The translations under genes and the position numbers were made by a program. A stretch of 64,000 nt of DNA, taken from Neofamilia massiliensis (lineage in GTDB: Bacteria; Bacillota; Clostridia; Tissierellales; Peptoniphilaceae). The DNA is taken from contig NZ_CYUJ01000003.1 of NCBI RefSeq assembly GCF_001299475.1, positions 252,409 to 316,408 of the forward strand, read 5' to 3'. Shown here in pieces: positions 1 through 64,000 of the stretch. The notes below the pieces were generated by a model that worked only from the letters and a program-made list of their open reading frames with translations, was not told the origin of the DNA and did no database searches. The stretch's first letter is position 1. Each line of letters begins with the position of its first letter.

Positions 1-1002
1 AGTCGTCACCTAAAACTTTTAAGCCTTCTATTAGCTTGTCCTTAGATTCTTCTATAGTTATTGTCTCTGTAAAGTCTGGGTCTAAGGCGATTTTTAAATC
101 TGCATAAGTTAATTTGTCTAGCTTGTTTACTCTTTTAATTAGATTTACATACCTTCTCATTATTGGTGCAAAGTCTTCCATTAGGATGTCAATTTGCCTG
201 TCATACATTTCTCTAGTTACTTCTTGGTCAAATAATAAATAGTCTATTACTGAATCAAAACCACGCAAGTTGGCTAGAGATTTTTCCTTATAGACTTGAG
301 CTGACATTGTTGCTGCCATAGTGTTTTGATACTTTCTTAGGTCTTTGGAAAAGGCGTCAAAGGCTGCCCTTCTTACTTCTGTATCCTTTAACCCTTCGTA
401 GTAGTTTTCAAAAAGTACAAAGGAGTTTGGGTAAGTTTTTCCACCTACTTCAAAGTCTTCAAAGGTCAAGTCTGCGTGTTTTGCTTGGGCATAAATTGAA
501 TAAGGTCCGTCAAAAACCCTAGACAGAGATGATAAGGCTTGTTCAACATCTGCGCCTAGGTAGTGGGCCTTTTGTCTCAAAACGTCTTTTATTAGTGACT
601 TGTTAGCTGGGATTTTTCCTGCTTCTTTTAAAATTTCTTCATCAAGTTGGATAAGGTCGCTTTCAACAAAGGAAAGTTTTTCTGCCATTAGGGCTCCAAC
701 GTTAGCTGCATAGGCTTCGTATTCTTGGAAGCTGTGGTTGCCTTGGTCTGTTGTTATTTGTAAATAGGCATAGCCTGCAAAACGATTGTATCTTTGGTAA
801 ATATCTTCGTAGGCTTCTCTCATTTTTGTAATTGAGTCTACGTCTTTGATTTTTCCCTTGTAAGTTTTTTCAAAAGTTTCTAGGTCTTTAGCAACTTGGT
901 CAAGACCTTGTTTAAATTCATTTTCGTCCTTGGCCATGGCTGATAGGTCCCAGGTATATTTTTCGTCTACCTCACTTCTCTTAACACTTTTTAATTCCAT
1001 TT
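1..1002 (-). CDS. pepF: Oligoendopeptidase F, N-terminal part (cut by window edge)
   Basis: This is the first 334 codons of an M3-family zinc oligopeptidase, a cytoplasmic enzyme that trims short peptides, as expected in a peptide-fermenting anaerobe. The start is an ATG preceded by GGAGGAAAAA, and the N-terminus reads MELKSVKRSEVDEKYTWDLS, the usual opening of the PepF family. The reading frame stays open to the window edge, so the HEXXH catalytic part lies outside and the family call rests on the N-terminal helical domain. The histidine phosphatase gene lies 8 bp upstream on the same strand, suggesting co-transcription. The truncation is only a window effect. Confidence 0.85.
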
Positions 1003-1010
1003 TTTCCTCC

Positions 1011-1613
1011 TTAAGATAAATGTTCTAAACAGTTTTCTTCTATTATATTGTACTTTCCATTTTCGTATTTAATGTGAGACAGGGATGTTCCTGCTGGCAA
1101 AACTCTTTTGCTTATATCTTTTAATTCTTTGCCTTCAAAAATATTTAAAAGCATCATATAAGTTAGGCCATGGGTTACAATTAAAATCGAATCATGGTCT
1201 TCGTTTTTTAAATCCTCTACAAAGTCTCTTACCCTTTTTTCAAAGTCTTTAAAAGTTTCTCCGCCAGGAGTTGGTTGGTAGGCATCTGGATTTGTCTTGT
1301 AGGCTTTGAATTTTTCTGGATAAGTTTTTTCTATGTCTTCATAAAACATGCCTTCCCACTTGCCTACGCCAATTTCTCTTAGGGCTTTTAAGGGTCTAAC
1401 TTTGTCTCTTGATCCGATAATTATCTCAGCCGTGTCTATGGCTCTTTTTAAATCTGAGCTATAAGCTAGGTCGATGTTTTTATTTTTTAATCTAAGGCCA
1501 AGTTTTTTTGCATCTTCCCTTCCCTTTTCTGTTAAAGGTGAGTCTAGGTGGCCTTGGATTTTATTTATTAAATTCCATTCAGTTTGTCCGTGTCTGGTTA
1601 TATATATATCCAT
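1011..1613 (-). CDS. Histidine phosphatase (phosphoglycerate mutase-like) family protein
   Basis: This 200-residue cytosolic protein belongs to the histidine phosphatase superfamily. The phosphate-accepting RHG motif is at residues 7-9 (TRHGQTEWN), the acid residue lies in REIGVGKWEG near 80-88, and the second catalytic histidine is H148 in VTHG. Size and motifs fit cofactor-dependent phosphoglycerate mutase-like or alpha-ribazole phosphatase-like (CobC) enzymes. The real substrate cannot be told from sequence, and no cobalamin genes are nearby. It lies 8 bp upstream of pepF and diverges from rqcH across a 67-bp gap holding TATAAT-like boxes on both strands. Confidence 0.85.
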   Translation of the reverse strand: MDIYITRHGQTEWNLINKIQGHLDSPLTEKGREDAKKLGLRLKNKNIDLAYSSDLKRAIDTAEIIIGSRDKVRPLKALREIGVGKWEGMFYEDIEKTYPEKFKAYKTNPDAYQPTPGGETFKDFEKRVRDFVEDLKNEDHDSILIVTHGLTYMMLLNIFEGKELKDISKRVLPAGTSLSHIKYENGKYNIIEENCLEHLS

Positions 1614-1680
1614 TTAATCCTCCAAGGTCTATTATATCAAAGGATGAGTCTTTGTGTTATAATATTTTTTAGGTGATGAA

Positions 1681-3411
1681 ATGGCATTTGATGGAATTGT
1701 AACTGGGGCCTTAGTAGAAGAATTAAAGTCTACCTTAGTTGGCCTTAGAGTTGATAAAATATATCAAGTTGAAAATGATGAAATAAATATTAGTTTTAGA
1801 AAATTTAGGCTGTTAATTTCCTCTTCTGGCAACAACCCGAGAATTTATTTGACAGAAGAAAAAAAGGACAGCCCACAAAAGGCGCCGATTTTTTCTATGG
1901 TTTTGAGAAAACATTTAAATGGCGCGATTTTAAAAGATGTAGTCCAATATGGCAACGACAGAGTTATTGAACTGGTCTTTGATGCCTGGGATGACTTTAG
2001 CGAAAAAATTGAAAAGTCTCTAGTGGTAGAAATTATGGGCAGGCATTCAAATATTATTTTACTTGACCCTGACAAGGTGATTATTGACGCAATAAAAAGG
2101 GTCAACTTTACTATGTCCAGGGTTAGAGAAGTCCTTCCCCACCTACCTTATGTCTATATTGGCGATGAAAATAAATTAGATCCTTACAAGGCAAGTAATG
2201 AAGAAATTTTTCAAAAGCTTCAAGGTCTTAAAGGGGCAACAACAATATCCAAGGGAATCTTCACTTCCTTTACTGGTTTTTCAAAGTCCATTGGCATAGA
2301 AGTTTGTGCCCGCGCTGGTCTTGATCCTGACAGACCAGTGGCATCTTTAGACCAAGAAGAAAAAGAAAAACTTTTAGCAGCCCTTGTAGATCTTATAGAT
2401 GAAATTAAAAATAATAAATATGAGCCGGCTATCTACTTGATGGGGGAAAAAATTTTAGATTTTCACGTCCTAAGGCTTGAGTCCATGGAGGGAATTGAGA
2501 CAAAGACCTTTGACTCCCCTTCAAAGATGTTAGACGCAGTTTATTATAAGAGGGACAAGGACGACCGCCTGGGCCAAAAATCTCAAGCCCTTAGACGTCT
2601 AGTTACTAATAAACTTTCTAAGGACAAGTCAAAGCTTGGAAAACTTGAAAGAGATCTTTTGGAAGCAGAAAACCGTGAAAAATACAAGGTCTATGCAGAC
2701 CTTCTCTCTGCTAACTTCCATAGGATTCAACCAGGAGCCAGCGAAATTTCCCTAGAAAATTTTTATTCTGAAGACCTAGAAGAAGTTTTAGTTCCCCTAG
2801 ACGTAAAACTTTCTGGCCCACAAAATGCTCAAAAGTACTATAAAAAATACGGCAAGTTAAAAAATGCAGAAAATATTTTGACCAGACAAATTTACCAAAC
2901 AAAACTTGAAATTGAGTATTTTGAATCTATCTTGTCTCAAATTGATTTGGCAGATATGGTTACTGACATTGACGAAATTAAAGATGAGCTAATAAAAGAA
3001 GGCTATATAAAGAGAAAGAAAAGCAAGAAGAAAAACAAAAATTCTAAAGAGACAAATATTAAAGAATATGACTGCCATGGTTTTAAAATTTATGTTGGCA
3101 AAAACAATAGAGAAAATGACTTTTTAACCCACAAGGTAGCTAGACGAGACGACTATTGGTTTCATATTCAAGGTCTGCCAGGCAGCCATGTAATCGTAAA
3201 AACTGAAGGCAGAGATCTACCAGAAGAAGTAATCGAATTTGCTGCCAGACTTGCTGCCTTTAATTCCAAGGCTAGAAATTCAGGTTCAGTTGAAGTTGAC
3301 TATACAAAAAAACAAAATGTCAAAAGACATCCTGCCAACAAGCCTGGCCTAGTTTCTTATGTAGACTTTGAAACTATTTTAGCTCTTTCTTCTGATCCAA
3401 GTAAAAATTAA
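1681..3411 (+). CDS. rqcH: Rqc2/NFACT family ribosome quality control protein RqcH
   Basis: This 576-residue protein matches the bacterial NFACT family, formerly called fibronectin-binding protein. RqcH binds stalled 50S subunits and recruits tRNA-Ala to add C-terminal alanine tails that mark nascent chains for degradation. The order is typical: an N-terminal NFACT-N domain beginning MAFDGIVTGALVEELK, a central coiled coil around residues 290-430, a lysine-rich linker, and a C-terminal NFACT-R domain with RRDDYWFHIQGLPGSHVI near 485-505. Length is normal for the family. It is a single-gene unit closed by a hairpin terminator. Surface adhesion is an alternative historical label, but no signal peptide is visible. 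Confidence 0.93.
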   Translation: MAFDGIVTGALVEELKSTLVGLRVDKIYQVENDEINISFRKFRLLISSSGNNPRIYLTEEKKDSPQKAPIFSMVLRKHLNGAILKDVVQYGNDRVIELVFDAWDDFSEKIEKSLVVEIMGRHSNIILLDPDKVIIDAIKRVNFTMSRVREVLPHLPYVYIGDENKLDPYKASNEEIFQKLQGLKGATTISKGIFTSFTGFSKSIGIEVCARAGLDPDRPVASLDQEEKEKLLAALVDLIDEIKNNKYEPAIYLMGEKILDFHVLRLESMEGIETKTFDSPSKMLDAVYYKRDKDDRLGQKSQALRRLVTNKLSKDKSKLGKLERDLLEAENREKYKVYADLLSANFHRIQPGASEISLENFYSEDLEEVLVPLDVKLSGPQNAQKYYKKYGKLKNAENILTRQIYQTKLEIEYFESILSQIDLADMVTDIDEIKDELIKEGYIKRKKSKKKNKNSKETNIKEYDCHGFKIYVGKNNRENDFLTHKVARRDDYWFHIQGLPGSHVIVKTEGRDLPEEVIEFAARLAAFNSKARNSGSVEVDYTKKQNVKRHPANKPGLVSYVDFETILALSSDPSKN

Positions 3412-3416
3412 AAAAC

Positions 3417-3451
3417 AAGCCTCTAAGATTTTAATTCCTTAGAGGCTTTTT
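3417..3451. terminator. Bidirectional rho-independent terminator between rqcH and arcA
   Basis: The stem GCCTCTAAG/CTTAGAGGC encloses a 10-nt loop and is followed by TTTTT on the plus strand. A-rich sequence on the other side gives a T tail on the minus strand. It lies between two convergent genes and can serve both. Confidence 0.85.
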
Positions 3452-3467
3452 GTTTGGTAATTTTATT

Positions 3468-4694
3468 TTATTTTACGCTATCTCTGTTAATTGGCATAGA
3501 CATACATCTTGGGCCTCCTCTACCACGAGAAAGTTCCCCTGATTTTATTATGTGAAGTTTTGCACCAAACTTGTCTAACTCTGCGTTTGTTATGGTGTTT
3601 CTGTCATAAACTACAGCTTCTCTTGGTCCAATAGCTAGAGTATTATAACCATCTGACCACTGTTCTCTAACGGCGTCCATCATAGTTCCTGATCCTTCTC
3701 TAATTAAATGAACTTCGTCTATTTCTAAAAACTTCTTTAGCACTTCTTCTATTATATGAGATTCTTCCCTAGTTACTAGCTCTCCATCTTCCATTTGTAG
3801 AGAATAAACACAAAGGGTTTCGTCTACTTCTGGGTGCAGGGTAAATAAATCCTTGTCAACCATAGTAAATACTGTATCTAGGTGCATAAAAGCGTGTTTA
3901 TTTGGAATAGTAAAGGCTAAAACTGTTTGGTAACCTGAATCAGCACTTAGTAGATTTTTAGCTAGGGCTTCAACAGCTTGGGCTTTGGTCCTTTGAGAAA
4001 TTCCAATTGCTAGGACCTTGTCTGAAAGTACAATAATGTCTCCACCTTCAATTGATGGTAGGTCGTTTCTGTGGTACCATCTATTAACTCCACAGTCTTT
4101 AAACATTGGGTGGTTGTCGAAAATCATCTTTCCAAAAAGTGTTTCTCTTCTTCTAGTGTTAGACCACATGTGGTTTACTGAAACTCCGTCACCTATAAAT
4201 GAAAATGGGTCTCTAGTAAAGTAAAGGTTTGGCATAGGTTGGATGACAAAATTATTTTCTGTTCCTACCATTTCTGCTAAGGTTTTCTTTGCATAAGATG
4301 GAATTTCACTTTTTCTTGTTCCTTCCATCATTCTTAAAACTAAGTCTTGGTTACTTAGGTCTTTAAAAATTTCTTCTACAAAAGTTCTTTCCCTAGGAAT
4401 AATTATTCCAGCTTCGTCTAAATAAGTTTCAATAAACTCTTTTCTTATTTCAGGGCTGGTAATGGCTTCAGCTGCAAGTTTTTCTAAATAGAAAACTTCT
4501 ACTCCATTGTCTCTTAGGACTTGGGCAAAGGCGTCGTGTTCTTCTCTTGCTGCATCTAAAAATGGGATTTCATCAAAAAGTAACTCGCCCATAATTTCTG
4601 GGGTTACATTTAAAAGTTCCCTGCCTGGTCTGTGTAGGATAACAGAATTTAATTTGCCGATTTCTGATCCTATGTGAATTGGATTATTCTTCAT
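3468..4694 (-). CDS. arcA: Arginine deiminase
   Basis: Hydrolyses arginine to citrulline and ammonia, the first step of the arginine deiminase energy pathway. The 408-residue length is normal. Guanidino-modifying enzyme motifs are in place: FTRDPF (159-164), the EGGD motif (216-219), H271 with D273 in MHLDTVF, and the nucleophile C397 in GGPRCMSMP near the C-terminus. The ATG is preceded by a strong GGAGGAAGAAG ribosome binding site. arcB and arcC are not adjacent, so the gene stands alone here; citrulline processing must be encoded elsewhere or citrulline exported. Transcription ends at a shared terminator with rqcH. Confidence 0.96.
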   Translation of the reverse strand: MKNNPIHIGSEIGKLNSVILHRPGRELLNVTPEIMGELLFDEIPFLDAAREEHDAFAQVLRDNGVEVFYLEKLAAEAITSPEIRKEFIETYLDEAGIIIPRERTFVEEIFKDLSNQDLVLRMMEGTRKSEIPSYAKKTLAEMVGTENNFVIQPMPNLYFTRDPFSFIGDGVSVNHMWSNTRRRETLFGKMIFDNHPMFKDCGVNRWYHRNDLPSIEGGDIIVLSDKVLAIGISQRTKAQAVEALAKNLLSADSGYQTVLAFTIPNKHAFMHLDTVFTMVDKDLFTLHPEVDETLCVYSLQMEDGELVTREESHIIEEVLKKFLEIDEVHLIREGSGTMMDAVREQWSDGYNTLAIGPREAVVYDRNTITNAELDKFGAKLHIIKSGELSRGRGGPRCMSMPINRDSVK

Positions 4695-4840
4695 CTTCTT
4701 CCTCCTTAGTGCTTTTCCAAATAAGAATCTTTATTCTATAGGGTTCTTATTAATAATTTCTCTATTTTCATATAAAAAAAGAGAAAGACATAAAATCTTC
4801 CCCTATAATCAACAATATAAATTATTTCTTGGACACCTAT

Positions 4841-4870
4841 ATTATATCCTATTTTTAGAAAAATTGTTAG
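4841..4870 (-). promoter_or_regulatory. Possible arcA promoter
   Basis: On the minus strand a perfect TATAAT (4841-4846) lies 18 bp downstream of CTAACA, a 4/6 match to TTGACA. It would give a leader of about 140 nt. The weak -35 leaves the call tentative. Confidence 0.4.
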
Positions 4871-5010
4871 TGTTTTTGTAATTTTTTATCTTTTAAAACT
4901 TTCATTTTTATTTTTATCAAAAGCTTTATTGTTCCTTCTTTAACTTCATGGCTGAACATTTAAATATTTTTTGACTTTAAGCAAAATAATTTTTCTTATA
5001 TTTTTTTCTT

Positions 5011-5036
5011 AAAAAAGCAGACTCCTAAGAGCCTGC
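5011..5036 (-). terminator. Rho-independent terminator of the AGCS symporter gene
   Basis: Reading the minus strand, GCAGGCT pairs with AGTCTGC (one G-U pair) around a short loop and is followed directly by TTTTTT. It lies about 60 bp past the symporter stop codon. Confidence 0.8.
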
Positions 5037-5095
5037 CTGGTTAGTTTTTTCGAAAACATCCTGATTTGTTTTTGTTAGTTTTAATAATTAAATTT

Positions 5096-6517
5096 TTATT
5101 GGTATTTGTAGTGGTAGGTTAATTTTTCTCCACGTTTTCTTTGAGCATCAAAGTCGAAAAGCATTTCTCTAGCTTCTGACAATAAGATAAATAATCCAAT
5201 TATGTTTGGAATTACCATTAGACCATTAAACATGTCTGTAAGTTCCCAAACAAGGTCAACTTTTTGAACTGAGCCAGCTACTATAAAGAATAGTACAATT
5301 ACTTGGTATATTCTCAAGGCAGTTTTTGATTTAAATAAATATTTAATATTTGTTTCGCCAAAATAGTACCAGCCTATAATTGTTGTAAAGGCAAAGAATA
5401 CTAGGGCTATTGCTAGGAATTGAGCTCCAAATTCGCCAAAGGCAATTCTAAAGCCTTCCATAGTAATCATTACGCCTTGCTTGCCTGCATTGTTGGCTCC
5501 TGTAGCTAGGATAACTAGTGATGTTGCTGTACACACAATTATTGTATCAATTAGTACACCAACCATAGCTACTGTTCCTTGAACTGCTGGATGAGGAACG
5601 TGGGCTACTGCGTGAGAGTTTGGAGTAGATCCCATACCTGCTTCGTTAGAGAAAAGTCCTCTAGCAACACCATATCTTATTGCTGTTTTAATGGATACAC
5701 CAATTGCACCACCAAGCATGGCTTGGCCAGTGAAGGCTGCTGAGAAAATAGCCTTGAATACAGGGCCAATCATGTCAGCAAATTTTACTAAAACGACAAT
5801 TGATCCAACAATATATAGGGCAGCCATAAATGGAACTACATATTCAGCAAACTTACCTATACGTTTAATTCCACCGATAAAAATAAAAGCTGCTAGTATA
5901 GCTATAATTATTCCAACAATTAATGGATTAACACTAAAGGCTTCTGTAATAGCTGTAGAAATAGAGTTTGATTGAACCATGTTTCCTATAAAGCCAAGGG
6001 CAAGAACAATTAAAATTGCAAAGGTTGCAGCCAAAACTTTTCCAAGGCCAGCCTTGCCTTTTCCTTCTAGACCCTTGCTTAGATAATAAGCAGGTCCACC
6101 AACTAATTGGTCTCCTCTTTTTTCTCTATACTTTTGAGCAAGCATTGCTTCTACAGAAATAGTAGACATTCCTAAAATCGCTGTAATCCACATCCAAAAG
6201 ACTGCTCCAGGTCCACCTGAAACTATAGCTCCAGCTACACCGCCGATGTTACCTGTACCAACTTGTGCAGCTATTGCTGTAGCAAGGGCTTGGAAAGATG
6301 AAAGTGACTGCGCATCTGCGTCTTCTCTTTGATCTTTCTTAAATAATTTTCCAAAAGTTTCATTCCATCCGTATCCCAGTTTTGTAAACTGAGGAAATTT
6401 AAGGTAGATTGTTGATACTAAACCAAAACCTACAAGTAATATCATCATAGGAGGTCCCCATAAGATACTATTAATCTTTACGACAACTTGAGTTAGACTA
6501 TCTAACATATTGGTCAT
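5096..6517 (-). CDS. Alanine/glycine:cation symporter family (AGCS) transporter
   Basis: This 473-residue integral membrane protein with about 10-11 hydrophobic segments imports alanine or glycine with Na+. Family signatures include LVGFGLVSTIYLKFPQF near the N-terminus, QVGTGNIGGVAGAIVSGGPG around residues 85-105 (the substrate/cation site region), and GLFSNEAGMGSTPNSHAVA around 286-305. Length matches AlsT/DagA homologues. It follows the glycine reductase operon on the same strand but is separated by 327 bp and a terminator, so it is probably its own transcription unit. Its placement suggests it supplies glycine to the reductase; substrate preference between alanine and glycine is inference. 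Confidence 0.92.
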   Translation of the reverse strand: MTNMLDSLTQVVVKINSILWGPPMMILLVGFGLVSTIYLKFPQFTKLGYGWNETFGKLFKKDQREDADAQSLSSFQALATAIAAQVGTGNIGGVAGAIVSGGPGAVFWMWITAILGMSTISVEAMLAQKYREKRGDQLVGGPAYYLSKGLEGKGKAGLGKVLAATFAILIVLALGFIGNMVQSNSISTAITEAFSVNPLIVGIIIAILAAFIFIGGIKRIGKFAEYVVPFMAALYIVGSIVVLVKFADMIGPVFKAIFSAAFTGQAMLGGAIGVSIKTAIRYGVARGLFSNEAGMGSTPNSHAVAHVPHPAVQGTVAMVGVLIDTIIVCTATSLVILATGANNAGKQGVMITMEGFRIAFGEFGAQFLAIALVFFAFTTIIGWYYFGETNIKYLFKSKTALRIYQVIVLFFIVAGSVQKVDLVWELTDMFNGLMVIPNIIGLFILLSEAREMLFDFDAQRKRGEKLTYHYKYQ

Positions 6518-6844
6518 CTCCTTTGTTTAGTTTTAGAATGATTGATATTTTATAATTTTAAAATACCTTTTTGTTTAAAGTCTTTAGTGACATTTTATAT
6601 TTTTTATAAATCCTGGAGCTTTTATTCTAAGGACAAAATACAATAAAGTGAAAAGGTTTATTATTTTGTCTTTGTTTTACTCTCGCTCTTTGTTTAAGAT
6701 ATAAATTTTTAAAATTTAACCTGTAAGCTTTAAACTTATTTATTGGGCTATTAAATAAATTTATAAACGTCGCTTATATATTTAATAAGTCTATATATTA
6801 GCTAAAAAGAAAGATATCCTAAAAGGATATCTAACTTTTAGGGC
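6518..6844. other. AT-rich intergenic region between grdD and the AGCS gene
   Basis: 327 bp with no ORF. It contains the grd operon terminator at its grdD end and presumably the symporter promoter, but no minus-strand -35/-10 pair stands out. I looked for the conserved core of a glycine riboswitch upstream of this glycine transporter and did not recognise one. Confidence 0.6.
6803..6832 (-). terminator. Rho-independent terminator of the glycine reductase operon
   Basis: On the minus strand AGATATCCT and AGGATATCT form a perfect 9-bp stem with a 3-nt loop, followed by TTCTTTTTA. It begins about 12 bp after the grdD stop codon. Confidence 0.87.
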
Positions 6845-7978
6845 CTAAATAAAGCCTTTATTTGCTAAAATTTCTTTAGCCTTGTCAATGTTTGCTGAGC
6901 TTACCATTACCATAGGACCTGTACAACCCATGGCTGATTCTGCATAAATCTTTTCAGCCCAAAGTGTTTGAACTGCATTTTCTATTTCTAATATATCAAT
7001 GCCACCAATAGATTCTGTAACTATTTCTTTGTCTGGCATTGGGGCTTGTGGAAGTTCTTCCTTAGCCTTGTCATCTAGTGATTCTAAAATTTCATCTAAT
7101 TTAGCAGCTTTAGCTTTTTCATAGTAGGTCTTAGAAAGTTTAACTAGGTCTCCCTTTACGCTATCATAAGCATAGGAGATGGCATTTTTAATTACTGGAG
7201 CACCTGATGCCCTAGATACTATAAAAACTGCCTTGTCATAGCCCTCACCAACACTTGGTCCATAGCCATAACCTGTAGTTTCATAAAAACCACCTGAAGT
7301 ATAAGAAGCAAAGGTCTTGACTAAAACATTTCCTGTTAGAGAGTCGCAGACTAAAATATCTGGAACTCCTGCTACTAGGTCATTACCTCTTAGTAGTGAT
7401 CCACCGTCAGATCTTTTTGACTTAGCAAAGTTAATATCAAAGCCATTTTCCTTTAGTTCCTTAAGTTTTCTCTCTACAGTTACTGCCCCTTCGATATTTA
7501 AAATTCCAAGACTTGGATTTTCTATGCCATTGGCCTTAGCAACAACTATACCGTTAATGGCATTTAAAACCATAGCCTTTTCTCTTTTTGCATGGGTTGT
7601 ACCTGTAGTTGTAGCTAAAAATACTTCCTTGCCAAAGGCAGGGGTTATTATTTTTCCTACTGTTGAAACACCTATAGGAAATGGATAATGCATAGTAACA
7701 GCAGCTTGGATTTCTCCCTTGTTAAAAAGGTCTTCTAAAACCTTGGCAACCTCATCATCGCCACAGGCTTCATAAGATTCAAAGCCTTCTAAGGGTGTAC
7801 CTACAACAACTATATCAAATAAGGCTGACTTAGATGCAAGAATTGCCTCATTGACATTTTCTACTCCAAGTTCTGAGCCAAAATTAGTAACTGCAATTTT
7901 TATATTGTCTTTTAAGACGCCACTTTCTAAAGATTCTGCTAAATTCATAATTGAATGAGCTATTTTCTTTTTGTCCAT
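6845..7978 (-). CDS. grdD: Glycine reductase complex component C, alpha subunit GrdD
   Basis: GrdD is the phosphate acetyltransferase-like (PlsX-related) subunit of component C. This component converts the Se-carboxymethyl group delivered by GrdA into an acetyl thioester and then releases acetyl phosphate for ATP synthesis. The 377-residue protein has the family features: a glycine-rich GGSLLRGNDLVAGVPDILVCDSL-type region near 205-230, phosphate-binding segments, and a C-terminal SAMGCTGPMVMV containing a conserved cysteine near 355. It starts 3 bp after the grdC stop and is last in the operon, before a strong terminator. Confidence 0.95.
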   Translation of the reverse strand: MDKKKIAHSIMNLAESLESGVLKDNIKIAVTNFGSELGVENVNEAILASKSALFDIVVVGTPLEGFESYEACGDDEVAKVLEDLFNKGEIQAAVTMHYPFPIGVSTVGKIITPAFGKEVFLATTTGTTHAKREKAMVLNAINGIVVAKANGIENPSLGILNIEGAVTVERKLKELKENGFDINFAKSKRSDGGSLLRGNDLVAGVPDILVCDSLTGNVLVKTFASYTSGGFYETTGYGYGPSVGEGYDKAVFIVSRASGAPVIKNAISYAYDSVKGDLVKLSKTYYEKAKAAKLDEILESLDDKAKEELPQAPMPDKEIVTESIGGIDILEIENAVQTLWAEKIYAESAMGCTGPMVMVSSANIDKAKEILANKGFI

Positions 7979-7981
7979 GGC

Positions 7982-9529
7982 TTATTCCTCTTCTTCTAAG
8001 ATCTTTTCAGCTACTTGTTTCATAGCATCAGCTACAACTTTTCTTACTACATCTTCATTGTTTCCTGCAGCTGAATCTTCTTCAACTTTACCAGTGTTTC
8101 TTTCTGCTACTATTGAAACTCCGTCAAATAAGTTAGTAAGTCTTCCTAAGAAGAGAGAGCCCTTACCAATTAACATTGCTCTATTATAGTCTCCTGTTGT
8201 TAGGTCAGTAATCATGTGACCACAATATGGAACTGCTGATGGAATGTGACCTTGAGTTGGTGCCCAGCCTGGATATCCTTTGTTTGCAACAAAGTCAGCT
8301 AGACCCTTTCTATCAATTTCTTTTTCCATTACTGCTAAAGCACCGATCATCTTGTAGTTAGCTTCTGGAACATTACCTGCTCCTGCTGGTCTAGTGATGT
8401 CAGCGTTTTGCATTTCTGGTGAATACTTGTCAATATCTGTAATCTTTAGGCCATTTCTCTTTAGTGGTTCAAGTACTAGTGAAGTAATAACTGCTTGTGG
8501 AGATGAGCCTGTGTCAACAGTATGCTTACCGATGATATCAGTTCTAAGAACTGGGCTTACGCCATCATTTTCAGAAATAATTACACCAAAAGATGCTACA
8601 GCGTCTTCAAAAATTGGTAGGTCCTTCTTTATATGATCTCTGGCGTTCATTCCAAGTTTTGCAGTTGATCCACCAGCTACAACTAAAACATTTTTAAAAA
8701 TTCCAGCCTTAACCATAGCTGCTGCATGAATTATTGAGTGAACTGGAGCTGCACAAAAAGACCTAATGTCTGATCCTGTTGCGTTTCCAATTCCTACAAT
8801 TTCTGCTATAGCCTTGGCAAAGTTTCCTCCACCTCTTTGGTTAATGTCACCACAGGCTTCTTCTGAACATTCAATTACATAGTCAATTTCTTCTCTCTTA
8901 ACTTCTGAATGTCTAAAAGTTTCTATGGCTGCAATAACTGCTGAAGTTTTTGAAACTATATTTTCAAACATAGTGTGGGCATTTAAGTTTACGTCAGTGT
9001 CATGAGCTTGACGAACATAACCTACTAGCTCGCCTTCAAGATAAAGTCCCATAGCCTTGTCGTTTGCAATTAGGTCTTCTCCCTTAGAAGTATCTTCAGC
9101 AACTAATTTTCCAAAAGATTTTTCTAATTCTGGAAAGCGTTTTTCAACTTGGTCCTTATATTTGTTAACATAGGCTTCTGATAGGATAACTAAGTCGAAT
9201 TCATCACAGTACTTCATAGCACCAATAAATTCTTCTTCTCTTACTATAGAGCCCATCTTTCCCATAACTTTATCAGACTTGTAGTCGATAGCTGAATATG
9301 GAAGTTTGTGGCCTGCTAACATTTCTGGTCTTTCATTACCGATATAAATTTGATTAGGTAAATAACTAACAAATTCTTCAAAAGATCTTATGTGGTCTTT
9401 TGCATTTTTTAATAAATCTGAGTCAGGATTTAGTATTTTTTCAGTAGTGAAAGTACTCCCGGCATTTACAACCATGTCGGGAGTATTCACTAGTACAAAC
9501 CCTGCAGATTTCAATACAGGAAAACTCAT
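7982..9529 (-). CDS. grdC: Glycine reductase complex component C, beta subunit GrdC
   Basis: This is the larger subunit of component C (515 residues), related to beta-ketoacyl-ACP synthase III/thiolase-fold proteins. It forms the acetyl-enzyme intermediate before phosphorolysis by the GrdD partner. Visible features include RSFCAAPVHSIIHAAAMV, which holds the presumed active-site cysteine, GGSTAKLGMNARDHIKKD, and the C-terminal PGWAPTQGHIPSAVPYCGHM. It lies 9 bp after grdB and 3 bp before grdD, so the three are clearly co-transcribed. Length and order match known grd operons. Confidence 0.95.
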   Translation of the reverse strand: MSFPVLKSAGFVLVNTPDMVVNAGSTFTTEKILNPDSDLLKNAKDHIRSFEEFVSYLPNQIYIGNERPEMLAGHKLPYSAIDYKSDKVMGKMGSIVREEEFIGAMKYCDEFDLVILSEAYVNKYKDQVEKRFPELEKSFGKLVAEDTSKGEDLIANDKAMGLYLEGELVGYVRQAHDTDVNLNAHTMFENIVSKTSAVIAAIETFRHSEVKREEIDYVIECSEEACGDINQRGGGNFAKAIAEIVGIGNATGSDIRSFCAAPVHSIIHAAAMVKAGIFKNVLVVAGGSTAKLGMNARDHIKKDLPIFEDAVASFGVIISENDGVSPVLRTDIIGKHTVDTGSSPQAVITSLVLEPLKRNGLKITDIDKYSPEMQNADITRPAGAGNVPEANYKMIGALAVMEKEIDRKGLADFVANKGYPGWAPTQGHIPSAVPYCGHMITDLTTGDYNRAMLIGKGSLFLGRLTNLFDGVSIVAERNTGKVEEDSAAGNNEDVVRKVVADAMKQVAEKILEEEE

Positions 9530-9538
9530 TTTGCCTCC

Positions 9539-10849
9539 TTAGTCTTCGAAAACTGTTTGTTCTTGTACTTCTGTTTCTAAAGCTTTTAAAGCTTTTTCTA
9601 CTAAGTGATATCTTAACTTGTATTCTTCATCCTTTGTTAAGGCTGGATCGCCTAGAGGGTGAGGAATAGCTATCGCAGGTACAATTCTATTTGCTCCAAC
9701 TGTCATTGAAATTGGAGTAATTGTACATACGTGAACAACTGGGAATCCAGCTGCTTCTATTTCTTTAACCATTGTTGCACCGCAACGTGTACAGGTACCT
9801 CACGTAGAGGTTAGAATAACTGCGTCAACCTTGTCTTCTTTTAGGTATTCAGCTATTTCTCTACCGTATTGTTTTGCTGATAGTATTGCAGTACCGTTTC
9901 CTACTGTTGCATACCAATAATCGTGTAGGGAACCAATTTTTCCTTCTTTGACCATGTTTTTTAGTACGTCAACTGGAAGAACTCTGTCTGAGTCCTCGTT
10001 TGCATAAACAGGGTCATAACCACCGTGGGCAGTTTCAGAATTTTCTGGAGTTAAATCATCAATGTCAGCAAGACTGTATCTGCCATATTTTGAAGCTGAA
10101 GATGATTCAATATGGTCTGGGTTTCCTTTTGGAACAATACCACCTGATGTTACTAAAGCAATTCTAGCCTTAGACATATCTTTTACTGCTTCGTGAGGTT
10201 CAACTCTGTCGAATTCAGGCATTGGATATTCTGTCTTAAATTCTTCGCCATTAATTTTCTTTATAAGCATATTAACGGCTCTTCTAGATCCAGTTTCTTC
10301 TGTGAAAAAGTTCTTTCTTCTACCTTGTGGCATATAGCCTTCAACTTCTGGATCGCCAATTTCTTCGCCTTTTGCATATTTTTGTGCAAAAGCTGTTACA
10401 GCCTTAATGGCCTTTCTCATTCCTGCTGCGCTATCTTTTGTTTCAATGATGTAAACTTGTTTCTTGAACATGTCTGCACCTGGGTTTTCAACATACATAG
10501 CTGTCATAGCTGGAATATTTAATTCTTCTTTTACTGCTGCAGTAATAGTACCGCAAGCAACACCATATCTACCTGCATTAAATGCTGGTCCTGCTATAAA
10601 GAAGTCAGGTTCAAAACTCTTTACAAAGCCTAGGATTTCTGCTTTCGCATCTTCCATATTTTCATTGAAATAAGTGTCTCCACAAACTACTGTTGCCACT
10701 ATTTCAAAGTCATCACCAAGTTTTTGTTGAAATTGAACACTTAGTGGTGGTAGGGTTTCGGCTATGTGAGGTTTTGTATCGGCTTTTTCTTCTCCACCAA
10801 TACCTGCATAGAATTGGTTGATATAATGCACAACTTTAATTTTTGCCAT
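9539..10849 (-). CDS. grdB: Glycine reductase component B gamma subunit GrdB, selenoprotein
   Basis: GrdB is the selenocysteine-containing, substrate-specific subunit of protein B. With the pyruvoyl subunit from GrdE it binds glycine as a Schiff base and passes the carboxymethyl group to GrdA. An ordinary reading stops at TGA 9802-9800; reading it as Sec gives 436 residues with Sec at residue 350 in TSTUGTCTRCGATMV, the family's active-site motif. Both halves are in the same frame with no gap, and a SECIS hairpin follows the codon. The start is the ATG after AAAGGGG. The downstream piece beginning at an internal ATG must not be annotated as a separate gene. Confidence 0.97.
9768..9796 (-). 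promoter_or_regulatory. Bacterial SECIS element of grdB
   Basis: On the minus strand, 18 nt after the UGA, GTTGC-GGT-GCAAC forms a perfect 5-bp stem with a GGU loop, and ACC/GGT can close a lower stem. The GGU apical loop and the spacing match what bacterial SelB recognises. Confidence 0.8.
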
Positions 10850-10863
10850 TTGTTACCCCTTTA

Positions 10864-11334
10864 TTATCCTAACAAATCCTCTCTGATGTCTTGCATTTCT
10901 TCTACAATTTCATCTACATCAAGAACCATTTCCATCATTCCAATTTGTTCGTCATAAACATCTGGGTCAAATAGTTCTTTCATTTCGTCTTCTACTACGT
11001 GGTAGCAAGCTAGCCCTAATTCTACACCAGCAAGTGGTCCTGCAAAAGTTGGGTCTCCTGCTATACATGTCTCAGCTGCAAGACCTGCAGCCTCTGCCTC
11101 AGCTCCGCCTAAAATAACAACAATATTTTCTGGGCCATATTGCTCAGCAAAATCTTTTACTCTTTGTTGGTTTTCTAGGTCCATAGCTCCGGCACTAGTT
11201 CAGACAAAACATTCTGTAGCTGAAAATACTACCTCTGTGTTGTCTACAGTTTCAACACAAGCTTGAATAGCTGGTCCAGGTATACCGTCACGGTCACCTA
11301 TGATAACTATTTTCTTGTTTTCTAATAAGTTCAT
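10864..11334 (-). CDS. grdA: Glycine reductase component A (selenoprotein A) GrdA
   Basis: Selenoprotein A is the small carrier that accepts the carboxymethyl group on its selenocysteine as a selenoether and hands it to component C. Starting at ATG 11334, the frame reads [17 protein letters not shown] and meets TGA at 11202-11200 in [13 protein letters not shown], the hallmark GrdA redox motif (Cys42, Sec45). It then continues to a real stop at 10864, giving 156 residues, the usual size. It lies between grdE (35 bp) and grdB (14 bp). Truncated calling at the second ATG would lose the active site. Confidence 0.97.
11175..11198 (-). promoter_or_regulatory. Probable SECIS element of grdA
   Basis: Directly after the UGA, CTAGTGCC and GGACCTAG pair as CTAG/CTAG plus CC/GG with a 2x2 internal mismatch and loop GGAGCTAT. 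It is closer to the UGA and less canonical than the grdB element, so the exact structure is uncertain; the recoding itself is not. Confidence 0.5.
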
Positions 11335-11369
11335 AGTTCCTCTTCTTTCCTTTTCTAAATTCTAAATTT

Positions 11370-12659
11370 TTAAATAGTTCTTGCTGATTGTTTAGTGAAA
11401 CCAGTTTCGTTAGTAGCTCCAGTTATAGCTTGAAGCTCAACTTCTATAGTTCCATCTTCTCTTAATGACTTGTCATTACCACCAGCAATGATGTTTACAT
11501 ATTGGATATCTCCAATTACCTTGTCAAGTTTTGGAAGTTCAATAACTTCATTTGCATTACCTGCAGTTACACAAGCATTAGCAAGTGGGTCAGCGTCTGC
11601 TAGAGATTGGCTTAGTCCGTCTTGGCCTGCGTATTCGTCAGTTATTATAACTGTTTTAATATCCTTCTTTTCAATCTTCTTGCAGTTCATTATTAAGTCA
11701 GTATCTGGGTTACCAAATCCTTCTTGAGAAATAATTACTGCATCTGCACCTAAGAATTCTACTAATTTAGCAGTAGTATCTGATGATCTTTGCTTGTCCA
11801 TTAGATATACATTTTCATTAGTTATTACTACTCCTAGGAAGTTTAAAGTCTTTCCGTGTTCTTCGTAAAGTGATTTAATTACGTCGTTGTTTAAATGAAC
11901 GTAAGTTGGGTTTTTGTCACATGCTGATACACAGTTACCTGAGATTACTGCCCCGTCCATAATTTCTGTTGGATATAGATATGTTGGGATAATCTTCTTA
12001 GCATCTACTCCATAAACATAAGTGTCGTGTAGTAGACCTTGAGTTTGTAGCATATAAACATAAATTACTTTTGGAAGGTCTGGATACTCGTTAACTTGTT
12101 CAAGTAGAGGTTTAGTTTCATAAACCTTAACTTCTTCAGCTTCAAGATCCTTAGCTAGGCTTCCAATAAATCTAGTAATTTTTAAGCCAACCATTCTAAC
12201 TGAGTGTTCGTGGTTGTGTTGCTTAACTCCTTCTTTTGGATTAGTAGCTACTACTAATGAAACTAACTTAGAAAATGGAGTGTAGTCTGCTCCTGGTCCA
12301 GTCATGTCGATAATTCCTTCTTGGAAACCAACAATCTTACCAGTAGTCATTACTGCCATATTCTTTAAACAAATAGTCTTACCTGATCCTACGGTATCAA
12401 CTTTTCCTAAAACTCCTGGGAAAAATTCTCCGCCTTCTTTTTTATACCTTGGTTCAAGAACGTCTTTAACAGGTGTGATTCTTACACTTTCTCCTGGATG
12501 GACGATGTCAAAGTCTATATCTTCAAGATATTCGTCTTCTTCAAAGCCTGATTCTCGAACAAGGTCTTCTTTATTAAGGAAAAGAATGCCGTCTTCAATT
12601 TTTGATTCTTCAGCAAACTTAATATCCTTAATAAAGATTTCACCTAATTCTAGACGCAT
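11370..12659 (-). CDS. grdE: Glycine reductase component B proprotein GrdE (pyruvoyl subunits)
   Basis: GrdE is translated as one chain (429 residues here) and self-cleaves to give the alpha and beta subunits of protein B. The cysteine at the cleavage site becomes the pyruvoyl group that binds glycine. The processing site is visible at ISGNCVSACDKNPTYVH, with cleavage expected before C243, close to the position known in other GrdE proteins. It sits between trxA (15 bp) and grdA (35 bp). The substrate-specific partner GrdB, rather than sarcosine- or betaine-specific homologues, indicates glycine reductase. Confidence 0.96.
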   Translation of the reverse strand: MRLELGEIFIKDIKFAEESKIEDGILFLNKEDLVRESGFEEDEYLEDIDFDIVHPGESVRITPVKDVLEPRYKKEGGEFFPGVLGKVDTVGSGKTICLKNMAVMTTGKIVGFQEGIIDMTGPGADYTPFSKLVSLVVATNPKEGVKQHNHEHSVRMVGLKITRFIGSLAKDLEAEEVKVYETKPLLEQVNEYPDLPKVIYVYMLQTQGLLHDTYVYGVDAKKIIPTYLYPTEIMDGAVISGNCVSACDKNPTYVHLNNDVIKSLYEEHGKTLNFLGVVITNENVYLMDKQRSSDTTAKLVEFLGADAVIISQEGFGNPDTDLIMNCKKIEKKDIKTVIITDEYAGQDGLSQSLADADPLANACVTAGNANEVIELPKLDKVIGDIQYVNIIAGGNDKSLREDGTIEVELQAITGATNETGFTKQSARTI

Positions 12660-12674
12660 AGGTCCTCCTTTAAA

Positions 12675-12992
12675 TTAATAATATTTTTTGATCATAGCTT
12701 CTATATTTTCTATAGTAGCTGTGTCTGCATCTATAGTGTCAACTTTTTCGCCATCTTTAAACATTAACATTGTTGGTAGGCCAAGTACACCACATTTAAT
12801 AGCAGCTCTTCTAGCCTTAGTAATGTCTAGAGATGCAAATTTAATTTTGTCACCATATTTTTCTGCAAGTTCGTGAACACCTGGCATTAATGCCTTGCAT
12901 GGTTCACAAGATTCTGACCAAAAGTCTACAAACACATAACCTTCTGAATCATAAACCACTTCGTCAAAATTTTTCTTATCTAGTTCTAACAT
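12675..12992 (-). CDS. trxA: Thioredoxin of the glycine reductase system
   Basis: A 105-residue thioredoxin that passes electrons from TrxB to selenoprotein A. The active site is SCEPCKALMPG with C29 and C32. The standard WCGPC is replaced by a CEPC form, with W25 four residues ahead of C29, a variant typical of thioredoxins encoded in grd operons. It lies 11 bp after trxB and 15 bp before grdE, so its job is clear from position. Confidence 0.95.
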   Translation of the reverse strand: MLELDKKNFDEVVYDSEGYVFVDFWSESCEPCKALMPGVHELAEKYGDKIKFASLDITKARRAAIKCGVLGLPTMLMFKDGEKVDTIDADTATIENIEAMIKKYY

Positions 12993-13003
12993 TTTTTCCT
13001 CCT

Positions 13004-13945
13004 TTACTTTAATGTCTTTATTTCTTTTTCTATAGTAACAGCTGCTATTGATCCATCACTAGCTGCTGTAACCACCTGTCTTAGTGGAGTGTCTCTAACA
13101 TCTCCAATTGCATAAACTAGTGGAATATTAGTTCTCATTAGTTCATCAGTAATTATATTACCATTATCAGTCATTTCAACCTGACCTTTGAAAATTTCAG
13201 ATTGTGGGTCAGTTCCTACAAAGACAAATACACCCATTAGGCCGTCGTCTTCGTCAGCTAAATATTCACTTTCTTCTCCTGTTTTGTTGTCAACAAGGAT
13301 TAGTTTATTTACTAGAGGATCGCCATGGATTTCTTTAATAGATGTGTTGTACATAAATTCTAGGCCTTCAGTATTGTCAGCCTCTTCTTTTACAACAGCG
13401 TCACATCTTAGAACATCTCTTCTTACAACAATAGTAACTTTTCTAGCAAATTTCTTTAAATAAATTGCCTCTTCAACAGCAGAGTTTCCTCCACCTACAA
13501 CAAAGACTTCAAAGTCTTCGAAGAAGTTAGCATCACATGTTGCACAGTAAGATACTCCCTTACCTGAAAATTCTTTTTCTCCAGGTACATTAAGCTTTCT
13601 AGGGCTGGCACCAGTTGCAATTATAACTGATTTACCTTCAACTACATCTCCATTGCCAAGAGTAATTTTTTTTGGTTGGCTTTTTAAATCAACTTCAACT
13701 ACATCTTCAAAAACAAAGTCACAGCCAAAGTGTTCAGCTTGCTTCCTCATTCTTTCAGTTAAAGTTTTTCCAGATTCATGTTCTCCAACTAGAGATCCTG
13801 GATAGTTTTCAATGGAATCAGTAATTCCAATTTGGCCACCTATTGAACCCTTTTCAATTATAAGAGTGTTTAGTCTAGCCCTGCCTGCATAAAGGCCAGC
13901 TGACAGTCCTCCTGGACCTCCTCCAATAATTACTAAATCATACAT
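13004..13945 (-). CDS. trxB: Thioredoxin reductase
   Basis: This 313-residue FAD/NADPH-dependent flavoprotein reduces TrxA. It has the FAD-binding GGGPGG (8-13), the redox pair C134-A-T-C137, the NADPH-site VVGGGNSAVEEA (about 152-163) and the C-terminal YAIGDVRDTPLRQVVTA FAD motif. Length is normal for the low-molecular-weight type. It follows grdX by 13 bp and precedes trxA by 11 bp, forming the electron-supply end of the grd operon. Confidence 0.95.
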   Translation of the reverse strand: MYDLVIIGGGPGGLSAGLYAGRARLNTLIIEKGSIGGQIGITDSIENYPGSLVGEHESGKTLTERMRKQAEHFGCDFVFEDVVEVDLKSQPKKITLGNGDVVEGKSVIIATGASPRKLNVPGEKEFSGKGVSYCATCDANFFEDFEVFVVGGGNSAVEEAIYLKKFARKVTIVVRRDVLRCDAVVKEEADNTEGLEFMYNTSIKEIHGDPLVNKLILVDNKTGEESEYLADEDDGLMGVFVFVGTDPQSEIFKGQVEMTDNGNIITDELMRTNIPLVYAIGDVRDTPLRQVVTAASDGSIAAVTIEKEIKTLK

Positions 13946-13958
13946 GGTAAAAACCTCC

Positions 13959-14327
13959 TTAAAGTATTATGTTTTCTAAAGTTTCGCTAATTAAAGTGTA
14001 GTCGATAAACTCTAGATCTTTTTCAATATCGTCATTAATTTCCTTGACCTTATCTGTTTTTATAATTCTCTCTACCTTTATAATAGAATTTTCTATTAAC
14101 TCTAAAGACTCAAGGTCTATAGAATCTCCTCCTTCTTCAATAACAACTGACCTAAAGAGAGTTGTTGTTGGTGGAATATTTCCGTAGAGAGGATGGGTTA
14201 CGACCTTATAGTTTTTGTGAACATAGTCTCTCACCCTAGTAAAAACATCTAAGTAAGAGCCGTCTATAAATTCCACTGGAATTTTTTTATAGGCTAAAAA
14301 ACTCTTATTGTTAGTTATTAATTTCAA
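13959..14327 (-). CDS. grdX: GrdX family protein
   Basis: A 122-residue protein of unknown biochemical role that is consistently the first gene of glycine and betaine reductase operons. The sequence begins MKLITNNKSFLAYKKIPVEF and includes THPLYGNIPPTTTLFRS near residues 40-58; no membrane segment, signal peptide or metal motif is evident. It opens the operon here, 13 bp before trxB, with a divergent selA 323 bp upstream. The name rests on size, opening sequence and position. Confidence 0.88.
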   Translation of the reverse strand: MKLITNNKSFLAYKKIPVEFIDGSYLDVFTRVRDYVHKNYKVVTHPLYGNIPPTTTLFRSVVIEEGGDSIDLESLELIENSIIKVERIIKTDKVKEINDDIEKDLEFIDYTLISETLENIIL

Positions 14328-14650
14328 AATAATCTATCCTTTAAAATTATTGGCTCAGCTGAAAAAGAAAAGCTTTGCCTCTTTTTAGGTGCATCTTAAA
14401 AAGCCTTAGTATCTTTATTAAAATAGTTAGACATAATTCTTAAAAAATTTTCACTTACTTAGAATGGTTTTCTAAAGGGCTTTAAGAAAAATCTCTAGCT
14501 GATATAACTTGAACTAATTAAAATATTCACCTATAATTATAATATAATAAGCTAGTGAATAAATCAAGATGATTTATAGAAATTCTTAAAGATTTTTGGG
14601 ATATCTATAATTTTTTTCTATAACTATTCAGACTTTTATAAGGAGAGACT
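14328..14650. other. Divergent control region between grdX and selA
   Basis: 323 bp separate the grd operon from selA. The plus side carries a good SigA-type promoter. On the minus side I could not pick a convincing -35/-10 pair. An A-T-rich stem TATAGA...TCTATA followed by ATTTTTTT lies in the selA leader (about 14575-14617) and might be a weak attenuator. No ORF of note. Confidence 0.6.
14509..14537 (+). promoter_or_regulatory. selAB promoter
   Basis: TTGAAC and a perfect TATAAT are spaced by exactly 17 bp. The predicted start near 14544 gives a leader of about 105 nt before the selA ATG. Confidence 0.75.
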
Positions 14651-16027
14651 ATGACTAACAAATACAGAAAAATTCCTCAGGTCAATGATGTGCTTAGTTA
14701 CTTTGAAAATGAAAATATAGATGCGTCTAAGGACCTGATTAAATATATAGCAATTTCAATCTTCGATGACTATAGAAATGAAATAAAATCAAATCCAGAT
14801 TTTGATTTTGAAAAAGAAAATGTTTACAAAAAAATTGAAGAGACTTTAGCCAAGGGCGACTACTATTCTTTTAAAGAGACAATTAATGCAACAGGAGTTG
14901 TCCTTCACACTAACTTAGGCAGGGCCCTACTTTCTAAAAACGCCTGCCAAAGGCTAGTTGAAATTTCTTCATCTTATTCAAATTTAGAATACGACCTAGA
15001 CGCTGGCCAAAGAGGTTCTAGATATAAACAAGTTGTAGACATAATTAAACACCTAACAGGTGCTGAAGATGCAATAATTGTAAACAACAATGCTGCTGCA
15101 GTATTTTTAATGCTAAACACCCTGGCCTATAATAAGGAAACAATTATTAGCCGAGGAGAGCTAGTAGAAATTGGCGACTCCTTTAGGGTTTCAGAAATTA
15201 TGGAAAGGTCTGGAACAAAATTAATTGAAGTTGGTGCAACTAACAGGACCCATCTTAAAGACTATGAAAGACAAATAAACGAAGAAACTAAAGTTTTAAT
15301 GAAGGTTCACACTTCTAACTTTAAAGTCCTAGGCTTTCACAAGGAAGTTACTGCACCAGAACTAAAAGACCTGGCTAGGAATAAGGACCTTTTAGTTTTA
15401 GAAGACCTTGGATCAGGATCTATAATTGACCTAAGTAAATACGGCCTATCAAGAGAGAGAACAGTTTCTCAGTGTCTCAAGGAAGGCATCGACCTAGTAA
15501 GTTTCTCCTGTGACAAACTTCTTGGTGGTCCTCAGGGTGGAATTATTGTTGGTAGAAAAGATTTAATTGATCAGATTAAGAAAAACCAACTCCTTAGAGC
15601 CTTTAGAGTTGGAAAATTAACTTTAGCTGCCTTAGAGGCAACTTTGTTTGAATACTTAGACGAAGACTTGTTAATGAAAAATAATCCTACCCTTAGAATG
15701 ATCTCCATGCCTCTAGAAGAAATTGAAAAAAAGGCAATAAAATTAAGAGACATGATTTTAAAAGAGATTCCACAAATTGATTTAAGTCTTGAAGATGCTT
15801 CTTCTCTAGTTGGCGGTGGAGCTTATCCAGAAGAAGAATTACCATCAAAAAAACTTTCAATAAAAACTAAAGGAGACTCAAAAAATCTAGAAGAGTTTTT
15901 AAGACTGTCTCCCTACCATATAATTACAAGTGTCTACAAGGACCAAGTCCACCTAGACCTGAGAACTATTGACGAAAGTGACTTTGAAAAAATTGTTCAA
16001 GTATTAAAGGAGTACTATAAAGTTTAA
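14651..16027 (+). CDS. selA: L-seryl-tRNA(Sec) selenium transferase
   Basis: SelA is a PLP enzyme that converts Ser-tRNA-Sec to Sec-tRNA-Sec using selenophosphate from SelD. The 458-residue length is typical. The N-terminal tRNA-binding domain, INATGVVLHTNLGRALL (78-94), the NNNAAAVFL segment and the PLP lysine K289 in SFSCDKLLGGPQGG are all present. It overlaps selB by one base (TAATG), so the two are translationally coupled. It is driven by a good promoter divergent from the glycine reductase operon that uses its product. Confidence 0.97.
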   Translation: MTNKYRKIPQVNDVLSYFENENIDASKDLIKYIAISIFDDYRNEIKSNPDFDFEKENVYKKIEETLAKGDYYSFKETINATGVVLHTNLGRALLSKNACQRLVEISSSYSNLEYDLDAGQRGSRYKQVVDIIKHLTGAEDAIIVNNNAAAVFLMLNTLAYNKETIISRGELVEIGDSFRVSEIMERSGTKLIEVGATNRTHLKDYERQINEETKVLMKVHTSNFKVLGFHKEVTAPELKDLARNKDLLVLEDLGSGSIIDLSKYGLSRERTVSQCLKEGIDLVSFSCDKLLGGPQGGIIVGRKDLIDQIKKNQLLRAFRVGKLTLAALEATLFEYLDEDLLMKNNPTLRMISMPLEEIEKKAIKLRDMILKEIPQIDLSLEDASSLVGGGAYPEEELPSKKLSIKTKGDSKNLEEFLRLSPYHIITSVYKDQVHLDLRTIDESDFEKIVQVLKEYYKV

Positions 16028-17904
16028 TGAAATATATAATTTTAGGCACAGCTGGCCACATTGACCACGGAAAAACCACCTTAATAAAGGCCCTAACAGG
16101 AAGAGACACAGACCAACTTGAAGAAGAAAAAAGAAGGGGGATCTCCATAAACTTAGGCTTTACTTACTTTGACCTACCTGACGGCAACAGAGTTGGCATA
16201 ATTGACGCCCCAGGCCACGAACGTTTTGTAAAAAATATGATGTCTGGAGCTGTTGGCATTGACATAGTCTTAATGGTAGTGTCAGCAGATGACGGAGTTA
16301 TGCCCCAAACCCTTGAGCACGCAGAAATTTTAACCTACATGGGAGTAAAGTCTTCTATTATAGTTATAACTAAGGCAGATACAGTTGACGAAGAAATGTT
16401 AGACTTAGTTGAAGCTGACATTAGGCACAGACTAAAGGACACAATTTTAAATGACGCCCCTATAGTTAAAGTCGATTCTCTTTCGAAAAGAGGCCTAGAT
16501 GAACTTATTAAACTTATCCAAGAAAAATACGCTGAAGTTGAAAGTAAGGACCAAGAAATAGATTTATCAACCAGATTAAATGTAGACAGGTCCTTTTCTC
16601 TGAAAGGACTAGGAACAGTTGTAACAGGAACTCTCTTAGAAGGAGAAATCACTGTAGACCAAACTTACGAACTTTATCCATCAAAGAAAGAAGTAAAAAT
16701 TAGGTCCATCCAAGTCCACGGCGAAGATGTAAAAAAAGCCTACAGAGGGCAACGAACTGCCCTCAATATTTCAAACTTGTCTAAGGAAGAAATTTCTAGA
16801 GGAGATACTATTGCCAGCAAAAATTCCCTAGTTGAGTCTACAATAATTGACTGCAAACTAAAACTATCCAACCACACTGACCTAGTTTTAGAACACTGGT
16901 CTAGGGTTAGGGTCTTTTTAGGAACTAGAGAAGTCCTAGCGAGAATTGTTCCCCTCAATGAAAAATATATAAAAAAAGGCGACGAGGCCTTTGTCCAACT
17001 TCGCCTAGAAGAGCCAGTTTATTGTAAAATTGGCGACCCATTTGTCCTAAGGTCCTACTCACCTGTTGCAACAATTGGTGGAGGAAGAGTCTTAGAGACA
17101 ATTTCAGACAAGTACAATATCAAGGACACCGACCACCTAAAAGACCTTTTAGAAAAAGAAAAGTTTGGCCTAGAAGAAATGGTATACGACTACATTGACC
17201 GAGGAGAATTTGGAACATCCTTTGCTGACCTTTACTCCTACACTGGCCACCTAGAAGCAGACATAGAAAAAAATTTAGAAAAACTTTCTCAAGAAGAAAA
17301 AATATATAAGATAAACGACCTTTACTTCTCTAGAAGATTTTTAGAAACTTTAAGAGAAAAAATTACTTCAGCCCTAAAGGTCTACCACAAGGAAAATCCT
17401 CTAGTAGCTGGCATGAAAAAAGAAGAGCTAAGAGAAAAAGTTGGAAAAAAAATAAATCCAAAAGACTTTAACTCCCTTTTAGATTCTAGCGTCTTAAAAG
17501 AAAAAATTAAAACCCAAGAAGTCTACGTCAGCCTAAGGGACTTTGAAGTAAAAATGTCTGACGACCACATGAAAATCTCTGAAGAAATTTTAGAAAAACT
17601 AAAAAAAGCAGAACCTGGCCTCTTAAAAGGCTCAGACTTTGCCTCAACTAAGGAAGAAAAGAAAACCCTAAGCTTCCTTTTAAAAAATGAAGTTATAAAA
17701 GTAGACTCCTTTGTCCTAAGACGAGACTACTACCAAAAAATCAAAGAAAAACTAGTTGGCTACCTAGAAGAAAATAAGGAAATAACAGTAGCAGACTTTA
17801 GAGACCTAAACGGCTTCTCCAGAAAAATGGCCCTGGCCCTTTTAGAGCACTTTGACGACGAAAAAATTACAAAGAGATCAGACGACAAAAGAACCCTGTA
17901 CTAA
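16027..17904 (+). CDS. selB: Selenocysteine-specific elongation factor SelB
   Basis: SelB is the EF-Tu-like GTPase that carries Sec-tRNA to UGA codons followed by a SECIS hairpin. The 625-residue protein has the P-loop GHIDHGKT (10-17), DAPGHERF (near 60), TKAD in the G4 position, EF-Tu-like domains II/III, and four C-terminal winged-helix domains (from about 400 on) that bind the SECIS. The last helices read [18 protein letters not shown]. It overlaps selA, and its stop codon is embedded in the terminator stem. Confidence 0.97.
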
Positions 17905-17920
17905 ATGTACAGGGCTTTTT
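17894..17920 (+). terminator. Rho-independent terminator of selAB
   Basis: CCCTGTAC and GTACAGGG form an 8-bp perfect stem with loop TAAAT, followed by CTTTTT. The 5' arm contains the last selB codons, and the TAA stop lies at the loop. Confidence 0.9.
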
Positions 17921-17988
17921 ATTGGAAATTTTAGTTTTTTTCAAATTAATTTTCTTGGTCTCCTTGTGTATATCATTTTATACTTATC

Positions 17989-18756
17989 TTATGAACCTGA
18001 GCTTTCATAATTAATAAAAGCCCTATTAAATACCCTTTGTGATATAAATAAAAATACTCCAGCTACAAAAATCCCTAGTAGAAAATATATATATATTGAT
18101 TGCAGATTTATTATCGGTAAATAATTATAAATCGCTAAAGGAATAATAAATGTAAAAATTTTTCTAATAAGTACACCGTATATAGTCAATGGATATTTAG
18201 AAAAGTCTAAAAGTTCTATTATAAATTTATTCGCCATTAAAGTATCTTTGTACTTAAAACTAAAACTATTCATAATTAGTAAGAGAGAAAAAATTATAAC
18301 TACAATCACTAGCGGTTGGACAAATAAAATAAGCTTAGTCCCTATAGAAAAACTTAATTTCTTCAATGTGATTAAAAAAATTATTAAGTTAACAACAACA
18401 TTTGGAAACTCTTTGATATTTATGTTATCTGCAATAATATAAGCAATTTTATTTACTGGTTTTATTAATAACATATCTAGGTCACCTTTTTGAATATAAG
18501 AACTAGAAAAGGTAATAATCCCCATAAAAAATAAATTTATAAAAGACTTTACTAGCTCTATTGAAAAGTAAATATACATAAGCACATTATCCTCAAGGCC
18601 TTCTATGCTATTAAATTTTAAAAGTATAAAACGCAAAAAAATTATACTTAAAAGTGCCTTAATTAAAGATGAACTAAGTCCTAAAATAAAATCGTACTTT
18701 GCTGCCATTAAAATTTTTATTCTATTTATAAATACTTTTAAATATATATTAGTCAT
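17989..18756 (-). CDS. ABC-2 type transporter permease (second subunit)
   Basis: A 255-residue membrane protein with about six hydrophobic segments, resembling the ABC-2 permeases that work as pairs with a NatA/DrrA-like ATPase. It starts one base after the upstream permease gene ends, so the two subunits are coupled. The segment IQKGDLDMLLIKPVN (about 90-105) resembles the cytoplasmic coupling motif conserved between the two subunits. The locus is more A+T-rich than the flanking selB and grd genes, hinting at acquisition. Substrate unknown; drug, peptide or lipid export are possible. Confidence 0.8.
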   Translation of the reverse strand: MTNIYLKVFINRIKILMAAKYDFILGLSSSLIKALLSIIFLRFILLKFNSIEGLEDNVLMYIYFSIELVKSFINLFFMGIITFSSSYIQKGDLDMLLIKPVNKIAYIIADNINIKEFPNVVVNLIIFLITLKKLSFSIGTKLILFVQPLVIVVIIFSLLLIMNSFSFKYKDTLMANKFIIELLDFSKYPLTIYGVLIRKIFTFIIPLAIYNYLPIINLQSIYIYFLLGIFVAGVFLFISQRVFNRAFINYESSGS

Positions 18757-19530
18757 TTAACCACCATAGACATCAGTTTTGTTTCTAGCTCTTTTGTAAA
18801 TAACCTTTGATAGAAAAGTTAAAATTAATAACCAAAAAATCTGGAAAAAAAGATTTTTTATGCCAATTCCCTCTCTAAGCCAATAGCTAATAGGTATATC
18901 AACTATAGCTCTAAATGGAAGAAGATTAAATAAAGAATGTATCTGGCTTGGCATAAAATCAAGAGGTATAAAGGCCCCAGAAAAAAATAAATATATTAAG
19001 TCAAAGGTTATAAAAACTCCCCAAATATTAATTAGCCAAAAACTCATTAAGCCTAAAATATAATACAAATTAAAGGATATAACATAAGAGCAAATAATAG
19101 ACAAAATAAACATAGCTGGATTGGCACAAGCTAATAAAGTATTTGTCTTTAAATAGAATAATATTAACGGCAACCCCATAAAAATAAAGGTATGTATAAC
19201 ATCTCCAAAGCTATAGAATAAAAAAAATTTTTTAAAATCCAAAGGTTTTAATAAAACATCTGCTATTTCACCCCTCTTTACCTTCCAGCCTATTTCCATA
19301 GAAATCCATCTAGGTAAAATACTTTGCAATACAAATGAAAGTACAAAATATAAAATTATTTCGCTACTACTATAACCATTAAAAAAGTTGTGATTACTAT
19401 ATAGAGACTTCCATAAAGAATAATAAATATAGAAAGAAACGATGCCTGTTAGAGAATAAAACAGCAGCTTAAATTTATAAGCATCAGAATTCTTATATGA
19501 AATTCCTATTATAGATAAGTATTTGATCAT
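18757..19530 (-). CDS. ABC-2 type transporter permease (first subunit)
   Basis: A 257-residue, six-segment membrane protein. The motif WKVKRGEIADVLLKPLDFKKF near residues 85-105 matches the coupling segment KRGEI..LLKPL of this ABC-2 permease family, and GAFIPLDFMPSQIHSLFNLLPF near 185-207 is the typical extracellular loop. It lies 19 bp after the ATPase gene and directly abuts the second permease. Together they form an exporter with unknown cargo. Confidence 0.82.
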   Translation of the reverse strand: MIKYLSIIGISYKNSDAYKFKLLFYSLTGIVSFYIYYSLWKSLYSNHNFFNGYSSSEIILYFVLSFVLQSILPRWISMEIGWKVKRGEIADVLLKPLDFKKFFLFYSFGDVIHTFIFMGLPLILFYLKTNTLLACANPAMFILSIICSYVISFNLYYILGLMSFWLINIWGVFITFDLIYLFFSGAFIPLDFMPSQIHSLFNLLPFRAIVDIPISYWLREGIGIKNLFFQIFWLLILTFLSKVIYKRARNKTDVYGG

Positions 19531-19549
19531 CGCACACCTATTAAAAAAA

Positions 19550-20518
19550 TTATGATTGATAAATGTTTTTTATTGCATCTTCTAAGCTAGAAGAGTTGAT
19601 TTCTGCATTTTCAATACAAAGACCAATTGATTGAAAAGTCTTTAAAAGATCTAAAGTGCTTATTTCCTTGTCATTAAAAGAACAACTTAAACTTTTGCGA
19701 CTTTTATCAAGATCAAAAGAAATAAACTTATAAGAACTAAGTCTCCATAATTCACTTTCTAAAGTTTCTATTTCTTCATCGCCATCAAAAAATAATTTTA
19801 CTCTTTTTATTCCACCATATTTATTATTGAATTTTTGAATTGGTAGATCTTCAATAATTTTTCCTTGCTCTAAAATAATTATCCTGTCACATATTTGTTC
19901 TATATCCTTCATATCGTGGGATGTATATAGGACTGTAGTATTAAAACTCCTATTTACTTCATTAATTAAATTTCTTATTTCGTCTTTAACAAAAATATCA
20001 ATACCGATAGTAGGTTCATCTAAAAAAATGATTTCTGGCGAATGTAATAGGGCCATTGCAAGATTGCATCTCATTTTTTGTCCCAGAGATAGGGTCATAA
20101 CCTTTGAGTCCATAAGTGATTCTAGGTCAATATATTTGTTAAAAAACTTAATCTTTTCTTCATACTGGTCTTCACTTAACTTATAAATATGTCTATTAAA
20201 CTCTAATGAATCTTTAACCTTTAAGTCCCAAAACATTTGGTTTCTCTGCCCAAACAGTACTCCTATATGGTTGACATAAGTTTTTCTATCCTTAAAAGGC
20301 TCAAAACCTAAAATATTTATTTTTCCAGAAGTTGGGCAAATCAAACCTGTCAGAAGCTTTATCGTAGTTGACTTCCCTGCTCCATTTAAACCTATATAGC
20401 CAACTTTTTCTCCTCTATTGACTCTCAGGTTAATATTATTAACTGCCCTTATTTTTTTATTTGATTTTTTATTGTCATATTCTTTTACTAAATTTTCGAC
20501 TCTTATTACCTGATCCAT
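19550..20518 (-). CDS. ABC transporter ATP-binding protein (NatA/DrrA-like)
   Basis: A 322-residue ATPase that should power the two permeases downstream. Walker A is GLNGAGKST (about 42-50), the signature is TLSLGQKMR (near 143-151), Walker B is IIFLDEPTIGID, and the switch histidine lies in YTSHD. A C-terminal extension of about 80 residues after the nucleotide-binding domain is typical of export ATPases of this type. The gene stands first in a three-gene unit, with 177 bp of A+T-rich DNA upstream. Confidence 0.92.
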   Translation of the reverse strand: MDQVIRVENLVKEYDNKKSNKKIRAVNNINLRVNRGEKVGYIGLNGAGKSTTIKLLTGLICPTSGKINILGFEPFKDRKTYVNHIGVLFGQRNQMFWDLKVKDSLEFNRHIYKLSEDQYEEKIKFFNKYIDLESLMDSKVMTLSLGQKMRCNLAMALLHSPEIIFLDEPTIGIDIFVKDEIRNLINEVNRSFNTTVLYTSHDMKDIEQICDRIIILEQGKIIEDLPIQKFNNKYGGIKRVKLFFDGDEEIETLESELWRLSSYKFISFDLDKSRKSLSCSFNDKEISTLDLLKTFQSIGLCIENAEINSSSLEDAIKNIYQS

Positions 20519-20695
20519 TCTTCACCCTTAAATATTTAGATTTATAATAATTTTATCTTTGTAAAAAATACTTTTTCATACAAGCTTTCTCTCTTTTTTC
20601 TTACTTTAATAATATACTATATTTGAGAGAAAAAAAGGAAATTACAAGGTTTTGTTTTTATTACATTTTTCAAATTTAGTTTTCGCTCAAGTCTC

Positions 20696-21595
20696 TTAAG
20701 AAATTATAGATTCATATAGGTCTTCTAGAGTTCTAAAGGACTTTTCTATGTCTAAAACGTTAATTTTCTTTTCAACTAAAGACAGGATTAGGGCTTCTAG
20801 CTTCTCACCTTCTATGGCTACTTCTAAGTAGTCTTTTTTGTCTGGATTTTTGCAAGGTTCTACTTTATAAGCTGATGTTTCTAGTTCTTTAATGGCCCTT
20901 TCCTTGTCTGATGTTTTAATGAGATAGGTGTTGGTGTTTTTTAAGTCTCCAATATAATCGTCTAGGACAACCTTGCCTCCTTCTATCATAACTATTCTGT
21001 CTGTAACTTTTTCCATTTCTGAAAGTTGGTGGGATGATAATAATACTGCACAGCCTTGGTCTCTTAGGTCTTCAAGTTCTTTTCTCAGTTCTATTACTCC
21101 ATCAGGATCTAGGCCATTCATTGGCTCGTCTAGCATAATTAATTTTGGCTTTGACATTAAAACCATGGCCAACATCAATCTCATTTTCATTCCCATTGAA
21201 TAAGTTGAAACCTTGTAATTTATTTTGTGACCTAGGCCGCTATAGGCTACCATTTCGTCAATTCTCTCCTTAGGCGAATTAGTCCAAGTTGCCATTAGTT
21301 TTAAATTATCTAGGCCAGAAAGTGATGTATAGAGGGCTGGGTTTTCTATAGAAACTCCAAGGTTTTCTAAAACTTTTTCTCTTTCTTTTTTTATATCAAA
21401 GTCACAAACCCTAACATTTCCTGAACTTGGATTTTGTAGGCCACAAATAATTTTCATCAAGGTAGATTTTCCTGATCCATTTCTACCTAAGAGTCCAACA
21501 ATTTCATTTTTATTTATTTCAAAACTTATGCCATCTAATACAGTTTTTTGTCCAAATGATTTTTTTATATTATCTACAAGTAAAAATTTTTCCAT
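20696..21595 (-). CDS. ABC transporter ATP-binding protein (second exporter locus)
   Basis: A 299-residue BcrA/NatA-like ATPase. Walker A GRNGSGKST (37-45), signature TYSMGMKMRLMLAM (near 134), Walker B LIMLDEPMNGLDPDG and switch SSHQ are present, with a C-terminal regulatory extension. It starts 9 bp after the adjacent permease gene, as the last gene of a three-gene unit with two large permeases. Members of this group export lantibiotics, ions or antibiotics; the cargo here is unknown. Base usage is like the core chromosome, unlike the exporter just downstream. Confidence 0.92.
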   Translation of the reverse strand: MEKFLLVDNIKKSFGQKTVLDGISFEINKNEIVGLLGRNGSGKSTLMKIICGLQNPSSGNVRVCDFDIKKEREKVLENLGVSIENPALYTSLSGLDNLKLMATWTNSPKERIDEMVAYSGLGHKINYKVSTYSMGMKMRLMLAMVLMSKPKLIMLDEPMNGLDPDGVIELRKELEDLRDQGCAVLLSSHQLSEMEKVTDRIVMIEGGKVVLDDYIGDLKNTNTYLIKTSDKERAIKELETSAYKVEPCKNPDKKDYLEVAIEGEKLEALILSLVEKKINVLDIEKSFRTLEDLYESIIS

Positions 21596-21604
21596 TGTAC
21601 GCTC

Positions 21605-22882
21605 CTAAACTCTTTTTTTCCTTAGTACCAGACTTCCAAGTAAATATAAAATAATGCTGCCAATAATAGTAACTAAAAGATAGGCCTCATAGGTATGGCT
21701 AAGGGCCTTATAGTTATAAAGTCCTTCTCTTTCTAATCCATAGAGCAAGTTGTATTGCATAGGATAAGTCCCGATATTAAAAATAGAAAGTTTTTTTGCA
21801 GCAACAGTCACAAAGACTAAAACCAAACCTGTCAAGATAGTGACAATTCCATTTTCAAAAAATAAATCTAAAAGACTTAGAAGAGAAAAAATCAAAACTG
21901 ACCACATTGAGAATAAAATTAAAATTAAAAGGTTGGCCTTCCAAATAGGTACAATCTTATTAACTGCTAGAAAGTCTAAATTTTCAAGGCTGGCTATAAG
22001 AGGTCCATTAGAAAGTTTCCACTGGCCTAAAAGGGCACTTACTGAAACTGTTCCACCAAAGCCTGGCCTGTATCTTATTGACATGTAGACAAATAAAATT
22101 AAAATTGGAAGCAAGAGGGCTAAGAGAGTAAATAACAATCTTACAATAAACCTAGATGCAAAAACTTTTTTTCTCTTATAGGCTAGGGTCAAAATCATTT
22201 TCCCCTCGTTGTCAGAAAATTCCTTTGACCATATATCATAGTTTAAAAATAATATTAAGCCAATGGCAATAATATAATAGTGCTTTATTGATCCATCAAG
22301 GAGATAAGACACAGCTTCACTGGCAGTTATTTCTCCGTAGGGAATATTATCCTCATGACTTTGGTCCCAGATTCTTTTTTGGACCCTGTTGGCCCAGTCT
22401 AGTTCTGAATAAAGGGCAAAGCCCTCTTCGTAGCCATCTCTTCCCTTAGATTTTATATCCTCGATAAAATTTTCTTCAATATATTGATCTATAACAAAAA
22501 ACTGTTTGTCTATAAAGTCCCTATCTTGAACTTGTTTTAAATTTAAAGACAGAGGTTTTACTAGGCCGCTTAGGTCCTTGTATTTTTCTTCCTTTTTTTC
22601 AAGGTCAGAAATTATTTCTTTAATCTCTTCTTTTTCATCTTCAGATGAATTTTGCAGCTTGTCTTTGTAGGCCTTTATTTCAACTTCGTATCTCACCTGA
22701 GCTGACTCAAGTGGAATAAGATAAGACTTGTAGACGCTTTGCATATTAGGGTAATAAGACTGGTAAAAGTTTATATACTCCCTTTGGTTTAGAAAAAATA
22801 CACTAACAAGGGCAAAGGTTAGGGCTATAAAAAATCTTTTGTTTAAAAATAATCTTCTTTCATTCTTCATTAAATTTTTCAT
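21605..22882 (-). CDS. ABC-2 family permease with large extracytoplasmic loop
   Basis: A 425-residue membrane protein: one N-terminal membrane segment (about 15-32), a charged helical extracytoplasmic region of about 150 residues with a coiled-coil-like stretch (AYKDKLQNSSEDEKEEIKEI), then five to six membrane segments. This layout matches ABC-2 permeases of the BcrB/NatB-like group. It resembles the neighbouring 450-residue protein in architecture, suggesting a heterodimer. Start chosen at the ATG after AGGA. Cargo unknown. Confidence 0.8.
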   Translation of the reverse strand: MKNLMKNERRLFLNKRFFIALTFALVSVFFLNQREYINFYQSYYPNMQSVYKSYLIPLESAQVRYEVEIKAYKDKLQNSSEDEKEEIKEIISDLEKKEEKYKDLSGLVKPLSLNLKQVQDRDFIDKQFFVIDQYIEENFIEDIKSKGRDGYEEGFALYSELDWANRVQKRIWDQSHEDNIPYGEITASEAVSYLLDGSIKHYYIIAIGLILFLNYDIWSKEFSDNEGKMILTLAYKRKKVFASRFIVRLLFTLLALLLPILILFVYMSIRYRPGFGGTVSVSALLGQWKLSNGPLIASLENLDFLAVNKIVPIWKANLLILILFSMWSVLIFSLLSLLDLFFENGIVTILTGLVLVFVTVAAKKLSIFNIGTYPMQYNLLYGLEREGLYNYKALSHTYEAYLLVTIIGSIILYLLGSLVLRKKRV

Positions 22883-22887
22883 AAGTC

Positions 22888-24240
22888 CTACACCAAATCC
22901 CTTTTCTTAAAAACACTAGCAGCTACAAAATAAACAAGACAACTACTTATTAACAACAACAAAGTTGCCCAGGCCCAAGAAAATCTAGGCCAACCTAAAA
23001 CATGGTTCCAACCAGTATTAATAGAAAATACATTGAGAAAATGCCAAGCTCCCCTTACTTGGCCAGAAATAATTCCCACCATAGCTAAAAAACTAGATAG
23101 GGCAATTGAAAGCAAGGGACTTTTAATAATAAGCCCTATTGAGGCACCTAGAACAGCAAAAAATCCTAGTTTTAAAATATCCATCAAAAGACTTAAGCCT
23201 AAAAATTTCCAAAGCTCAAGTTGATATAGGTCTGAAAGATAATAGTATTCTTGGCTATTGCTAGGAAGTGGATATAAGTCAGATAGTCCTAGACTCAAAG
23301 CCGAAGCTCCTATATTTTCATAAGTTGAAAAAGATTTTAAGCCATCTCTATAAATATACATAGGATTTTTTAAACCAGCAAAACCATTTTTTATTCCCAT
23401 AAATAAAATAGAAATAAGATCAGAAAAAAAGACAACTATTAAAAGCATAATAAAACTAAGTAAAACATAATTCCTAAATGCAAAAGACCTCTTTCCCTTT
23501 TTGCTAGCTAAAAGATTAAAGGTCCTCTCCTGTCTAGCTAGGTTCACAACATAAGTAGAAAAAATTATTAAGCAGGGGAAAAATACCTTGCCCTTAATAG
23601 AATTCTTAGAATAAATCTCTGCCAAATAAGTCCATGGAGACTCCGTGAAAAAATCCACTTCCCTATAGCCCTTTTCCTTTAAATCAAACCTGTGGTCAAG
23701 CCCCATTACAAAAGACTTATAAACAGGATAGGCATAGGACTTGACCTCTGCATAATTTAAATAATTCATCCCATACTCTTCTAACAAGTCTAAATCAAAG
23801 TCGTACAAGTCTTTATTAACAAGGTCTAAGTAGCTGTCTCCATATCTTTCCCGAAGACTTTCATCTCCCACTCCCCTATCCATAGAAATATTCATCTCAG
23901 CCATTAAATAAAGATCCTTGTAGGCATCAATGTCGGCCTTGTGGTTTTTATAAGAATCTAAGTAAAAATTCCCCAGCTTATGCCTCCTGTCCACAGTCCA
24001 CTTTAAATACTTTAAATAATTTTCCTGGTAGGGATCAGTTAGGTCCAAAAACTTCTCTTCATAGGCTAAATTTTTATAGGCCTGAACATAATAATCTTGA
24101 TAAGACAAATAAACCCCTTCATTGGGAAGATTGACCCTTTGATAAATCTTATAAATAGCTGTAAAAGATAGGGTAAAACTTAGGACTAACAATAAAAAAG
24201 TAATTTTGTTTTTAAAAAGCGCCTTAATTTGATAGACCAA
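22888..24240 (-). CDS. ABC-2 family permease, first gene of the exporter unit
   Basis: A 450-residue membrane protein with one N-terminal membrane segment (about 10-28), a roughly 180-residue extracytoplasmic domain rich in Tyr, Asp and Leu, and about six C-terminal segments. The start is a TTG with a strong GGAGG ribosome binding site 7 bp upstream. It begins the three-gene operon and diverges from an XRE-type regulator across about 155 bp containing a palindrome, which suggests local control. Cargo unknown. Confidence 0.8.
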   Translation of the reverse strand: MVYQIKALFKNKITFLLLVLSFTLSFTAIYKIYQRVNLPNEGVYLSYQDYYVQAYKNLAYEEKFLDLTDPYQENYLKYLKWTVDRRHKLGNFYLDSYKNHKADIDAYKDLYLMAEMNISMDRGVGDESLRERYGDSYLDLVNKDLYDFDLDLLEEYGMNYLNYAEVKSYAYPVYKSFVMGLDHRFDLKEKGYREVDFFTESPWTYLAEIYSKNSIKGKVFFPCLIIFSTYVVNLARQERTFNLLASKKGKRSFAFRNYVLLSFIMLLIVVFFSDLISILFMGIKNGFAGLKNPMYIYRDGLKSFSTYENIGASALSLGLSDLYPLPSNSQEYYYLSDLYQLELWKFLGLSLLMDILKLGFFAVLGASIGLIIKSPLLSIALSSFLAMVGIISGQVRGAWHFLNVFSINTGWNHVLGWPRFSWAWATLLLLISSCLVYFVAASVFKKRDLV

Positions 24241-24351
24241 TTTATACCTCCTTAGTAAAATGATTTTTTTAAATTTGGATTTTAGCTTTAAATATAGATT
24301 TTACATTCTAAGCATGCTAAGATAATATTAACATGGATATAGAATTTTAAA

Positions 24352-24371
24352 AAGCGCAAATGTTTGCACTT
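24352..24371. promoter_or_regulatory. Palindromic operator candidate
   Basis: AAGCGCAAATGTTTGCACTT is self-complementary at 16 of 20 positions and lies just before the ribosome binding site of the XRE regulator. It is in the divergent gap with the exporter operon, as expected for an autoregulatory site. Confidence 0.5.
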
Positions 24372-24395
24372 TACATTTTAAAGGAGAGATGATAT

Positions 24396-25298
24396 ATTAA
24401 TAATTTAGCTATTGTTTTAAAAGAAAGGCGACAAAATTTAAATTTATCCTTAGTTGATTTAGCAAATCTCTCTGGAGTTTCAAAAAATACTATAATTAAA
24501 ATTGAAAATGAAGACCATGTTCCTTCTGTAAACACTTTACTTGCCCTTTCTGCTGTTTTAAAAACTGATCTTTTAAAAACTTTTTCTTCATCTTATGGTT
24601 TAGAAAATTATTTTAATATGAAAGACATTTCTGAGCTAGAAATTTTAGTAGAGAAAATGTTAGACAATAATCAATTTTCTAACCTTACTGAAGTTTTGGA
24701 TATATTAAATAACCTTTATGATAATTTTTCTTACGATGAGGATCTGTCTACACACTTGTATCAAATTATTTTATTCTTAGATGGGATATACCTAGACAGC
24801 AATGATAAAAATTATAAGCTGGCTTATGAAAACTTTTTAGAAGCTCTAAGCTTAACTATTGAAAAATTCGACATTAATAACTTTGAAACTTATACTTATA
24901 ATACTTTTGAGCTGAGAATTTTAATGAACATTGCCTTGACTTTAAGTAAGTTAAAGGAATTTGATTTTTCAAAAAAAGTTTTTTTATTTCTACTGAAAAA
25001 CTTAGACAAGAAGTCTCAGCTATATGTATCAAGTCTTCATAACCTAGCGATTTTTAAGATTAGAAATAATGAATATAAGCAAGCCTTGGCTGTAATAAAT
25101 AGGGCAATTTTTCTTTCTAATAAATATAGGAATTCTTCTAAACTTCATAGTACTTACTATGAAAAGGGATTAATTGAATATAAGCTAGGAGATGAAAATT
25201 ATAAAAATTCTTTTGAGATAAGTAGGTCCTTGGCTATGGCTTTTGGCTACGAAGATTTTTTAAAGTTTTTAGAGGAAAAAATGTTGAAATTCCAATAG
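24396..25298 (+). CDS. XRE-family regulator with TPR-like C-terminal domain (non-ATG start or frameshift)
   Basis: The first ATG in frame is at 24618, but the frame upstream clearly encodes a helix-turn-helix: NLAIVLKERRQNLNLSLVDL followed by ANLSGVSKNTIIKIENE. Only a TGA at 24390 limits it. The best start is ATT at 24396, placed 9 bp after AAGGAG, giving 300 residues. The rest is all-helical with TPR-like repeats (SLHNLAIFKIRNNEYKQALAVI near 220-245), the architecture of Rgg/PlcR-type peptide-responsive regulators. An overlapping ATG at 24389 runs only three codons, so a recent frameshift is the alternative. It probably controls the divergent exporter. Confidence 0.8.
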   Translation: MNNLAIVLKERRQNLNLSLVDLANLSGVSKNTIIKIENEDHVPSVNTLLALSAVLKTDLLKTFSSSYGLENYFNMKDISELEILVEKMLDNNQFSNLTEVLDILNNLYDNFSYDEDLSTHLYQIILFLDGIYLDSNDKNYKLAYENFLEALSLTIEKFDINNFETYTYNTFELRILMNIALTLSKLKEFDFSKKVFLFLLKNLDKKSQLYVSSLHNLAIFKIRNNEYKQALAVINRAIFLSNKYRNSSKLHSTYYEKGLIEYKLGDENYKNSFEISRSLAMAFGYEDFLKFLEEKMLKFQ

Positions 25299-25306
25299 AA
25301 TAAAAT

Positions 25307-25352
25307 AAAAAAGAGTATCTTTTGAATTTTCTCAAATTCTTAGACGCTCTTT
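25307..25352. terminator. Bidirectional terminator
   Basis: AAAGAGTATCT...AGACGCTCTTT with an inner GAATTT/AAATTC stem forms a long hairpin flanked by A-rich and T-rich runs. It lies between the convergent regulator and isochorismatase-family genes. Confidence 0.7.
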
Positions 25353-25361
25353 CTTTGTTTT

Positions 25362-25883
25362 TTAAATTATTTCAACCTGGCAGACTTTCATTGCATCTAG
25401 AGCTCTCTTATGGCTTTCTGGGCTGACTCCTGCGCAGGCAGACTCTACAACTTTTATTGGAACTTCTGGCATAAAGGCCTTTAGGACCATGGCGTTTGAG
25501 ATTACGCAAATATCTGTGCAAAGACCTGCTAGAGTTATTGATATTATTCCCTCTTTGTCATTTATCTCTTTTAATCTTTCTGCCAGGTCTTTAGAGCCAA
25601 AGGTTGGTTTGTCAATAATATTATCTTCATTTGCATAAGGTTTTAGGGCGTCAATTATTTCCCATCCACTTGTTCCCTTAATGCAGTGTTCTACTGGAAG
25701 ATTTTTTCCTTCTTGAGTAGCTAAGTAATCGACTTCATGGGTGTCTTTGGTAAAGTATATGTCGCCTTTAAAGTTTTTTACTAGGTCTAGCATATTTGCT
25801 ACAATTTCTTTTGCTTCTTTTGTTCCCAGGCTTCCGTCTACAAAGTCCTTTTGCATGTCTACTACAACTAAGATGTCTTTCAT
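25362..25883 (-). CDS. Isochorismatase-family cysteine hydrolase (nicotinamidase-like)
   Basis: A 173-residue cysteine hydrolase. The catalytic aspartate is in VVVDMQKDFVDGSL (D9), the catalytic lysine lies in the FTKDTH region, and the nucleophile cysteine is in LAGLCTDICVISNAM, matching nicotinamidase/PncA-type proteins that deaminate nicotinamide for NAD salvage. The start is set at the ATG after AGGAGGAAAA; an upstream in-frame ATG without a site would add 15 residues. The upstream region holds TATAAT and then the stranded selC terminator and attachment site, so this gene marks the chromosomal side of the element junction. Confidence 0.85.
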   Translation of the reverse strand: MKDILVVVDMQKDFVDGSLGTKEAKEIVANMLDLVKNFKGDIYFTKDTHEVDYLATQEGKNLPVEHCIKGTSGWEIIDALKPYANEDNIIDKPTFGSKDLAERLKEINDKEGIISITLAGLCTDICVISNAMVLKAFMPEVPIKVVESACAGVSPESHKRALDAMKVCQVEII

Positions 25884-25943
25884 TTTTCCTCCTATTTTAT
25901 TTTTTTTCTTAAGTTTTTCTATTTTCATTATAACATTAAGTAT

Positions 25944-25977
25944 AAAAAAACCAACTACAAGTAAGTCTTATAGTTGG
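25944..25977 (-). terminator. Original selC terminator, now separated from selC by the element
   Basis: On the minus strand CCAACTA...TAGTTGG is followed by TTTTTTTATA. It lies 2 bp beyond the leftover tRNA 3'-end repeat, exactly where the terminator of the uninterrupted tRNA-Sec gene would be. Confidence 0.8.
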
Positions 25978-25979
25978 TC

Positions 25980-25997
25980 ATGGCGAAGACGAGTGGG
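25980..25997 (-). repeat. Left attachment site: leftover tRNA-Sec 3' end
   Basis: ATGGCGAAGACGAGTGGG is identical to 34152-34169, the 3' end of the tRNA-Sec gene (CCA, acceptor strand and part of the T stem) plus one base. Identity ends abruptly on both sides, as expected for the core duplicated by site-specific integration. Confidence 0.95.
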
Positions 25998-26099
25998 GAC
26001 AGTATAAGCTTTTTATAGCTTTTACAACGTGTATTTATAGCCATTTCTATTTATATAAATATAGCTTTTTCTATCAATTTAAGACAGATTAAACTCTTT

Positions 26100-26120
26100 T
26101 AGTATCAAAATAGTATCAAA
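26100..26120 (+). repeat. Left arm-type integrase binding repeats
   Basis: TAGTATCAAA occurs twice with an 11-bp pitch (26100 and 26111). The same pair occurs in the same orientation and pitch at 34092/34103 near the other end, as expected for arm sites of a tyrosine recombinase. Confidence 0.7.
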
Positions 26121-26215
26121 AAAAGGATCCCTAGGAGATCTAATTTGTTGGCCAATAACACTGGCCGTTCTTTAAGATTATATATATTATACCATATCAG
26201 CCTAAATAATACAGG

Positions 26216-27193
26216 CTATTTCCCTTGATTCCTGATTAAAAACTTTTTCATAGCCTTTTGCTCCATTTCAATATTATTAATAGCTAGATATGACGTAAAA
26301 TCAGAAACCTTATTAGTCTTTGATCTAAGACTGTCAAAATCATACGGAGATCCATAATAAGAAATAGGATCTAAGAACTCATTATAATAATTAATAAAAT
26401 ACTTACAGGTCCTAAGCTTTTTAAAAGCCCTGTCCCTAATAGATTTAATATCTTTAATAGGACAACCAAGTAAATCAGCAATTTCTTTCATTCCCTTGCC
26501 ATAGGTTCCTATACCAAATAAATTACATAGTAAAATATATTCAATTTCAGATAGCTGGCCCCTAGTTTCCTTTCTAATTTCCTGAGATGCAAGGTTGTTT
26601 ATTAAATCATCTTCAAAGCTTGCTTCCTCATCTTCTATCAGATCAACAAGCAAATAATCTCCCTCTAATGTTTCTATAGGCATATCTAAAGAAACTAGCC
26701 TATCTTTAAAGGGCAATATGCTCTTAAGGCTTTCAACAGATATTTTCATAGTGTAGGCTATTTCCTCTATAGTAGGCTCTCTTAATAATTTCTTTTCTAG
26801 GTCTCCCTGTATCTTTTTATAGTCATTTAAAATCTTAAAGGCATAGGCAGGGATCCTAACAGTATTATCTTTATTTTCAATGGCCCTATAAATAGCCGAT
26901 TTAATTTTCCAACTAGCAAAAGTAGAAAACTTGTTACCCTTTCTATAATCAAAACTTTCAACCGCTTCAACAAGTCCTATATTTCCCTCTTGAATTAGAT
27001 CCATAGCTGTTAAACTCTTAGAATGAAAACTATTGGCAATACTAACAACCAACTTTAAATTAGCTTTAATGAAAATATCTCTAGCCTCAACATTTCCCTT
27101 TTCAATTTCCTTAGCCAATTCAATCTCTTCATCTGCTGTTAGAACATTTATTTTTTTGATCTCATTAATATAAGCTTGATATAAATTATCCAT
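26216..27193 (-). CDS. Sigma-70 family RNA polymerase sigma factor encoded by the element
   Basis: A 325-residue protein with the primary-sigma-like order. Region 1.2/2.1 is LTADEEIELAKEIEKGNVEA with ANLKLVVSIANSF; region 2.2 is LTAMDLIQEGNIGLVEAVE; region 2.3-2.4 is GNKFSTFASWKIKSAIYRAIE with DNTVRIPAY; region 3 covers about 125-170; region 4 is KGMKEIADLLGCPIKDIKSI near 240-265. A roughly 55-residue tail of no known type follows. It is intact and last in the capsid operon, 107 bp after the capsid gene. It may direct RNA polymerase to element or helper-phage promoters; this role is inference. A sigma of this class on so small an element is unusual. Confidence 0.88.
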   Translation of the reverse strand: MDNLYQAYINEIKKINVLTADEEIELAKEIEKGNVEARDIFIKANLKLVVSIANSFHSKSLTAMDLIQEGNIGLVEAVESFDYRKGNKFSTFASWKIKSAIYRAIENKDNTVRIPAYAFKILNDYKKIQGDLEKKLLREPTIEEIAYTMKISVESLKSILPFKDRLVSLDMPIETLEGDYLLVDLIEDEEASFEDDLINNLASQEIRKETRGQLSEIEYILLCNLFGIGTYGKGMKEIADLLGCPIKDIKSIRDRAFKKLRTCKYFINYYNEFLDPISYYGSPYDFDSLRSKTNKVSDFTSYLAINNIEMEQKAMKKFLIRNQGK

Positions 27194-27299
27194 AAAAGCC
27201 CCCTTGATATGTAAAAGGCCACATATTTTTATTATATGCAGCCATTTATAAAAAAACGTAATGTTAAGAAATTTTATATGTTTAGAGAATTTTTATTTT

Positions 27300-28139
27300 T
27301 TAGATCTGTACTACTTGAGAATAAATAGCAGTCTTTTTATTGTCTAAGATAAAAGTATCAAAGACTATCCTACCTTCAACCAATGCTCCACTGATTCCAG
27401 GTGGATTTTCATGGATTCTATAAGACTCTAATTTTTGTACAAATACAATAGCACTTGGATGTACTAAAGCAAAGCCAAAATTATCAGGGCAAACAGATTC
27501 AGAAAGCCTAACAACAGTCAAGCCGTCAACCATAGCTATAACCCCTTTAATCTTCATATCTTGAGCTATATCTGTACTCATTAGAAAATCTTTATTCTGT
27601 TTTAAAAGCATATAAGTCTTAGCATTAACTAATAGTACCCTACCATAAGTAGGAACATTAGCCTCATCTAACACACTATTGGCCTTTAAAATTTCATCAT
27701 AAATATTTTCCTTAGTAAGCTTTAAAGCCTCAGCCTTAGTTCCAGCACCTGCTAAAATCTTAGCGATAGCACTATGCTCACTATGTGGGATAACAACTTC
27801 CCTAATTTGCCTAGCCAATGCAGAAGCAGCTTGAAGATTTCTTTTAGTTTCATCTTCATCTAGCCTGTCAATAGCAAAAGTAAAAGACTTGTCATTATTA
27901 ATAATAAACTCTTCAGTAGACCCGCCAAGATTTTCAATTTTTCCATACCTAGAAAAACCGTACTTACCTTCGCCGTCTCTATCATAATTATTAAGTTGAG
28001 CGGTATTAATCTTATACACTTTTACAGTATTGGCACCAGTAAAATCAAAGTCCCTATTAGAAATTAGGGCCATTTTACTTTCAGTAGTAAACTGCTCATC
28101 AACATAAGGCAAATATTGTGTAGCTAAATCAATAGCCAT
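27300..28139 (-). CDS. Phage major capsid protein
   Basis: A 279-residue protein whose opening MAIDLATQYLPYVDEQFTTE and following FDFTGANTVKVYKI match a family of major capsid proteins common in phages of Firmicutes. SFTFAIDRLDEDETKRNLQA near residues 88-110 is another hallmark, and the C-terminal half (AIVFVQKLESYRIHENPPG) fits an HK97-type fold. It lies 13 bp after the scaffold gene. It implies the element builds its own shell rather than remodelling a helper capsid. Length is normal, with no truncation. Confidence 0.85.
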   Translation of the reverse strand: MAIDLATQYLPYVDEQFTTESKMALISNRDFDFTGANTVKVYKINTAQLNNYDRDGEGKYGFSRYGKIENLGGSTEEFIINNDKSFTFAIDRLDEDETKRNLQAASALARQIREVVIPHSEHSAIAKILAGAGTKAEALKLTKENIYDEILKANSVLDEANVPTYGRVLLVNAKTYMLLKQNKDFLMSTDIAQDMKIKGVIAMVDGLTVVRLSESVCPDNFGFALVHPSAIVFVQKLESYRIHENPPGISGALVEGRIVFDTFILDNKKTAIYSQVVQI

Positions 28140-28152
28140 TTTTCACCTTCCT

Positions 28153-28557
28153 TTACAAAACAGTAGGAGGTTTAAAAGCTTCTTTTATAGGGTCTCCCTT
28201 TACAGAAGATCCAACTTCAGGAATGTGAGGAATATATCTATTATCTTCAGAACCTTTCACGCTGTCAGTGATCTCCTTAACCCTTTTAACAAAAGTATCA
28301 ACATCTTCCTTAGTTTCTCCATTAAAGAGATCTAAAAACTCAATTGATAGCCCTGATTCAGAAAGGGCATCCCTACAATCAGCCTTTAACTCCCTTTCAA
28401 GCAATAATCTTTCCCTTTCCTCTAAGTCCTCATTGCTAGCATCTTTTTCCCTAGCAACTCTTTTTTGAACAATAGAGTTAACCTCATCTTGAGTAAATAA
28501 CTTTTCGCCACTTTCGTGGTCTTGTCCTAATTCTTGATTAGTTTCTTTTGCTTCCAT
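28153..28557 (-). CDS. Phage capsid scaffolding-like protein (DUF4355-type)
   Basis: A 134-residue, highly charged protein with LFTQDEVNSIVQKRVAREKD at 20-39 followed by a predicted long helix EDLEERERLLLERELKADCR. This is the layout of phage scaffold or capsid-assembly proteins that sit directly before the major capsid gene. No protease domain is visible. It is the first gene of the late module, about 48 bp downstream of a strong promoter. It is shorter than most homologues in full phages (about 180-220 residues), which may relate to a smaller shell; that last point is speculation. Confidence 0.75.
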   Translation of the reverse strand: MEAKETNQELGQDHESGEKLFTQDEVNSIVQKRVAREKDASNEDLEERERLLLERELKADCRDALSESGLSIEFLDLFNGETKEDVDTFVKRVKEITDSVKGSEDNRYIPHIPEVGSSVKGDPIKEAFKPPTVL

Positions 28558-28604
28558 TATAAAACCCCTTTATAAAGTATTTCCTGCATCATAGCAGTAA
28601 CTTA

Positions 28605-28633
28605 ATTATACTATATATTGATATATTTTTCAA
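28605..28633 (-). promoter_or_regulatory. Promoter of the element's late (capsid-sigma) operon
   Basis: On the minus strand TTGAAA and TATAAT are separated by exactly 17 bp. It lies between the early-module terminator and the scaffold gene, so capsid and sigma genes have their own host-type promoter. Confidence 0.75.
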
Positions 28634-28712
28634 TTTTAAAGGATTTTCAACTATATGTAGTATGTGTCATTATATAGGAATAATAGCACTTAATAAAATA
28701 CATAACATAAAA

Positions 28713-28740
28713 TAAAAAAAGGCCACTAATAAGCGACCTT
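28713..28740 (-). terminator. Terminator ending the element's early operon
   Basis: On the minus strand AGGTCGC pairs with GTGGCCT (two G-U pairs) and is followed by TTTTTTTATTTTA. It starts at the stop codon of the 74-residue gene and separates early and late modules. Confidence 0.8.
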
Positions 28741-28964
28741 TAAATATCGTCAAAAATTACAACTGACGACTTAATATTAAATTGTTTCTTCAAACTATCA
28801 ATCTGCAATAAGGCATCTTCCTCACTATCGCAAACAATTTGCCTATAGATCCCGTTAATAGTAACATCTATAGTCGCCTTGTCCTTAGAAACAATAGCCA
28901 GCAAGCTAACATTAGCCTCATTAAACCTATTTTCAAGTTCGATCAGCTTTCTTTTAAAACTCAT
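28740..28964 (-). CDS. Hypothetical protein, element early module
   Basis: A 74-residue soluble protein of unknown function. It looks like a helix (SFKRKLIELENRFNEANVSL) followed by beta strands (KATIDVTINGIYRQIVCDSE) and ends acidic. It has no signal peptide or metal motif. It is the last gene before the early terminator, 7 bp after the 80-residue gene. I do not recognise the family. Small genes at this place in satellites often act on the helper phage or host; nothing in the sequence shows that here. Confidence 0.65.
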   Translation of the reverse strand: MSFKRKLIELENRFNEANVSLLAIVSKDKATIDVTINGIYRQIVCDSEEDALLQIDSLKKQFNIKSSVVIFDDI

Positions 28965-28971
28965 ATTTAAC

Positions 28972-29214
28972 CTACTTTACTAACTTAAGCTTATCAGCAC
29001 TATAATTAATTTTTTCCTCAAGATCATTCAACCTTTCTTCCAGCTCAGCCTTTTCAAAGCCTACAAGCCTAATATTACATAAATAGCCCAAGGCCCTAGC
29101 CTTACTCTCATCAATTTCATCATTAGCAAGATCAATAATGATCCTTTGCAAGAACCTATTAACACCTGCAATAGTATTCAATCTATTAGAATATTTTTTC
29201 CCCAATAAAAACAC
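28972..29214 (-). CDS. Hypothetical helical protein, element early module
   Basis: An 80-residue, mostly helical protein. Residues 10-50 resemble the short helical proteins often found next to phage replication genes (RFLQRIIIDLANDEIDESKA then RALGYLCNIRLVGFE), and the tail is a coiled coil (KAELEERLNDLEEKINYSAD). A clear AGGAGG lies just upstream. It may bind a partner through the coiled coil. Function unknown; the neighbours are two unknown small genes. Confidence 0.7.
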   Translation of the reverse strand: MFLLGKKYSNRLNTIAGVNRFLQRIIIDLANDEIDESKARALGYLCNIRLVGFEKAELEERLNDLEEKINYSADKLKLVK

Positions 29215-29299
29215 CTCCTAACCAAGTAACCATCAAGAAGCTTAGGACTATAAGCCTACAATTAATAAACCTATAGCCCTAAAAAACATACAAAAATTT

Positions 29300-29488
29300 T
29301 TACTTGTAAATATCTACATCATCATGTTCATACCTCTTAGGCTTAGTACAATAATAAACAACAGCAACAGCCTTGCCCTTAATATTTAAAGTGTCAATCT
29401 TATAAACCTCACCCATAGTCAAATTTTTTAAAATAAAATTATTTTCCCAAGAATCAGGCTTATCTAAATTAACCATAACATACTTCAT
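29300..29488 (-). CDS. Hypothetical protein, element early module
   Basis: A 62-residue protein beginning MKYVMVNLDKPDSWENNFIL with a beta-rich middle (YKIDTLNIKGKAVAVVYYC) and a charged end. Its start overlaps the stop of the 78-residue gene by one base, so the two are translationally coupled and likely real. I do not recognise a family. Confidence 0.6.
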   Translation of the reverse strand: MKYVMVNLDKPDSWENNFILKNLTMGEVYKIDTLNIKGKAVAVVYYCTKPKRYEHDDVDIYK

Positions 29489-29724
29489 TAGCGAAGCCCT
29501 AAAGTGAAACCATCTTCAAGATACGATCTTTCCCTAAGACCTTGAAGTCTACCACATTCAAAAATCATCATAAGAAGCCAATTAACTTCTGTCTCGTCAT
29601 CTAATGAAATATCAATACAGTTTAAAGATCCTCGAACAATCAAAGCAAAGTCCTCAGGACTCTTTAAAACTATTCCACCTTCTGTCGCAATTTCTCTAAT
29701 ATCTTTTTCGTTTATAAATAACAT
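29488..29724 (-). CDS. Hypothetical acidic protein, element early module
   Basis: A 78-residue acidic protein (MLFINEKDIREIATEGGIVL..., with ETEVNWLLMMIFECGRLQGL near 45-65). It has no transmembrane or DNA-binding motif. An AAAGGATAAA ribosome binding site precedes it, and its stop codon overlaps the next start. Function unknown. Confidence 0.6.
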   Translation of the reverse strand: MLFINEKDIREIATEGGIVLKSPEDFALIVRGSLNCIDISLDDETEVNWLLMMIFECGRLQGLRERSYLEDGFTLGLR

Positions 29725-29753
29725 TTTAAATTTATCCTTTCTTTTAGTTGGGG

Positions 29754-30023
29754 TTATATTTGTGGCTTATCATATGCAACGCTATTTCCCAAATAACATA
29801 TTCCGCCTGAATTTCTTATTTTTTCGTAGCTATCCTCTGTACCTTCATACAATATAAATACGTTATAATATGGATCTTCACCATAAGCTACTGCATTATA
29901 TTTAATGCTTAATATCTCCGTGCCGTAATCTTGCAAATAGTTTAATGTTCCATTTACATGACTTTCTATTTCGTCATCTTCAAGAAAACTTAAAACCCAT
30001 ATTTGTTTATATTTCTTTTCCAT
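29754..30023 (-). CDS. Hypothetical protein, element early module
   Basis: An 89-residue protein with an alternating strand/helix pattern (KQIWVLSFLEDDEIESHVNG then TLNYLQDYGTEILSIKYNAV), like a small alpha/beta domain with acidic surface. An AAAGGATAAG ribosome binding site lies before the ATG. It is the first of the small genes after a repeat-rich 184-bp gap. No recognised family. Confidence 0.6.
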   Translation of the reverse strand: MEKKYKQIWVLSFLEDDEIESHVNGTLNYLQDYGTEILSIKYNAVAYGEDPYYNVFILYEGTEDSYEKIRNSGGICYLGNSVAYDKPQI

Positions 30024-30063
30024 TTACTTATCCTTTCTTTTTTCTATACTCCTATATTAGAGT

Positions 30064-30209
30064 GTTAACTAGCTAATGTTGGCTATTTTACTTTACTTCA
30101 CTAGCTTACACAATGTTAGCTAGTAACATGCTACTTTATACTAGAATACATTTTTATGTTAACTAGTACATATATATATATTTAGCCATTTATAACTAGA
30201 ATACATTTT
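30064..30209. repeat. Repeat-rich non-coding segment: possible replication origin iterons
   Basis: Three related copies of GTTA(A/G)CTAG (30064, 30115, 30158) and a 15-bp direct repeat ACTAGAATACATTTT (30140-30154 and 30195-30209) lie in an A+T-rich 184-bp gap beside the ATPase gene. Repeats of this kind next to a replication ATPase are typical of origins; an operator cluster is the alternative. Confidence 0.5.
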
Positions 30210-31557
30210 ATTTATTGTCTATAGAGAACTTAACTTCTTCTTGAATAGGCACTACAAAATTTTCAAGATCTTCAGGCCAGCCCCAATAATAATGGCCTTG
30301 ATACTCATATCTCTTAGACTTTATGTTTAATTCCTTTTTGGCTTCCTCTAGTGTCCTGTTTGATATTCCTTCAGCTTCAGCCTTTTGTACAATTGTCTCT
30401 TTTAGCATTGGCCCGTCTTCTAACAATTCATAAAGAAAATCCTTTGCCTTATCTTTTTTAGGTGCTGCTCTTCTTACTTCAAAATCATTCATTATTTCAT
30501 CTGCTGATAAATTACTATATCCGTCAAAAACAATTCCGCCCGCCTTTGGATCAATATGGAACTGTATTGTTTTTATTTTTCTTATATCTGCAACGTTAGT
30601 TTTTACTGCACATAAATTTATTAATGAACTTTCCCTATCTCTAGCAAGGGCCAAAACATTCCTAGCAGCGGCAACTGTATCTATTGATCCAGTAACCCTA
30701 TTAATGGCTTTTGCTCCAGTGTTTTTATTTGTATGAGCCAGCAATATAACTGTCATATCGTATTTTTCACAAAGGTAAAACAAAGGATTGAGGGCCTCTC
30801 TCATACTAGCTTGATCATTACCTTTAGTATTAGGTGGTAAAAATGCCTGTAAAGTGTCAAAGATTATAATATCTGGCTTATGTTCTATTATAAAATTTTC
30901 CAGTTCTTTATCTTTATAGTTAGTTGATTTTTCATCTTCTGACATCATAATTATATTTTTATAATTAGGCTTTTCTTTAAAACCCTCTAACCTGTTTTTT
31001 AACATTGAAGGACTATCCTCAGCACTTTGGTATATAATTTTATACTCTTTAAAATCTAATCCATAGAATATAGAATTGGGGTTATCTATATAACCACCAC
31101 TTGACAATACTGCTGCAAGATTCAAGGATAAATAAGTCTTACCTGTTCCAGGTTCTGAAGCTATAACAGTTATACAGCCTTTAGGGATCCATGGAAACCA
31201 TATCCATTCTACATCTTTAGCCTCTATATCTTCAAAAGATATAGCCTTATACTTAGATTTAACTGGCCTAGGCTTATTCTTATTCACTTTCTTGCAACTT
31301 GAAATTGCCCTGCTAATATAGTCATCAATATCATCAACATCATTAAAAGTCTTATAAGGCTTAGAATTAACAATAATTCTTTTCATCTGTTCCCCGTCCT
31401 TGGCCGTCCAATAAGCTAAAAAATTGCTATAAGCCTCTTTATAAGATTCAATTGATGAAAATTCAAGCTTAGAAGAATTGTAAAGGCCATTAAAATAATC
31501 TTTATCATCTGCCTTTATTTGCTCAATAAGTTTAAAATCTTCTGTAATTAAATTCAT
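30208..31557 (-). CDS. RecA-fold AAA ATPase (RepA/DnaB-like), probable element replication protein
   Basis: A 449-residue protein. Residues 1-105 form a short helical N-terminal region; a RecA-like ATPase core follows with Walker A ASEPGTGKT (133-141), Walker B DIIIFDTLQAF, and AHTNKNTGAKAINRVTGS carrying the sensor region. The final 90 residues look like a winged helix (ETIVQKAEAEGISNRTLEEA). This resembles RepA-type hexameric helicases (AAA_25) of plasmids, phages and islands. It probably unwinds DNA during element replication. There is no primase domain, so host or helper primase would be needed. Confidence 0.85.
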   Translation of the reverse strand: MNLITEDFKLIEQIKADDKDYFNGLYNSSKLEFSSIESYKEAYSNFLAYWTAKDGEQMKRIIVNSKPYKTFNDVDDIDDYISRAISSCKKVNKNKPRPVKSKYKAISFEDIEAKDVEWIWFPWIPKGCITVIASEPGTGKTYLSLNLAAVLSSGGYIDNPNSIFYGLDFKEYKIIYQSAEDSPSMLKNRLEGFKEKPNYKNIIMMSEDEKSTNYKDKELENFIIEHKPDIIIFDTLQAFLPPNTKGNDQASMREALNPLFYLCEKYDMTVILLAHTNKNTGAKAINRVTGSIDTVAAARNVLALARDRESSLINLCAVKTNVADIRKIKTIQFHIDPKAGGIVFDGYSNLSADEIMNDFEVRRAAPKKDKAKDFLYELLEDGPMLKETIVQKAEAEGISNRTLEEAKKELNIKSKRYEYQGHYYWGWPEDLENFVVPIQEEVKFSIDNK

Positions 31558-31599
31558 TCAAAAATTCCTCACCTCTTTTCTAATAAATATGCTATAATT

Positions 31600-31677
31600 A
31601 GAAAGGATATTAATTTATCCTTTCTTTAGACCATGGCTTTTAGTTGGGGAACTTTTATAGGCCATGGTCCTTTTTTG
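31600..31677 (+). other. Twin hairpins with plus-strand T-run between two minus-strand genes
   Basis: A 9-bp perfect hairpin (AGAAAGGAT/ATCCTTTCT) is followed by GACCATGGC/GCCATGGTC with CTTTTTTG on the plus strand. Its terminator polarity is opposite to the flanking genes. It may be a small antisense RNA or a barrier to plus-strand transcription; TATAAT at 31593 lacks a good -35. Confidence 0.45.
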
Positions 31678-31681
31678 TTTC

Positions 31682-31870
31682 CTACTGCCTAACATCATCA
31701 TCTTTTAAATTAAACCTTTCTTTTAAATAGTCTATAGGGACCCTACCATTAACAGTCATATAACCTTGATCCTCAAGCTCACGATTTAAGGCTCTAATAA
31801 TCTGATATCCCTTACCTTGCTTGACGCTTAACATATCCATAACGTCATCAATAGTCGCTAATCTTGACAT
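31682..31870 (-). CDS. Excisionase-like small DNA-binding protein
   Basis: A 62-residue winged-helix-like protein: MSRLATIDDVMDMLSVKQGK then GYQIIRALNRELEDQGYMTV with NGRVPIDYLKERF. This pattern is seen in small Xis/HTH proteins of Gram-positive integrative elements. It overlaps the Cro-like gene by 13 bp, so they are co-expressed. A recombination directionality role is inferred from family and context. Confidence 0.75.
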   Translation of the reverse strand: MSRLATIDDVMDMLSVKQGKGYQIIRALNRELEDQGYMTVNGRVPIDYLKERFNLKDDDVRQ

Positions 31871-32082
31871 TTTACACCTCCAGTATTAAAAAATATCTCC
31901 CCAATTTCAATAGCAGTAAGCTTATATCTCTCACTTATAGCTACTATTTCTTCTTGTCTAAATTGTGCATTATTATTAATTTTTAAGTTTAACCTAGATG
32001 CACTTATGCCAATAGCTTTCGCTAGGTCTACTTGAGTATCTCCACACTCAACCATTTTAGCCTTTAATTTGTTTGGATTCAC
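31858..32082 (-). CDS. Cro-like XRE-family regulator
   Basis: A 74-residue helix-turn-helix protein: NPNKLKAKMVECGDTQVDLA with KAIGISASRLNLKINNN forming the HTH, and a short C-terminal helix ending in CQD. It is the first gene of the early minus-strand operon, divergent from the CI-like repressor across a 145-bp switch region. By analogy with phage it would counteract the repressor. Confidence 0.82.
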   Translation of the reverse strand: MNPNKLKAKMVECGDTQVDLAKAIGISASRLNLKINNNAQFRQEEIVAISERYKLTAIEIGEIFFNTGGVKCQD

Positions 32083-32102
32083 TTTTACACCTCCTTTCCT
32101 GT

Positions 32103-32193
32103 TTTACGGTATTTACTTTTTACTGTATCCGTTAATTATTATTATAAGTGTTTTTTTACTGTTGTCAATAGTTTTTATTGCAAATTTACGGAA
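32103..32193. promoter_or_regulatory. Switch operator array (four TTTAC[G/T]G sites)
   Basis: TTTACGGTA (32103), TTTACTGTA (32119), TTTACTGTT (32155) and TTTACGGAA (32185) share a 7-bp core in the same orientation. The third and fourth lie inside the spacers of the two divergent promoters, so repressor binding would block both. Confidence 0.65.
32141..32168 (-). promoter_or_regulatory. Early (lytic-direction) promoter of the element
   Basis: Minus-strand TTGACA (perfect) and TATAAT (perfect) are separated by 16 bp. It fires toward the Cro-like, excisionase-like and ATPase genes and overlaps operator TTTACTGTT. Confidence 0.8.
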
Positions 32194-32205
32194 AAAGTTT
32201 ATAAT
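32178..32205 (+). promoter_or_regulatory. Repressor promoter of the element
   Basis: Plus-strand TTGCAA and TATAAT are separated by 16 bp, with operator TTTACGGAA in the spacer. The transcript leader is short, with GAGGAGG just ahead of the repressor ATG. Confidence 0.7.
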
Positions 32206-32227
32206 TGTTTTATGAGGAGGTTTTAAA

Positions 32228-32923
32228 ATGTGCTTTTCAACAAAATTAAAGAAATTAAGAACTGAAAAAGAGCTAACACAAAAAGAGTTATCTAGTGAAT
32301 TAAAAAAGCTTTATGATATTAATTTTTCAAATAGAAATATTTCCTATTATGAAAGAGAAGAAAATGGGGCTACCATTCCCGATTTAAAAATAGTAGAAGC
32401 TTTAGCTAACTATTTTAATGTTTCTACTAACTACCTTCTAGGAATTAGTGAAAAATCCCAAGAAGAAGAAATTGTAAAAAGGTTAACTGAGAAAACTGAT
32501 GACAATACTATTAAATGGTATGAAGACGATCCATCAAAGAACTACAATGAGTTTAATGACAGATTGCTTGAAAATTATTCTAGGGTTTTCAACAGGAACT
32601 ATTTTCTCCAAAAACTAAGTGAAATAGTAGATATTGATGCTGAGAATATATGTTATAACGTATACTACACTGATATTTCAGGTAATTTCTATGTACTAAT
32701 AGATATTGAAACTGTTATTCATCTTTATTATGTGGAGACTGACATTGAATTTGATGCAATGACAGAATTCTATTGCAGTGATTACAAAATAATAAAAATA
32801 GGAGATTCAAGCAAAATTCCAGCCATTAATGATCTATTAGAATCAGCGACAATTGATGATAATCAAAAAAACAGAACATCAACATTAAATAGCTTACTAG
32901 ACAATTTAAACAATATAGACTAA
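32228..32923 (+). CDS. CI-like XRE repressor of the element
   Basis: A 231-residue protein. The N-terminal helix-turn-helix (residues 5-70) reads KLKKLRTEKELTQKELSSEL with ISYYEREENGATIPDLKIVE and YFNVSTNYLLGIS. The C-terminal half is acidic and beta-rich with no Ser/Lys LexA-type peptidase motif, so induction by RecA self-cleavage is unlikely; an antirepressor from a helper phage is one possibility. It diverges from the Cro-like gene and is 31 bp upstream of the integrase, with which it is probably co-transcribed. Confidence 0.85.
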   Translation: MCFSTKLKKLRTEKELTQKELSSELKKLYDINFSNRNISYYEREENGATIPDLKIVEALANYFNVSTNYLLGISEKSQEEEIVKRLTEKTDDNTIKWYEDDPSKNYNEFNDRLLENYSRVFNRNYFLQKLSEIVDIDAENICYNVYYTDISGNFYVLIDIETVIHLYYVETDIEFDAMTEFYCSDYKIIKIGDSSKIPAINDLLESATIDDNQKNRTSTLNSLLDNLNNID

Positions 32924-32954
32924 CCCCAACAGTCAAAGAAAGGAATGAAATAAT

Positions 32955-34013
32955 ATGCCAGCATACAAAGACACCAATAACAACACATGGTACTGTAAAT
33001 TTTATTATGAAGACTACAAGGGAGAAACAAAGACAAAATTTAAAAGAGGCTTTAAAAGAAAGAAAGACGCCCAAGAATTTGAAAGGAATTTCTTACAGTC
33101 AAGCCAGTTTCAACCTGAAATCCCATTCAAGGATTTTATAGAGATCTATAAGAAAGACACCTATCCCCAATTAAGAGAGCATACAATACAAAATAAAAAA
33201 TATAGATTAGTTAGAATCCTGCCATACTTTGAAGATATACCACTAAAAGACATAACATCAATAGATATAGTAAAGTGGCAAAATGAAATGATAAAACTAG
33301 GCTTTAAAAGCTCATATATAAACAACCTACAAAATCAACTATCAGCAATATTAAATCATGCAGTAAAATTCTATGGCCTAAAAGAAAATCCAGCAAGAAA
33401 AGCAGGCAGGGTTAACATACCTGATGAAATTCCCTCTAAAATGAGATTCTGGACCTTTGACGAATATAGCCATGTAATAGCATTAATAAACGATTTAAAA
33501 GCAAAAACGGCTATAAATCTCTTGTACTGGACAGGTATGAGAAAAGGAGAGTTGTTCGCTCTTACTTGGGCAGATATAGATCTAGAAAACAAAACAATAA
33601 ACATAAACAAGTCATATCAAAGACTAAAAGGAAAAGACGTAATAACACCAACAAAGACCTATGAAAACAGGCTAATAATGATCCCTGATACAACAGTAAA
33701 TCAATTACTAGAATATAAAGCCAAATGTTATGACACTAGCCCTGACGCACCAGTTTTCCAATGGAATAAAAGATTTATAGAAAATGGAATAAAACAAGGC
33801 TCACAAGATGCAGGAATAGAAAGAATCCACGTTCACGGCCTAAGACATAGCCACGCAAGCTATTTAATAAATCAAAAAGTTAATATAGTCCTAATATCAA
33901 AAAGACTAGGCCACAAAGACACATCAATAACACTAGACACCTATAGCCACTTCTTCCCTACTGAAGAAATAAACCTAATGGAGAACATAAACAAACAACT
34001 AGAAAATAAATAA
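32955..34013 (+). CDS. int: Tyrosine-type integrase of the element
   Basis: A 352-residue site-specific recombinase of the phage integrase family. An N-terminal arm-binding domain (AYKDTNNNTWYCKFYYEDYK) is followed by a SAM-like core-binding domain and the catalytic domain with R196 (GMRKGEL), H294-R297 (HGLRH), H320 (LGHKD) and nucleophile Y330 (DTYSH). All catalytic residues are intact. It lies beside the attachment site in the tRNA-Sec gene, as is normal for tRNA-targeting elements, and ends at a strong bidirectional hairpin. Confidence 0.95.
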   Translation: MPAYKDTNNNTWYCKFYYEDYKGETKTKFKRGFKRKKDAQEFERNFLQSSQFQPEIPFKDFIEIYKKDTYPQLREHTIQNKKYRLVRILPYFEDIPLKDITSIDIVKWQNEMIKLGFKSSYINNLQNQLSAILNHAVKFYGLKENPARKAGRVNIPDEIPSKMRFWTFDEYSHVIALINDLKAKTAINLLYWTGMRKGELFALTWADIDLENKTININKSYQRLKGKDVITPTKTYENRLIMIPDTTVNQLLEYKAKCYDTSPDAPVFQWNKRFIENGIKQGSQDAGIERIHVHGLRHSHASYLINQKVNIVLISKRLGHKDTSITLDTYSHFFPTEEINLMENINKQLENK

Positions 34014-34029
34014 AACAAACACAACAAAA

Positions 34030-34086
34030 AGAAGCATATTGCATTCAGCCAGATTATAATTGATTGGCCTGCAATATGCTTCTTTT
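34030..34086. terminator. Bidirectional terminator of int and new selC terminator
   Basis: AGAAGCATATTGCA and TGCAATATGCTTCT form a 14-bp perfect stem. TTTT follows on the plus strand, and TTTTTGTTG follows on the minus strand. It lies about 66 bp beyond the tRNA-Sec 3' end, so it can replace the terminator displaced by integration. Confidence 0.85.
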
Positions 34087-34091
34087 AATTT

Positions 34092-34111
34092 TAGTATCAA
34101 ATTAGTATCAC
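34092..34111 (+). repeat. Right arm-type integrase binding repeats
   Basis: TAGTATCAAA (34092) and TAGTATCAC (34103) with an 11-bp pitch match the pair at the left end of the element in sequence, pitch and orientation. Confidence 0.7.
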
Positions 34112-34151
34112 TTATTTTTTTAATGGCTAATTTTCAACGTTTAAATACATT

Positions 34152-34169
34152 ATGGCGAAGACGAGTGGG
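34152..34169 (-). repeat. Right attachment site within tRNA-Sec 3' end
   Basis: The 18-bp copy of the core that forms the functional 3' end of the tRNA gene. The element supplies these bases, so integration preserves the tRNA. Confidence 0.95.
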
Positions 34170-34247
34170 AATCGAACCCACCTAAGAGGAACTCCTCTCA
34201 CAACGGTTTTGAAGACCGCAGAGCACACCAGAAACTCATTCGCCTTC
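34153..34247 (-). tRNA. selC: tRNA-Sec (anticodon TCA)
   Basis: The minus strand folds as a 95-nt selenocysteine tRNA. An 8-bp acceptor stem (GAAGGCGA with TCGTCTTC, one G-U pair) is followed by a G discriminator and encoded CCA. The anticodon loop CTTCAAA has anticodon at 34212-34210, with a long variable arm (AGAGGA/TCCTCT) and T arm GTGGG-TTCGATT-CCCAC. It decodes the UGA codons in grdA and grdB. It lies only 6 bp after the LysR stop codon, so it is co-transcribed with that gene or uses a promoter inside its end. Its 3' end is the integration site of the neighbouring element. Confidence 0.97.
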
Positions 34248-34253
34248 AGATTT

Positions 34254-35153
34254 TTAGTTTTTTATTTTATATAGGTCTAGTAAAAAATCTAAAAACTCCC
34301 TACTTAAAATAGACATATACTTTTCTTTTTGACAAACTATATAAAAGTCTCTAGCTGATCCTATATCTTTTAATGGATAGGTTAAAACTAAGTCGTCATA
34401 GTTAAGGGCGCTTATAACCTTGCTAGATAATATTGATACTCCAAGGCCAATTTTTACTGCTTCTAAGATACTTATTGGATCTGACATTGAAGCAACTACA
34501 TTTAAGTCTTTTGGGTTTAGTTTTTTTGATGAAAAGTATTTTAGTATTTCCTTTTTTGTTCCAGACTGGTCTTCCCTCATTATAAAGGGTTTTGTAAAAA
34601 TTTCTTCTCTAGGATTTTTCTTAGAGTGGATTTTTTTATATTCATCTGTCTTAGGCATTATAAATAAAAGTTCATCATTTGTAAAGGGTATGAACTGTAA
34701 ATCGTAGTCTAAAACTTTTGTTCCAACTAGGCCGATTTCTAAAACTCCGTCATTTACCTTGTTTATTATGTCCATGGAGTCAGAATTTATTATATCAAAT
34801 TTCACTTCTGGCATCTTTTCGTGGAAATTTTTTATAATAAATGGCAGGTCGCCTATGGTAATTGCAGATGAGGATCCAATTCTAAGAACCTCCCCTCTTG
34901 AACCAAGTAAACTTTCGTTTATTTTATCTTTTATGCTTAAGATTTTTATTGCATAGTCATATAGTTTTTGTCCTGCTTCTGTTATTTGAAATTCTTTAGT
35001 TGTCCTTTTTATTAGTTGAACCTTAAATTCTTTTTCTAAGGCATTAACATGGGCAGATACTGTTGGTTGGGTTAGGTATAAATTATCTGCTGCCTTGGAA
35101 AAGTTTTTTGCTTCTACTACTTCTACAAAAGTTTCAAGTTGTCTTATGTCCAT
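34254..35153 (-). CDS. LysR-family regulator associated with selenium metabolism
   Basis: A 299-residue LysR-type regulator: N-terminal winged HTH (MDIRQLETFVEVVEAKNFSK, DNLYLTQPTVSAHVNALEKE), then a periplasmic-binding-protein-like effector domain from about residue 90. It diverges from the selenium operon, sharing a 145-bp control region, and lies directly upstream of selC. This placement matches a known group of LysR regulators linked to selenium genes. The effector (selenite, selenide or a thiol) is unknown. Confidence 0.9.
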   Translation of the reverse strand: MDIRQLETFVEVVEAKNFSKAADNLYLTQPTVSAHVNALEKEFKVQLIKRTTKEFQITEAGQKLYDYAIKILSIKDKINESLLGSRGEVLRIGSSSAITIGDLPFIIKNFHEKMPEVKFDIINSDSMDIINKVNDGVLEIGLVGTKVLDYDLQFIPFTNDELLFIMPKTDEYKKIHSKKNPREEIFTKPFIMREDQSGTKKEILKYFSSKKLNPKDLNVVASMSDPISILEAVKIGLGVSILSSKVISALNYDDLVLTYPLKDIGSARDFYIVCQKEKYMSILSREFLDFLLDLYKIKN

Positions 35154-35298
35154 TTTTTCCCTCCTCTTCTATTCTATATGTATTTATCATAAATTTCAAT
35201 ATATAAGTGATATAAATAGATTTTTTTTATTAGTCTAAGGTTTTTTTTGATGCTATACTAAAGCTAGTTAAGTAATTATTAATTTAATAGGAGGTCAA

Positions 35299-35529
35299 GT
35301 GAAATATTTTGTTATTGGCTTTGCTAGTACAAGTGATGCTATGGCCATGGAATATTTTTGTAAAAAAAATAAGGTTCCTGGCAGACTTATTGCAAATCCT
35401 AAAGAGCTTTCAACTTCTTGTGGCCTTGCCTGGAAGTTTGAGGACGCCTATAAAAGCGAAGCTGACTTAGAAGATTTTTTAAGGGTTAATAATTTAGCCT
35501 GGGAAAAGATGGTCTTATTAGACTTTTAA
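35299..35529 (+). CDS. DUF3343 family protein, first copy (putative Se/S carrier)
   Basis: A 76-residue protein starting at GTG after AGGAGGTCAA. It has the DUF3343 pattern: an aromatic N-terminal strand (KYFVIGFASTSDAMAMEY), a middle NPKELSTSCGLAW with the single conserved cysteine, and a C-terminal helix. DUF3343 proteins are thought to carry sulfur or selenium on that cysteine, but this is not proven. It opens the operon; a second copy (39110-39379) shares the SCGLA motif. Confidence 0.88.
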   Translation: MKYFVIGFASTSDAMAMEYFCKKNKVPGRLIANPKELSTSCGLAWKFEDAYKSEADLEDFLRVNNLAWEKMVLLDF

Positions 35530-35543
35530 GAATTGAGGTGGAT

Positions 35544-36302
35544 ATGAATTTTATTGGAATTGATATTGGCTCAACTGCTGCTAAAGTCTGTGTAAAGGGA
35601 GACAAAGATTTACTCTTTAGACTACCTACTGGCTGGTCTAGTGTTGAAACTGCTCAGACTATTAGAGAAAAACTTTTAAAAGAAGGAATTGATGTTTCCT
35701 CTTCTGACACTAAAGTTGTAGCTACTGGTTACGGCAGAGTTGCAGTTGACTATGCTGATAAGGTTATTACAGAAATCACCTGCCATGGTAGAGGCGGTAG
35801 AGAAATTGCAGGAGATAATGTCGGCATTATTGATGTTGGTGGCCAAGACACCAAGGCGATTTTAATTGAAAATGGCATGGTCACAAACTTTTTAATGAAC
35901 GACAAGTGTTCAGCTGGAACTGGAAAATTTTTAGAAGTTATGGCTAACAAGTTGTCTGTAACTATAGATGATCTATTTGAACTTGCCAAGGAAGGAAAAG
36001 TTCTTCCTATTTCTAGTTTGTGTACAGTTTTTGCTGAGTCAGAAATTATTAGCTACATTGGCCAAGGAAAGAAAAGAGAAGATATTGCTGCTGGAGTTGT
36101 TGATTCTGTTGCAACAAAGGTTAGCCAACTGGTCCAAAGGTTAGACCTTCCTGAAACTGTTATTTTGACAGGTGGTCTCAGTCACAATGAATTTTTTACT
36201 AAGATCTTGTCTGAAAAATTAGGAAGAAATGTTAAAACTACAAAAAATGGCATCTATGCAGGAGCAATTGGTGCCGCATTACTTGCAAAGGAGAAAAAAT
36301 AA
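35544..36302 (+). CDS. ATP-dependent activase of the 2-hydroxyacyl-CoA dehydratase type
   Basis: A 252-residue ASKHA-fold [4Fe-4S] ATPase of the BadF/HgdC family, which uses ATP to push one electron at low potential onto a partner iron-sulfur protein. Visible are GIDIGSTAAKVCVKG at the N-terminus, IDVGGQDTKAI, and the cluster cysteines in NDKCSAGTGKF and SSLCTVFAESE. The start is the ATG after GAGGTG; an upstream GTG overlaps that site. The partner gene follows 1 bp later. No dehydratase substrate genes are near, so it probably serves a reductive selenium or thiol step rather than fermentation; that is inference. Confidence 0.87.
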   Translation: MNFIGIDIGSTAAKVCVKGDKDLLFRLPTGWSSVETAQTIREKLLKEGIDVSSSDTKVVATGYGRVAVDYADKVITEITCHGRGGREIAGDNVGIIDVGGQDTKAILIENGMVTNFLMNDKCSAGTGKFLEVMANKLSVTIDDLFELAKEGKVLPISSLCTVFAESEIISYIGQGKKREDIAAGVVDSVATKVSQLVQRLDLPETVILTGGLSHNEFFTKILSEKLGRNVKTTKNGIYAGAIGAALLAKEKK

Positions 36303-36303
36303 T

Positions 36304-37449
36304 ATGAAAATTATAAAAGACTTGCCAGAAATTTTTGAAGAATTTGCCGATCAGAGAAAAAATTCATTTTTAGCTGTAAAAGAATACAAGGACAAAAACA
36401 TTCCAGTAGTTGGTTCTTATTGTACTTATTTCCCTAGAGAAATTGCTGAAGCAGCTGGAGCAGCTACTGTTTCTCTTTGTTCAACTTCTGATGAAACTAT
36501 AGCTGAAGCAGAAAAGGACCTACCAAAAAACCTTTGTCCCCTAATTAAATCTTCTTATGGCTTTGCAAAAGCTGACAAGTGCCCTTTCTTCTATTTTTCT
36601 GATGTAGTTGTAGGCGAAACTACTTGTGACGGCAAGAAAAAAATGTATGAGCTAATGAGTGAATTTAAGCCAGTGTTTTTAATGGAACTTCCTAACAGCC
36701 AGTCTGAAAGATCTTTGGACCTTTGGGTTCAAGAAGTAATTGATCTAAAAAATTTCTTAGAAGAAAAATTTGAAACTGAAATTACTGACGAAAAGTTATT
36801 GGAAACTGTTAAAATTGAAAACAATATTAGAAAGGCAATGAAAAACCTAGCTGGAGTAATGAAAGCTGATCCTACTCCAATTTCTGGCTATGATTTATTT
36901 AAGGTTTTATATGGCTCAACTTTTAAACTTGAAAGAGAAAAATTACCTGAGGAAATAAATGCCCTTGCCAAGGAGATTGTGGAAAATCCAGATACAAGTA
37001 GAGAAAAGAAACCTAGAATTTTAGTAACTGGTTGTCCTCTTGGTGGAGCTACTGAAAAAATTATTAAGGCCATTGAAGACAATGGTGCTGTAATTGTCTC
37101 TTATGAAAACTGTACTGGCGAAAAAAATTATGATAACTTTGTAGATGAAAATGCTGACGACCTTTACAGGGCTATAGCTAGAAGGTACCTAGACATTGGA
37201 TGTTCTGTAATGACTCCAGACCAAAACAGATTTGACCTTTTAAGCAGACTAATTGATGAGTACAAAGTAGACGGTGTTGTTGAAATGAACCTTCAAGCCT
37301 GTCACACTTATGCAATTGAAAGTCACAGTATAAGAAAGTTTATAACTGAAGAAAAGAACATTCCTTTTATCTCCATTGAAACTGACTACTCACAAGCTGA
37401 CATAGGCCAACTTAATACTAGAGTTTCTGCCTTTATAGAAATGTTATAA
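36304..37449 (+). CDS. Double-cubane/HgdB-like reductase partner protein
   Basis: A 381-residue protein of the 2-hydroxyacyl-CoA dehydratase D-component family, here a single subunit. That matches double-cubane cluster proteins, which with their activase reduce small molecules. Candidate cluster cysteines are in VVGSYCTYFPREI (near 41), PKNLCPLIKSS, KADKCPFFYF, GETTCDGKKKM, VTGCPLGG and NLQACHTYAI. The start is the ATG after AAGGAG, overlooking an upstream in-frame ATG inside the activase gene. Position between the activase and selD suggests a role in supplying reduced selenium, which is a hypothesis. Confidence 0.85.
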   Translation: MKIIKDLPEIFEEFADQRKNSFLAVKEYKDKNIPVVGSYCTYFPREIAEAAGAATVSLCSTSDETIAEAEKDLPKNLCPLIKSSYGFAKADKCPFFYFSDVVVGETTCDGKKKMYELMSEFKPVFLMELPNSQSERSLDLWVQEVIDLKNFLEEKFETEITDEKLLETVKIENNIRKAMKNLAGVMKADPTPISGYDLFKVLYGSTFKLEREKLPEEINALAKEIVENPDTSREKKPRILVTGCPLGGATEKIIKAIEDNGAVIVSYENCTGEKNYDNFVDENADDLYRAIARRYLDIGCSVMTPDQNRFDLLSRLIDEYKVDGVVEMNLQACHTYAIESHSIRKFITEEKNIPFISIETDYSQADIGQLNTRVSAFIEML

Positions 37450-37503
37450 TAGCTATAAGTAAAAATTCTTATTGTAAATTTGCTTTTACAGAAAGGAGCT
37501 ACT

Positions 37504-38523
37504 ATGAAAGATTTAGAATTAGAAGTTTGTGGTGGATGTAATGCAAAAATCCCTGCAGGCTCTCTTGATGAAATATTAAAGTCCATTCCCCTACTAAAAA
37601 GGCCTGACATTCTTGTAGGCTTTGACTCAAAAGACGACGCAGCTGTTATTGAAATCTCAGATGAAGTTGCCGTTATTTTAACCTTGGACTTTTTTCCTTC
37701 TATGGTTAAGGACCCATATATCTTTGGCCAAATTGCTGCTGCCAATGCCCTATCAGATATTTATGCTATGGGAGCTGAACCAGTTTGTGGCCTAAATATT
37801 GTAGCCTTTCCTGAAGAAGGAGATGTTAAGGCCTTGGAAGAAATTTTAAGAGGCGGAGCAGAAAAAGTTAAAGAAGCTGGAGCAAGTTTAGTTGGTGGCC
37901 ACTCTATCCACGACCCAAAAGTCAAGTATGGCCTAAGTGTTCTTGGCAAAGTTCATCCAAAAAATATTTGGCAAAACAATACGCCAAGACAGGGAGACTA
38001 TTTAATTCTCACCAAGCCCCTAGGTGTAACCCTAATAACAAATGGTTACAGCGTTGGCCTTTCTAGTGAAGAAGAGTATGAAGCTGCCCTAGCATCTATG
38101 ACTAAGCTAAATAAATACGCCAGAGATATCTTTTGTAAATACGATGTCTCTTGTGGAACTGATGTTACAGGCTTTGGCTTTTTAGGTCATTTAGGTGAAA
38201 TAATTGACGGCCAGTACACAGCTATAATCGAGGCTGATAAGCTTCCAATTTTGCCAGGAGCAAAAAAATGTGCTGAAGAATTTATCTTCACTAAAGGCGG
38301 CCAAAGAAACAGGTCCTTTATGGAAGATAGGGTTGAGTTTCAAGTTGATGACTTTGCCTTAGAAGAAGTTCTCTACGATCCACAAACTTCTGGCGGACTT
38401 TTAGTTTGTCTAAGAGAAGACCAAGCTGAGGAGGCTCTTGAAGAATTAAAAAACGCAAATATTGATGCAAGTATTATTGGTCAAATTCACAAGAGATTTG
38501 ACAAGGATATAATTATTATTTAA
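37504..38523 (+). CDS. selD: Selenide, water dikinase (selenophosphate synthetase)
   Basis: SelD makes selenophosphate from selenide and ATP for SelA. The 339-residue protein starts at the ATG after GAAAGGAGCT. Its catalytic N-terminus is VCGGCNAKIPAG with C9, C12 and K15 (the Cys form, not selenocysteine), followed by GFDSKDDAAVIEI, TLDFFPSMVKDPYIFGQIAA with NALSDIYAMG, and GGHSIHDPKVKYGLSVLG. Family length is normal. It lies between the double-cubane-like gene and yedF within one selenium operon. Confidence 0.96.
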   Translation: MKDLELEVCGGCNAKIPAGSLDEILKSIPLLKRPDILVGFDSKDDAAVIEISDEVAVILTLDFFPSMVKDPYIFGQIAAANALSDIYAMGAEPVCGLNIVAFPEEGDVKALEEILRGGAEKVKEAGASLVGGHSIHDPKVKYGLSVLGKVHPKNIWQNNTPRQGDYLILTKPLGVTLITNGYSVGLSSEEEYEAALASMTKLNKYARDIFCKYDVSCGTDVTGFGFLGHLGEIIDGQYTAIIEADKLPILPGAKKCAEEFIFTKGGQRNRSFMEDRVEFQVDDFALEEVLYDPQTSGGLLVCLREDQAEEALEELKNANIDASIIGQIHKRFDKDIIII

Positions 38524-38537
38524 GGAGGAATTTTATT

Positions 38538-39110
38538 ATGAAAACAATTGATGCACTAGGAATTGAATGTCCAATGCCAGTAATTATGGCTAAGAGAGTT
38601 ATTAAAGAAGGAGAAGATAATTTTTTAGTTTTAGTTGACAATGAAGTTGCTACAGAAAATCTTTCTAAAATGGCCAAACAAACTGGTTTTGATGTAGACA
38701 TTAAGAAAGTTGATGACGAAAAATATGAAGTTGTCTTTACAAAGACAACTAATAAAGAAACAAGTAAGGAAAAAGAAGATGCCTATGTTGTTGTCTTTGA
38801 CTCAAACAAACTAGGCCATGGCGAAGAAGAATTTTCTAAAAAATTAATAGAAAGTTTCTTGCTCGCTTTAACTGAACAAGACAAGTATCCAGAATATGTA
38901 ATTTGTTATAACAAGGGAGTCGAGCTAACAACTATTGTTGACAATGCAGTTGAAGACTTAGAAAAACTTACAAATGCTGGTGTCGAAGTTCTATCTTGTG
39001 GCCTTTGCCTAGACAACTATCATCTAAAGGACAAACTAAGAGTTGGTGAAATTACAAATATGTATAGGATTTGTGAGCTAATGACTCAGTTTAAAGTGGT
39101 TAGACCTTAA
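38538..39110 (+). CDS. yedF: Sulfurtransferase-like selenium metabolism protein YedF
   Basis: A 190-residue protein with an N-terminal TusA/SirA-like domain (IDALGIECPMPVIMAKRVI, with the CPxP motif at about 10-13) and a C-terminal DsrE-like domain containing the cysteine pair in VLSCGLCLDNYHL. This fusion type is found with selD and is used as a marker of selenium metabolism. It probably moves selenium between the desulfurase-like enzyme and SelD. Its stop overlaps the next gene's start (TAATGG). Confidence 0.9.
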   Translation: MKTIDALGIECPMPVIMAKRVIKEGEDNFLVLVDNEVATENLSKMAKQTGFDVDIKKVDDEKYEVVFTKTTNKETSKEKEDAYVVVFDSNKLGHGEEEFSKKLIESFLLALTEQDKYPEYVICYNKGVELTTIVDNAVEDLEKLTNAGVEVLSCGLCLDNYHLKDKLRVGEITNMYRICELMTQFKVVRP

Positions 39111-39379
39111 TGGACTACTGTCTTTATACTTTTTCTTCTAGTTCACAGGCTATGAAGTCTGAAATTCTCTTAGGAAAAAATAAAATAAACTGTAGGCTAG
39201 TGCCACTTCTTGCTGAAATTGATGCAAGCTGTGGCCTTGCCCTTCGCTTTAATATAGAGGATTATAAGAAGGTTGAAGACTTATTTGTAGCTGAAAACTT
39301 TTCTTATGAAGGCCGTTATGTTTTATCATATGTCGATGGCCAAAGAAAACCTGAGGTGAAAGTTTATGATTTATCTTGA
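39110..39379 (+). CDS. DUF3343 family protein, second copy
   Basis: An 89-residue paralogue of the first gene of the operon: DYCLYTFSSSSQAMKSEILL, then AEIDASCGLALRF with the conserved cysteine. It overlaps yedF by one base and the following aminotransferase-class-V gene by 14 bp, so all three are coupled. Such proteins regularly sit between yedF and a desulfurase in selenium operons. Confidence 0.88.
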   Translation: MDYCLYTFSSSSQAMKSEILLGKNKINCRLVPLLAEIDASCGLALRFNIEDYKKVEDLFVAENFSYEGRYVLSYVDGQRKPEVKVYDLS

Positions 39380-40496
39380 TAATGGTGCCACTTCTTTAAA
39401 AAAACCAAAGGCAGTTGCTGATGCAGTCTATCAGGCTATTGTTTCTGAAGACTATGGCAATCCATCTAGGGGGTCCTATGACCAAAGTCTTAATGCCCTA
39501 AGGGCCTTGATGGAAGTTAGAATGACTGTGGCTGATTATTTTTCCTTAGACGATCCTTTAAAAGTTGTTCTAACTCCTAATATTACCTATGGACTAAATT
39601 TTGTAATTAAGTCTTTGTTTAAGGCACCTGACCATATTATTACTTCAGTTAGTGAACATAATTCTGTTCTTAGGCCTCTTTATGACCTTGAAGAAAGAGG
39701 GGGATCTCTTTCCTTCTTAGGTCTCAACGAGGATTTTTCTATAAAAATTGCAGACATAGAAAAGCACATTAACAAAAACACCAAGGCCATAGTTATAACT
39801 GCAGCCTCAAATGTATCTGGCAGGATAACTGACTTAAAAAGAGTTAGTGAGATTGCCAGGGCTAATAATTTAATTTTAATTATTGATGGGGCCCAAAGTG
39901 CTGGCTGTCTTGAATTTTCTATGAAGGACTTTGACCAAACTATCTTTTGTTTTACTGGCCACAAGTCCCTTCACGGTCCTCAAGGCACAGGTGGATGTTT
40001 GATTAAGGGAGACTTTGCCTTTGATCAAGTTTTTGCTGGCGGATCTGGTTTTGATTCTTTTTCTAAACACCAACCAAATGTCCTGCCAGAATTATTTGAA
40101 CCAGGAACTGCTAACGTTCCATCGTTTTTAGGTTTAAAGGCTGGAATTGAAGAGCTAATTAAAAATCCGCCTTACAAAAAAATCCAAGACCTAACTAGGC
40201 TTTTATATACTGAGCTAAAGAAAAATGACAAGTTAGAATTTTATACTTCCTTTACTCATGAAAATGCCCCTGTTGTTTCCTTTAACATCAAGGACATGGC
40301 AGCTAACGAAGTTGGCCAAAGACTTTATGACGAATATGGTCTTTGTGTCAGAACTGGCAGCCACTGTGCTCCCCTTTTTCACAAATGGGTTGGCACAGAA
40401 GACCGAGGCATAGTTAGATTGTCACTTTCTTCTTATAATACTGAAGAAGAAATTATGAAGGCTGTTAAGGCCATAGAAGAATTATCAAACAAATAA
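39366..40496 (+). CDS. Class V aminotransferase, cysteine desulfurase/selenocysteine lyase-like
   Basis: A 376-residue PLP enzyme. The N-terminal IYLDNGATSLKKPKAV, the IDGAQSAG segment, the PLP lysine in CFTGHKSLHGPQGTGG, and the C-terminal VRTGSHCAPLFHKW with the reactive cysteine are all in place. It matches the desulfurase subfamily found in selenium operons, which would release selenium or sulfur from (seleno)cysteine for delivery to SelD. It begins with ATG after GAGGTGA inside the upstream gene and ends at a terminator. Confidence 0.93.
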   Translation: MIYLDNGATSLKKPKAVADAVYQAIVSEDYGNPSRGSYDQSLNALRALMEVRMTVADYFSLDDPLKVVLTPNITYGLNFVIKSLFKAPDHIITSVSEHNSVLRPLYDLEERGGSLSFLGLNEDFSIKIADIEKHINKNTKAIVITAASNVSGRITDLKRVSEIARANNLILIIDGAQSAGCLEFSMKDFDQTIFCFTGHKSLHGPQGTGGCLIKGDFAFDQVFAGGSGFDSFSKHQPNVLPELFEPGTANVPSFLGLKAGIEELIKNPPYKKIQDLTRLLYTELKKNDKLEFYTSFTHENAPVVSFNIKDMAANEVGQRLYDEYGLCVRTGSHCAPLFHKWVGTEDRGIVRLSLSSYNTEEEIMKAVKAIEELSNK

Positions 40497-40504
40497 AAAT
40501 TTAA

Positions 40505-40548
40505 AAAAAGATGAGACTCTGGATAAATTTTCCACTTCTCATCTCTTT
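40505..40548. terminator. Bidirectional terminator after the selenium operon
   Basis: GATGAGA...TCTCATC with an inner TGGA/TCCA pairing forms a hairpin with A-rich and T-rich flanks. It separates the selenium operon from the convergent GNAT gene. Confidence 0.75.
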
Positions 40549-40551
40549 ATT

Positions 40552-40992
40552 TTATTTTAAATCTTTTTCCATCCACAAGTGGGGAATTGTATTGTAGTCA
40601 AAGACTTCAGATGTAGGCACATAGCCTAATTTTTCGTATAGGCCTTGGGCTGAAACTCTTCCTTGGAGGATGGCTTTTTTATAACCTTTTTCTCTAATTA
40701 GACCTTCAATGAAGTTCATTAAGTACTTGCCATAGCCTTGGCCCTGGTATTTTTCATCTACAATTAAAGCCTTTACTTGGGCAGTGGCTCTATCTTTTTC
40801 TGCATAAAAAACTGTTGCCATGAGACAATCGTCAATATAGCCTCCGTACATATTAACTTTGGCATCACCTGTTAAGTCTTCATTTCTAATGTCCATGCCT
40901 TGAGGCTTTCTAAAATATTCATTTCTAAGATCAATTGTCTCTTCGTAGGCTGGAGTTCCGTATTCTATTTTTCTAAGTTCCATGTCTCCCAT
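40552..40992 (-). CDS. GNAT family N-acetyltransferase
   Basis: A 146-residue acetyltransferase. The acetyl-CoA-binding motif A is VKALIVDEKYQGQGYGKYLM (73-92, Q/RxxGxG-like), followed by AILQGRVSAQGLYEKLGYVP, typical of the C-terminal half. The acceptor substrate is unknown. The start follows AGGAGGGACCT. Single-gene unit. Confidence 0.88.
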   Translation of the reverse strand: MGDMELRKIEYGTPAYEETIDLRNEYFRKPQGMDIRNEDLTGDAKVNMYGGYIDDCLMATVFYAEKDRATAQVKALIVDEKYQGQGYGKYLMNFIEGLIREKGYKKAILQGRVSAQGLYEKLGYVPTSEVFDYNTIPHLWMEKDLK

Positions 40993-41083
40993 AGGTCCCT
41001 CCTAAAGATAATCTTTTTTATTCTTTATTCTTTCTTAATATTTTTACCCTAATTTTTCTGTTATAATAGCCTAGAGGTGAATT

Positions 41084-41881
41084 ATGAAATTACTTATAGA
41101 AAATATACACAAGTCCTTTGGGGCCAATGACGTTCTCAAAGGAGCAGAAGAAGTTTTTCAAGCTGGACAAATTTATGCCCTATTAGGGAGAAATGGTTCT
41201 GGAAAAACTACTCTTTTTGATATTATTGCCCAAAAGAAAAAGGCAGACGACGGCCAAGTGCTTTTAGAAATTGACGGCGAGCAAAGGCCCCTAGTCCAAG
41301 AAGACCTATTTTATATGGTTGCCAATCCCCTCCTACCAAACTTTTTAACTGGTAGGGAATTTTTGCAGTTTTTTATAGATGTTAACAAGGAAAGAGTTAA
41401 AGAAAACAGAAGTCTTGATGAGCTTTTTGATTGGATTGACTTTGATAAATTTGAAAGAGACTATCTTATCCAAACTTATTCTCTAGGAACTAGAAACAAG
41501 TTGCAAATGCTAATGTTTCTTTTAATTAAACCAAATGTCATTCTCATGGACGAGCCTCTAACTTCCCTTGACGTTGTAGTTCAATTGCAAATTAAAAAAT
41601 TACTTAAGGCCATGGAAAATGACCACATAATTTTATTTTCCACCCACATTCTTCAACTGGCTACAGACCTTTGCGACCAGTTAGTTATTCTCTCTGACGG
41701 AAAGTTATACAAACTTCCTGACGAAAAATTAAAGGACCCTAACTTTGAAGATGAAATTATTAGAATTTTATCCAAGGCAGGTCCTAAGGGCAAAGAATCT
41801 GACATGGCAAAAGTTTTAGCTGAAGATTCTCAAGTTAGTTCTAGAGATATTTATGAAAAGGGAGATGATGCTGATGTTTAA
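41084..41881 (+). CDS. ABC transporter ATP-binding protein
   Basis: A 265-residue ATPase with Walker A GRNGSGKTTL (34-43), a Q-loop region, signature YSLGTRNKLQ (about 134-143), Walker B VILMDEPLTSLD and switch STH. It overlaps the downstream large membrane protein by 8 bp, so the pair likely forms an exporter. It resembles bacteriocin/antibiotic or lipid export ATPases; cargo unknown. A TATAAT at 41062 lies upstream without a clear -35. Confidence 0.9.
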   Translation: MKLLIENIHKSFGANDVLKGAEEVFQAGQIYALLGRNGSGKTTLFDIIAQKKKADDGQVLLEIDGEQRPLVQEDLFYMVANPLLPNFLTGREFLQFFIDVNKERVKENRSLDELFDWIDFDKFERDYLIQTYSLGTRNKLQMLMFLLIKPNVILMDEPLTSLDVVVQLQIKKLLKAMENDHIILFSTHILQLATDLCDQLVILSDGKLYKLPDEKLKDPNFEDEIIRILSKAGPKGKESDMAKVLAEDSQVSSRDIYEKGDDADV

Positions 41882-43499
41882 TTTTTTCTTAAAGTCAGCT
41901 GAGTACGACATTAGGACTATTTTAAATATGGTCTTATATTACTTTAGAAAAATTCCTATCCTAAAGTGGCTGGCTCCTGGATCATCTTACAAAAACGAAA
42001 GTCTAAAAAGGACTTTGGTATTTTTATCTCCTCTGGCTATATTGGTTTTTTCTGTATTTAAGTCTTTATTTGATATTGGAATTCTAGCTCTCTTCTCCCT
42101 GTGGGCTAAGTTAATAATTTCTATTTTTAAAGACATGGCCTTTAGAGATGTATTTTTAAATATGACTTTAATAGCCTTCTTACTTGACTTTACAGAATTT
42201 TATTTTATGAAAAAGAAAGACAAGTCACTGATTTACTATAATCTTTTTAAGGTCGACCCTAGGACAATTTTTGTAGCAAATCACTTTATTAACCTGCCTA
42301 TAAAGACTTTAGCTAGCTTTTTGGCCCTGGCCCTTGTAGGAAAGCTTGCAGGATTTTCTGTCAGTCTGGCCCTTAGTTTAGCTGTACTTTCCTATCTGGC
42401 TTCAAGTATTTATAATTATATAAATGCCAGGCTTTTAGCCAAGAAGAAATTAAATGAAAACTCCCTTACAAAGTTAGGCTACTTTTCAATACTGATAATG
42501 ATCCTAGTCTTTGTAGCCATGGTTTTCTTTAATATATCTTCTGAGATTTTGTTAGAAAATTTATATTTTAAATTAATTTTTTTAATCCTTGGTCTTTTAT
42601 CTATAATAGGTCTAATAAAATTTTCAGGCTACTCTATAATTTTAAATGACCTTAGCCAAGACTACGAAAATGTAAAGACTTATAAGGACAAGAAAAAGGA
42701 AGCTATTGACAAGGCCAACCAGCTTAAAATAGAAGATTTTGAAGCTTCAAAGACCCTCTTAAACAAAAATCTTTCTGGCTACAAGCTTTTAAATGAACTA
42801 TTTTTCCAAAGGCACAGGAGGCATATTTTAAAGCCAATTATTGTAAAATCAGGTATTTTAGCTGTTGTGGTTTTAGTCATGGTTATAATTCCCTTTATTC
42901 CAATTAAAGGCTTACAAGAAGAATTTCAAGCTGACTATGGCAGTCTTTTAGTAAAAAGACTAACTGGAATTTTACCTTTTGTAACTTATATTTTATTTGC
43001 AAATGAATCTATTACTAGAACTATGTTTGCAAATTGTGACCAGGCTCTAATGCAATATGGTTTTTATAGAAGGCCTAAGGACCTGTTAAAAATGTTTTTC
43101 TTAAGACTACAAAAATTAATTTTCTGGAATGGCCTAGGGCTTATTCCCTTCTTTGTATTTTTACTGTTAATGAATAGAATAAATTCAGCTGGTCTCGAAG
43201 ACTGTATAATTTTAGGAGTACAATTTTTAGCCCTTTGGGTTTTCTTTTCAGTTCACACTTTGTTTTTGTATTATATTTTTCAACCTTACAACGACGCCCA
43301 AGAGGCTAAAAGTCCAATTTACTTTATTATTAACTTGGCTGTCTACTATGTTTGTTACTTTACCATGCAACTAGGCCTTGAAGGTCCAATGATTGGTCCA
43401 ATATTTATCGGCGCATCAATTTTATATTCAATTCTCGCCTTAATTTTAGTTTATAAGTTGGCGCCAAAGACTTTTAAGGTTAGGATTGGCAGATCATAA
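41874..43499 (+). CDS. Large ABC exporter membrane protein
   Basis: A 541-residue membrane protein with about 10-12 hydrophobic segments and a lysine-rich cytoplasmic stretch around 265-290. The start is chosen at the ATG 41874, which has GGGAG 10 bp upstream; three further in-frame ATGs lie up to 21 bp before it. It is translated with the overlapping ATPase gene. The family of long ABC permeases without clear duplicated ABC-2 domains fits, but I cannot name it more precisely. Confidence 0.78.
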   Translation: MFNFFLKSAEYDIRTILNMVLYYFRKIPILKWLAPGSSYKNESLKRTLVFLSPLAILVFSVFKSLFDIGILALFSLWAKLIISIFKDMAFRDVFLNMTLIAFLLDFTEFYFMKKKDKSLIYYNLFKVDPRTIFVANHFINLPIKTLASFLALALVGKLAGFSVSLALSLAVLSYLASSIYNYINARLLAKKKLNENSLTKLGYFSILIMILVFVAMVFFNISSEILLENLYFKLIFLILGLLSIIGLIKFSGYSIILNDLSQDYENVKTYKDKKKEAIDKANQLKIEDFEASKTLLNKNLSGYKLLNELFFQRHRRHILKPIIVKSGILAVVVLVMVIIPFIPIKGLQEEFQADYGSLLVKRLTGILPFVTYILFANESITRTMFANCDQALMQYGFYRRPKDLLKMFFLRLQKLIFWNGLGLIPFFVFLLLMNRINSAGLEDCIILGVQFLALWVFFSVHTLFLYYIFQPYNDAQEAKSPIYFIINLAVYYVCYFTMQLGLEGPMIGPIFIGASILYSILALILVYKLAPKTFKVRIGRS

Positions 43500-43526
43500 A
43501 GAGAAGTTTCGTGCTTCTCTTTTTTA
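43500..43526 (+). terminator. Terminator of the ABC exporter pair
   Basis: AGAGAAG and CTTCTCT pair around TTTCGTG and are followed by TTTTTT, immediately after the stop codon. Confidence 0.85.
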
Positions 43527-43619
43527 TGATAATTTTTTCTAAGGATGAAAATTTTTTCTAAAAATCCTTTGACTGAAAAGGTTTTCTGGTCTATAATTGT
43601 TAAATGGAGGTTGATTAAA

Positions 43620-44969
43620 TTGAAAAAAACTAAGGATATAATTATCGTTGGCTTTGCCCTCTTTGCTATTTTCTTAGGAGCTGGAAACTTGATTTTTCCA
43701 CCAACTCTAGGTCTTATAGCTGGTAAGGGCTGGCTTTTTACAATGATTGGCTTTATGCTTACAGGTGTTGGTCTACCTGTTTTAGGAGTTATTGCAACTG
43801 CCAAGGCTGGCGGTGAGACGACAGACGTTTTTAAGCATTTAGGCAACAAGGCTGCAGGATTTTTAACTTTTATTATTTTACTAGCCATTGGGCCCTTACT
43901 TGCCATTCCAAGAACTGCTGCTGTTACATACGAAATTGGAGTCAAACCAGTTTTTAATATCAGCCCAGTTATTTCAGCTATAATATTTTTTTCCATAGTT
44001 TTATATTTTACTTTAAATGCCATGTCTGTTGTAGACAAAATTGGCTCATTATTAACTCCACTTCTATTAGTGGTCTTGGCAATATTAATTATTGTAGGCG
44101 TAACTAACCCCATTGGCAAACCTGTAGATACTGGTAACACCCAACACTTCCTTAGAGGTTTTGAAGAAGGTTATCAAACTATGGACGGCCTTGGATCCTT
44201 GGTTTTAGCAACAATTATAATCCAAGCCGTAATTCAAAAAGGCTACACTGACCAAAAACAAAAATTTCAAATGACAGTTTTTGCAGGAATAATTGCAGCA
44301 ATTGGATTATTTTTAGTTTATGGAGGTTTTATTTATTTAGGTGCAACTGCCTCAGGAGTTTTATCAAAAGACCTATCAAGGGCTGATTTACTTATAGCCT
44401 TGGTTAACGAAATTTTAGGAAGCAAGGGTAATTTTATTTTAGGTCTAGCAATTTCACTGGCTTGTTTGACAACAGCTGTTGGCCTAACTGCAACTGCAGG
44501 AAATTTCTTCTCCCAAGTCTTCCACGATAAAATTTCTTATAAGGGAGTTGTTTTAATGGTCTGTGGCTTTTCTGCCTTCTCTGCCATTAACGGAGTAGAC
44601 ACCCTAATAAACTTTGCCGTACCAATACTAACTGTTCTTTATCCAGTTACTATTGTAATAATAACCATGTCCCTTTTTGATGGACTAATTAAACACAAGT
44701 CTGCCTACAAGGGAGCTTCTTTAGGAGCCTTAATTATATCTTTGAGCCAAAATATTTTAGGAGCAGAAGATAAAATTAATCAAATTTTACAAAAAATCAG
44801 ACTTAGTCCTTTCTTTGCAAATATTACACCAGAAAAGGTAAACTTCGATACGCCAATTGCCGTTATTGAATCTCTACCTCTTTCTTCAAAAGGCTTTGCT
44901 TGGATAGTTCCAGCAATTGTCCTTGGCCTAGTCTTTGCTTTAGTAGAAAAATCTAAGGACCACAAATAG
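43620..44969 (+). CDS. brnQ: Branched-chain amino acid:cation symporter BrnQ family
   Basis: A 449-residue transporter with 12 predicted membrane segments, importing Leu, Ile or Val with Na+ or H+. The start is TTG 43620, 9 bp after GGAGG, giving MKKTKDIIIVGFALFAIFLG, the usual BrnQ opening with GAGNLIFPP close behind. The upstream ATG in frame would add 25 atypical residues before the ribosome binding site. Branched-chain amino acids fit a Stickland-type fermenter. It ends at a strong terminator. Confidence 0.93.
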   Translation: MKKTKDIIIVGFALFAIFLGAGNLIFPPTLGLIAGKGWLFTMIGFMLTGVGLPVLGVIATAKAGGETTDVFKHLGNKAAGFLTFIILLAIGPLLAIPRTAAVTYEIGVKPVFNISPVISAIIFFSIVLYFTLNAMSVVDKIGSLLTPLLLVVLAILIIVGVTNPIGKPVDTGNTQHFLRGFEEGYQTMDGLGSLVLATIIIQAVIQKGYTDQKQKFQMTVFAGIIAAIGLFLVYGGFIYLGATASGVLSKDLSRADLLIALVNEILGSKGNFILGLAISLACLTTAVGLTATAGNFFSQVFHDKISYKGVVLMVCGFSAFSAINGVDTLINFAVPILTVLYPVTIVIITMSLFDGLIKHKSAYKGASLGALIISLSQNILGAEDKINQILQKIRLSPFFANITPEKVNFDTPIAVIESLPLSSKGFAWIVPAIVLGLVFALVEKSKDHK

Positions 44970-44983
44970 TTTTTAAAATAAAA

Positions 44984-45019
44984 ATAGCTAGGACAAAAAA
45001 TGTCTTAGCTATTTTTTTT
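44984..45019. terminator. Terminator after brnQ
   Basis: ATAGCTAGGACA and TGTCTTAGCTAT pair over 12 bp (one G-U pair), followed by TTTTTTT. A-rich upstream sequence also gives a tail for the convergent hydrolase gene. Confidence 0.85.
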
Positions 45020-45026
45020 ACGCTTT

Positions 45027-45938
45027 TTATTTGTCTAGAGTTTTTAAAAAATTTTCTACCAGGGTCCAATATTCTTCTGGATATTTAAAGGGTCCTTGGC
45101 AGTGGATTGAGTCTGTGAAAATGTGTTTTTCTTTTCTTGAATTCATTAGTTTATAAACCATATCTACATTTTCAACTGGCACAAAGCCATCTTTGTCTCC
45201 ATGGATTAAAAGTCCTGGAAGTTTTGTATCTTTAATTCCCTGAGTAGCATCAACTTCTTTAAAGCTGTAGCCGCCAATAAGTTTTGTCATTAATGATGCA
45301 GGTGGGATAACTAAAAATTTTGGAAGACCGTAAAGTTTTTTAAGCTGGTGGCTGAAAATTTCTTCTAGTCTTACATAGCCTGAGTCTTCTATAAAGGCCT
45401 TTACACTTGCTGGCAGTCCCTTGCCTAGAGAATTTAAAACTGTAGCTGCTCCCATTGATATTCCAAAGAGAATGATCTTACATTCAGGATATTCTTCAGT
45501 CAATTTTTCTGCCCAAAGAACTAAATTGTCTGAGTCAAAACCTCCCATTGAAATAGTCTTGCCTTCTGATTTTCCGTGGCCAAGTAGGTCTAAGGTTAAA
45601 ACATTGTAGCCCATTTCAAAAAACTTCTTTGTGTATACAGACATGGATCTGCCACTTAGAAGGTAGCCGTGAACTACAATAACCCAATCCTTGGCTTGGT
45701 CATTAATAGACTTATAGGCAACTAGCTTTTCACCACGCTTTGATTTTATAGAAGTCTCTATAGAATTTTCATCAAACCAGGCATTTTCGTTTTTGCTTTC
45801 GTCAAAGCCATTTACTGACCTGTTACCTTCCATAACGCTAGTCTTGTCAGATTTGGCATTGAGAGAAATATTATAAAAGTAAAGGCCAATTAATAAATAT
45901 ATTGCACAAAGGCCTAAAAGCACATATAAAAATATCAT
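45027..45938 (-). CDS. Membrane-anchored alpha/beta hydrolase
   Basis: A 303-residue serine hydrolase with an N-terminal membrane segment (IFLYVLLGLCAIYLLIGLYF) and an alpha/beta core: HGYLLSGRSM (oxyanion region), LLGHGKSEG, nucleophile elbow FGISMGAA, acid in HGDKDGFVP and the C-terminal catalytic histidine in DSIHCQGP. The start is ATG 45938 with GGAG 9-10 bp upstream; a longer version would overlap the upstream gene. Substrate (ester or lipid) unknown. Confidence 0.85.
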   Translation of the reverse strand: MIFLYVLLGLCAIYLLIGLYFYNISLNAKSDKTSVMEGNRSVNGFDESKNENAWFDENSIETSIKSKRGEKLVAYKSINDQAKDWVIVVHGYLLSGRSMSVYTKKFFEMGYNVLTLDLLGHGKSEGKTISMGGFDSDNLVLWAEKLTEEYPECKIILFGISMGAATVLNSLGKGLPASVKAFIEDSGYVRLEEIFSHQLKKLYGLPKFLVIPPASLMTKLIGGYSFKEVDATQGIKDTKLPGLLIHGDKDGFVPVENVDMVYKLMNSRKEKHIFTDSIHCQGPFKYPEEYWTLVENFLKTLDK

Positions 45939-45939
45939 T

Positions 45940-47148
45940 TTACCAGTCTCCATTAAAGACATACTTGTCTAGCCTGTCAAAAGCTTCAACTAACTTTGCA
46001 AAAGGTAGGCTTAGGTTTACTCTAATTGTGTGGTCCATCATAAAAGGTCTGCCGTCTTGCCAAATCACTCCATATTCAACAGCTCTATTTAAAAGCTCGT
46101 CATGGCTTTTATTGTTTGCCTCTTCCCATTCTTTTGTATTTAAATAAATTACATAAGTTCCTTGGGGTCTAGCTAGGCTTACACCCTTAAAGTTTTTTTC
46201 AATAAAATCAATTGCATAGGAAATATTTTTTGCAAGAACTTCTCTAAGCTCATCTACATAGGCAGCGCCCTCATCACTATAAGCCCCAATTAAGGCCGCA
46301 CAAGATAAGACGTTTTGGCGGTTGTAGGCAGTTTTCTCTACTTGGCGATCAATTCTAGCCTTTAAATATGGATTGAAAACTAAGTGATAGGCCCCAATAA
46401 AGGCTGCAAGGTTAAAGGTTTTTGATGGTGCATAAGTTGTTATAGTTCTCATCTTTGCATCTTCGTTTATTGACCAGGCTGGTATATGAACATTGTCAGC
46501 TAAAATTAGGTCAGACCAAATTTCATCTGTAATTACATAGACATTGTTTTCTTTAAAAACTTCATAGGCCCTTTCTAATTCTTCCCTAGTCCAAACTCTA
46601 CCTGATGGGTTGTGAGGAGAACAGAAAATTGCTAAATTAATATTGTTTTCCTTAATTTTTCTGTCCATGTCTTCATAGTCCATACGCCAAATATTATTTT
46701 CATCTAAATAAAGATTTGAAAAAATTGGATTGTAGCCATTGGCTTTCATAGTATTTATAAAACCAACATAAGATGGAGCATGAATAAGCACATTGTCTCC
46801 TGGAGCTGCTAGGACTCTAGCTATAGATGCAATTCCACCAAGGACTCCGTTTTCGTAAGATATATTTTCTCTTTCAATGTCTACTCCATTTCGCCTTTTT
46901 TGCCAGGAGATAATTGCATCAAAGTATTCATCTGGAGTTATAAAGTAACCAAAAATTGGATGGTCCAGTCTCTTTTTCATTTTCTCAATTGCTGCAGGCA
47001 CAGTTGGAAAACTCATGTCTGCAACCCACATAGGAATTTTAGAAAAGCCCTCTCTAGTAACAACGTCTGGAAAGTGGTTTTCTTCTAAGGCCCTGGCGTT
47101 GGTATTGGTCCTATCAATATAAGTTTCAAAATCAAATTTATAGGTCAT
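45940..47148 (-). CDS. PatB/MalY-type PLP-dependent C-S lyase/aminotransferase
   Basis: A 402-residue fold-type I PLP enzyme. It has PMWVADMSFPTVPAA near the N-terminus, the SPHNPSGRVWTREEL segment, ITDEIWSDLIL, the PLP lysine in APSKTFNLAAF, and a final RVNLSLPFAKLVEAFDRL. This set matches the MalY/PatB subfamily (cystathionine beta-lyase or C-S lyase activity), which releases homocysteine, pyruvate and ammonia or sulfide from thioether amino acids. It lies just upstream of the hydrolase gene (1-bp gap) and may be co-transcribed with it. Confidence 0.9.
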   Translation of the reverse strand: MTYKFDFETYIDRTNTNARALEENHFPDVVTREGFSKIPMWVADMSFPTVPAAIEKMKKRLDHPIFGYFITPDEYFDAIISWQKRRNGVDIERENISYENGVLGGIASIARVLAAPGDNVLIHAPSYVGFINTMKANGYNPIFSNLYLDENNIWRMDYEDMDRKIKENNINLAIFCSPHNPSGRVWTREELERAYEVFKENNVYVITDEIWSDLILADNVHIPAWSINEDAKMRTITTYAPSKTFNLAAFIGAYHLVFNPYLKARIDRQVEKTAYNRQNVLSCAALIGAYSDEGAAYVDELREVLAKNISYAIDFIEKNFKGVSLARPQGTYVIYLNTKEWEEANNKSHDELLNRAVEYGVIWQDGRPFMMDHTIRVNLSLPFAKLVEAFDRLDKYVFNGDW

Positions 47149-47539
47149 TGTCTTCTTCCTTTCTCTTTAATTATCTTTTCATATAAGTTCCTAGATCTTT
47201 TGACAAGTTTTTTAATCTCTTTAGTTTTTCAAATTAGAAATCTTTAAGTCATGTACTTAAAATATTTACTTGCTCTTGGATTTTATTATATAGTATTTAA
47301 AAAATTATTTCATTAGCCTAGCTTAATTTATACTTAAAATCAACTAAAGTATTTTAGCCACTTTTAATTTTTCGAAAAATTTTTCTCATACTTATAAAAT
47401 TTTTTTGCAATCATTTTCCTTTTCCTTGAATTGTTATTTTTTCTGCTGTATAATAATTTTGTGAGTGAAAACTTAATATAGTTTAATTTAGGCTTATAGG
47501 TTGCCTGAAAACCTAAAAATATTTTAAGGAGATGCATAA
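47149..47539. other. Divergent control region between the C-S lyase gene and tdh
   Basis: 391 bp without an ORF. The right end holds the tdh promoter and a leader of about 78 nt with possible alternative pairings (AGGC/GCCT versus TAGGTT/AACCTA near 47490-47515). The left part is A+T-rich, and I saw no clear minus-strand promoter. No known riboswitch core recognised. Confidence 0.6.
47426..47454 (+). promoter_or_regulatory. tdh-kbl promoter
   Basis: TTGAAT and a perfect TATAAT are spaced by exactly 17 bp, about 85 bp before the tdh start. Confidence 0.78.
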
Positions 47540-48487
47540 ATGAAGAGAATATTAATTACAGGTGCCAGTGGACAAATTGGTACCGAACTAGCCAACTACT
47601 TAGGAAACATTTATGGCAGGGAAAACATTCTCGCTACAAATCGTTCAGAAAAAAATCTAGAAGCCCTTGGCGATATTCGCTTTGAAACCCTAGATGTTAC
47701 TGACGGCCAAAAATTATTTGACCTAGCTAAAGACTTTAAGGCAGATACAATAATAAATCTTGCTGCTATTCTTTCAGCTAAAGGAGAAACTATGCCACAA
47801 AAAACTTGGGACATCAATGTTAATGGAATTATTAACTCTCTTGAAGCTGCAAGAGAACTAGGATGCCAAGTATTTGTTCCATCTTCAATAGCAGCCTTTG
47901 GCGAAGGAACTCCCCTTGACAAGACTCCACAAGTAACTATCCAAAGACCTAACACTATGTACGGTGTTACAAAAGTTGCTGGAGAAATTCTTTGTGACTA
48001 CTACTTCCACAAATTTGGCGTAGACGTAAGAGGAGTTCGTTATCCTGGAATTATTTCTCACGAAACTCTTCCTGGCCAAGGCACAACTGACTATGCAGTT
48101 CACATTTACTATGACGCAATTAAAAAAGGCGCCTACACTTCTTACATTGCTGAAGGAACTCAAATGGACATGCTTTATATGCCAGACGCCCTTAAGGCAG
48201 TAGTTGATTTAATGGAAGCAGATCCAGATAAATTAATTCACAGAAACGCCTTTAACATAACTGCCATGAGTCTTACACCAGAAATTTTAGACGAAAGCAT
48301 TAAAAAATATATGCCTGACTTTAAACTAGACTACGATGTAGACCCAGTTAGACAAGCAATTGCAGAAAGCTGGCCAAATTCTCTTGATGACTCAGCAGCC
48401 AGAGAAGAATGGGGCTGGAAACCTGAATATGACTTAGACAAAATGACTAAGGACATGTTAGAAAACTTAGAAAAGAAATTAAAATAA
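47540..48487 (+). CDS. tdh: L-threonine 3-dehydrogenase, short-chain (epimerase-like) type
   Basis: Oxidises threonine to 2-amino-3-ketobutyrate with NAD+. The 315-residue extended-SDR protein has the Rossmann GASGQIGTELA (8-18), the NLAAILSAKGE segment, the active-site Tyr-Lys of YGVTKVAGE (about 139-147) and a C-terminal WKPEYDLDKMTKDML. It lies 21 bp before kbl, which consumes its unstable product; the pairing distinguishes it from other SDR epimerases. It feeds glycine to the glycine reductase encoded in this window. Confidence 0.93.
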   Translation: MKRILITGASGQIGTELANYLGNIYGRENILATNRSEKNLEALGDIRFETLDVTDGQKLFDLAKDFKADTIINLAAILSAKGETMPQKTWDINVNGIINSLEAARELGCQVFVPSSIAAFGEGTPLDKTPQVTIQRPNTMYGVTKVAGEILCDYYFHKFGVDVRGVRYPGIISHETLPGQGTTDYAVHIYYDAIKKGAYTSYIAEGTQMDMLYMPDALKAVVDLMEADPDKLIHRNAFNITAMSLTPEILDESIKKYMPDFKLDYDVDPVRQAIAESWPNSLDDSAAREEWGWKPEYDLDKMTKDMLENLEKKLK

Positions 48488-48508
48488 TATAGATAAGGAG
48501 ATTTTAAA

Positions 48509-49693
48509 ATGAGCGTACATGATCTAAAATTTTTAGAAGAAAAAGTTGACCAACTTAAAAAAGACGGAGTTTATCGTACTCTTCCAGTTCTAGAAGGCAA
48601 AAACTCTTCAACAATTGTCCTTGATGGCAAGGAAATGGTTAACCTATCTTCAAACAACTACCTTGGCCTAGCCAACCACCCAAAACTAAAAGAAGCAGCT
48701 ATTAAAACTATAGAAAAATACGGCGTTGGTGCTGGTGCTGTTAGAACAATTATTGGTAACATGGACATCCACGAAGAATTAGAAAAGAAACTAGCAGAAT
48801 TTAAACACACTGAAAGAGTATTTATTTACCAATCAGGTTATGACTGTAACGTTGGAACAGTTCAAGCTATAGTTGAAAAGGGAGACCTAGTAATTTCTGA
48901 CGAACTAAACCACGCATCTATTATCGACGGTATTAGAATGACTAAGGCTGACAAGGCCATCTTCAAACACTCTGACATGGAAGACCTTGAAAGAGTTTTA
49001 AAAGAAAATGCTGGCAAGTATAAGACTATGTTAATTATAACTGACGGCGTATTCTCAATGGATGGCGACCTTGCAAAACTTCCAGAGATTGTAGAACTTG
49101 CAGAAAAATACGGCGCAATAACTTATGTAGATGATGCTCACGGTTCAGGAGTTATGGGCAGCCACGGTAGAGGAACTGTTGACCACTTTGGCCTACATGA
49201 CAAGGTTGACTTTGTAATTGGTACCCTATCAAAGGCTATTGGAGTTAAGGGTGGCTATGTAGCTTGTAACGAAGTTGCTTATCAATGGCTAAACCACAGA
49301 GCTAGACCAGTTCTATTCTCTACTACCCTATCACCTGGCGACACAGCAGCTTGTATAGCATCAGTTGAACTATTAATGGAATCAGATGAACTACAAAAGA
49401 AACTTTGGGACAATGCTAAGTACTTTAAAGAAAGACTTGGCAAACTTGGCTTTAACACTGGCCATTCTGAAACACCAATTACACCAGTAATAATTGGCGA
49501 CGAAGCTAAGACTATGGAATTTTCTAAAAAACTTAGAGAATACGGAGTATTTGGATCAGCAATTGTATTCCCAACAGTTCCAAAGGGAACAGGTAGAGTT
49601 CGTTGCATGATTTCAGCAGCCCACTCAAAAGAAGAACTAGACAAGGCAGTAGCAGCCTTTGAAAAAGCTGGCAAAGACATGGGAATAATCTAA
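48509..49693 (+). CDS. kbl: Glycine C-acetyltransferase (2-amino-3-ketobutyrate CoA ligase)
   Basis: Splits 2-amino-3-ketobutyrate with CoA into glycine and acetyl-CoA. A 394-residue alpha-oxoamine synthase: [50 protein letters not shown], the PLP lysine in [14 protein letters not shown], and [11 protein letters not shown]. Length is standard. It is paired with tdh and ends at a strong terminator. Confidence 0.95.
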
Positions 49694-49705
49694 GATAGAT
49701 TTTAA

Positions 49706-49747
49706 GGAGGGACTTAAATTTTAAGTCTCTCTTTTTTTTTTTTTTTT
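49706..49747 (+). terminator. Terminator of tdh-kbl
   Basis: GAGGGACTTAA and TTAAGTCTCTC form an 11-bp stem with one G-U pair, followed by a run of 16 T residues. Confidence 0.92.
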
Positions 49748-49764
49748 GAAAAATTTAAAATACC

Positions 49765-49801
49765 TTGTCACATTTTCTGCCCTGGCCCGTTATATATATG
49801 A
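49765..49801 (+). promoter_or_regulatory. ECF-type promoter 1 (own sigma operon)
   Basis: TTGTCAC (49765-49771), 16 bp, then CGTTATATATATGA (49788-49801). The same two blocks at identical spacing lie at 51352-51388. This is the pattern of an autoregulated extracytoplasmic-function sigma factor. Confidence 0.8.
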
Positions 49802-49837
49802 AGCTTCTTTATGGTAGAATGAAGATGAGGAGGAAGT

Positions 49838-50380
49838 ATGCTGGCATTATTTTTAAACCTAAACCAAGAAGACAGGGACTTTGTTTCCGATCTTTATAAA
49901 TCCTACAAGGACCGCCTTTACAGTCTTGCCTTGTCCCTATTAAAAAACAAGGCAGATGCAGAAGACGCCTTGTCTACAACTTACATAAAAATAATTGAAA
50001 ATATAGAGAGAATTAAAGCCCTGCCAGAAGAAAAACTTTCCTCTTATATTTTTGTAATCCTCTACAACCAGGCCATGGATATTTTCCGCCAGAAAAATAA
50101 ATTTTCCGAAATTGAAAACTTTGACCAGCTAGTAGATGAGAAAAATCCATCAACCTATGACCAAGTTGAAACAAATCTCCTAGTTGCCGACTTGTTAAAA
50201 CACATTAAGGCCCTGCCCTTAGATGACCAAAGGCTTTTAATTTTAAAATATAAATACGATATGGCCTATAAAGATATTGCTAAGCTATTAAATATAAGTC
50301 CTCGGGCAGCTAGAAAGAGAAAGGAAAGACTTGTAAAAACTTTAGAAAATAAACTTAAAGGAGTTGATAAAAATGACTGA
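49838..50380 (+). CDS. ECF-type RNA polymerase sigma factor
   Basis: A 180-residue sigma factor with region 2 (YKDRLYSLALSLLKNKADAE then DALSTTYIKIIENIER, 22-58) and region 4 (LPLDDQRLLILKYKYDMAYK with DIAKLLNISPRAARKRKERL, 125-165), and no region 1 or 3. Its stop overlaps the start of a membrane protein with a long cytoplasmic N-terminus, the presumed anti-sigma factor. A matching promoter lies before this gene and before the next operon, so both are likely targets. The start follows GAGGAGG. Confidence 0.92.
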   Translation: MLALFLNLNQEDRDFVSDLYKSYKDRLYSLALSLLKNKADAEDALSTTYIKIIENIERIKALPEEKLSSYIFVILYNQAMDIFRQKNKFSEIENFDQLVDEKNPSTYDQVETNLLVADLLKHIKALPLDDQRLLILKYKYDMAYKDIAKLLNISPRAARKRKERLVKTLENKLKGVDKND

Positions 50381-51341
50381 GAAAAATATGGATTTCTTAT
50401 TAGGCCAAGCCCTTGACCTGACCTTGCAAGAACAAATAGAAAGTTCATTGAGAAAAGAAAAATCTGTTTCTAAAAATAATCTAAGCCAAGAAGACTTAGA
50501 AAACTTAGTTGATCTAATAAAAATTTTGCCAGTAGACTTGCAGACAATTCTTTTAGAAAAACACTACTTTAAAAACCCACCTTCTAGCCTAGAAAAAGTT
50601 TTTGATATAGAAAATCCTAGAGAAAAATACTCCTGGACTTTAGACCTACTATCTCAAAGCCTAGGCCTAGACGACCATCTTATTAAAGATTCTGACCTAG
50701 ACCTGGCCTGTCTCATGCTAATAAATACTTATACAGACAAGCTTTATAGGATTCCAAAAACTTCCTTTGACCCATCTAAGGCCTTTAGAAAAAATATGCA
50801 AGACCTAGGATTAAAAGTCCAAGGACCAAGGAGACAAATTCTAAAAAAAGTTGCCGTCATCTTCCTAGTCCTAGCAGGATCTATCTCTTTGTTTTTTTCA
50901 ATAAACACAGCAGCCAGGTCCAAGGTCTACGACTGGATAATAAAAGACTTTGGTACCTATTCAACCTTTAGCTTTGTACAATTAGAAGAAACAGACGAAG
51001 AAATTTTAGGTCTTGATGATTTGAAAATATCTTATATGCCAGATGGATATGAACTTGTTGATACTTTTAAAAGTAGAATTACAAGATCTCATTATTATGA
51101 AAACACTAAAGGGGATACCATTACTATATTTATTAAAAATCTTTCTCTTGCAAATAATCATACAGAATATAACACCGAAGATGCTCAATTAGAAGAAATA
51201 TTAGTAAATAATCACAACGGTTACTATTGGGAACGTGATATAAATTTTCTTCTTTGGCAACAAAATGGCCTGGAAATCTGTGTATTTGGAAAAATTAATA
51301 AAGATGAACTTTTTGAAATTGCAAAAAATATTTGTAAATAA
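50373..51341 (+). CDS. Probable anti-sigma factor, single-pass membrane protein
   Basis: A 322-residue protein. Residues 1-165 are cytoplasmic and charged, one membrane segment follows (KVAVIFLVLAGSISLFFSIN, about 166-185), and an external domain of about 135 residues has LDDLKISYMPDGYELVDTFK, the layout of DUF4367-type anti-sigma proteins. The ATG chosen lies 9 bp after AAAGGAG and overlaps the sigma gene by 8 bp; a TTG three codons earlier is less likely. It would hold the sigma factor at the membrane until an envelope signal. Signal unknown. Confidence 0.8.
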   Translation: MTEKNMDFLLGQALDLTLQEQIESSLRKEKSVSKNNLSQEDLENLVDLIKILPVDLQTILLEKHYFKNPPSSLEKVFDIENPREKYSWTLDLLSQSLGLDDHLIKDSDLDLACLMLINTYTDKLYRIPKTSFDPSKAFRKNMQDLGLKVQGPRRQILKKVAVIFLVLAGSISLFFSINTAARSKVYDWIIKDFGTYSTFSFVQLEETDEEILGLDDLKISYMPDGYELVDTFKSRITRSHYYENTKGDTITIFIKNLSLANNHTEYNTEDAQLEEILVNNHNGYYWERDINFLLWQQNGLEICVFGKINKDELFEIAKNICK

Positions 51342-51351
51342 GTAAATTTTT

Positions 51352-51388
51352 TTGTCACGTTTTTGTCTTTAGTGCGTTATATATATGA
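51352..51388 (+). promoter_or_regulatory. ECF-type promoter 2 (secreted-protein operon)
   Basis: TTGTCAC (51352-51358), 16 bp, then CGTTATATATATGA (51375-51388), matching promoter 1 exactly in both blocks and spacing while the spacer differs. It drives the three exported-protein genes. Confidence 0.8.
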
Positions 51389-51427
51389 GAAGATAAAATA
51401 TTATAAAACTTAACGGAGGTGAGAAAA

Positions 51428-51820
51428 TTGAATAAAAAAAGAATATTATTTATAGTTTGTGTTTTTATTCTTTGTTTATTAGTTACAGACAATGTTTTGG
51501 CATTTTCTAAAATAAATTACCAAAACGAACTTAAATGGGATAATAGTAATACTATTTCTTTAGATTTAGATTCTAGAGGTTCAAAATTATTTGTAGATCT
51601 CTCCATCAATTCTAATCATACTATTTATGGTAACTTATACTTAGAAAAATATACAGATTATGGATGGGAAAATGTTAATATTTGGCCAATAAGTGGAAAC
51701 AGATTTATTTCATTATCGAAAATATATTCAGGTCAAGCTGGATCTACTTATAGAGCGAGAGTTACCGTAAACATAGGGGGTGAAAATTTCACAACGATAT
51801 CAAATTATGTAAGTTTATAA
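51428..51820 (+). CDS. Small secreted protein of unknown function, ECF target
   Basis: A 130-residue protein starting at TTG 51428 after GGAGGTGAG. It has a clear signal peptide (KKRILFIVCVFILCLLVTDN, cleavage after VLA). The mature part is predicted all-beta, with alternating polar and aromatic residues (SKLFVDLSINSNHTIYGNLY; TYRARVTVNIGGENFTTISN), like a small beta-sandwich. No cysteine in the mature protein and no anchor motif. I do not recognise the family. It is first in an operon under the ECF-type promoter. Confidence 0.75.
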   Translation: MNKKRILFIVCVFILCLLVTDNVLAFSKINYQNELKWDNSNTISLDLDSRGSKLFVDLSINSNHTIYGNLYLEKYTDYGWENVNIWPISGNRFISLSKIYSGQAGSTYRARVTVNIGGENFTTISNYVSL

Positions 51821-51852
51821 CTTTAAAATCTATTTAAGAAAGGAAAAAAATT

Positions 51853-52332
51853 ATGAAAAAATTTATAAGTATGTTATTAGTTTTAGTATTAATTTTTGTT
51901 ATTGCATCAAATGTTTATGCTAGTGAAAATCCTAGTTCTGAAAATTATAGGTTTATACAGTATACTATATATGATTCAAATAATAATATAAAAGATATAA
52001 TTACTGTAGATACTTTTTTAAGATACGCTAGTGATCCTATAAGATTAGGAGTAAATGAGAAAGTTACTGTTAAGCCTTTAGGTGAAGACGGTTTCTATAT
52101 ATCAAATAATACTCGAGTTACTATTTTAAACCATGCAAGGGGAGAAGGAATGAATAGAAGAACAATCGTATATGGAGATTATAACTATTCAGTAAATGAA
52201 ATGCTTCGCATGGAAAGTGATATGCAAAAACAAAATAGAAGTTTTACTGCTAAAAATTATGGGAGATATTGGGTAGAAGTTAGAAATTTAAGTTCAAAAA
52301 CTATAGAATTTTCAGTAGGTGTAAACTATTAA
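51853..52332 (+). CDS. Secreted protein of unknown function, ECF target
   Basis: A 159-residue protein with a signal peptide (FISMLLVLVLIFVIASNVYA, cleavage after VYA) and a beta-rich mature part with IRLGVNEKVTVKPLGEDGFY and RYWVEVRNLSSKTIEFSVGV at the end, consistent with one or two beta-sandwich domains. It ends one base before the lipoprotein gene. No family recognised; the operon suggests an envelope or stress role. Confidence 0.75.
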   Translation: MKKFISMLLVLVLIFVIASNVYASENPSSENYRFIQYTIYDSNNNIKDIITVDTFLRYASDPIRLGVNEKVTVKPLGEDGFYISNNTRVTILNHARGEGMNRRTIVYGDYNYSVNEMLRMESDMQKQNRSFTAKNYGRYWVEVRNLSSKTIEFSVGVNY

Positions 52333-52333
52333 A

Positions 52334-52981
52334 ATGAATAATAAATTAAAACTTTTATTTTCAATATTGTTAATTGCACTTTGTTTAACTGCTTGTTCTA
52401 ACAACCTAGCAAGCAAAAATGAATTTAAAAACGATTTTGTTGGGTCTCCTAAACCGTCTTTGGACCAATCTCAAGTTATTTCAGCAGACAATAAAAAATA
52501 TATAGGCAAGAGTATTTTTCTTGAAATTGATGAAAGTAATATAAGTAAATCCCCTGATGGTATTAATGAACAAGCAACAGAAGAAGCCTATGAAGATAAA
52601 AATATTTTAGAAAATAAAAAATTAGTTAAAGTTGAAGTTAGTGGCGATAAAAATAAGTTTCAAGTACCTGGCCTTATTTTGACCCCAAATAGTCCCCTTG
52701 TCTTTACCCTTGAAAAAGACAGTGGCTTTGATCTCAATAAGGGAGATACAATAACTTTTCAATTTGAAAAATATCCTTCTGAAATAATTGAAGAACAAAG
52801 TTTACTAGTAGGCTTAATCAAAGACGATGATATAATTTATTCAGATATATTTAAAAATATCAGTGACAACTTTGAATACCAAATTGAAAGTACTGGAGTC
52901 TATTATTTATTTGTAGAAAGTTTTTCATCAGACTACTTGAGCCTATACGACAGTGAAATACAAATTGAAAGAGCTAAATAA
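52334..52981 (+). CDS. Lipoprotein of unknown function, ECF target
   Basis: A 215-residue lipoprotein: signal LKLLFSILLIALCLTAC with a lipobox LTAC (C21), followed by a Ser/Asn-rich linker and a domain with VPGLILTPNSPLVFTLEKDS. The C-terminal half has IESTGVYYLFVESFSSDYLS, a pre-peptidase-C-like beta pattern. It follows the secreted protein by one base and ends at a terminator. It may bind the other two exported proteins at the membrane; that is inference. Confidence 0.78.
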   Translation: MNNKLKLLFSILLIALCLTACSNNLASKNEFKNDFVGSPKPSLDQSQVISADNKKYIGKSIFLEIDESNISKSPDGINEQATEEAYEDKNILENKKLVKVEVSGDKNKFQVPGLILTPNSPLVFTLEKDSGFDLNKGDTITFQFEKYPSEIIEEQSLLVGLIKDDDIIYSDIFKNISDNFEYQIESTGVYYLFVESFSSDYLSLYDSEIQIERAK

Positions 52982-52990
52982 AATTTATAA

Positions 52991-53021
52991 AAAGAGGCAG
53001 ACCTTGTCTCTTTTTTCTTTG
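52991..53021 (+). terminator. Terminator of the secreted-protein operon
   Basis: AAAGAGGCA and TGTCTCTTT pair (one G-U) and are followed by TTTC. A second hairpin, GGCCT/AGGCC with TTCTTTT, lies right after (about 53022-53048). Confidence 0.75.
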
Positions 53022-53072
53022 GCCTAAAGTTTAAAGGCCTTCTTTTGTGCTATAATATCTTTGGGTGATATT

Positions 53073-54080
53073 ATGATTAAAAATTATAAAGTTCAAAATA
53101 TGAAATTTTGGGAAGGCAGGGTTGATTCAGAATCTGACTACGATTCTTTTCGCTGGCATCAAGTTGTAAAACCTTTAGACTTAAATGACGAAAATTTAAA
53201 GACCTTTGACGGCAAGTTGGCCTTTTGTTTTATTGGTTTTGAGTCTGACTTGGGAATAAAAAAGAACAAGGGCAGACTAGGAGCTGCTATGGGACCTGAG
53301 GCTATTCGCCACGAGCTAGCCAACAAACCTTGTAACTTTTCTAAGGACCTGGGGCTTTTTGATGCTGGCAATGTTTCTGCTGATGGTCTGTCCTTAGATG
53401 AGGCCCAAGGAATTTTAGCTTCTTGTGTTGAAAGGCTTTTAGAATTAAATTACTTTCCTATTGTCTTAGGTGGAGGCCACGAAACTACCTTTGGCCATTA
53501 CAAAGGCGTCTTTTCTTATTTAAACAAGAGAGAGGACAAACCTAACATTGCTATAGTAAATTTTGATGCCCACTTTGACAACAGACCTTACAAGGACCAA
53601 GGACCTTCTTCTGGAACTATGTTTAGGCAAATCCACGACCTTAATTTAGAAAATGATTTGACCTATAATTATATGGTTATGGGCATCCAAAAGTCTTCTA
53701 ACACTGTTTCTCTTTTTAAGTATGCTGATGAGACAAAGACCCAGTATGTCCTAGCTAGAGAAATTGCAAATGGAGACTTGTATCCTGTTTTTGACAGGCT
53801 AGATGATTTTTTAATTGACATGGACCATGTCTATATGACAGTTTGTTCTGATGTTTTTAATTCATCAAATGCTCCTGGAGTTTCTGCTCCCCAACCTTTT
53901 GGTCTAAATCCAGAGCTGGTTGTCAAGTTAATTAAGTATGTTCTAAACTCTGGCAAGACTATTTCTTTTGATATTTGCGAAGTCTCTCCAAGGTTTGACC
54001 AGGATAATACTACTGCCTCTGTTGCTGCTGTTGTAATTTTTACTGTTGTTACTAAGCTTGCAGCTAGGGTTCATAGGTAG
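53073..54080 (+). CDS. hutG: Formimidoylglutamase (arginase/ureohydrolase family)
   Basis: A 335-residue manganese ureohydrolase that removes formamide from formimidoyl-glutamate in histidine breakdown. Metal-binding motifs are GGGHETTFGHY, VNFDAHFDNRP and the third motif in CSDVFNSSNAPGVSAPQPFG. FDAHFD with an N-terminal GRLGAAMGPEAIRHEL favours HutG over arginase or agmatinase. The start is the ATG after GGGTGAT. No other hut genes are beside it, so the pathway call depends on family resemblance. Confidence 0.85.
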   Translation: MIKNYKVQNMKFWEGRVDSESDYDSFRWHQVVKPLDLNDENLKTFDGKLAFCFIGFESDLGIKKNKGRLGAAMGPEAIRHELANKPCNFSKDLGLFDAGNVSADGLSLDEAQGILASCVERLLELNYFPIVLGGGHETTFGHYKGVFSYLNKREDKPNIAIVNFDAHFDNRPYKDQGPSSGTMFRQIHDLNLENDLTYNYMVMGIQKSSNTVSLFKYADETKTQYVLAREIANGDLYPVFDRLDDFLIDMDHVYMTVCSDVFNSSNAPGVSAPQPFGLNPELVVKLIKYVLNSGKTISFDICEVSPRFDQDNTTASVAAVVIFTVVTKLAARVHR

Positions 54081-54101
54081 GATTGATTTTTAAAATTAAC
54101 C

Positions 54102-54127
54102 GGGGACACACCTGAAGGAATGTCCCC
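54102..54127 (+). repeat. REP-like palindromic repeat, copy 1
   Basis: A 26-bp unit, GGGGACA, 12-nt loop region CACCTGAAGGAA, TGTCCCC, able to form a 7-bp GC-rich stem. It is identical to the copy at 54174-54199. Such GGGGACA/TGTCCCC hairpins look like REP elements mobilised by IS200-like (RAYT) transposases; none is in this window. Confidence 0.8.
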
Positions 54128-54173
54128 TAACAATCAAGGACTATCCCCTACCACTCACAGGTCAATAGAAAAT

Positions 54174-54199
54174 GGGGACACACCTGAAGGAATGTCCCC
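54174..54199 (+). repeat. REP-like palindromic repeat, copy 2
   Basis: Identical 26-bp hairpin unit in the same orientation, 72 bp from copy 1 start to start. The 46 bp between the copies contain further short GGACTATCCCC-like remnants. Confidence 0.8.
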
Positions 54200-54212
54200 A
54201 AAAACATAAAAT

Positions 54213-54251
54213 ACAAAAAACCTCAAAATCATTTTTGATCTTGAGGTTTTG
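54213..54251 (-). terminator. Terminator of infC-rpmI-rplT
   Basis: On the minus strand AACCTCAA and TTGAGGTT pair with an inner GATC/GATT stem, followed by TTTTTTGTATTTT. It lies about 8 bp after the rplT stop. Confidence 0.85.
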
Positions 54252-54258
54252 TTTTTTA

Positions 54259-54612
54259 TTATAAATTTTCTTTTGCTAGGTCTACTAACTTTGCAAAAGC
54301 TTGGTCGTCGTGAATAGCTATTTCAGCAAGCATTTTTCTGTTGATTTCAACTCCAGCTTTCTTTAAGCCGTTAATGAATCTTGAATAGCTTAGACCGTTA
54401 ATTCTAGCTGCAGCGTTAATTCTTTGGATCCAAAGTTTTCTAAAGTCTCTTTTTCTTTGTTTTCTTCCTATATATGCATAGTTTAGTGACTTCATTACTG
54501 CTTGGTTGGCAGTTTTAAATAATTTGGATTTTGCTCCAAAGTAACCTTTAGCTTGTTTTAATATTTTTTTGTGTTTTTTCTTTGCGTTTACTGCTCTTTT
54601 TACTCTTGCCAT
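54259..54612 (-). CDS. rplT: 50S ribosomal protein L20
   Basis: A 117-residue, highly basic 23S-binding protein. [57 protein letters not shown] with INAA are family hallmarks. L20 also represses its own operon through the leader in front of infC in Firmicutes. Third gene of infC-rpmI-rplT. Confidence 0.98.
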
Positions 54613-54624
54613 TTCTTTCGCCTC

Positions 54625-54822
54625 CTACTTTCTTGGTAACATGTGGTCGATTCTCTTTAAATCGCCTTTGCTAACAAGTGTTTGTTTTCTTAGTTTTCTT
54701 TTTCTTTTAGGAGACATCTTTCCAGTCATGTGAGTTACTCCCATTTGCATTCTAGCTAGTTTTCCGCTACCAGTTCTTTTGAATCTTTTAGCAGAACCTC
54801 TATGAGTTTTCATTTTACCCAT
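54625..54822 (-). CDS. rpmI: 50S ribosomal protein L35
   Basis: A 65-residue basic protein: [20 protein letters not shown] then [26 protein letters not shown]. Family length and order between infC and rplT (12-14 bp gaps) are standard. Confidence 0.97.
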
Positions 54823-54836
54823 TTTTCTTCCTCCTA

Positions 54837-55331
54837 TTATTTGTCATTAGGCATTAAATACATTGTCATATTTCTGCCTTCCATTTTTGCTTTTTTGTCA
54901 ACTACTGCCTTATCCCCAAGGATTTCTAGGAAATCATCTAATACTACTTTCCCTTGGTCTGTGTGGCCTAGCTCTCTGCCTCTAAATCTAACAGATACTT
55001 TTACTTTGTCTCCATTTCCTAAAAACTTTTCTGCTTGTTTGGCTTTTACATTTAGGTCGTGCTCTTCAATGTTTGGAGTCATCCTAACTTCTTTAACATT
55101 GATAACTCTTTGAGCCTTTTTAGCTTCTTTGGCTTTTTTCATTTGTTCATATCTGTACTTGCCATAGTCTAAAATCTTACAAACAGCTGGTTTTGCATTT
55201 GGAGAAACGCATACTAGGTCTAGTCCAGCTTCTTGTGCAAGTTCTTGTGCCCTTGCGTTTGGGATAATTCCTAATTGTTCTCCGTCGGCTCCTATTAGCC
55301 TAACTTCCTTATCCCTGATTTCCTGATTAAT
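54837..55331 (-). CDS. infC: Translation initiation factor IF-3, probable ATT start
   Basis: IF3 keeps 30S subunits free and proofreads initiation codons. The conserved protein starts at [20 protein letters not shown]. No ATG, GTG or TTG is nearby in frame. The ATT at 55331 lies 7 bp after AAAGGA, giving 164 residues, a usual IF3 length. An in-frame GTG at 55397 would add 22 atypical residues encoded by the regulatory hairpin, so it is rejected. An ATT start is known for infC in other bacteria and lets IF3 repress itself. The domains are the N-domain (1-75), helix linker rich in Lys/Glu, and C-domain ending [20 protein letters not shown]. Confidence 0.93.
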
Positions 55332-55364
55332 TTTTAATTCCTTTATGTTTACACCCCCGGAAAT

Positions 55365-55481
55365 AAATAAATGCGGATACCATAAAAGTACCCGCACAAA
55401 AAATTACTATCTTATAATAATAAATTGTAACCTATAGGCGCCAGCCACGAGGTGAGAAGCGGTACTTCTACTTGTCTTACC
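55365..55481 (-). promoter_or_regulatory. L20-type leader of infC-rpmI-rplT
   Basis: The minus-strand leader begins near the promoter and contains GACAAGTAGAAGTACCGC then TTCTCACC, characteristic of the Firmicute L20 leader. A hairpin GCGGGTAC...GTATCCGC follows with ATTTATTTATTT, a terminator-like element. L20 binding is expected to favour termination. Boundaries are approximate. Confidence 0.75.
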
Positions 55482-55487
55482 TTTAAT

Positions 55488-55516
55488 ATTAAACCATACT
55501 TTCCTAGCTTTGTCAA
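55488..55516 (-). promoter_or_regulatory. Promoter of the infC operon
   Basis: Minus-strand TTGACA (perfect) and TTTAAT are spaced by 17 bp, with TATGG just before the -10 (TG-type extension). Start expected near 55481. Confidence 0.82.
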
Positions 55517-55547
55517 ATAATATTTAAAATAATTTTTCACTAATTTC

Positions 55548-56498
55548 CTATTTAAATATTTCAAGTTGCCTTTTTGTTTTTTCTTCCATGTCTTTTCTGT
55601 CTCTATAAGAAAATTCTAAGACCAAATAATCTGGATTTATTTTTTCAATAAGATCTCTTGCTTTTTTTGATCTTACAAGGGAATGAGTGTCGATTTTATT
55701 TACATACTTGTAATAGTCTTTTAGATTTTCGTAAAAATCTCCTGTCATTTGAGGAGGATTTTCCTTGTAGGCTTTTATTAATTTTCCTGACTGGGACCCA
55801 TGCAAGTGGACAACTTTTATAAATGGAAGAATTTCCCTGTTGTATTCAATTATTTGGTCAACATATTCCCAGGCCTCACCTTCTGTTTCAATATTTTCAT
55901 TGGTGCACATTAAATGCCCTGTGTCTAAGACAAAGCCAATGTTGTCATAAGAAACTTTTTCAAGGAGTCTTTTTGTTAGACTTAAGTTTGTAAACTTTAG
56001 ACCTGGCACATAGAGGTTTTCAAATAAAAGTGGCGATTTTATATTCGCCTCTTTTATTAACTTATTTACTAGGTCTGCTCCTGCGTCAATGACGTCCTTG
56101 TCTGAATAGAAATGATTTTGGCCCAGGTATTCTAGGCTGTTACAGTTGGCCATGTGAAAGACCGAATAGGAGCCAAGAGAATTTGCATAAGCAAGGGCCT
56201 GAAGATAATATTTGTAAATTTCTTCTGGCTTGTTTAAAAAAAGTTCTCTGGCTATATCCATTGATCCAAATTCTTCTATTACCCTGTCTTCCTTTTTTAA
56301 ATAATAGTCCATCCAGGATGTAAAAAATGGCAGGTGGACTCCATGGATTAAGTCTCTTGCAATAAAATTATCTTCCCAGCAAGATACTAATTCAATGCCG
56401 TCTAGGCCTAGACCTTTTAAGGTCTTTCTAAATTCATCCATTGACTGATATTCAAATTTTTCTCTCTTCCATTCTACATAGCTTAAAAGTATTTTCAC
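55548..56498 (-). CDS. TIM-barrel sugar phosphate isomerase/epimerase-like protein
   Basis: A 316-residue AP-endonuclease-2-type TIM barrel. FTSWMDYYLKKEDRV, ENLYVPGLKFTNLSLTKRLL, FVLDTGHLMCTNENIETEGE and IKVVHLHGSQSG carry the metal-binding Glu, Asp-His and His residues expected in this fold. The true substrate is unknown; sugar isomerisation or an AP-endonuclease-like role are both possible. It is monocistronic, between the infC promoter and a terminator of the trhP unit. Confidence 0.8.
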   Translation of the reverse strand: MKILLSYVEWKREKFEYQSMDEFRKTLKGLGLDGIELVSCWEDNFIARDLIHGVHLPFFTSWMDYYLKKEDRVIEEFGSMDIARELFLNKPEEIYKYYLQALAYANSLGSYSVFHMANCNSLEYLGQNHFYSDKDVIDAGADLVNKLIKEANIKSPLLFENLYVPGLKFTNLSLTKRLLEKVSYDNIGFVLDTGHLMCTNENIETEGEAWEYVDQIIEYNREILPFIKVVHLHGSQSGKLIKAYKENPPQMTGDFYENLKDYYKYVNKIDTHSLVRSKKARDLIEKINPDYLVLEFSYRDRKDMEEKTKRQLEIFK

Positions 56499-56523
56499 CT
56501 AAGCACTCCTTAAACTTTTTCTT

Positions 56524-56554
56524 TAAAAATGCAAGTCCCCTTTGAACTTGCATT
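56524..56554 (-). terminator. Terminator downstream of trhP
   Basis: Minus-strand AATGCAAGT and ACTTGCATT form a 9-bp stem, followed by TTTTTAAAG, just past the trhP stop. Confidence 0.85.
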
Positions 56555-56559
56555 AATAC

Positions 56560-57795
56560 TTATTCTTCTTCGTCAAAGGCCTTTCTTATTATAAAGTCCT
56601 TAGAAACGTCTTGGTCCATTTTTATTTTTAAAATTTGTTGAGGATGAGGGGCTACTTCAAGATCCTCTCCCTTTTCATCTGTCATATAAGAAATTTTTTG
56701 GCTAAAGAAATCTCTGTTTGGTCCAAAGACTTCAATTTCATCTCCTAAAAACATTCTATTTCTCTGTTCAACTGTGGCGATCTTTGTCTCCTCGTCATAG
56801 TCTAAGACTAGGCCTGTAAAGTCATAGCCTCTTATATAGGAGTTAGTTGTATAGACTTGGGCGTCTGATTTTGCCTCTCCGTAATAAAAACCTGTTGTAA
56901 AGTCTCTGTGAGAAACTTTTTTTATCTCCTCTAAATATTTTTTGTTGAACTTATAGGTCGATGGGTCCTTGTAATATTCATCAAGGGCCATTCTATATGA
57001 CCTAATAACTGTCGCCAAATAATAGACAGTTTTCATCCTGCCTTCGATTTTTAGAGAATCAATTCCTGCATCTATTAGGTCTTCTAAATTTTGAATCATA
57101 CAAAGGTCTTTGGAGTTCATAATAAAAGTTCCCTCTTCGTCTTCGAAAACTGGGAAGTATTCTCCTGGTCTTGTTTCTTCTACAAGATTGTACTTATACC
57201 TACAAGGTTGGGCGCAGTCGCCACGGTTGGCATCTCTTCCGATCATGTAGTTGGAAATCAAACACCTGCCTGAATATGACATACACATAGCTCCATGGAC
57301 AAAGGTTTCTATGGTCATGTCGTCTGGAATGTTTGCTGTAATTTTTTTAATTTCTTCTAAAGACAATTCTCTGGCTAAGACAATTCTCCTAGCTCCTTGA
57401 GCATACCAAAATAAAGCCGTTTCTAAGTTAGTTACATTGGCCTGGGTTGAAATGTGAATTTCCATATTTGGGGCATGGGTTTTTACCTTCATAAACATAC
57501 CTGGGTCTGCAACTAAAACTGCATCTACACCAATTTTATCTAAGGCTTTAATATAGTCTTCTACCCCATCCATGTCGTCATTGTGGGGAATTATGTTTAA
57601 GGTTACATAGACCTTGGCGCCTCTTTCATGAGCGTAGGCTACTCCTTCTTCTATTTGGTCAAGGGAAAAGTTTTTCGCCCTTTTTCTAAGGCCAAAGGCT
57701 TCCCCACCTAAATAAATGGCATCTGCCCCGTAGGTAAGAGCCATTTTTAATTTTTCTAAATCACCTGCTGGTGCTAATAATTCGATCTTTTTCAT
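56560..57795 (-). CDS. trhP: U32 family protein, tRNA uridine hydroxylation protein TrhP
   Basis: A 411-residue protein labelled peptidase U32 in older annotation. The motifs ELLAPAGDLEKLKMALTYGA, GAMCMSYSGRCLISNYMIGR with DANRGDCAQPCRY, SKDLCMIQNLEDLIDAGIDS and LKIEGRMKTVYYLA match TrhP, which hydroxylates U34 in certain tRNAs using prephenate. Cysteines in the middle motif would bind a [4Fe-4S] cluster. It overlaps trmR by 4 bp (ATGA), and TrmR methylates the product, as in B. subtilis yrrMNO. Only one TrhP copy lies here, compared with two there. Confidence 0.9.
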   Translation of the reverse strand: MKKIELLAPAGDLEKLKMALTYGADAIYLGGEAFGLRKRAKNFSLDQIEEGVAYAHERGAKVYVTLNIIPHNDDMDGVEDYIKALDKIGVDAVLVADPGMFMKVKTHAPNMEIHISTQANVTNLETALFWYAQGARRIVLARELSLEEIKKITANIPDDMTIETFVHGAMCMSYSGRCLISNYMIGRDANRGDCAQPCRYKYNLVEETRPGEYFPVFEDEEGTFIMNSKDLCMIQNLEDLIDAGIDSLKIEGRMKTVYYLATVIRSYRMALDEYYKDPSTYKFNKKYLEEIKKVSHRDFTTGFYYGEAKSDAQVYTTNSYIRGYDFTGLVLDYDEETKIATVEQRNRMFLGDEIEVFGPNRDFFSQKISYMTDEKGEDLEVAPHPQQILKIKMDQDVSKDFIIRKAFDEEE

Positions 57796-58439
57796 TTTAT
57801 CCTCACTGCTACTAATAGACCATCTCCCATGGGAATTAAAGAAGATTCAAAGTCTTCTAAGTTAATAACTTCATCTATAAAGGCCCTTAGCCTTTTTACT
57901 ATGGTCTTTTTTCTTCTTACTAGTAAATCATCTGTTGTTACCATGGCCTTATATAAGACATTGTCACAAACTATTAAGCTGCCAGGCTTAATAAGTCTTT
58001 TTATTTCGTTAAAATATTCTTGGTAGTGGGCCTTGGCTGCGTCTATAAAGACAAGGTCAAAGTCTTCGTCAAGTTTTTTTATTTGCTCTAGGCCGTCTCC
58101 AATAATGACTTGGACCCTAGAATCTTCTCCTGCCTTTTTAAAGTTTTCTTTGGCAATATTTGCTGTAGTCTCATTTAATTCTATGGTAACAAATTTTTCT
58201 ATTTGCTCAGATCCACTTAACATTAAAAGGCCTGAGTAGCCAACTGCAGTTCCAATTTCTAAAATCTTCTTCGGTTTCTTAGAGGCTATTAAAAATTTTA
58301 AAAACTGGCCAACATCTGGGCTTATAATAGGAACGTGATTTTCCAAAGCCTCTTTTTCCAGAGACTCTAAAAAATCACTTTTCCTCTTAATATTTTCATA
58401 TAAAAAATTTTCTACATAATCGTAATTTAGTTCGTTCAT
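57792..58439 (-). CDS. trmR: O-methyltransferase, probable tRNA 5-hydroxyuridine methyltransferase TrmR
   Basis: A 215-residue class I SAM-dependent methyltransferase. The SAM site is ILEIGTAVGYSGLLML (about 54-69), followed by VTIELNETTANIAKENF, VQVIIGDGLEQI and DLVFIDAAKAHYQEYF. The adjacent TrhP gene supports the tRNA ho5U34 methylation role (making mo5U). It overlaps both neighbours by 1-4 bp, so it is coupled to RNase J upstream and TrhP downstream. Confidence 0.9.
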   Translation of the reverse strand: MNELNYDYVENFLYENIKRKSDFLESLEKEALENHVPIISPDVGQFLKFLIASKKPKKILEIGTAVGYSGLLMLSGSEQIEKFVTIELNETTANIAKENFKKAGEDSRVQVIIGDGLEQIKKLDEDFDLVFIDAAKAHYQEYFNEIKRLIKPGSLIVCDNVLYKAMVTTDDLLVRRKKTIVKRLRAFIDEVINLEDFESSLIPMGDGLLVAVRIK

Positions 58440-60106
58440 TATACTTCCATTATTATTGGCAATATCATTGGTTTTCTCTTTATTTCCCTAGAGATATAGT
58501 TTTTAAGGTCGTCTTTTATTTCTGTCTTTAAATAATTCCAGTCAGAGTTTCCTTCTCTTTCTAATCTTTCTAGGGTCTTTGTAACTACTTCTCTGGCTTC
58601 GTCCATTAGGTCTCCTGATTCTCTAACATAGACAAAACCTCTAGAAATAATATCTGGACCTGCAAGAACTTTTTTAGTCTTTTTAGATAGGGTTACTACT
58701 ACAATTATTAGGCCGTCTTCAGAAAGCCACTTTCTATCTCTTAAGACAATGTTTCCTACGTCTCCAATACCTAGGCCGTCTACTAAAACTGCTCCAGCTT
58801 GGACTGATGAAGAAACATCAATGCCCTTGTAGTCAAGTTCTAAAACATCGCCGTTTTCTATCATTAAAATATTTTTATCTGCTATGCCCATTTTTTGAGC
58901 TATTTTTTCGTGGGCCTTCATTTGCATCATTTCTCCGTGGAAAGGAAGAATATACTTAGGCTTAGTTAGGCTCATCATTAGTTTTAATTCTTCTTCACAG
59001 GCATGGCCTGAAACGTGAATTTCTGAAAGGGCTTCGTGAACTACTTCAGTTCCCCTTGACATTAGGTTGTTAATAACTCCTCCTATGGCAAGTTCATTTC
59101 CTGGGATTGATGATGCAGATAGGATTACTACGTCATTTTTTGTAACTTGGATCTTTTTATGGTCGCCATTTGAAATCCTAGTTAAGGCTGAAAATGGTTC
59201 ACCTTGTGATCCAGTTGTAATTAGACAAACTTTGTTGTCGTCGTATTTGTGAATTTCGTTTATATCTATTAGAGTATCTTTTTTTACTTTTAAGAGGCCA
59301 AGTTCTTGGGCTGTTTTTACTGTAGTTGACATTGATCTGCCAGAAAGGGCTACCTTCCTGTCTTGGTTTTCAGCTGCAGCAATAATTTGTTGGACCCTGT
59401 GAACATTTGATGCAAAGGTTGCAACAATTATTCTCTTATTTGAGTACTTGGAAAATAAGTTGTTAAGAGTTTTTCCAACAACTCTTTCACTCATTGTGTA
59501 GCCCGACCTGTGGGCGTTAGTTGAGTCAGATATTAAAAGTTCGACTCCTTCTTCCCCATATTGGGCTAATCTGTTTAAGTCTATTGAGCCACCGTCAATT
59601 GGCGTAAAGTCTACTTTAAAATCACCTGTGTGGATAATGTTTCCTTGAGGTGTCTTTATTGCTATGGCACAAGCTTGGGGAATTGAGTGGGTAGTTTGGA
59701 TAAATTCAACTTCCATTTTTCCAAGCTTAATTACATCTCCTGCATCAACCCTGTGAATCTTCGTATCTGATAGTCTGTGTTCTTGTAATTTGTTTTTCAA
59801 AAGTCCTAGGGTTAGGTCTCTACCATAGATGTCTATATTTCCTACTTCTTTAATAAAGTAGGGAATGGCTCCAATATGGTCTTCGTGACCATGGGTTAAA
59901 ACCATTCCTCTAATCTTTTTCTTGTTTTCTTTTAAGTAAGAAAAGTCTGGGATTACTACGTCTATACCCAGCATTGATTCTTCAGGGAAGGTTATGCCGC
60001 AGTCGATTATAATAATGTCGTCTCTATATTCGACTACAAACATATTTTTCCCTATTTCGTTCATACCTCCTAGGGGTATTAATTTCACTTTGTTATTGTT
60101 CTTCAT
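58439..60106 (-). CDS. rnj: Ribonuclease J
   Basis: A 555-residue metallo-beta-lactamase/beta-CASP nuclease with endo- and 5'-3' exonuclease activity in mRNA decay. The zinc motif HGHEDH is at 72-77; GDFKVDFTPIDG, SDSTNAHRSGYT and ATFASNVHRVQQI follow, and the beta-CASP HVSGHACEEELKL and PFHGEMMQM motifs are intact. Length matches RNase J1/J2. It is 15 bp downstream of the Fur-family gene and coupled to trmR. Confidence 0.95.
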   Translation of the reverse strand: MKNNNKVKLIPLGGMNEIGKNMFVVEYRDDIIIIDCGITFPEESMLGIDVVIPDFSYLKENKKKIRGMVLTHGHEDHIGAIPYFIKEVGNIDIYGRDLTLGLLKNKLQEHRLSDTKIHRVDAGDVIKLGKMEVEFIQTTHSIPQACAIAIKTPQGNIIHTGDFKVDFTPIDGGSIDLNRLAQYGEEGVELLISDSTNAHRSGYTMSERVVGKTLNNLFSKYSNKRIIVATFASNVHRVQQIIAAAENQDRKVALSGRSMSTTVKTAQELGLLKVKKDTLIDINEIHKYDDNKVCLITTGSQGEPFSALTRISNGDHKKIQVTKNDVVILSASSIPGNELAIGGVINNLMSRGTEVVHEALSEIHVSGHACEEELKLMMSLTKPKYILPFHGEMMQMKAHEKIAQKMGIADKNILMIENGDVLELDYKGIDVSSSVQAGAVLVDGLGIGDVGNIVLRDRKWLSEDGLIIVVVTLSKKTKKVLAGPDIISRGFVYVRESGDLMDEAREVVTKTLERLEREGNSDWNYLKTEIKDDLKNYISREIKRKPMILPIIMEV

Positions 60107-60121
60107 TCTATCTCCTTGTGT

Positions 60122-60556
60122 TTATTTGCATTTAGAACAATAGCCGTAGAATTTAAGATCGTGGTCCACAATTTTAAAGTCGTGTTCCTGTTCAATTTCT
60201 ACTTCTAGTGCTCCTAATAAATCCTCTTTTACTTCTATTAATTTATTGCAATTTAAACATACAAGATGATGGTGTTGGTGAACATCTTCTTCTAGGTTGG
60301 CAAGTTCATACCTACTTATGCCGTCGTCAAGAGTAAGTTTTGTAACTATTCCCAACTCTTCAAAGAGCTGCATATTTCTATAAATAGTTGCTATGCCCAT
60401 ATTGGGATGGTCTTTAGATATTCTGTCATAAATTTCATCACAAGATAGGTGCTTATTTTTATCATCGTCTAAAAATTCAATTAGAACCCTTCTTGGCTCT
60501 GTTGTCTTATAAGCTTGGTCGGCTAAAATTTTATAAGCCTTATCTATTCTATTCAT
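60122..60556 (-). CDS. Fur-family transcriptional regulator
   Basis: A 144-residue metal-dependent repressor. The winged helix covers KTTEPRRVLIEFLDDDKNKH then MGIATIYRNMQLFEELGIVT; the regulatory metal site includes HQHHHLVC; structural zinc cysteines are in CLNCNK and the C-terminal CSKCK. It could be Fur, PerR or Zur; the HQHHHLVC stretch does not settle which. The start is ATG 60556, 6 bp after GAGGTG; an earlier GTG is too close to that site. The gene sits within the DUF1292 to RNase J series. Confidence 0.9.
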   Translation of the reverse strand: MNRIDKAYKILADQAYKTTEPRRVLIEFLDDDKNKHLSCDEIYDRISKDHPNMGIATIYRNMQLFEELGIVTKLTLDDGISRYELANLEEDVHQHHHLVCLNCNKLIEVKEDLLGALEVEIEQEHDFKIVDHDLKFYGYCSKCK

Positions 60557-60566
60557 GGCATCCACC

Positions 60567-60812
60567 TCATTGTATGTTTTGGTTTTTTGCTTGTTCGTAA
60601 GCCTGACTAACTTCTTTTAGTTCTTCGTCATCTATGCCTACAAAAATTTCATTTCCATTGTCGTCCATTTCTACTTTTAAAATATAGGTTGGTGATTGAA
60701 TTTCTTCAACTGGCAAAATTGCTATATACTTAGAATAACCTATTTTAAATTTGGCTTTAACAATAAAGTCTACAAATCTTCCTTGGTCATCTTCAAAGGC
60801 TAATTTTTCCAT
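60567..60812 (-). CDS. DUF1292 family protein
   Basis: An 81-residue acidic protein of unknown function, beta-rich in its first two thirds (VDFIVKAKFKIGYSKYIAIL; SPTYILKVEMDDNGNEIFVG) with a C-terminal helix. It belongs to a small family regularly found after ruvX in Firmicutes, and here it does follow ruvX by 19 bp. Confidence 0.88.
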   Translation of the reverse strand: MEKLAFEDDQGRFVDFIVKAKFKIGYSKYIAILPVEEIQSPTYILKVEMDDNGNEIFVGIDDEELKEVSQAYEQAKNQNIQ

Positions 60813-60831
60813 ATTAGCATCCTTCCTATTA

Positions 60832-61242
60832 TTACTTAGAGTCTAAAAAGGCCTGTAAAATAAAAACTGCTGCTATTTTATCTATATGAGCCTTTCTCTT
60901 TTCTCTCCTCATACCAGCTTCTATAAGAACTCTTTCGGCACTCATAGTTGTCATACGCTCATCTTGGTAAATTATTTCCAACTGGTATTTGTTTTTTAGT
61001 TTTTCAGCAAACTTCTTTGCTCTTTCTGCTGATGGGCCTTGGGTCCCGTTCATATTATAAGGAAGACCCACTACTAGAGTTTTTATATTGTACTTATCAA
61101 TATACTCTTTTACTTTTTCATAGTCTTCTTTATTACTTGTTCTCATTATTGTCGTTAGACCCTGGGCTGTTAGGCCTAGAGGATCGCTAACTGCAAGTCC
61201 AATAGTCCTCTCCCCAACGTCTAGTCCTAAATATCTTTCCAT
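60832..61242 (-). CDS. ruvX: RuvX/YqgF RNase H-fold protein (putative Holliday junction resolvase)
   Basis: A 136-residue RNase H-like nuclease linked to 16S rRNA 5' maturation and Holliday junction resolution. Motifs: YLGLDVGERTIGLAVSDPLG, TLVVGLPYNMNGTQGPSA, YQDERMTTMSAERVL and the final KIDKIAAVFILQ with catalytic acid residues. The start is ATG 61242, overlapping the previous stop (TAATG); a longer ORF upstream is not expected in the family. Confidence 0.93.
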   Translation of the reverse strand: MERYLGLDVGERTIGLAVSDPLGLTAQGLTTIMRTSNKEDYEKVKEYIDKYNIKTLVVGLPYNMNGTQGPSAERAKKFAEKLKNKYQLEIIYQDERMTTMSAERVLIEAGMRREKRKAHIDKIAAVFILQAFLDSK

Positions 61243-62192
61243 TAATATACCTTTATATAGAAATCTGGGCAGACAGAGGCACAATAGCTACACAAAATAC
61301 ACTTGTCCCTATTAATTACTGCCTGGCCATTTACAATTTCAATTGCTCCAGCCTTACATTTTGCTCTGCATCTGCCGCAGCCTACACAATATTCTTCTAC
61401 ATCTATAGTCCTATTTCTCTTTGACAATCTCTCTTTAAGATCTTTAGGAAGGTCTTGTCTATTAATAAGCTTAACATTGGCAAGAACTTCATCTTGACTT
61501 TGCATGCCTAAGGCTATAGAATCAAAATCTTCTTGGTCTACTGCCCACTTAATTGCATCTTCACTTCTGGACCTAAGATGGCCTCCGCCTAAAACTTTCA
61601 TAGCATAAATTCCTATGCCAGCTTCCTTGGCTAGGTGAATTTCTTTTAACATTTCTTCAATAGTTCCATCTAAAATTCCTAGACCTTCCATATTAGTCAT
61701 AGGATGGATTACATCTATTTCTTTAAAGTCTCTGGCAGCCTTAACTGCTCTAATTTTGTGGGTCGATATTCCTATAGCTTTTATATACCCTTTTTCTTTT
61801 AATTTCCACAGCTCTTCCAAAGCTTCGTAGTGACCTCTTAGGGTGTGTTCGCTTTCTTGTTCGTGGAGCAAAAATATATCAGCATAGTCTGTCTTTAACT
61901 CTTTTAAATATTTATTTACTGACTCTCTTGCTCCCTCTTTTGAATAAGCATAGGTCTTTGATGTTATAATTAAATTTTCTCTTTTGACATGAGAAAAGGC
62001 CTGGCTAATTAAATCGTAATTGTCATAGAGTTCTGCTGTATCTATAAAATTTACACCTTGGTCGTAGGCAAAGGATATAAGTCTACCTGCCTGGTCTTTA
62101 GATAAGTTTCCTTGAGACTTAGTCATAGTCAAAGAGCCTAGACAAAGTCTAGATACTTCTATGTTTGTATTTCCTAATTTTCTATATTCCAT
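61242..62192 (-). CDS. Aldo/keto reductase with C-terminal 4Fe-4S ferredoxin domain
   Basis: A 316-residue fusion. Residues 1-255 are an aldo/keto reductase barrel (YRKLGNTNIEVSRLCLGSL, DTAELYDNYDL with the catalytic Tyr, TSKTYAYSKEG with Lys, LLHEQESEHTLRGHYEAL). The tail (about 270-316) has two cluster motifs, CVGCGRCRAKC and CILCSYCASVC, for two [4Fe-4S] clusters. This suggests ferredoxin-linked electron flow rather than NADPH alone. It inserts between ireB and ruvX, which are adjacent in many relatives, and overlaps ruvX by one base. Confidence 0.9.
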   Translation of the reverse strand: MEYRKLGNTNIEVSRLCLGSLTMTKSQGNLSKDQAGRLISFAYDQGVNFIDTAELYDNYDLISQAFSHVKRENLIITSKTYAYSKEGARESVNKYLKELKTDYADIFLLHEQESEHTLRGHYEALEELWKLKEKGYIKAIGISTHKIRAVKAARDFKEIDVIHPMTNMEGLGILDGTIEEMLKEIHLAKEAGIGIYAMKVLGGGHLRSRSEDAIKWAVDQEDFDSIALGMQSQDEVLANVKLINRQDLPKDLKERLSKRNRTIDVEEYCVGCGRCRAKCKAGAIEIVNGQAVINRDKCILCSYCASVCPDFYIKVY

Positions 62193-62197
62193 AAAGC

Positions 62198-62240
62198 AAA
62201 AAATTAGGTAGTCAAATTCTCAAGGAAAATGACTACCTAA
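62198..62240 (-). terminator. Terminator after ireB
   Basis: Minus-strand TTAGGTAGTCA and TGACTACCTAA form an 11-bp perfect stem and are followed by TTTTTTGC. It separates alaS-ireB from the aldo/keto reductase. Confidence 0.87.
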
Positions 62241-62245
62241 ACCTC

Positions 62246-62506
62246 TTAATTATCTTCATTCAAATATTCTTTCAAAAGTTCTTCCAACAGATTTTCTCTT
62301 TCAACTTCGCGAATTAAATTTCTAGCGTTATTATAAGATGTTATATAAGTTGGATCTCCTGAAAGGATATAGCCAATAATTTGATCATAGGGTTCATAGC
62401 CTTTTTCTTCTAAGGCCTTGTAAACCTCTTTTAAAATAGTCTTAACTGATAGTAAATCATTAAGTTTTGAAAATTTTTGAGTTTCGAACATATCTTTGTT
62501 AGTCAT
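62246..62506 (-). CDS. ireB: IreB family regulatory phosphoprotein
   Basis: An 86-residue helical protein matching IreB (DUF965), a substrate of the Ser/Thr kinase IreK in enterococci. It is recognised by [20 protein letters not shown]-like sequence (here [20 protein letters not shown]) and [20 protein letters not shown]. It lies 18 bp after alaS, the usual Firmicute position. Confidence 0.92.
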
Positions 62507-62524
62507 TTGCTCACTCTCTTTTCT

Positions 62525-64000
62525 TTACAATAAATTCTCAACTATATGGTACACAAAATCCAAGGCTTCGTCAAGTTTTTCAGGATCTTTTCCTCCTGCT
62601 GTAGCCATATCTGGCCTACCACCTCCGCCACCTTTGGTTATTGCTGCAACTTCTTTTACAATCTTACCTGCATTAAGTCCCTTATCAATTAAATCCTTAG
62701 AAACAGTTGCTACAAAATTTACCTTGCCTTCGCTTGCTGTTCCTAAAACAACAACAGCTGAGCCTAGCTTGTCTCTAAGTTCATCTGCTAGTTCTCTTAG
62801 GCTGTTAACATCTTGGCCATCTATTCTAGCTGATAAAACTTTTATTTCTGAAACTTCTTTGTAGGTCTTTAATAGGTCGTCAATTCCCGCCCTGGCATTT
62901 TCTTTCTTTAAATTTTCTAAGTCCTTAGAAATATTTTTATTTTCTTCAACTAGGGCTTGGGCCTTTTCTAATAAGTTGCCCTTATTGGCCTTTAGGGTGT
63001 CAATTAAAATTTCTTCTCTGCCTTCAAGATTTTTCAAAAGCTTGTAGACATTTTCACCAGTTGTTGCTTCAATCCTCCTAACACCTGATGCAATTCCTGC
63101 TTCAGATAAAATTTTAAAAATTCCAATGTCAGAAGTTTTTTCTACGTGAGTTCCTCCACAAAGTTCTTTGGAAACATTAGGGAAGGAAACAATTCTAACT
63201 TGGTCCTTGTACTTGTCTTCAAAAATTCCTACAGCCCCTTCTTCATAGGCTTGGCTAATAGGTTTTTCGTAGATGTCAGAATGAATTTCTTCGTATATAT
63301 ATTTATTTACCAAGTCTTCAATTTCATTTAACTTGTCCTTTGAAACTGCTTCGTAGTGAGAGAAGTCAAATCTAAAGGAGTGGTCAGTTACTTCTGATCC
63401 AGCTTGGTTAACATGGTCGCCTAAAACTTTTTTTAGTGCTGCATTTAATAAGTGGGTTGCTGAGTGATTTCTAGCAATAGCCCTTCTTCTAGCCTGGTTG
63501 ACACAAGTTGAAACTTGGTCATTTACTTTTAAAGATCCACTTTCTAAGTGGCCTAGGTGGATAATTATTCCGTCCTTGGTCTTTTTAGTGTCTTCTACTT
63601 CAAAGACAAAGTCGTCTCCAAGGATTTGTCCTGTGTCGCCAACTTGTCCTCCGCCTTCTGGATAGAAAGATGAAGAATCTAAAATTAAGGCTCCTTGGTC
63701 TCCTTGGTCCAAAGTTTCAACTTCGTTTTTGTCTTTTAAGATTTTTAAAATCTTTCCTGCTCCCTTAGTAGAGTCGTAGCCAGAAAACTTAGTTTCGTCT
63801 CCTTGGATTTTTAAGTCTGAACTTTGGGCTGACCAACCAACATTTTCTCCAGCGTGAGAGGCAGACCTTGCCATTTGTCTTTGTTTTTCCATTTCGGCTT
63901 TAAAGCCTTCTTCGTCAACGGAAATATTTTTTTCTACTAAAATTTCTTTAGTAAGGTCAAGTGGAAAGCCGTAGGTGTCGTATAGTTTAAAGGCGTCAGC
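62525..64000 (-). CDS. alaS: Alanine-tRNA ligase, C-terminal part (cut by window edge)
   Basis: The last 491 residues of AlaRS. The left boundary is the stop codon; the frame remains open at the window edge, starting FKLYDTYGFPLDLT, which places it after the aminoacylation domain. The editing-domain motif HSATHLLNAALKKVLG and the zinc/editing CGGTHV are present, as is the C-Ala domain with KGGGGGRPDMATAGG. No truncation beyond the window edge. Confidence 0.96.
   Translation of the reverse strand, partial: ADAFKLYDTYGFPLDLTKEILVEKNISVDEEGFKAEMEKQRQMARSASHAGENVGWSAQSSDLKIQGDETKFSGYDSTKGAGKILKILKDKNEVETLDQGDQGALILDSSSFYPEGGGQVGDTGQILGDDFVFEVEDTKKTKDGIIIHLGHLESGSLKVNDQVSTCVNQARRRAIARNHSATHLLNAALKKVLGDHVNQAGSEVTDHSFRFDFSHYEAVSKDKLNEIEDLVNKYIYEEIHSDIYEKPISQAYEEGAVGIFEDKYKDQVRIVSFPNVSKELCGGTHVEKTSDIGIFKILSEAGIASGVRRIEATTGENVYKLLKNLEGREEILIDTLKANKGNLLEKAQALVEENKNISKDLENLKKENARAGIDDLLKTYKEVSEIKVLSARIDGQDVNSLRELADELRDKLGSAVVVLGTASEGKVNFVATVSKDLIDKGLNAGKIVKEVAAITKGGGGGRPDMATAGGKDPEKLDEALDFVYHIVENLL

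Follow-up and report, generated by a model that had tools for sequence, protein, structure and literature searches.

A probable phage satellite with its own capsid and scaffold genes in the tRNA-Sec gene of Neofamilia massiliensis

The 8,172-bp element at the tRNA-Sec gene (selC) of N. massiliensis is very probably an integrated phage satellite of the PICI type. The best overall reading, which the evidence favors fairly strongly, is that this satellite encodes its own shell-building pair, a capsid protein and a scaffolding protein, and obtains portal, terminase, tail, and lysis functions from a helper phage. Whether the pair forms a small shell belonging to the satellite itself is evenly balanced. 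Related loci with the same pair are found across Clostridia. All positions refer to the window, the whole 64,000-nucleotide stretch that was analyzed (contig NZ_CYUJ01000003.1, positions 252,409 to 316,408).

Attachment site and empty site

The element is bounded by an exact 18-bp direct repeat, ATGGCGAAGACGAGTGGG, that copies the 3' end of selC, and the start-to-start spacing of the two copies gives the unit length of 8,172 bp. ARAGORN finds one tRNA gene in the window, and this is selC. When up to three mismatches are allowed, the repeat has only two matches in the 64 kb; shuffled sequence gives a mean of 0.01 matches, and two matches were reached in none of 100 shuffles. The preliminary description had proposed an 8.2-kb element inserted in selC between 18-bp repeats, with an intact integrase and a tRNA gene rebuilt by the insertion, and all of these points are borne out. 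The features of the two ends are as follows.

25944..25977, minus strand: original selC terminator hairpin, read in the sequence; the element now lies between it and selC
25980..25997: left attachment repeat, exact 18-bp copy of the selC 3' end
26097..26118, plus strand: putative integrase arm sites of the left end, AGTATCA twice with starts 11 bp apart
34027..34086: putative bidirectional terminator-like hairpin between int and selC, with 17-bp perfect arms
34089..34110, plus strand: putative integrase arm sites of the right end, from repeat and motif positions
34152..34169: right attachment repeat, exact 18-bp copy within selC
34153..34247, minus strand: selC, tRNA-Sec (anticodon TCA), intact (ARAGORN)

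The two 22-nt candidate arm-site regions are 95% identical. On the selC strand the hairpin at 34027-34086 has a folding energy of -29.1 kcal/mol (z=-6.25), and this strong element-borne structure can putatively substitute for the terminator stranded at 25944-25977.

An empty site with selC contiguous with its terminator hairpin, as the preliminary description expected, is present in a relative of the same genus. The query consisted of the window flanks fused at the 18 bp (1,620 bases, comprising an isochorismatase gene, the hairpin, selC, and a lysR gene). In genome G001 it aligns end to end in one piece, with 74.5% identity over 1,649 columns, and an equivalent hairpin adjoins selC by eye, in agreement with the alignment. 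In genome G002 the alignment is limited to the selC-lysR side (620-1620, 67%). Neither genome is complete (73% and 64%, respectively), and both represent species other than the host, so the empty site is seen at the level of the genus and not of the species.

Gene content of the element

The element has 13 open reading frames, and those that could be named are uninterrupted.

26216..27193, minus strand: sigma-70 family factor, 325 aa, regions 1.2, 2, 3, and 4 (Pfam region 2 E=1.1e-16; phrog_351 E=2.2e-58)
27300..28139, minus strand: major capsid protein, 279 aa, HK97 fold (phrog_422 E=1e-53; structure model)
28153..28557, minus strand: capsid scaffolding protein, 134 aa (PF14265, gp46, E=7.7e-8; phrog_172 E=5.3e-9)
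28740..28964, minus strand: small ORF, 74 aa, no significant Pfam or PHROG match
28972..29214, minus strand: 80-aa two-helix protein common to some satellites (homologues; structure model)
29300..29488, minus strand: small ORF, 62 aa, weak family matches
29488..29724, minus strand: small ORF, 78 aa, no family match in Pfam or PHROGs
29754..30023, minus strand: small ORF, 89 aa, weak PHROG matches
30208..31557, minus strand: replication protein, AAA_25 / DnaB-like helicase with primase-helicase relatives, 449 aa (PF13481 E=8.4e-22; phrog_239 E=6.2e-14)
31682..31870, minus strand: phrog_989 protein (E=1.9e-21), putative excisionase or regulator from its position
31858..32082, minus strand: Cro-like repressor (DUF739 E=5.9e-8; HTH_3 E=2.2e-5)
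32228..32923, plus strand: CI-like repressor, divergent from cro (HTH_19 E=3e-7; HTH_3 E=6.3e-7)
32955..34013, plus strand: tyrosine integrase (Phage_integrase E=4.6e-24; arm-binding domain PF14657 E=8.6e-10)

The preliminary description missed the genes for capsid, scaffold, and sigma factor, which are the grounds for interest in the element here. Terminase, portal, connector, and tail proteins have no match among the 13 ORFs (Pfam on all 13, PHROGs on 10), and the surroundings of the capsid gene, classified with HMMs, contain no match to TerL, portal, or minor head proteins. The structure model of the capsid protein (pLDDT 77.8) has a phage capsid protein as its best solved match, with Z=18.8. 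The 80-aa protein is 74% identical to its homologue in locus L022 and has 17 matches counting the window, two of which are the same element. A 16-row alignment and a two-helix model (pLDDT 80.6) were obtained for it; there was no significant fold match in BFVD (best E 0.65) and no significant sequence match in PDB (best E 0.13).

Related loci across Clostridia

Loci with closely related capsid proteins generally show no match to packaging genes. The survey covered 80 genome loci carrying the closest capsid proteins, 62 of which have enough flank to judge, and matches to TerL, portal, and minor head proteins are absent from 60 of these. Control loci were fetched with phage-type capsid proteins under the same flank rule, and 47 of 56 have at least one such match. 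Among the nine match-free controls, L187, L195, L204, and L209 have the ORF pattern of phages with divergent genes, which shows that the HMM models miss some phage loci; L168, L170, L175, and L201 are satellite-like in ORF pattern, and the ninth is L224. The models were seeded mainly from phages of this capsid type, and other terminases could escape them.

The scaffold gene lies directly upstream of the capsid gene in 50 of the 60 satellite loci, with a median gap of 17 bp, and the sigma factor model matches in 24. Satellite capsid proteins are full length (median 281 aa, compared with 275 aa in phages). The scaffolds are shorter in satellites, with medians of 155 aa compared with 191 aa in phages; the comparison takes no account of shared ancestry, and the scaffolds of L167 and L170 are as long as those of phages. 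A similar layout of integrase, CI, replication, scaffold, capsid, and sigma genes recurs in six further genomes of the host family; in one of them (L025) the capsid protein is truncated and no scaffold is matched. Strains that carry a relative of the element include Peptoniphilus asaccharolyticus DSM 20463 and Acetobacterium fimetarium DSM 8238. A few loci carry single head or packaging genes: L121 (Acetobacterium fimetarium) has TerS, TerL, and portal genes between capsid and sigma, L232 has TerL and no portal match, L075 has a minor head gene, and L090 has a neck protein gene.

A scan of viral_contigs with the single capsid sequence found no relative, and the capsid alignment found 14 loci. 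Length-based ORF calls gave no capsid ORF in 10 of the 80 genome loci and 4 of the 14 viral loci because an overlapping ORF won or the contig end cut the gene; in such loci the capsid gene was located by translated search.

The relatives appear to be mobile. Circular or tandem forms with units of 7.6-9.0 kb (five circular contigs and one tandem repeat) occur among 33 tested, and these circles need not be packaged DNA. Of 45 loci examined for direct repeats of at least 16 bp, 26 are flanked by them; at 11 distinct places the repeats overlap tRNA genes, and the units there are 8.0-9.8 kb. As for possible helpers, searches of the host genome for two families found no SPP1-type portal and no Terminase_3 match, which counts against the preferred helper-dependent reading; Terminase_3 matches are found in three of the six other satellite hosts of the host family (G123, G105, and G108).

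Phylogeny of the capsid proteins

The satellite capsid proteins cluster, and most of them belong to one main clade with support of 100/99. A first tree of 101 rows had long branches (L244-L246 and L160), and its outgroup did not hold together. The second tree, of 81 rows, omits L244-L246, three rows labelled unclear, and 14 labelled short, including L160 and L154. It requires 3 changes of label compared with 23 in shuffles. The satellites form one side of a branch in 0% of 200 bootstrap trees, in a bootstrap that had not settled: L167 and L170 fall outside the satellite group, and inside it is L232, which carries the phage label on account of its TerL. L121 is nested within the satellite clade as the sister of L073, which has no terminase or portal match.

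Alternative explanations

The strongest alternative, possible but doubtful, is that the capsid pair serves for interference or as a backup, either co-assembling with the helper capsid or poisoning helper assembly, while the satellite rides in helper shells. Precedents exist in the available portions of the literature: the capsid homologue Ccm fills the pentamers of SaPIbov5 procapsids (PMC8569155), the capsid genes of PICIs are reported to be dispensable for transfer (PMC10111431), and EcCICFT073 packages into phage-sized heads despite its capsid gene (PMC6092414). Against this, the capsid protein in the loci described here is full length and a separate scaffold is usually encoded directly upstream, while Ccm is described as a fused-scaffold type with a shortened N-terminal domain (PMC5052747).

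A second, unlikely alternative is reduction, in which a capsid-forming PICI (cf-PICI) lineage formerly had portal and terminase genes and has since lost them. The packaging genes of L121 and the TerL of L232 would fit such a history, and cf-PICI capsids are said to make three clades within phages (PMC11389934). The position of L121 beside the match-free L073 inside the satellite clade argues the other way, since a late gain fits it at least as well as many losses.

It is very improbable that the element is a decayed prophage that retained capsid and scaffold genes by chance. In its favor, the capsid belongs to a family of tailed phages, and L025, with its truncated capsid protein and unmatched scaffold, would fit decay. 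A short layout without packaging-gene matches that recurs in 60 loci, the clustered capsid ancestry, the bounding repeats and circular forms of relatives, and the uninterrupted ORFs of the window all speak against decay. An encapsulin-like compartment in place of a virus shell can be practically dismissed: there are encapsulin structural matches (Z about 15) and a weak Linocin_M18 match below the cut-off (E=0.003), but the phage family match is far stronger, the top structural match is to a phage capsid protein, and the gene directly upstream encodes a phage scaffold.

Comparison with known satellites and phages

The element shares several features with Gram-positive PICIs and differs from them in its structural genes and size. 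Compared with the list of features in the available part of PMC6092414, it has an integrase with its own attachment sites, a divergent pair of CI-like (plus strand) and Cro-like (minus strand) regulators, and a predicted AAA_25 / DnaB-like replication module. It differs in having major capsid and scaffold genes, while Gram-positive PICIs are described there as without phage structural genes. Size is a weak criterion: about 15 kb is given for Gram-positive PICIs in the same source, compared with 8,172 bp here, and a PICI average of 9.5 kb is stated elsewhere (excerpt of PMC10803314). The presence of a capsid and scaffold pair without recognized shell-filling genes across Clostridia alters the view that Gram-positive PICIs lack structural genes.

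Capsid genes have been described in other satellites. The cos SaPIs, SaPIbov5 among them, are likewise Gram-positive satellites encoding a capsid homologue, Ccm, which redirects head size (PMC8569155; PMC5052747) and failed to substitute for the capsid protein of the phage (PMC5052747). The element differs from SaPIbov5 in its full-length capsid protein, separate scaffold, and sigma factor, and its unit is 8.2 kb compared with SaPI genomes of about 14 kb (PMC5052747, in part). A capsid gene is reported in 21 of 29 reference PICIs (PMC10111431, in excerpt). The Gram-negative PICIs EcCICFT073 and PmCI172 are likewise small satellites with a capsid gene, in different hosts; in the text available from PMC6092414, PmCI172 makes small heads, and EcCICFT073 has capsid and head decoration genes, phage-sized heads, and no mention of a scaffold.

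The cf-PICIs also encode a major capsid protein, and the relative L121 shares TerS, TerL, and portal genes with them. They are described as encoding all head and packaging functions (PMC10690885, in part) and average 14 kb (PMC10803314, in part), whereas the element has no recognized portal, terminase, or connector. Streptococcus phage Javan246 and phage phi OH2 (about 38 kb) have homologous phrog_422-type capsid proteins (45% and 41%, respectively) with a scaffold gene upstream, together with terminase, portal or minor capsid, tail, and lysis genes. In a complete prophage of the phrog_422 type, the capsid gene would have terminase, portal, and tail genes as neighbors, and none are recognized in the element.

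The Clostridia lineage with scaffold plus capsid seems to be a new form of capsid-gene satellite. No account of such a family was found in the literature searched, and nothing on phage-satellite capsids in Lachnospiraceae; the founding cf-PICI and SatelliteFinder papers did not come up in that search and may therefore contain an earlier description. The lineage suggests a level of phage parasitism among anaerobes for which the same search gave no description.

Proposed life cycle

In the reading preferred here, a PICI-type satellite with its own shell-building pair, the cycle would begin when a helper phage lifts repression. Int and the small phrog_989 protein would cut out a circle, and the helicase-type protein would replicate it. 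The sigma factor may then activate the capsid operon or the late genes of the helper, a role proposed tentatively. On the helper portal, the capsid protein of the satellite together with the short scaffold would nucleate a shell that fits the small genome and displaces helper heads, and the helper terminase, tail, and lysis proteins would carry out the remaining steps. If the short scaffold does set shell size, this would be a simple two-gene system for control of head size.

A broader proposal, somewhat less probable than its converse, is that these widespread satellites have kept the pair over the long term, with a shortened scaffold, to build small shells of their own while hiring portal, terminase, and tail, and that some have acquired single head genes (L232, L075, L090, and L121). 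They would then be living intermediates between capsid-stealing and capsid-forming PICIs. The lineage offers a natural series for how satellites come to build heads.

Selenium metabolism and the choice of site

The host uses selenium, as the preliminary description stated: the window has a GrdA gene with one in-frame TGA, and selD and yedF are a few kb from selC. Its further suggestion that the fate of the element is tied to selenium metabolism is not supported and was set aside, because insertion keeps selC whole, as it was before, and related elements sit elsewhere. selC is an incidental landing site, and its use is a minor point, one more tRNA gene serving in this way.

Relatives are found at genes for tRNA-Thr, -Ser, -Gly, -Lys, -Pro, or -Arg, or beside a gene read by eye as guaA. 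ARAGORN found no tRNA-Sec in the sequence stretches around 94 related loci, many of which are short, and the closest integrases (54-55%) have no tRNA gene within about 1.5 kb on either side. In the host family, 48 tRNA-Sec matches of at least 62 bits were listed. The 18 that were not scanned include the selC of the window, and G002 was examined separately. The other 30 were scanned for integrase genes with about 1.5 kb per side, and one of them (L273, in G071) has part of an integrase gene at a distance of about 1 kb, away from the selC 3' end.

Insertion site and ends of the element

The arrangement of the ends shows that the element is integrated at the tRNA-Sec gene (selC) and restores it. 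As the preliminary description had claimed, a repeat of the selC 3' end, an integrase gene (int) and a whole tRNA gene are all present:

10882-11325 (approximate, converted from contig coordinates): GrdA with one TGA
25944-25977: left hairpin
25980-25997: exact 18-bp duplicate of the selC 3' end
26101 and 26112: left AGTATCA pair
28972-29214: 80-aa two-helix protein
34027-34086: right hairpin, between int and selC
34093 and 34104: right AGTATCA pair
34153-34247, minus strand: complete selC, at the right end of the element

ARAGORN finds selC as the sole tRNA gene in the window. With up to three mismatches allowed, the 18-bp repeat has two matches only in 64 kb, compared with a mean of 0.01 in shuffles, of which 0 of 100 reached two. 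The unit measures 8,172 bp, and its G+C content is 31.4% versus 33.7% and 34.7% in the flanking stretches.

An empty site is found in a relative. Three genomes of the genus were compared, including the window's own (G001 is 73% and G002 64% complete). Joining the window flanks at the 18 bp gives 1,620 bases with the isochorismatase gene, hairpin, selC and lysR gene. This sequence aligns with G001 at full length and in a single piece, with 74.5% identity over 1,649 columns; G002 aligns on the selC-lysR side only. G001 carries the contiguous arrangement, so the argument against insertion named beforehand, the lack of such a site, does not arise. The left hairpin adjoins selC in the empty site and is separated from it by the element in the window. 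The right hairpin, with 17-bp perfect arms (-29.1 kcal/mol versus -12.0 in shuffles, z=-6.25), is predicted to be a strong substitute for it. The AGTATCA pairs, spaced 11 bp start-to-start, make up four of the 11 occurrences in the window, both strands counted. They look like putative integrase arm sites, given that the integrase has an arm-binding domain, PF14657, which is linked to the Tn916 integrase. The host does use selenium: besides GrdA, it has selD and yedF within a few kb of selC. The suggestion that the fate of the element is tied to selenium metabolism is unsupported.

Gene content

The genes of the element form a coherent satellite set. From the int side they encode the integrase, a CI-like repressor, a divergent Cro-like one, a phrog_989 protein that is perhaps an excisionase, and an AAA_25/DnaB-like replication protein. 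Five small ORFs follow, then a gp46/DUF4355-type scaffold, the major capsid protein (phrog_422, E=1e-53) and finally a sigma-70 factor containing regions 1.2, 2, 3 and 4. The predicted capsid model (pLDDT 77.8) has the HK97 fold; the best match among solved structures is the capsid of Mycobacterium phage Che8 (Z=18.8, 4.7 A, 240 residues), and the capsid of the capsid-forming PICI EcCI2 (Z=15.4) and encapsulins (Z about 15) also match. None of the element genes was recognised as encoding a terminase, portal, connector or tail protein. The 80-aa protein has 16 further matches and is common to some satellites, without a known family; it is perhaps a packaging or assembly helper.

Relatives within the family

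Similar elements occur elsewhere in Peptoniphilaceae. Capsid protein matches were found in 16 of 130 genomes; nine were close (at least 45% identity), the window's own among them. Of these close matches, six more lie in elements built like that of the window (L022, L023, L024, L025, L028 and L029); two of the elements are beside tRNA-Thr, and three adjoin what reads by eye as guaA. Where scanned, the replication genes of L022 and L023 are DnaD/DnaC-like, unlike the helicase type of the window. Five of these relatives have a shorter sigma factor (203-256 aa). The sigma C-termini appear related in the alignment, and a phrog_36-type regulator directly precedes the sigma factor in L022, L023 and L025. 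Decay occurs in the lineage, as L025 shows with its truncated capsid protein and lack of a scaffold match. L026 and L027 are read as phages because they match the minor-head model and have further genes.

In L022 (387-4756) two integrase genes lie close together upstream of the satellite, resembling two elements in tandem. Another integrase, 40% identical, is encoded in the window's own genome (L066, C3:20000-39900); a phrog_989-like gene adjoins it, a gene judged by eye to be guaA lies upstream, and genes close by look mobilisation-like, also by eye. L065 (G092:C464) gives no capsid match. It has an integrase gene, CI-like and phrog_989-like genes and a number of ORFs without assignment, and may be a relative carrying a different late module. 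In G071, CRISPR-like repeats were seen by eye near selC (L273, about 2370-2490), with a partial integrase 1 kb away.

Packaging genes in relatives

The satellite gene set is conserved across the lineage. Genome contigs were scanned with satellite capsid proteins, and loci were judged with HMMs for terminase, portal, minor head, integrase, scaffold and sigma, with a minimum flank of 3.5 kb upstream and 1 kb downstream. Among the best 80 of 101 relatives (four at the same places as L022-L025), 62 passed, and large terminase (TerL), portal and minor-head matches were absent in 60 of these, in a sample that leans towards satellites because the query was built from them. By comparison, 56 of 79 control loci fetched by phage-type capsid alignment passed, and 47 of the 56 had a packaging or head match (TerL 43, portal 39, minor head 35). 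When the flanks required were raised to 6 kb and 3 kb, 43 genome loci passed, and together they gave a single match each to TerL, portal and minor head. The 60 satellite loci have integrase (51), scaffold (50), sigma (24) and AAA_25-type (22) genes. TerL, portal and minor-head matches were absent in all 14 viral-contig loci, 11 of which are too short by the flank rule. A Pfam scan covered 72 of 93 large ORFs of relatives, leaving out 21 (11 already matched as sigma, five as integrase, five others); among 25 of 57 families listed, the one Terminase_3 was that of L121. Hosts of the 62 loci are Lachnospiraceae (31), Oscillospiraceae (9), Peptoniphilaceae (4), Eubacteriaceae (3), Erysipelotrichaceae (2), Clostridiaceae (2) and Veillonellaceae (1), with no family name for 10.

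The two exceptions are L075, with a minor head protein, and L121 of Acetobacterium fimetarium. L121 belongs to this satellite lineage and has small terminase, TerL and portal genes between the capsid and sigma genes (11261-14276). A circular satellite contig, L090, has a neck/tail-completion protein (7007-7687; phrog_222, E=1.7e-39). The IMG/VR contigs L167, L168 and L170 encode a scaffold, a sigma factor and a capsid protein related to those above, and give neither a TerL nor a portal match; L167 also encodes a 654-aa protein resembling a tape measure by eye, and L168 has an equally long ORF. The 35.8-kb record of Dulem virus 31 (PP511318.1, L163) is filed under Microviridae, a label that looks wrong because it has terminase, portal, sheath and tape-measure genes.

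Capsid ancestry and scaffold length

A single main origin of the satellite capsid with long persistence, plus a second small lineage, fits the tree best. The tree holds 81 proteins (54 satellite, 27 phage) after removal of short, unclear and outgroup rows. Satellite and phage labels change three times versus 23 in shuffles, and 0 of 500 shuffles were as low. In a bootstrap that had not settled, one clade (support 100/99) holds every satellite except L167 and L170, and the window protein falls in a four-row clade with other family members (100/99). L232 also lies inside the satellite clade; there TerL follows the capsid gene (6001-8475) and a portal match is absent.

The scaffold was taken as the ORF directly upstream of the capsid gene and selected by charged content. 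Its median length is 155 aa for satellites (51 of 54) versus 191 aa for phages (25 of 30; Mann-Whitney p=3.5e-7, overstated because rows share ancestry). The scaffold is 134 aa in the window, 193 aa in L167 and 186 aa in L170. Capsid proteins are similar in length (281 aa in satellites, 275 aa in phages). The shorter scaffold is in the direction expected if the scaffold sets a smaller shell.

Mobility of relatives

The family occurs in head-to-tail or circular forms, which alone do not imply packaging. Six of 33 contigs or stretches tested were terminally redundant or tandem.

Table. Circular or tandem relatives (locus; form; extent)
L090; terminally redundant or tandem; 8,333 bp
L153; terminally redundant or tandem; 8,966 bp
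L154; terminally redundant or tandem; 7,611 bp
L157; terminally redundant or tandem; 8,706 bp
L158; terminally redundant or tandem; 8,555 bp
L151; repeats 8,513-bp unit; 100% over 4,933 bp

Read as circles, all six carry both scaffold and capsid genes, and matches to TerL, portal or minor head are absent from each. The integrase model matches five; L154 has a different, invertase-like integrase. In 26 of 45 loci with room, the int side and the far side share a direct repeat of at least 16 bp; a reversed control reached 16 bp once. In 12 rows, which stand for 11 distinct places since L025 and L112 are one, the repeat overlaps an ARAGORN tRNA gene (Thr, Ser, Gly, Lys, Pro or Arg), and the units there are 8.0-9.8 kb.

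Comparison with known satellites

The gene content suggests a life cycle that depends on a helper phage. The helper would derepress the satellite, which would excise and replicate; the sigma factor would drive late expression, and the satellite would make a small shell itself and take portal, terminase, tail and lysis from the helper. The helper was not identified in the window's own genome, where an SPP1-type portal and Terminase_3 were searched and neither was found.

Satellites with a capsid gene are already known in kind. In the cited passages, a capsid gene is reported in 21 of 29 Gram-negative PICIs and as unnecessary for transfer (PMC10111431), PmCI172 produces small heads (PMC6092414), and the Ccm protein of SaPIbov5 is a capsid protein homologue that occupies pentamers (PMC8569155) and is unable to replace the phage protein (PMC5052747). 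EfCIV583 is described as lacking a recognisable capsid or scaffold gene (PMC6893505). PICIs average 9.5 kb (PMC10803314). Gram-positive PICIs are described as about 15 kb and without structural genes (PMC6092414), whereas the element has capsid and scaffold in 8,172 bp. Capsid-forming PICIs, whose capsids fall in three clades (PMC11389934), encode the entire head and packaging set (PMC10690885), whereas no packaging genes were recognised in the element. As the cited papers define these types, the element is neither a PICI nor a capsid-forming PICI. What looks new, as far as the literature searched describes such elements, is the combination of capsid, dedicated scaffold and sigma factor with no recognised packaging genes, in 8-9 kb and in one main Clostridia lineage. 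L121, with its small terminase, TerL and portal genes, may be a bridge to the capsid-forming PICIs.
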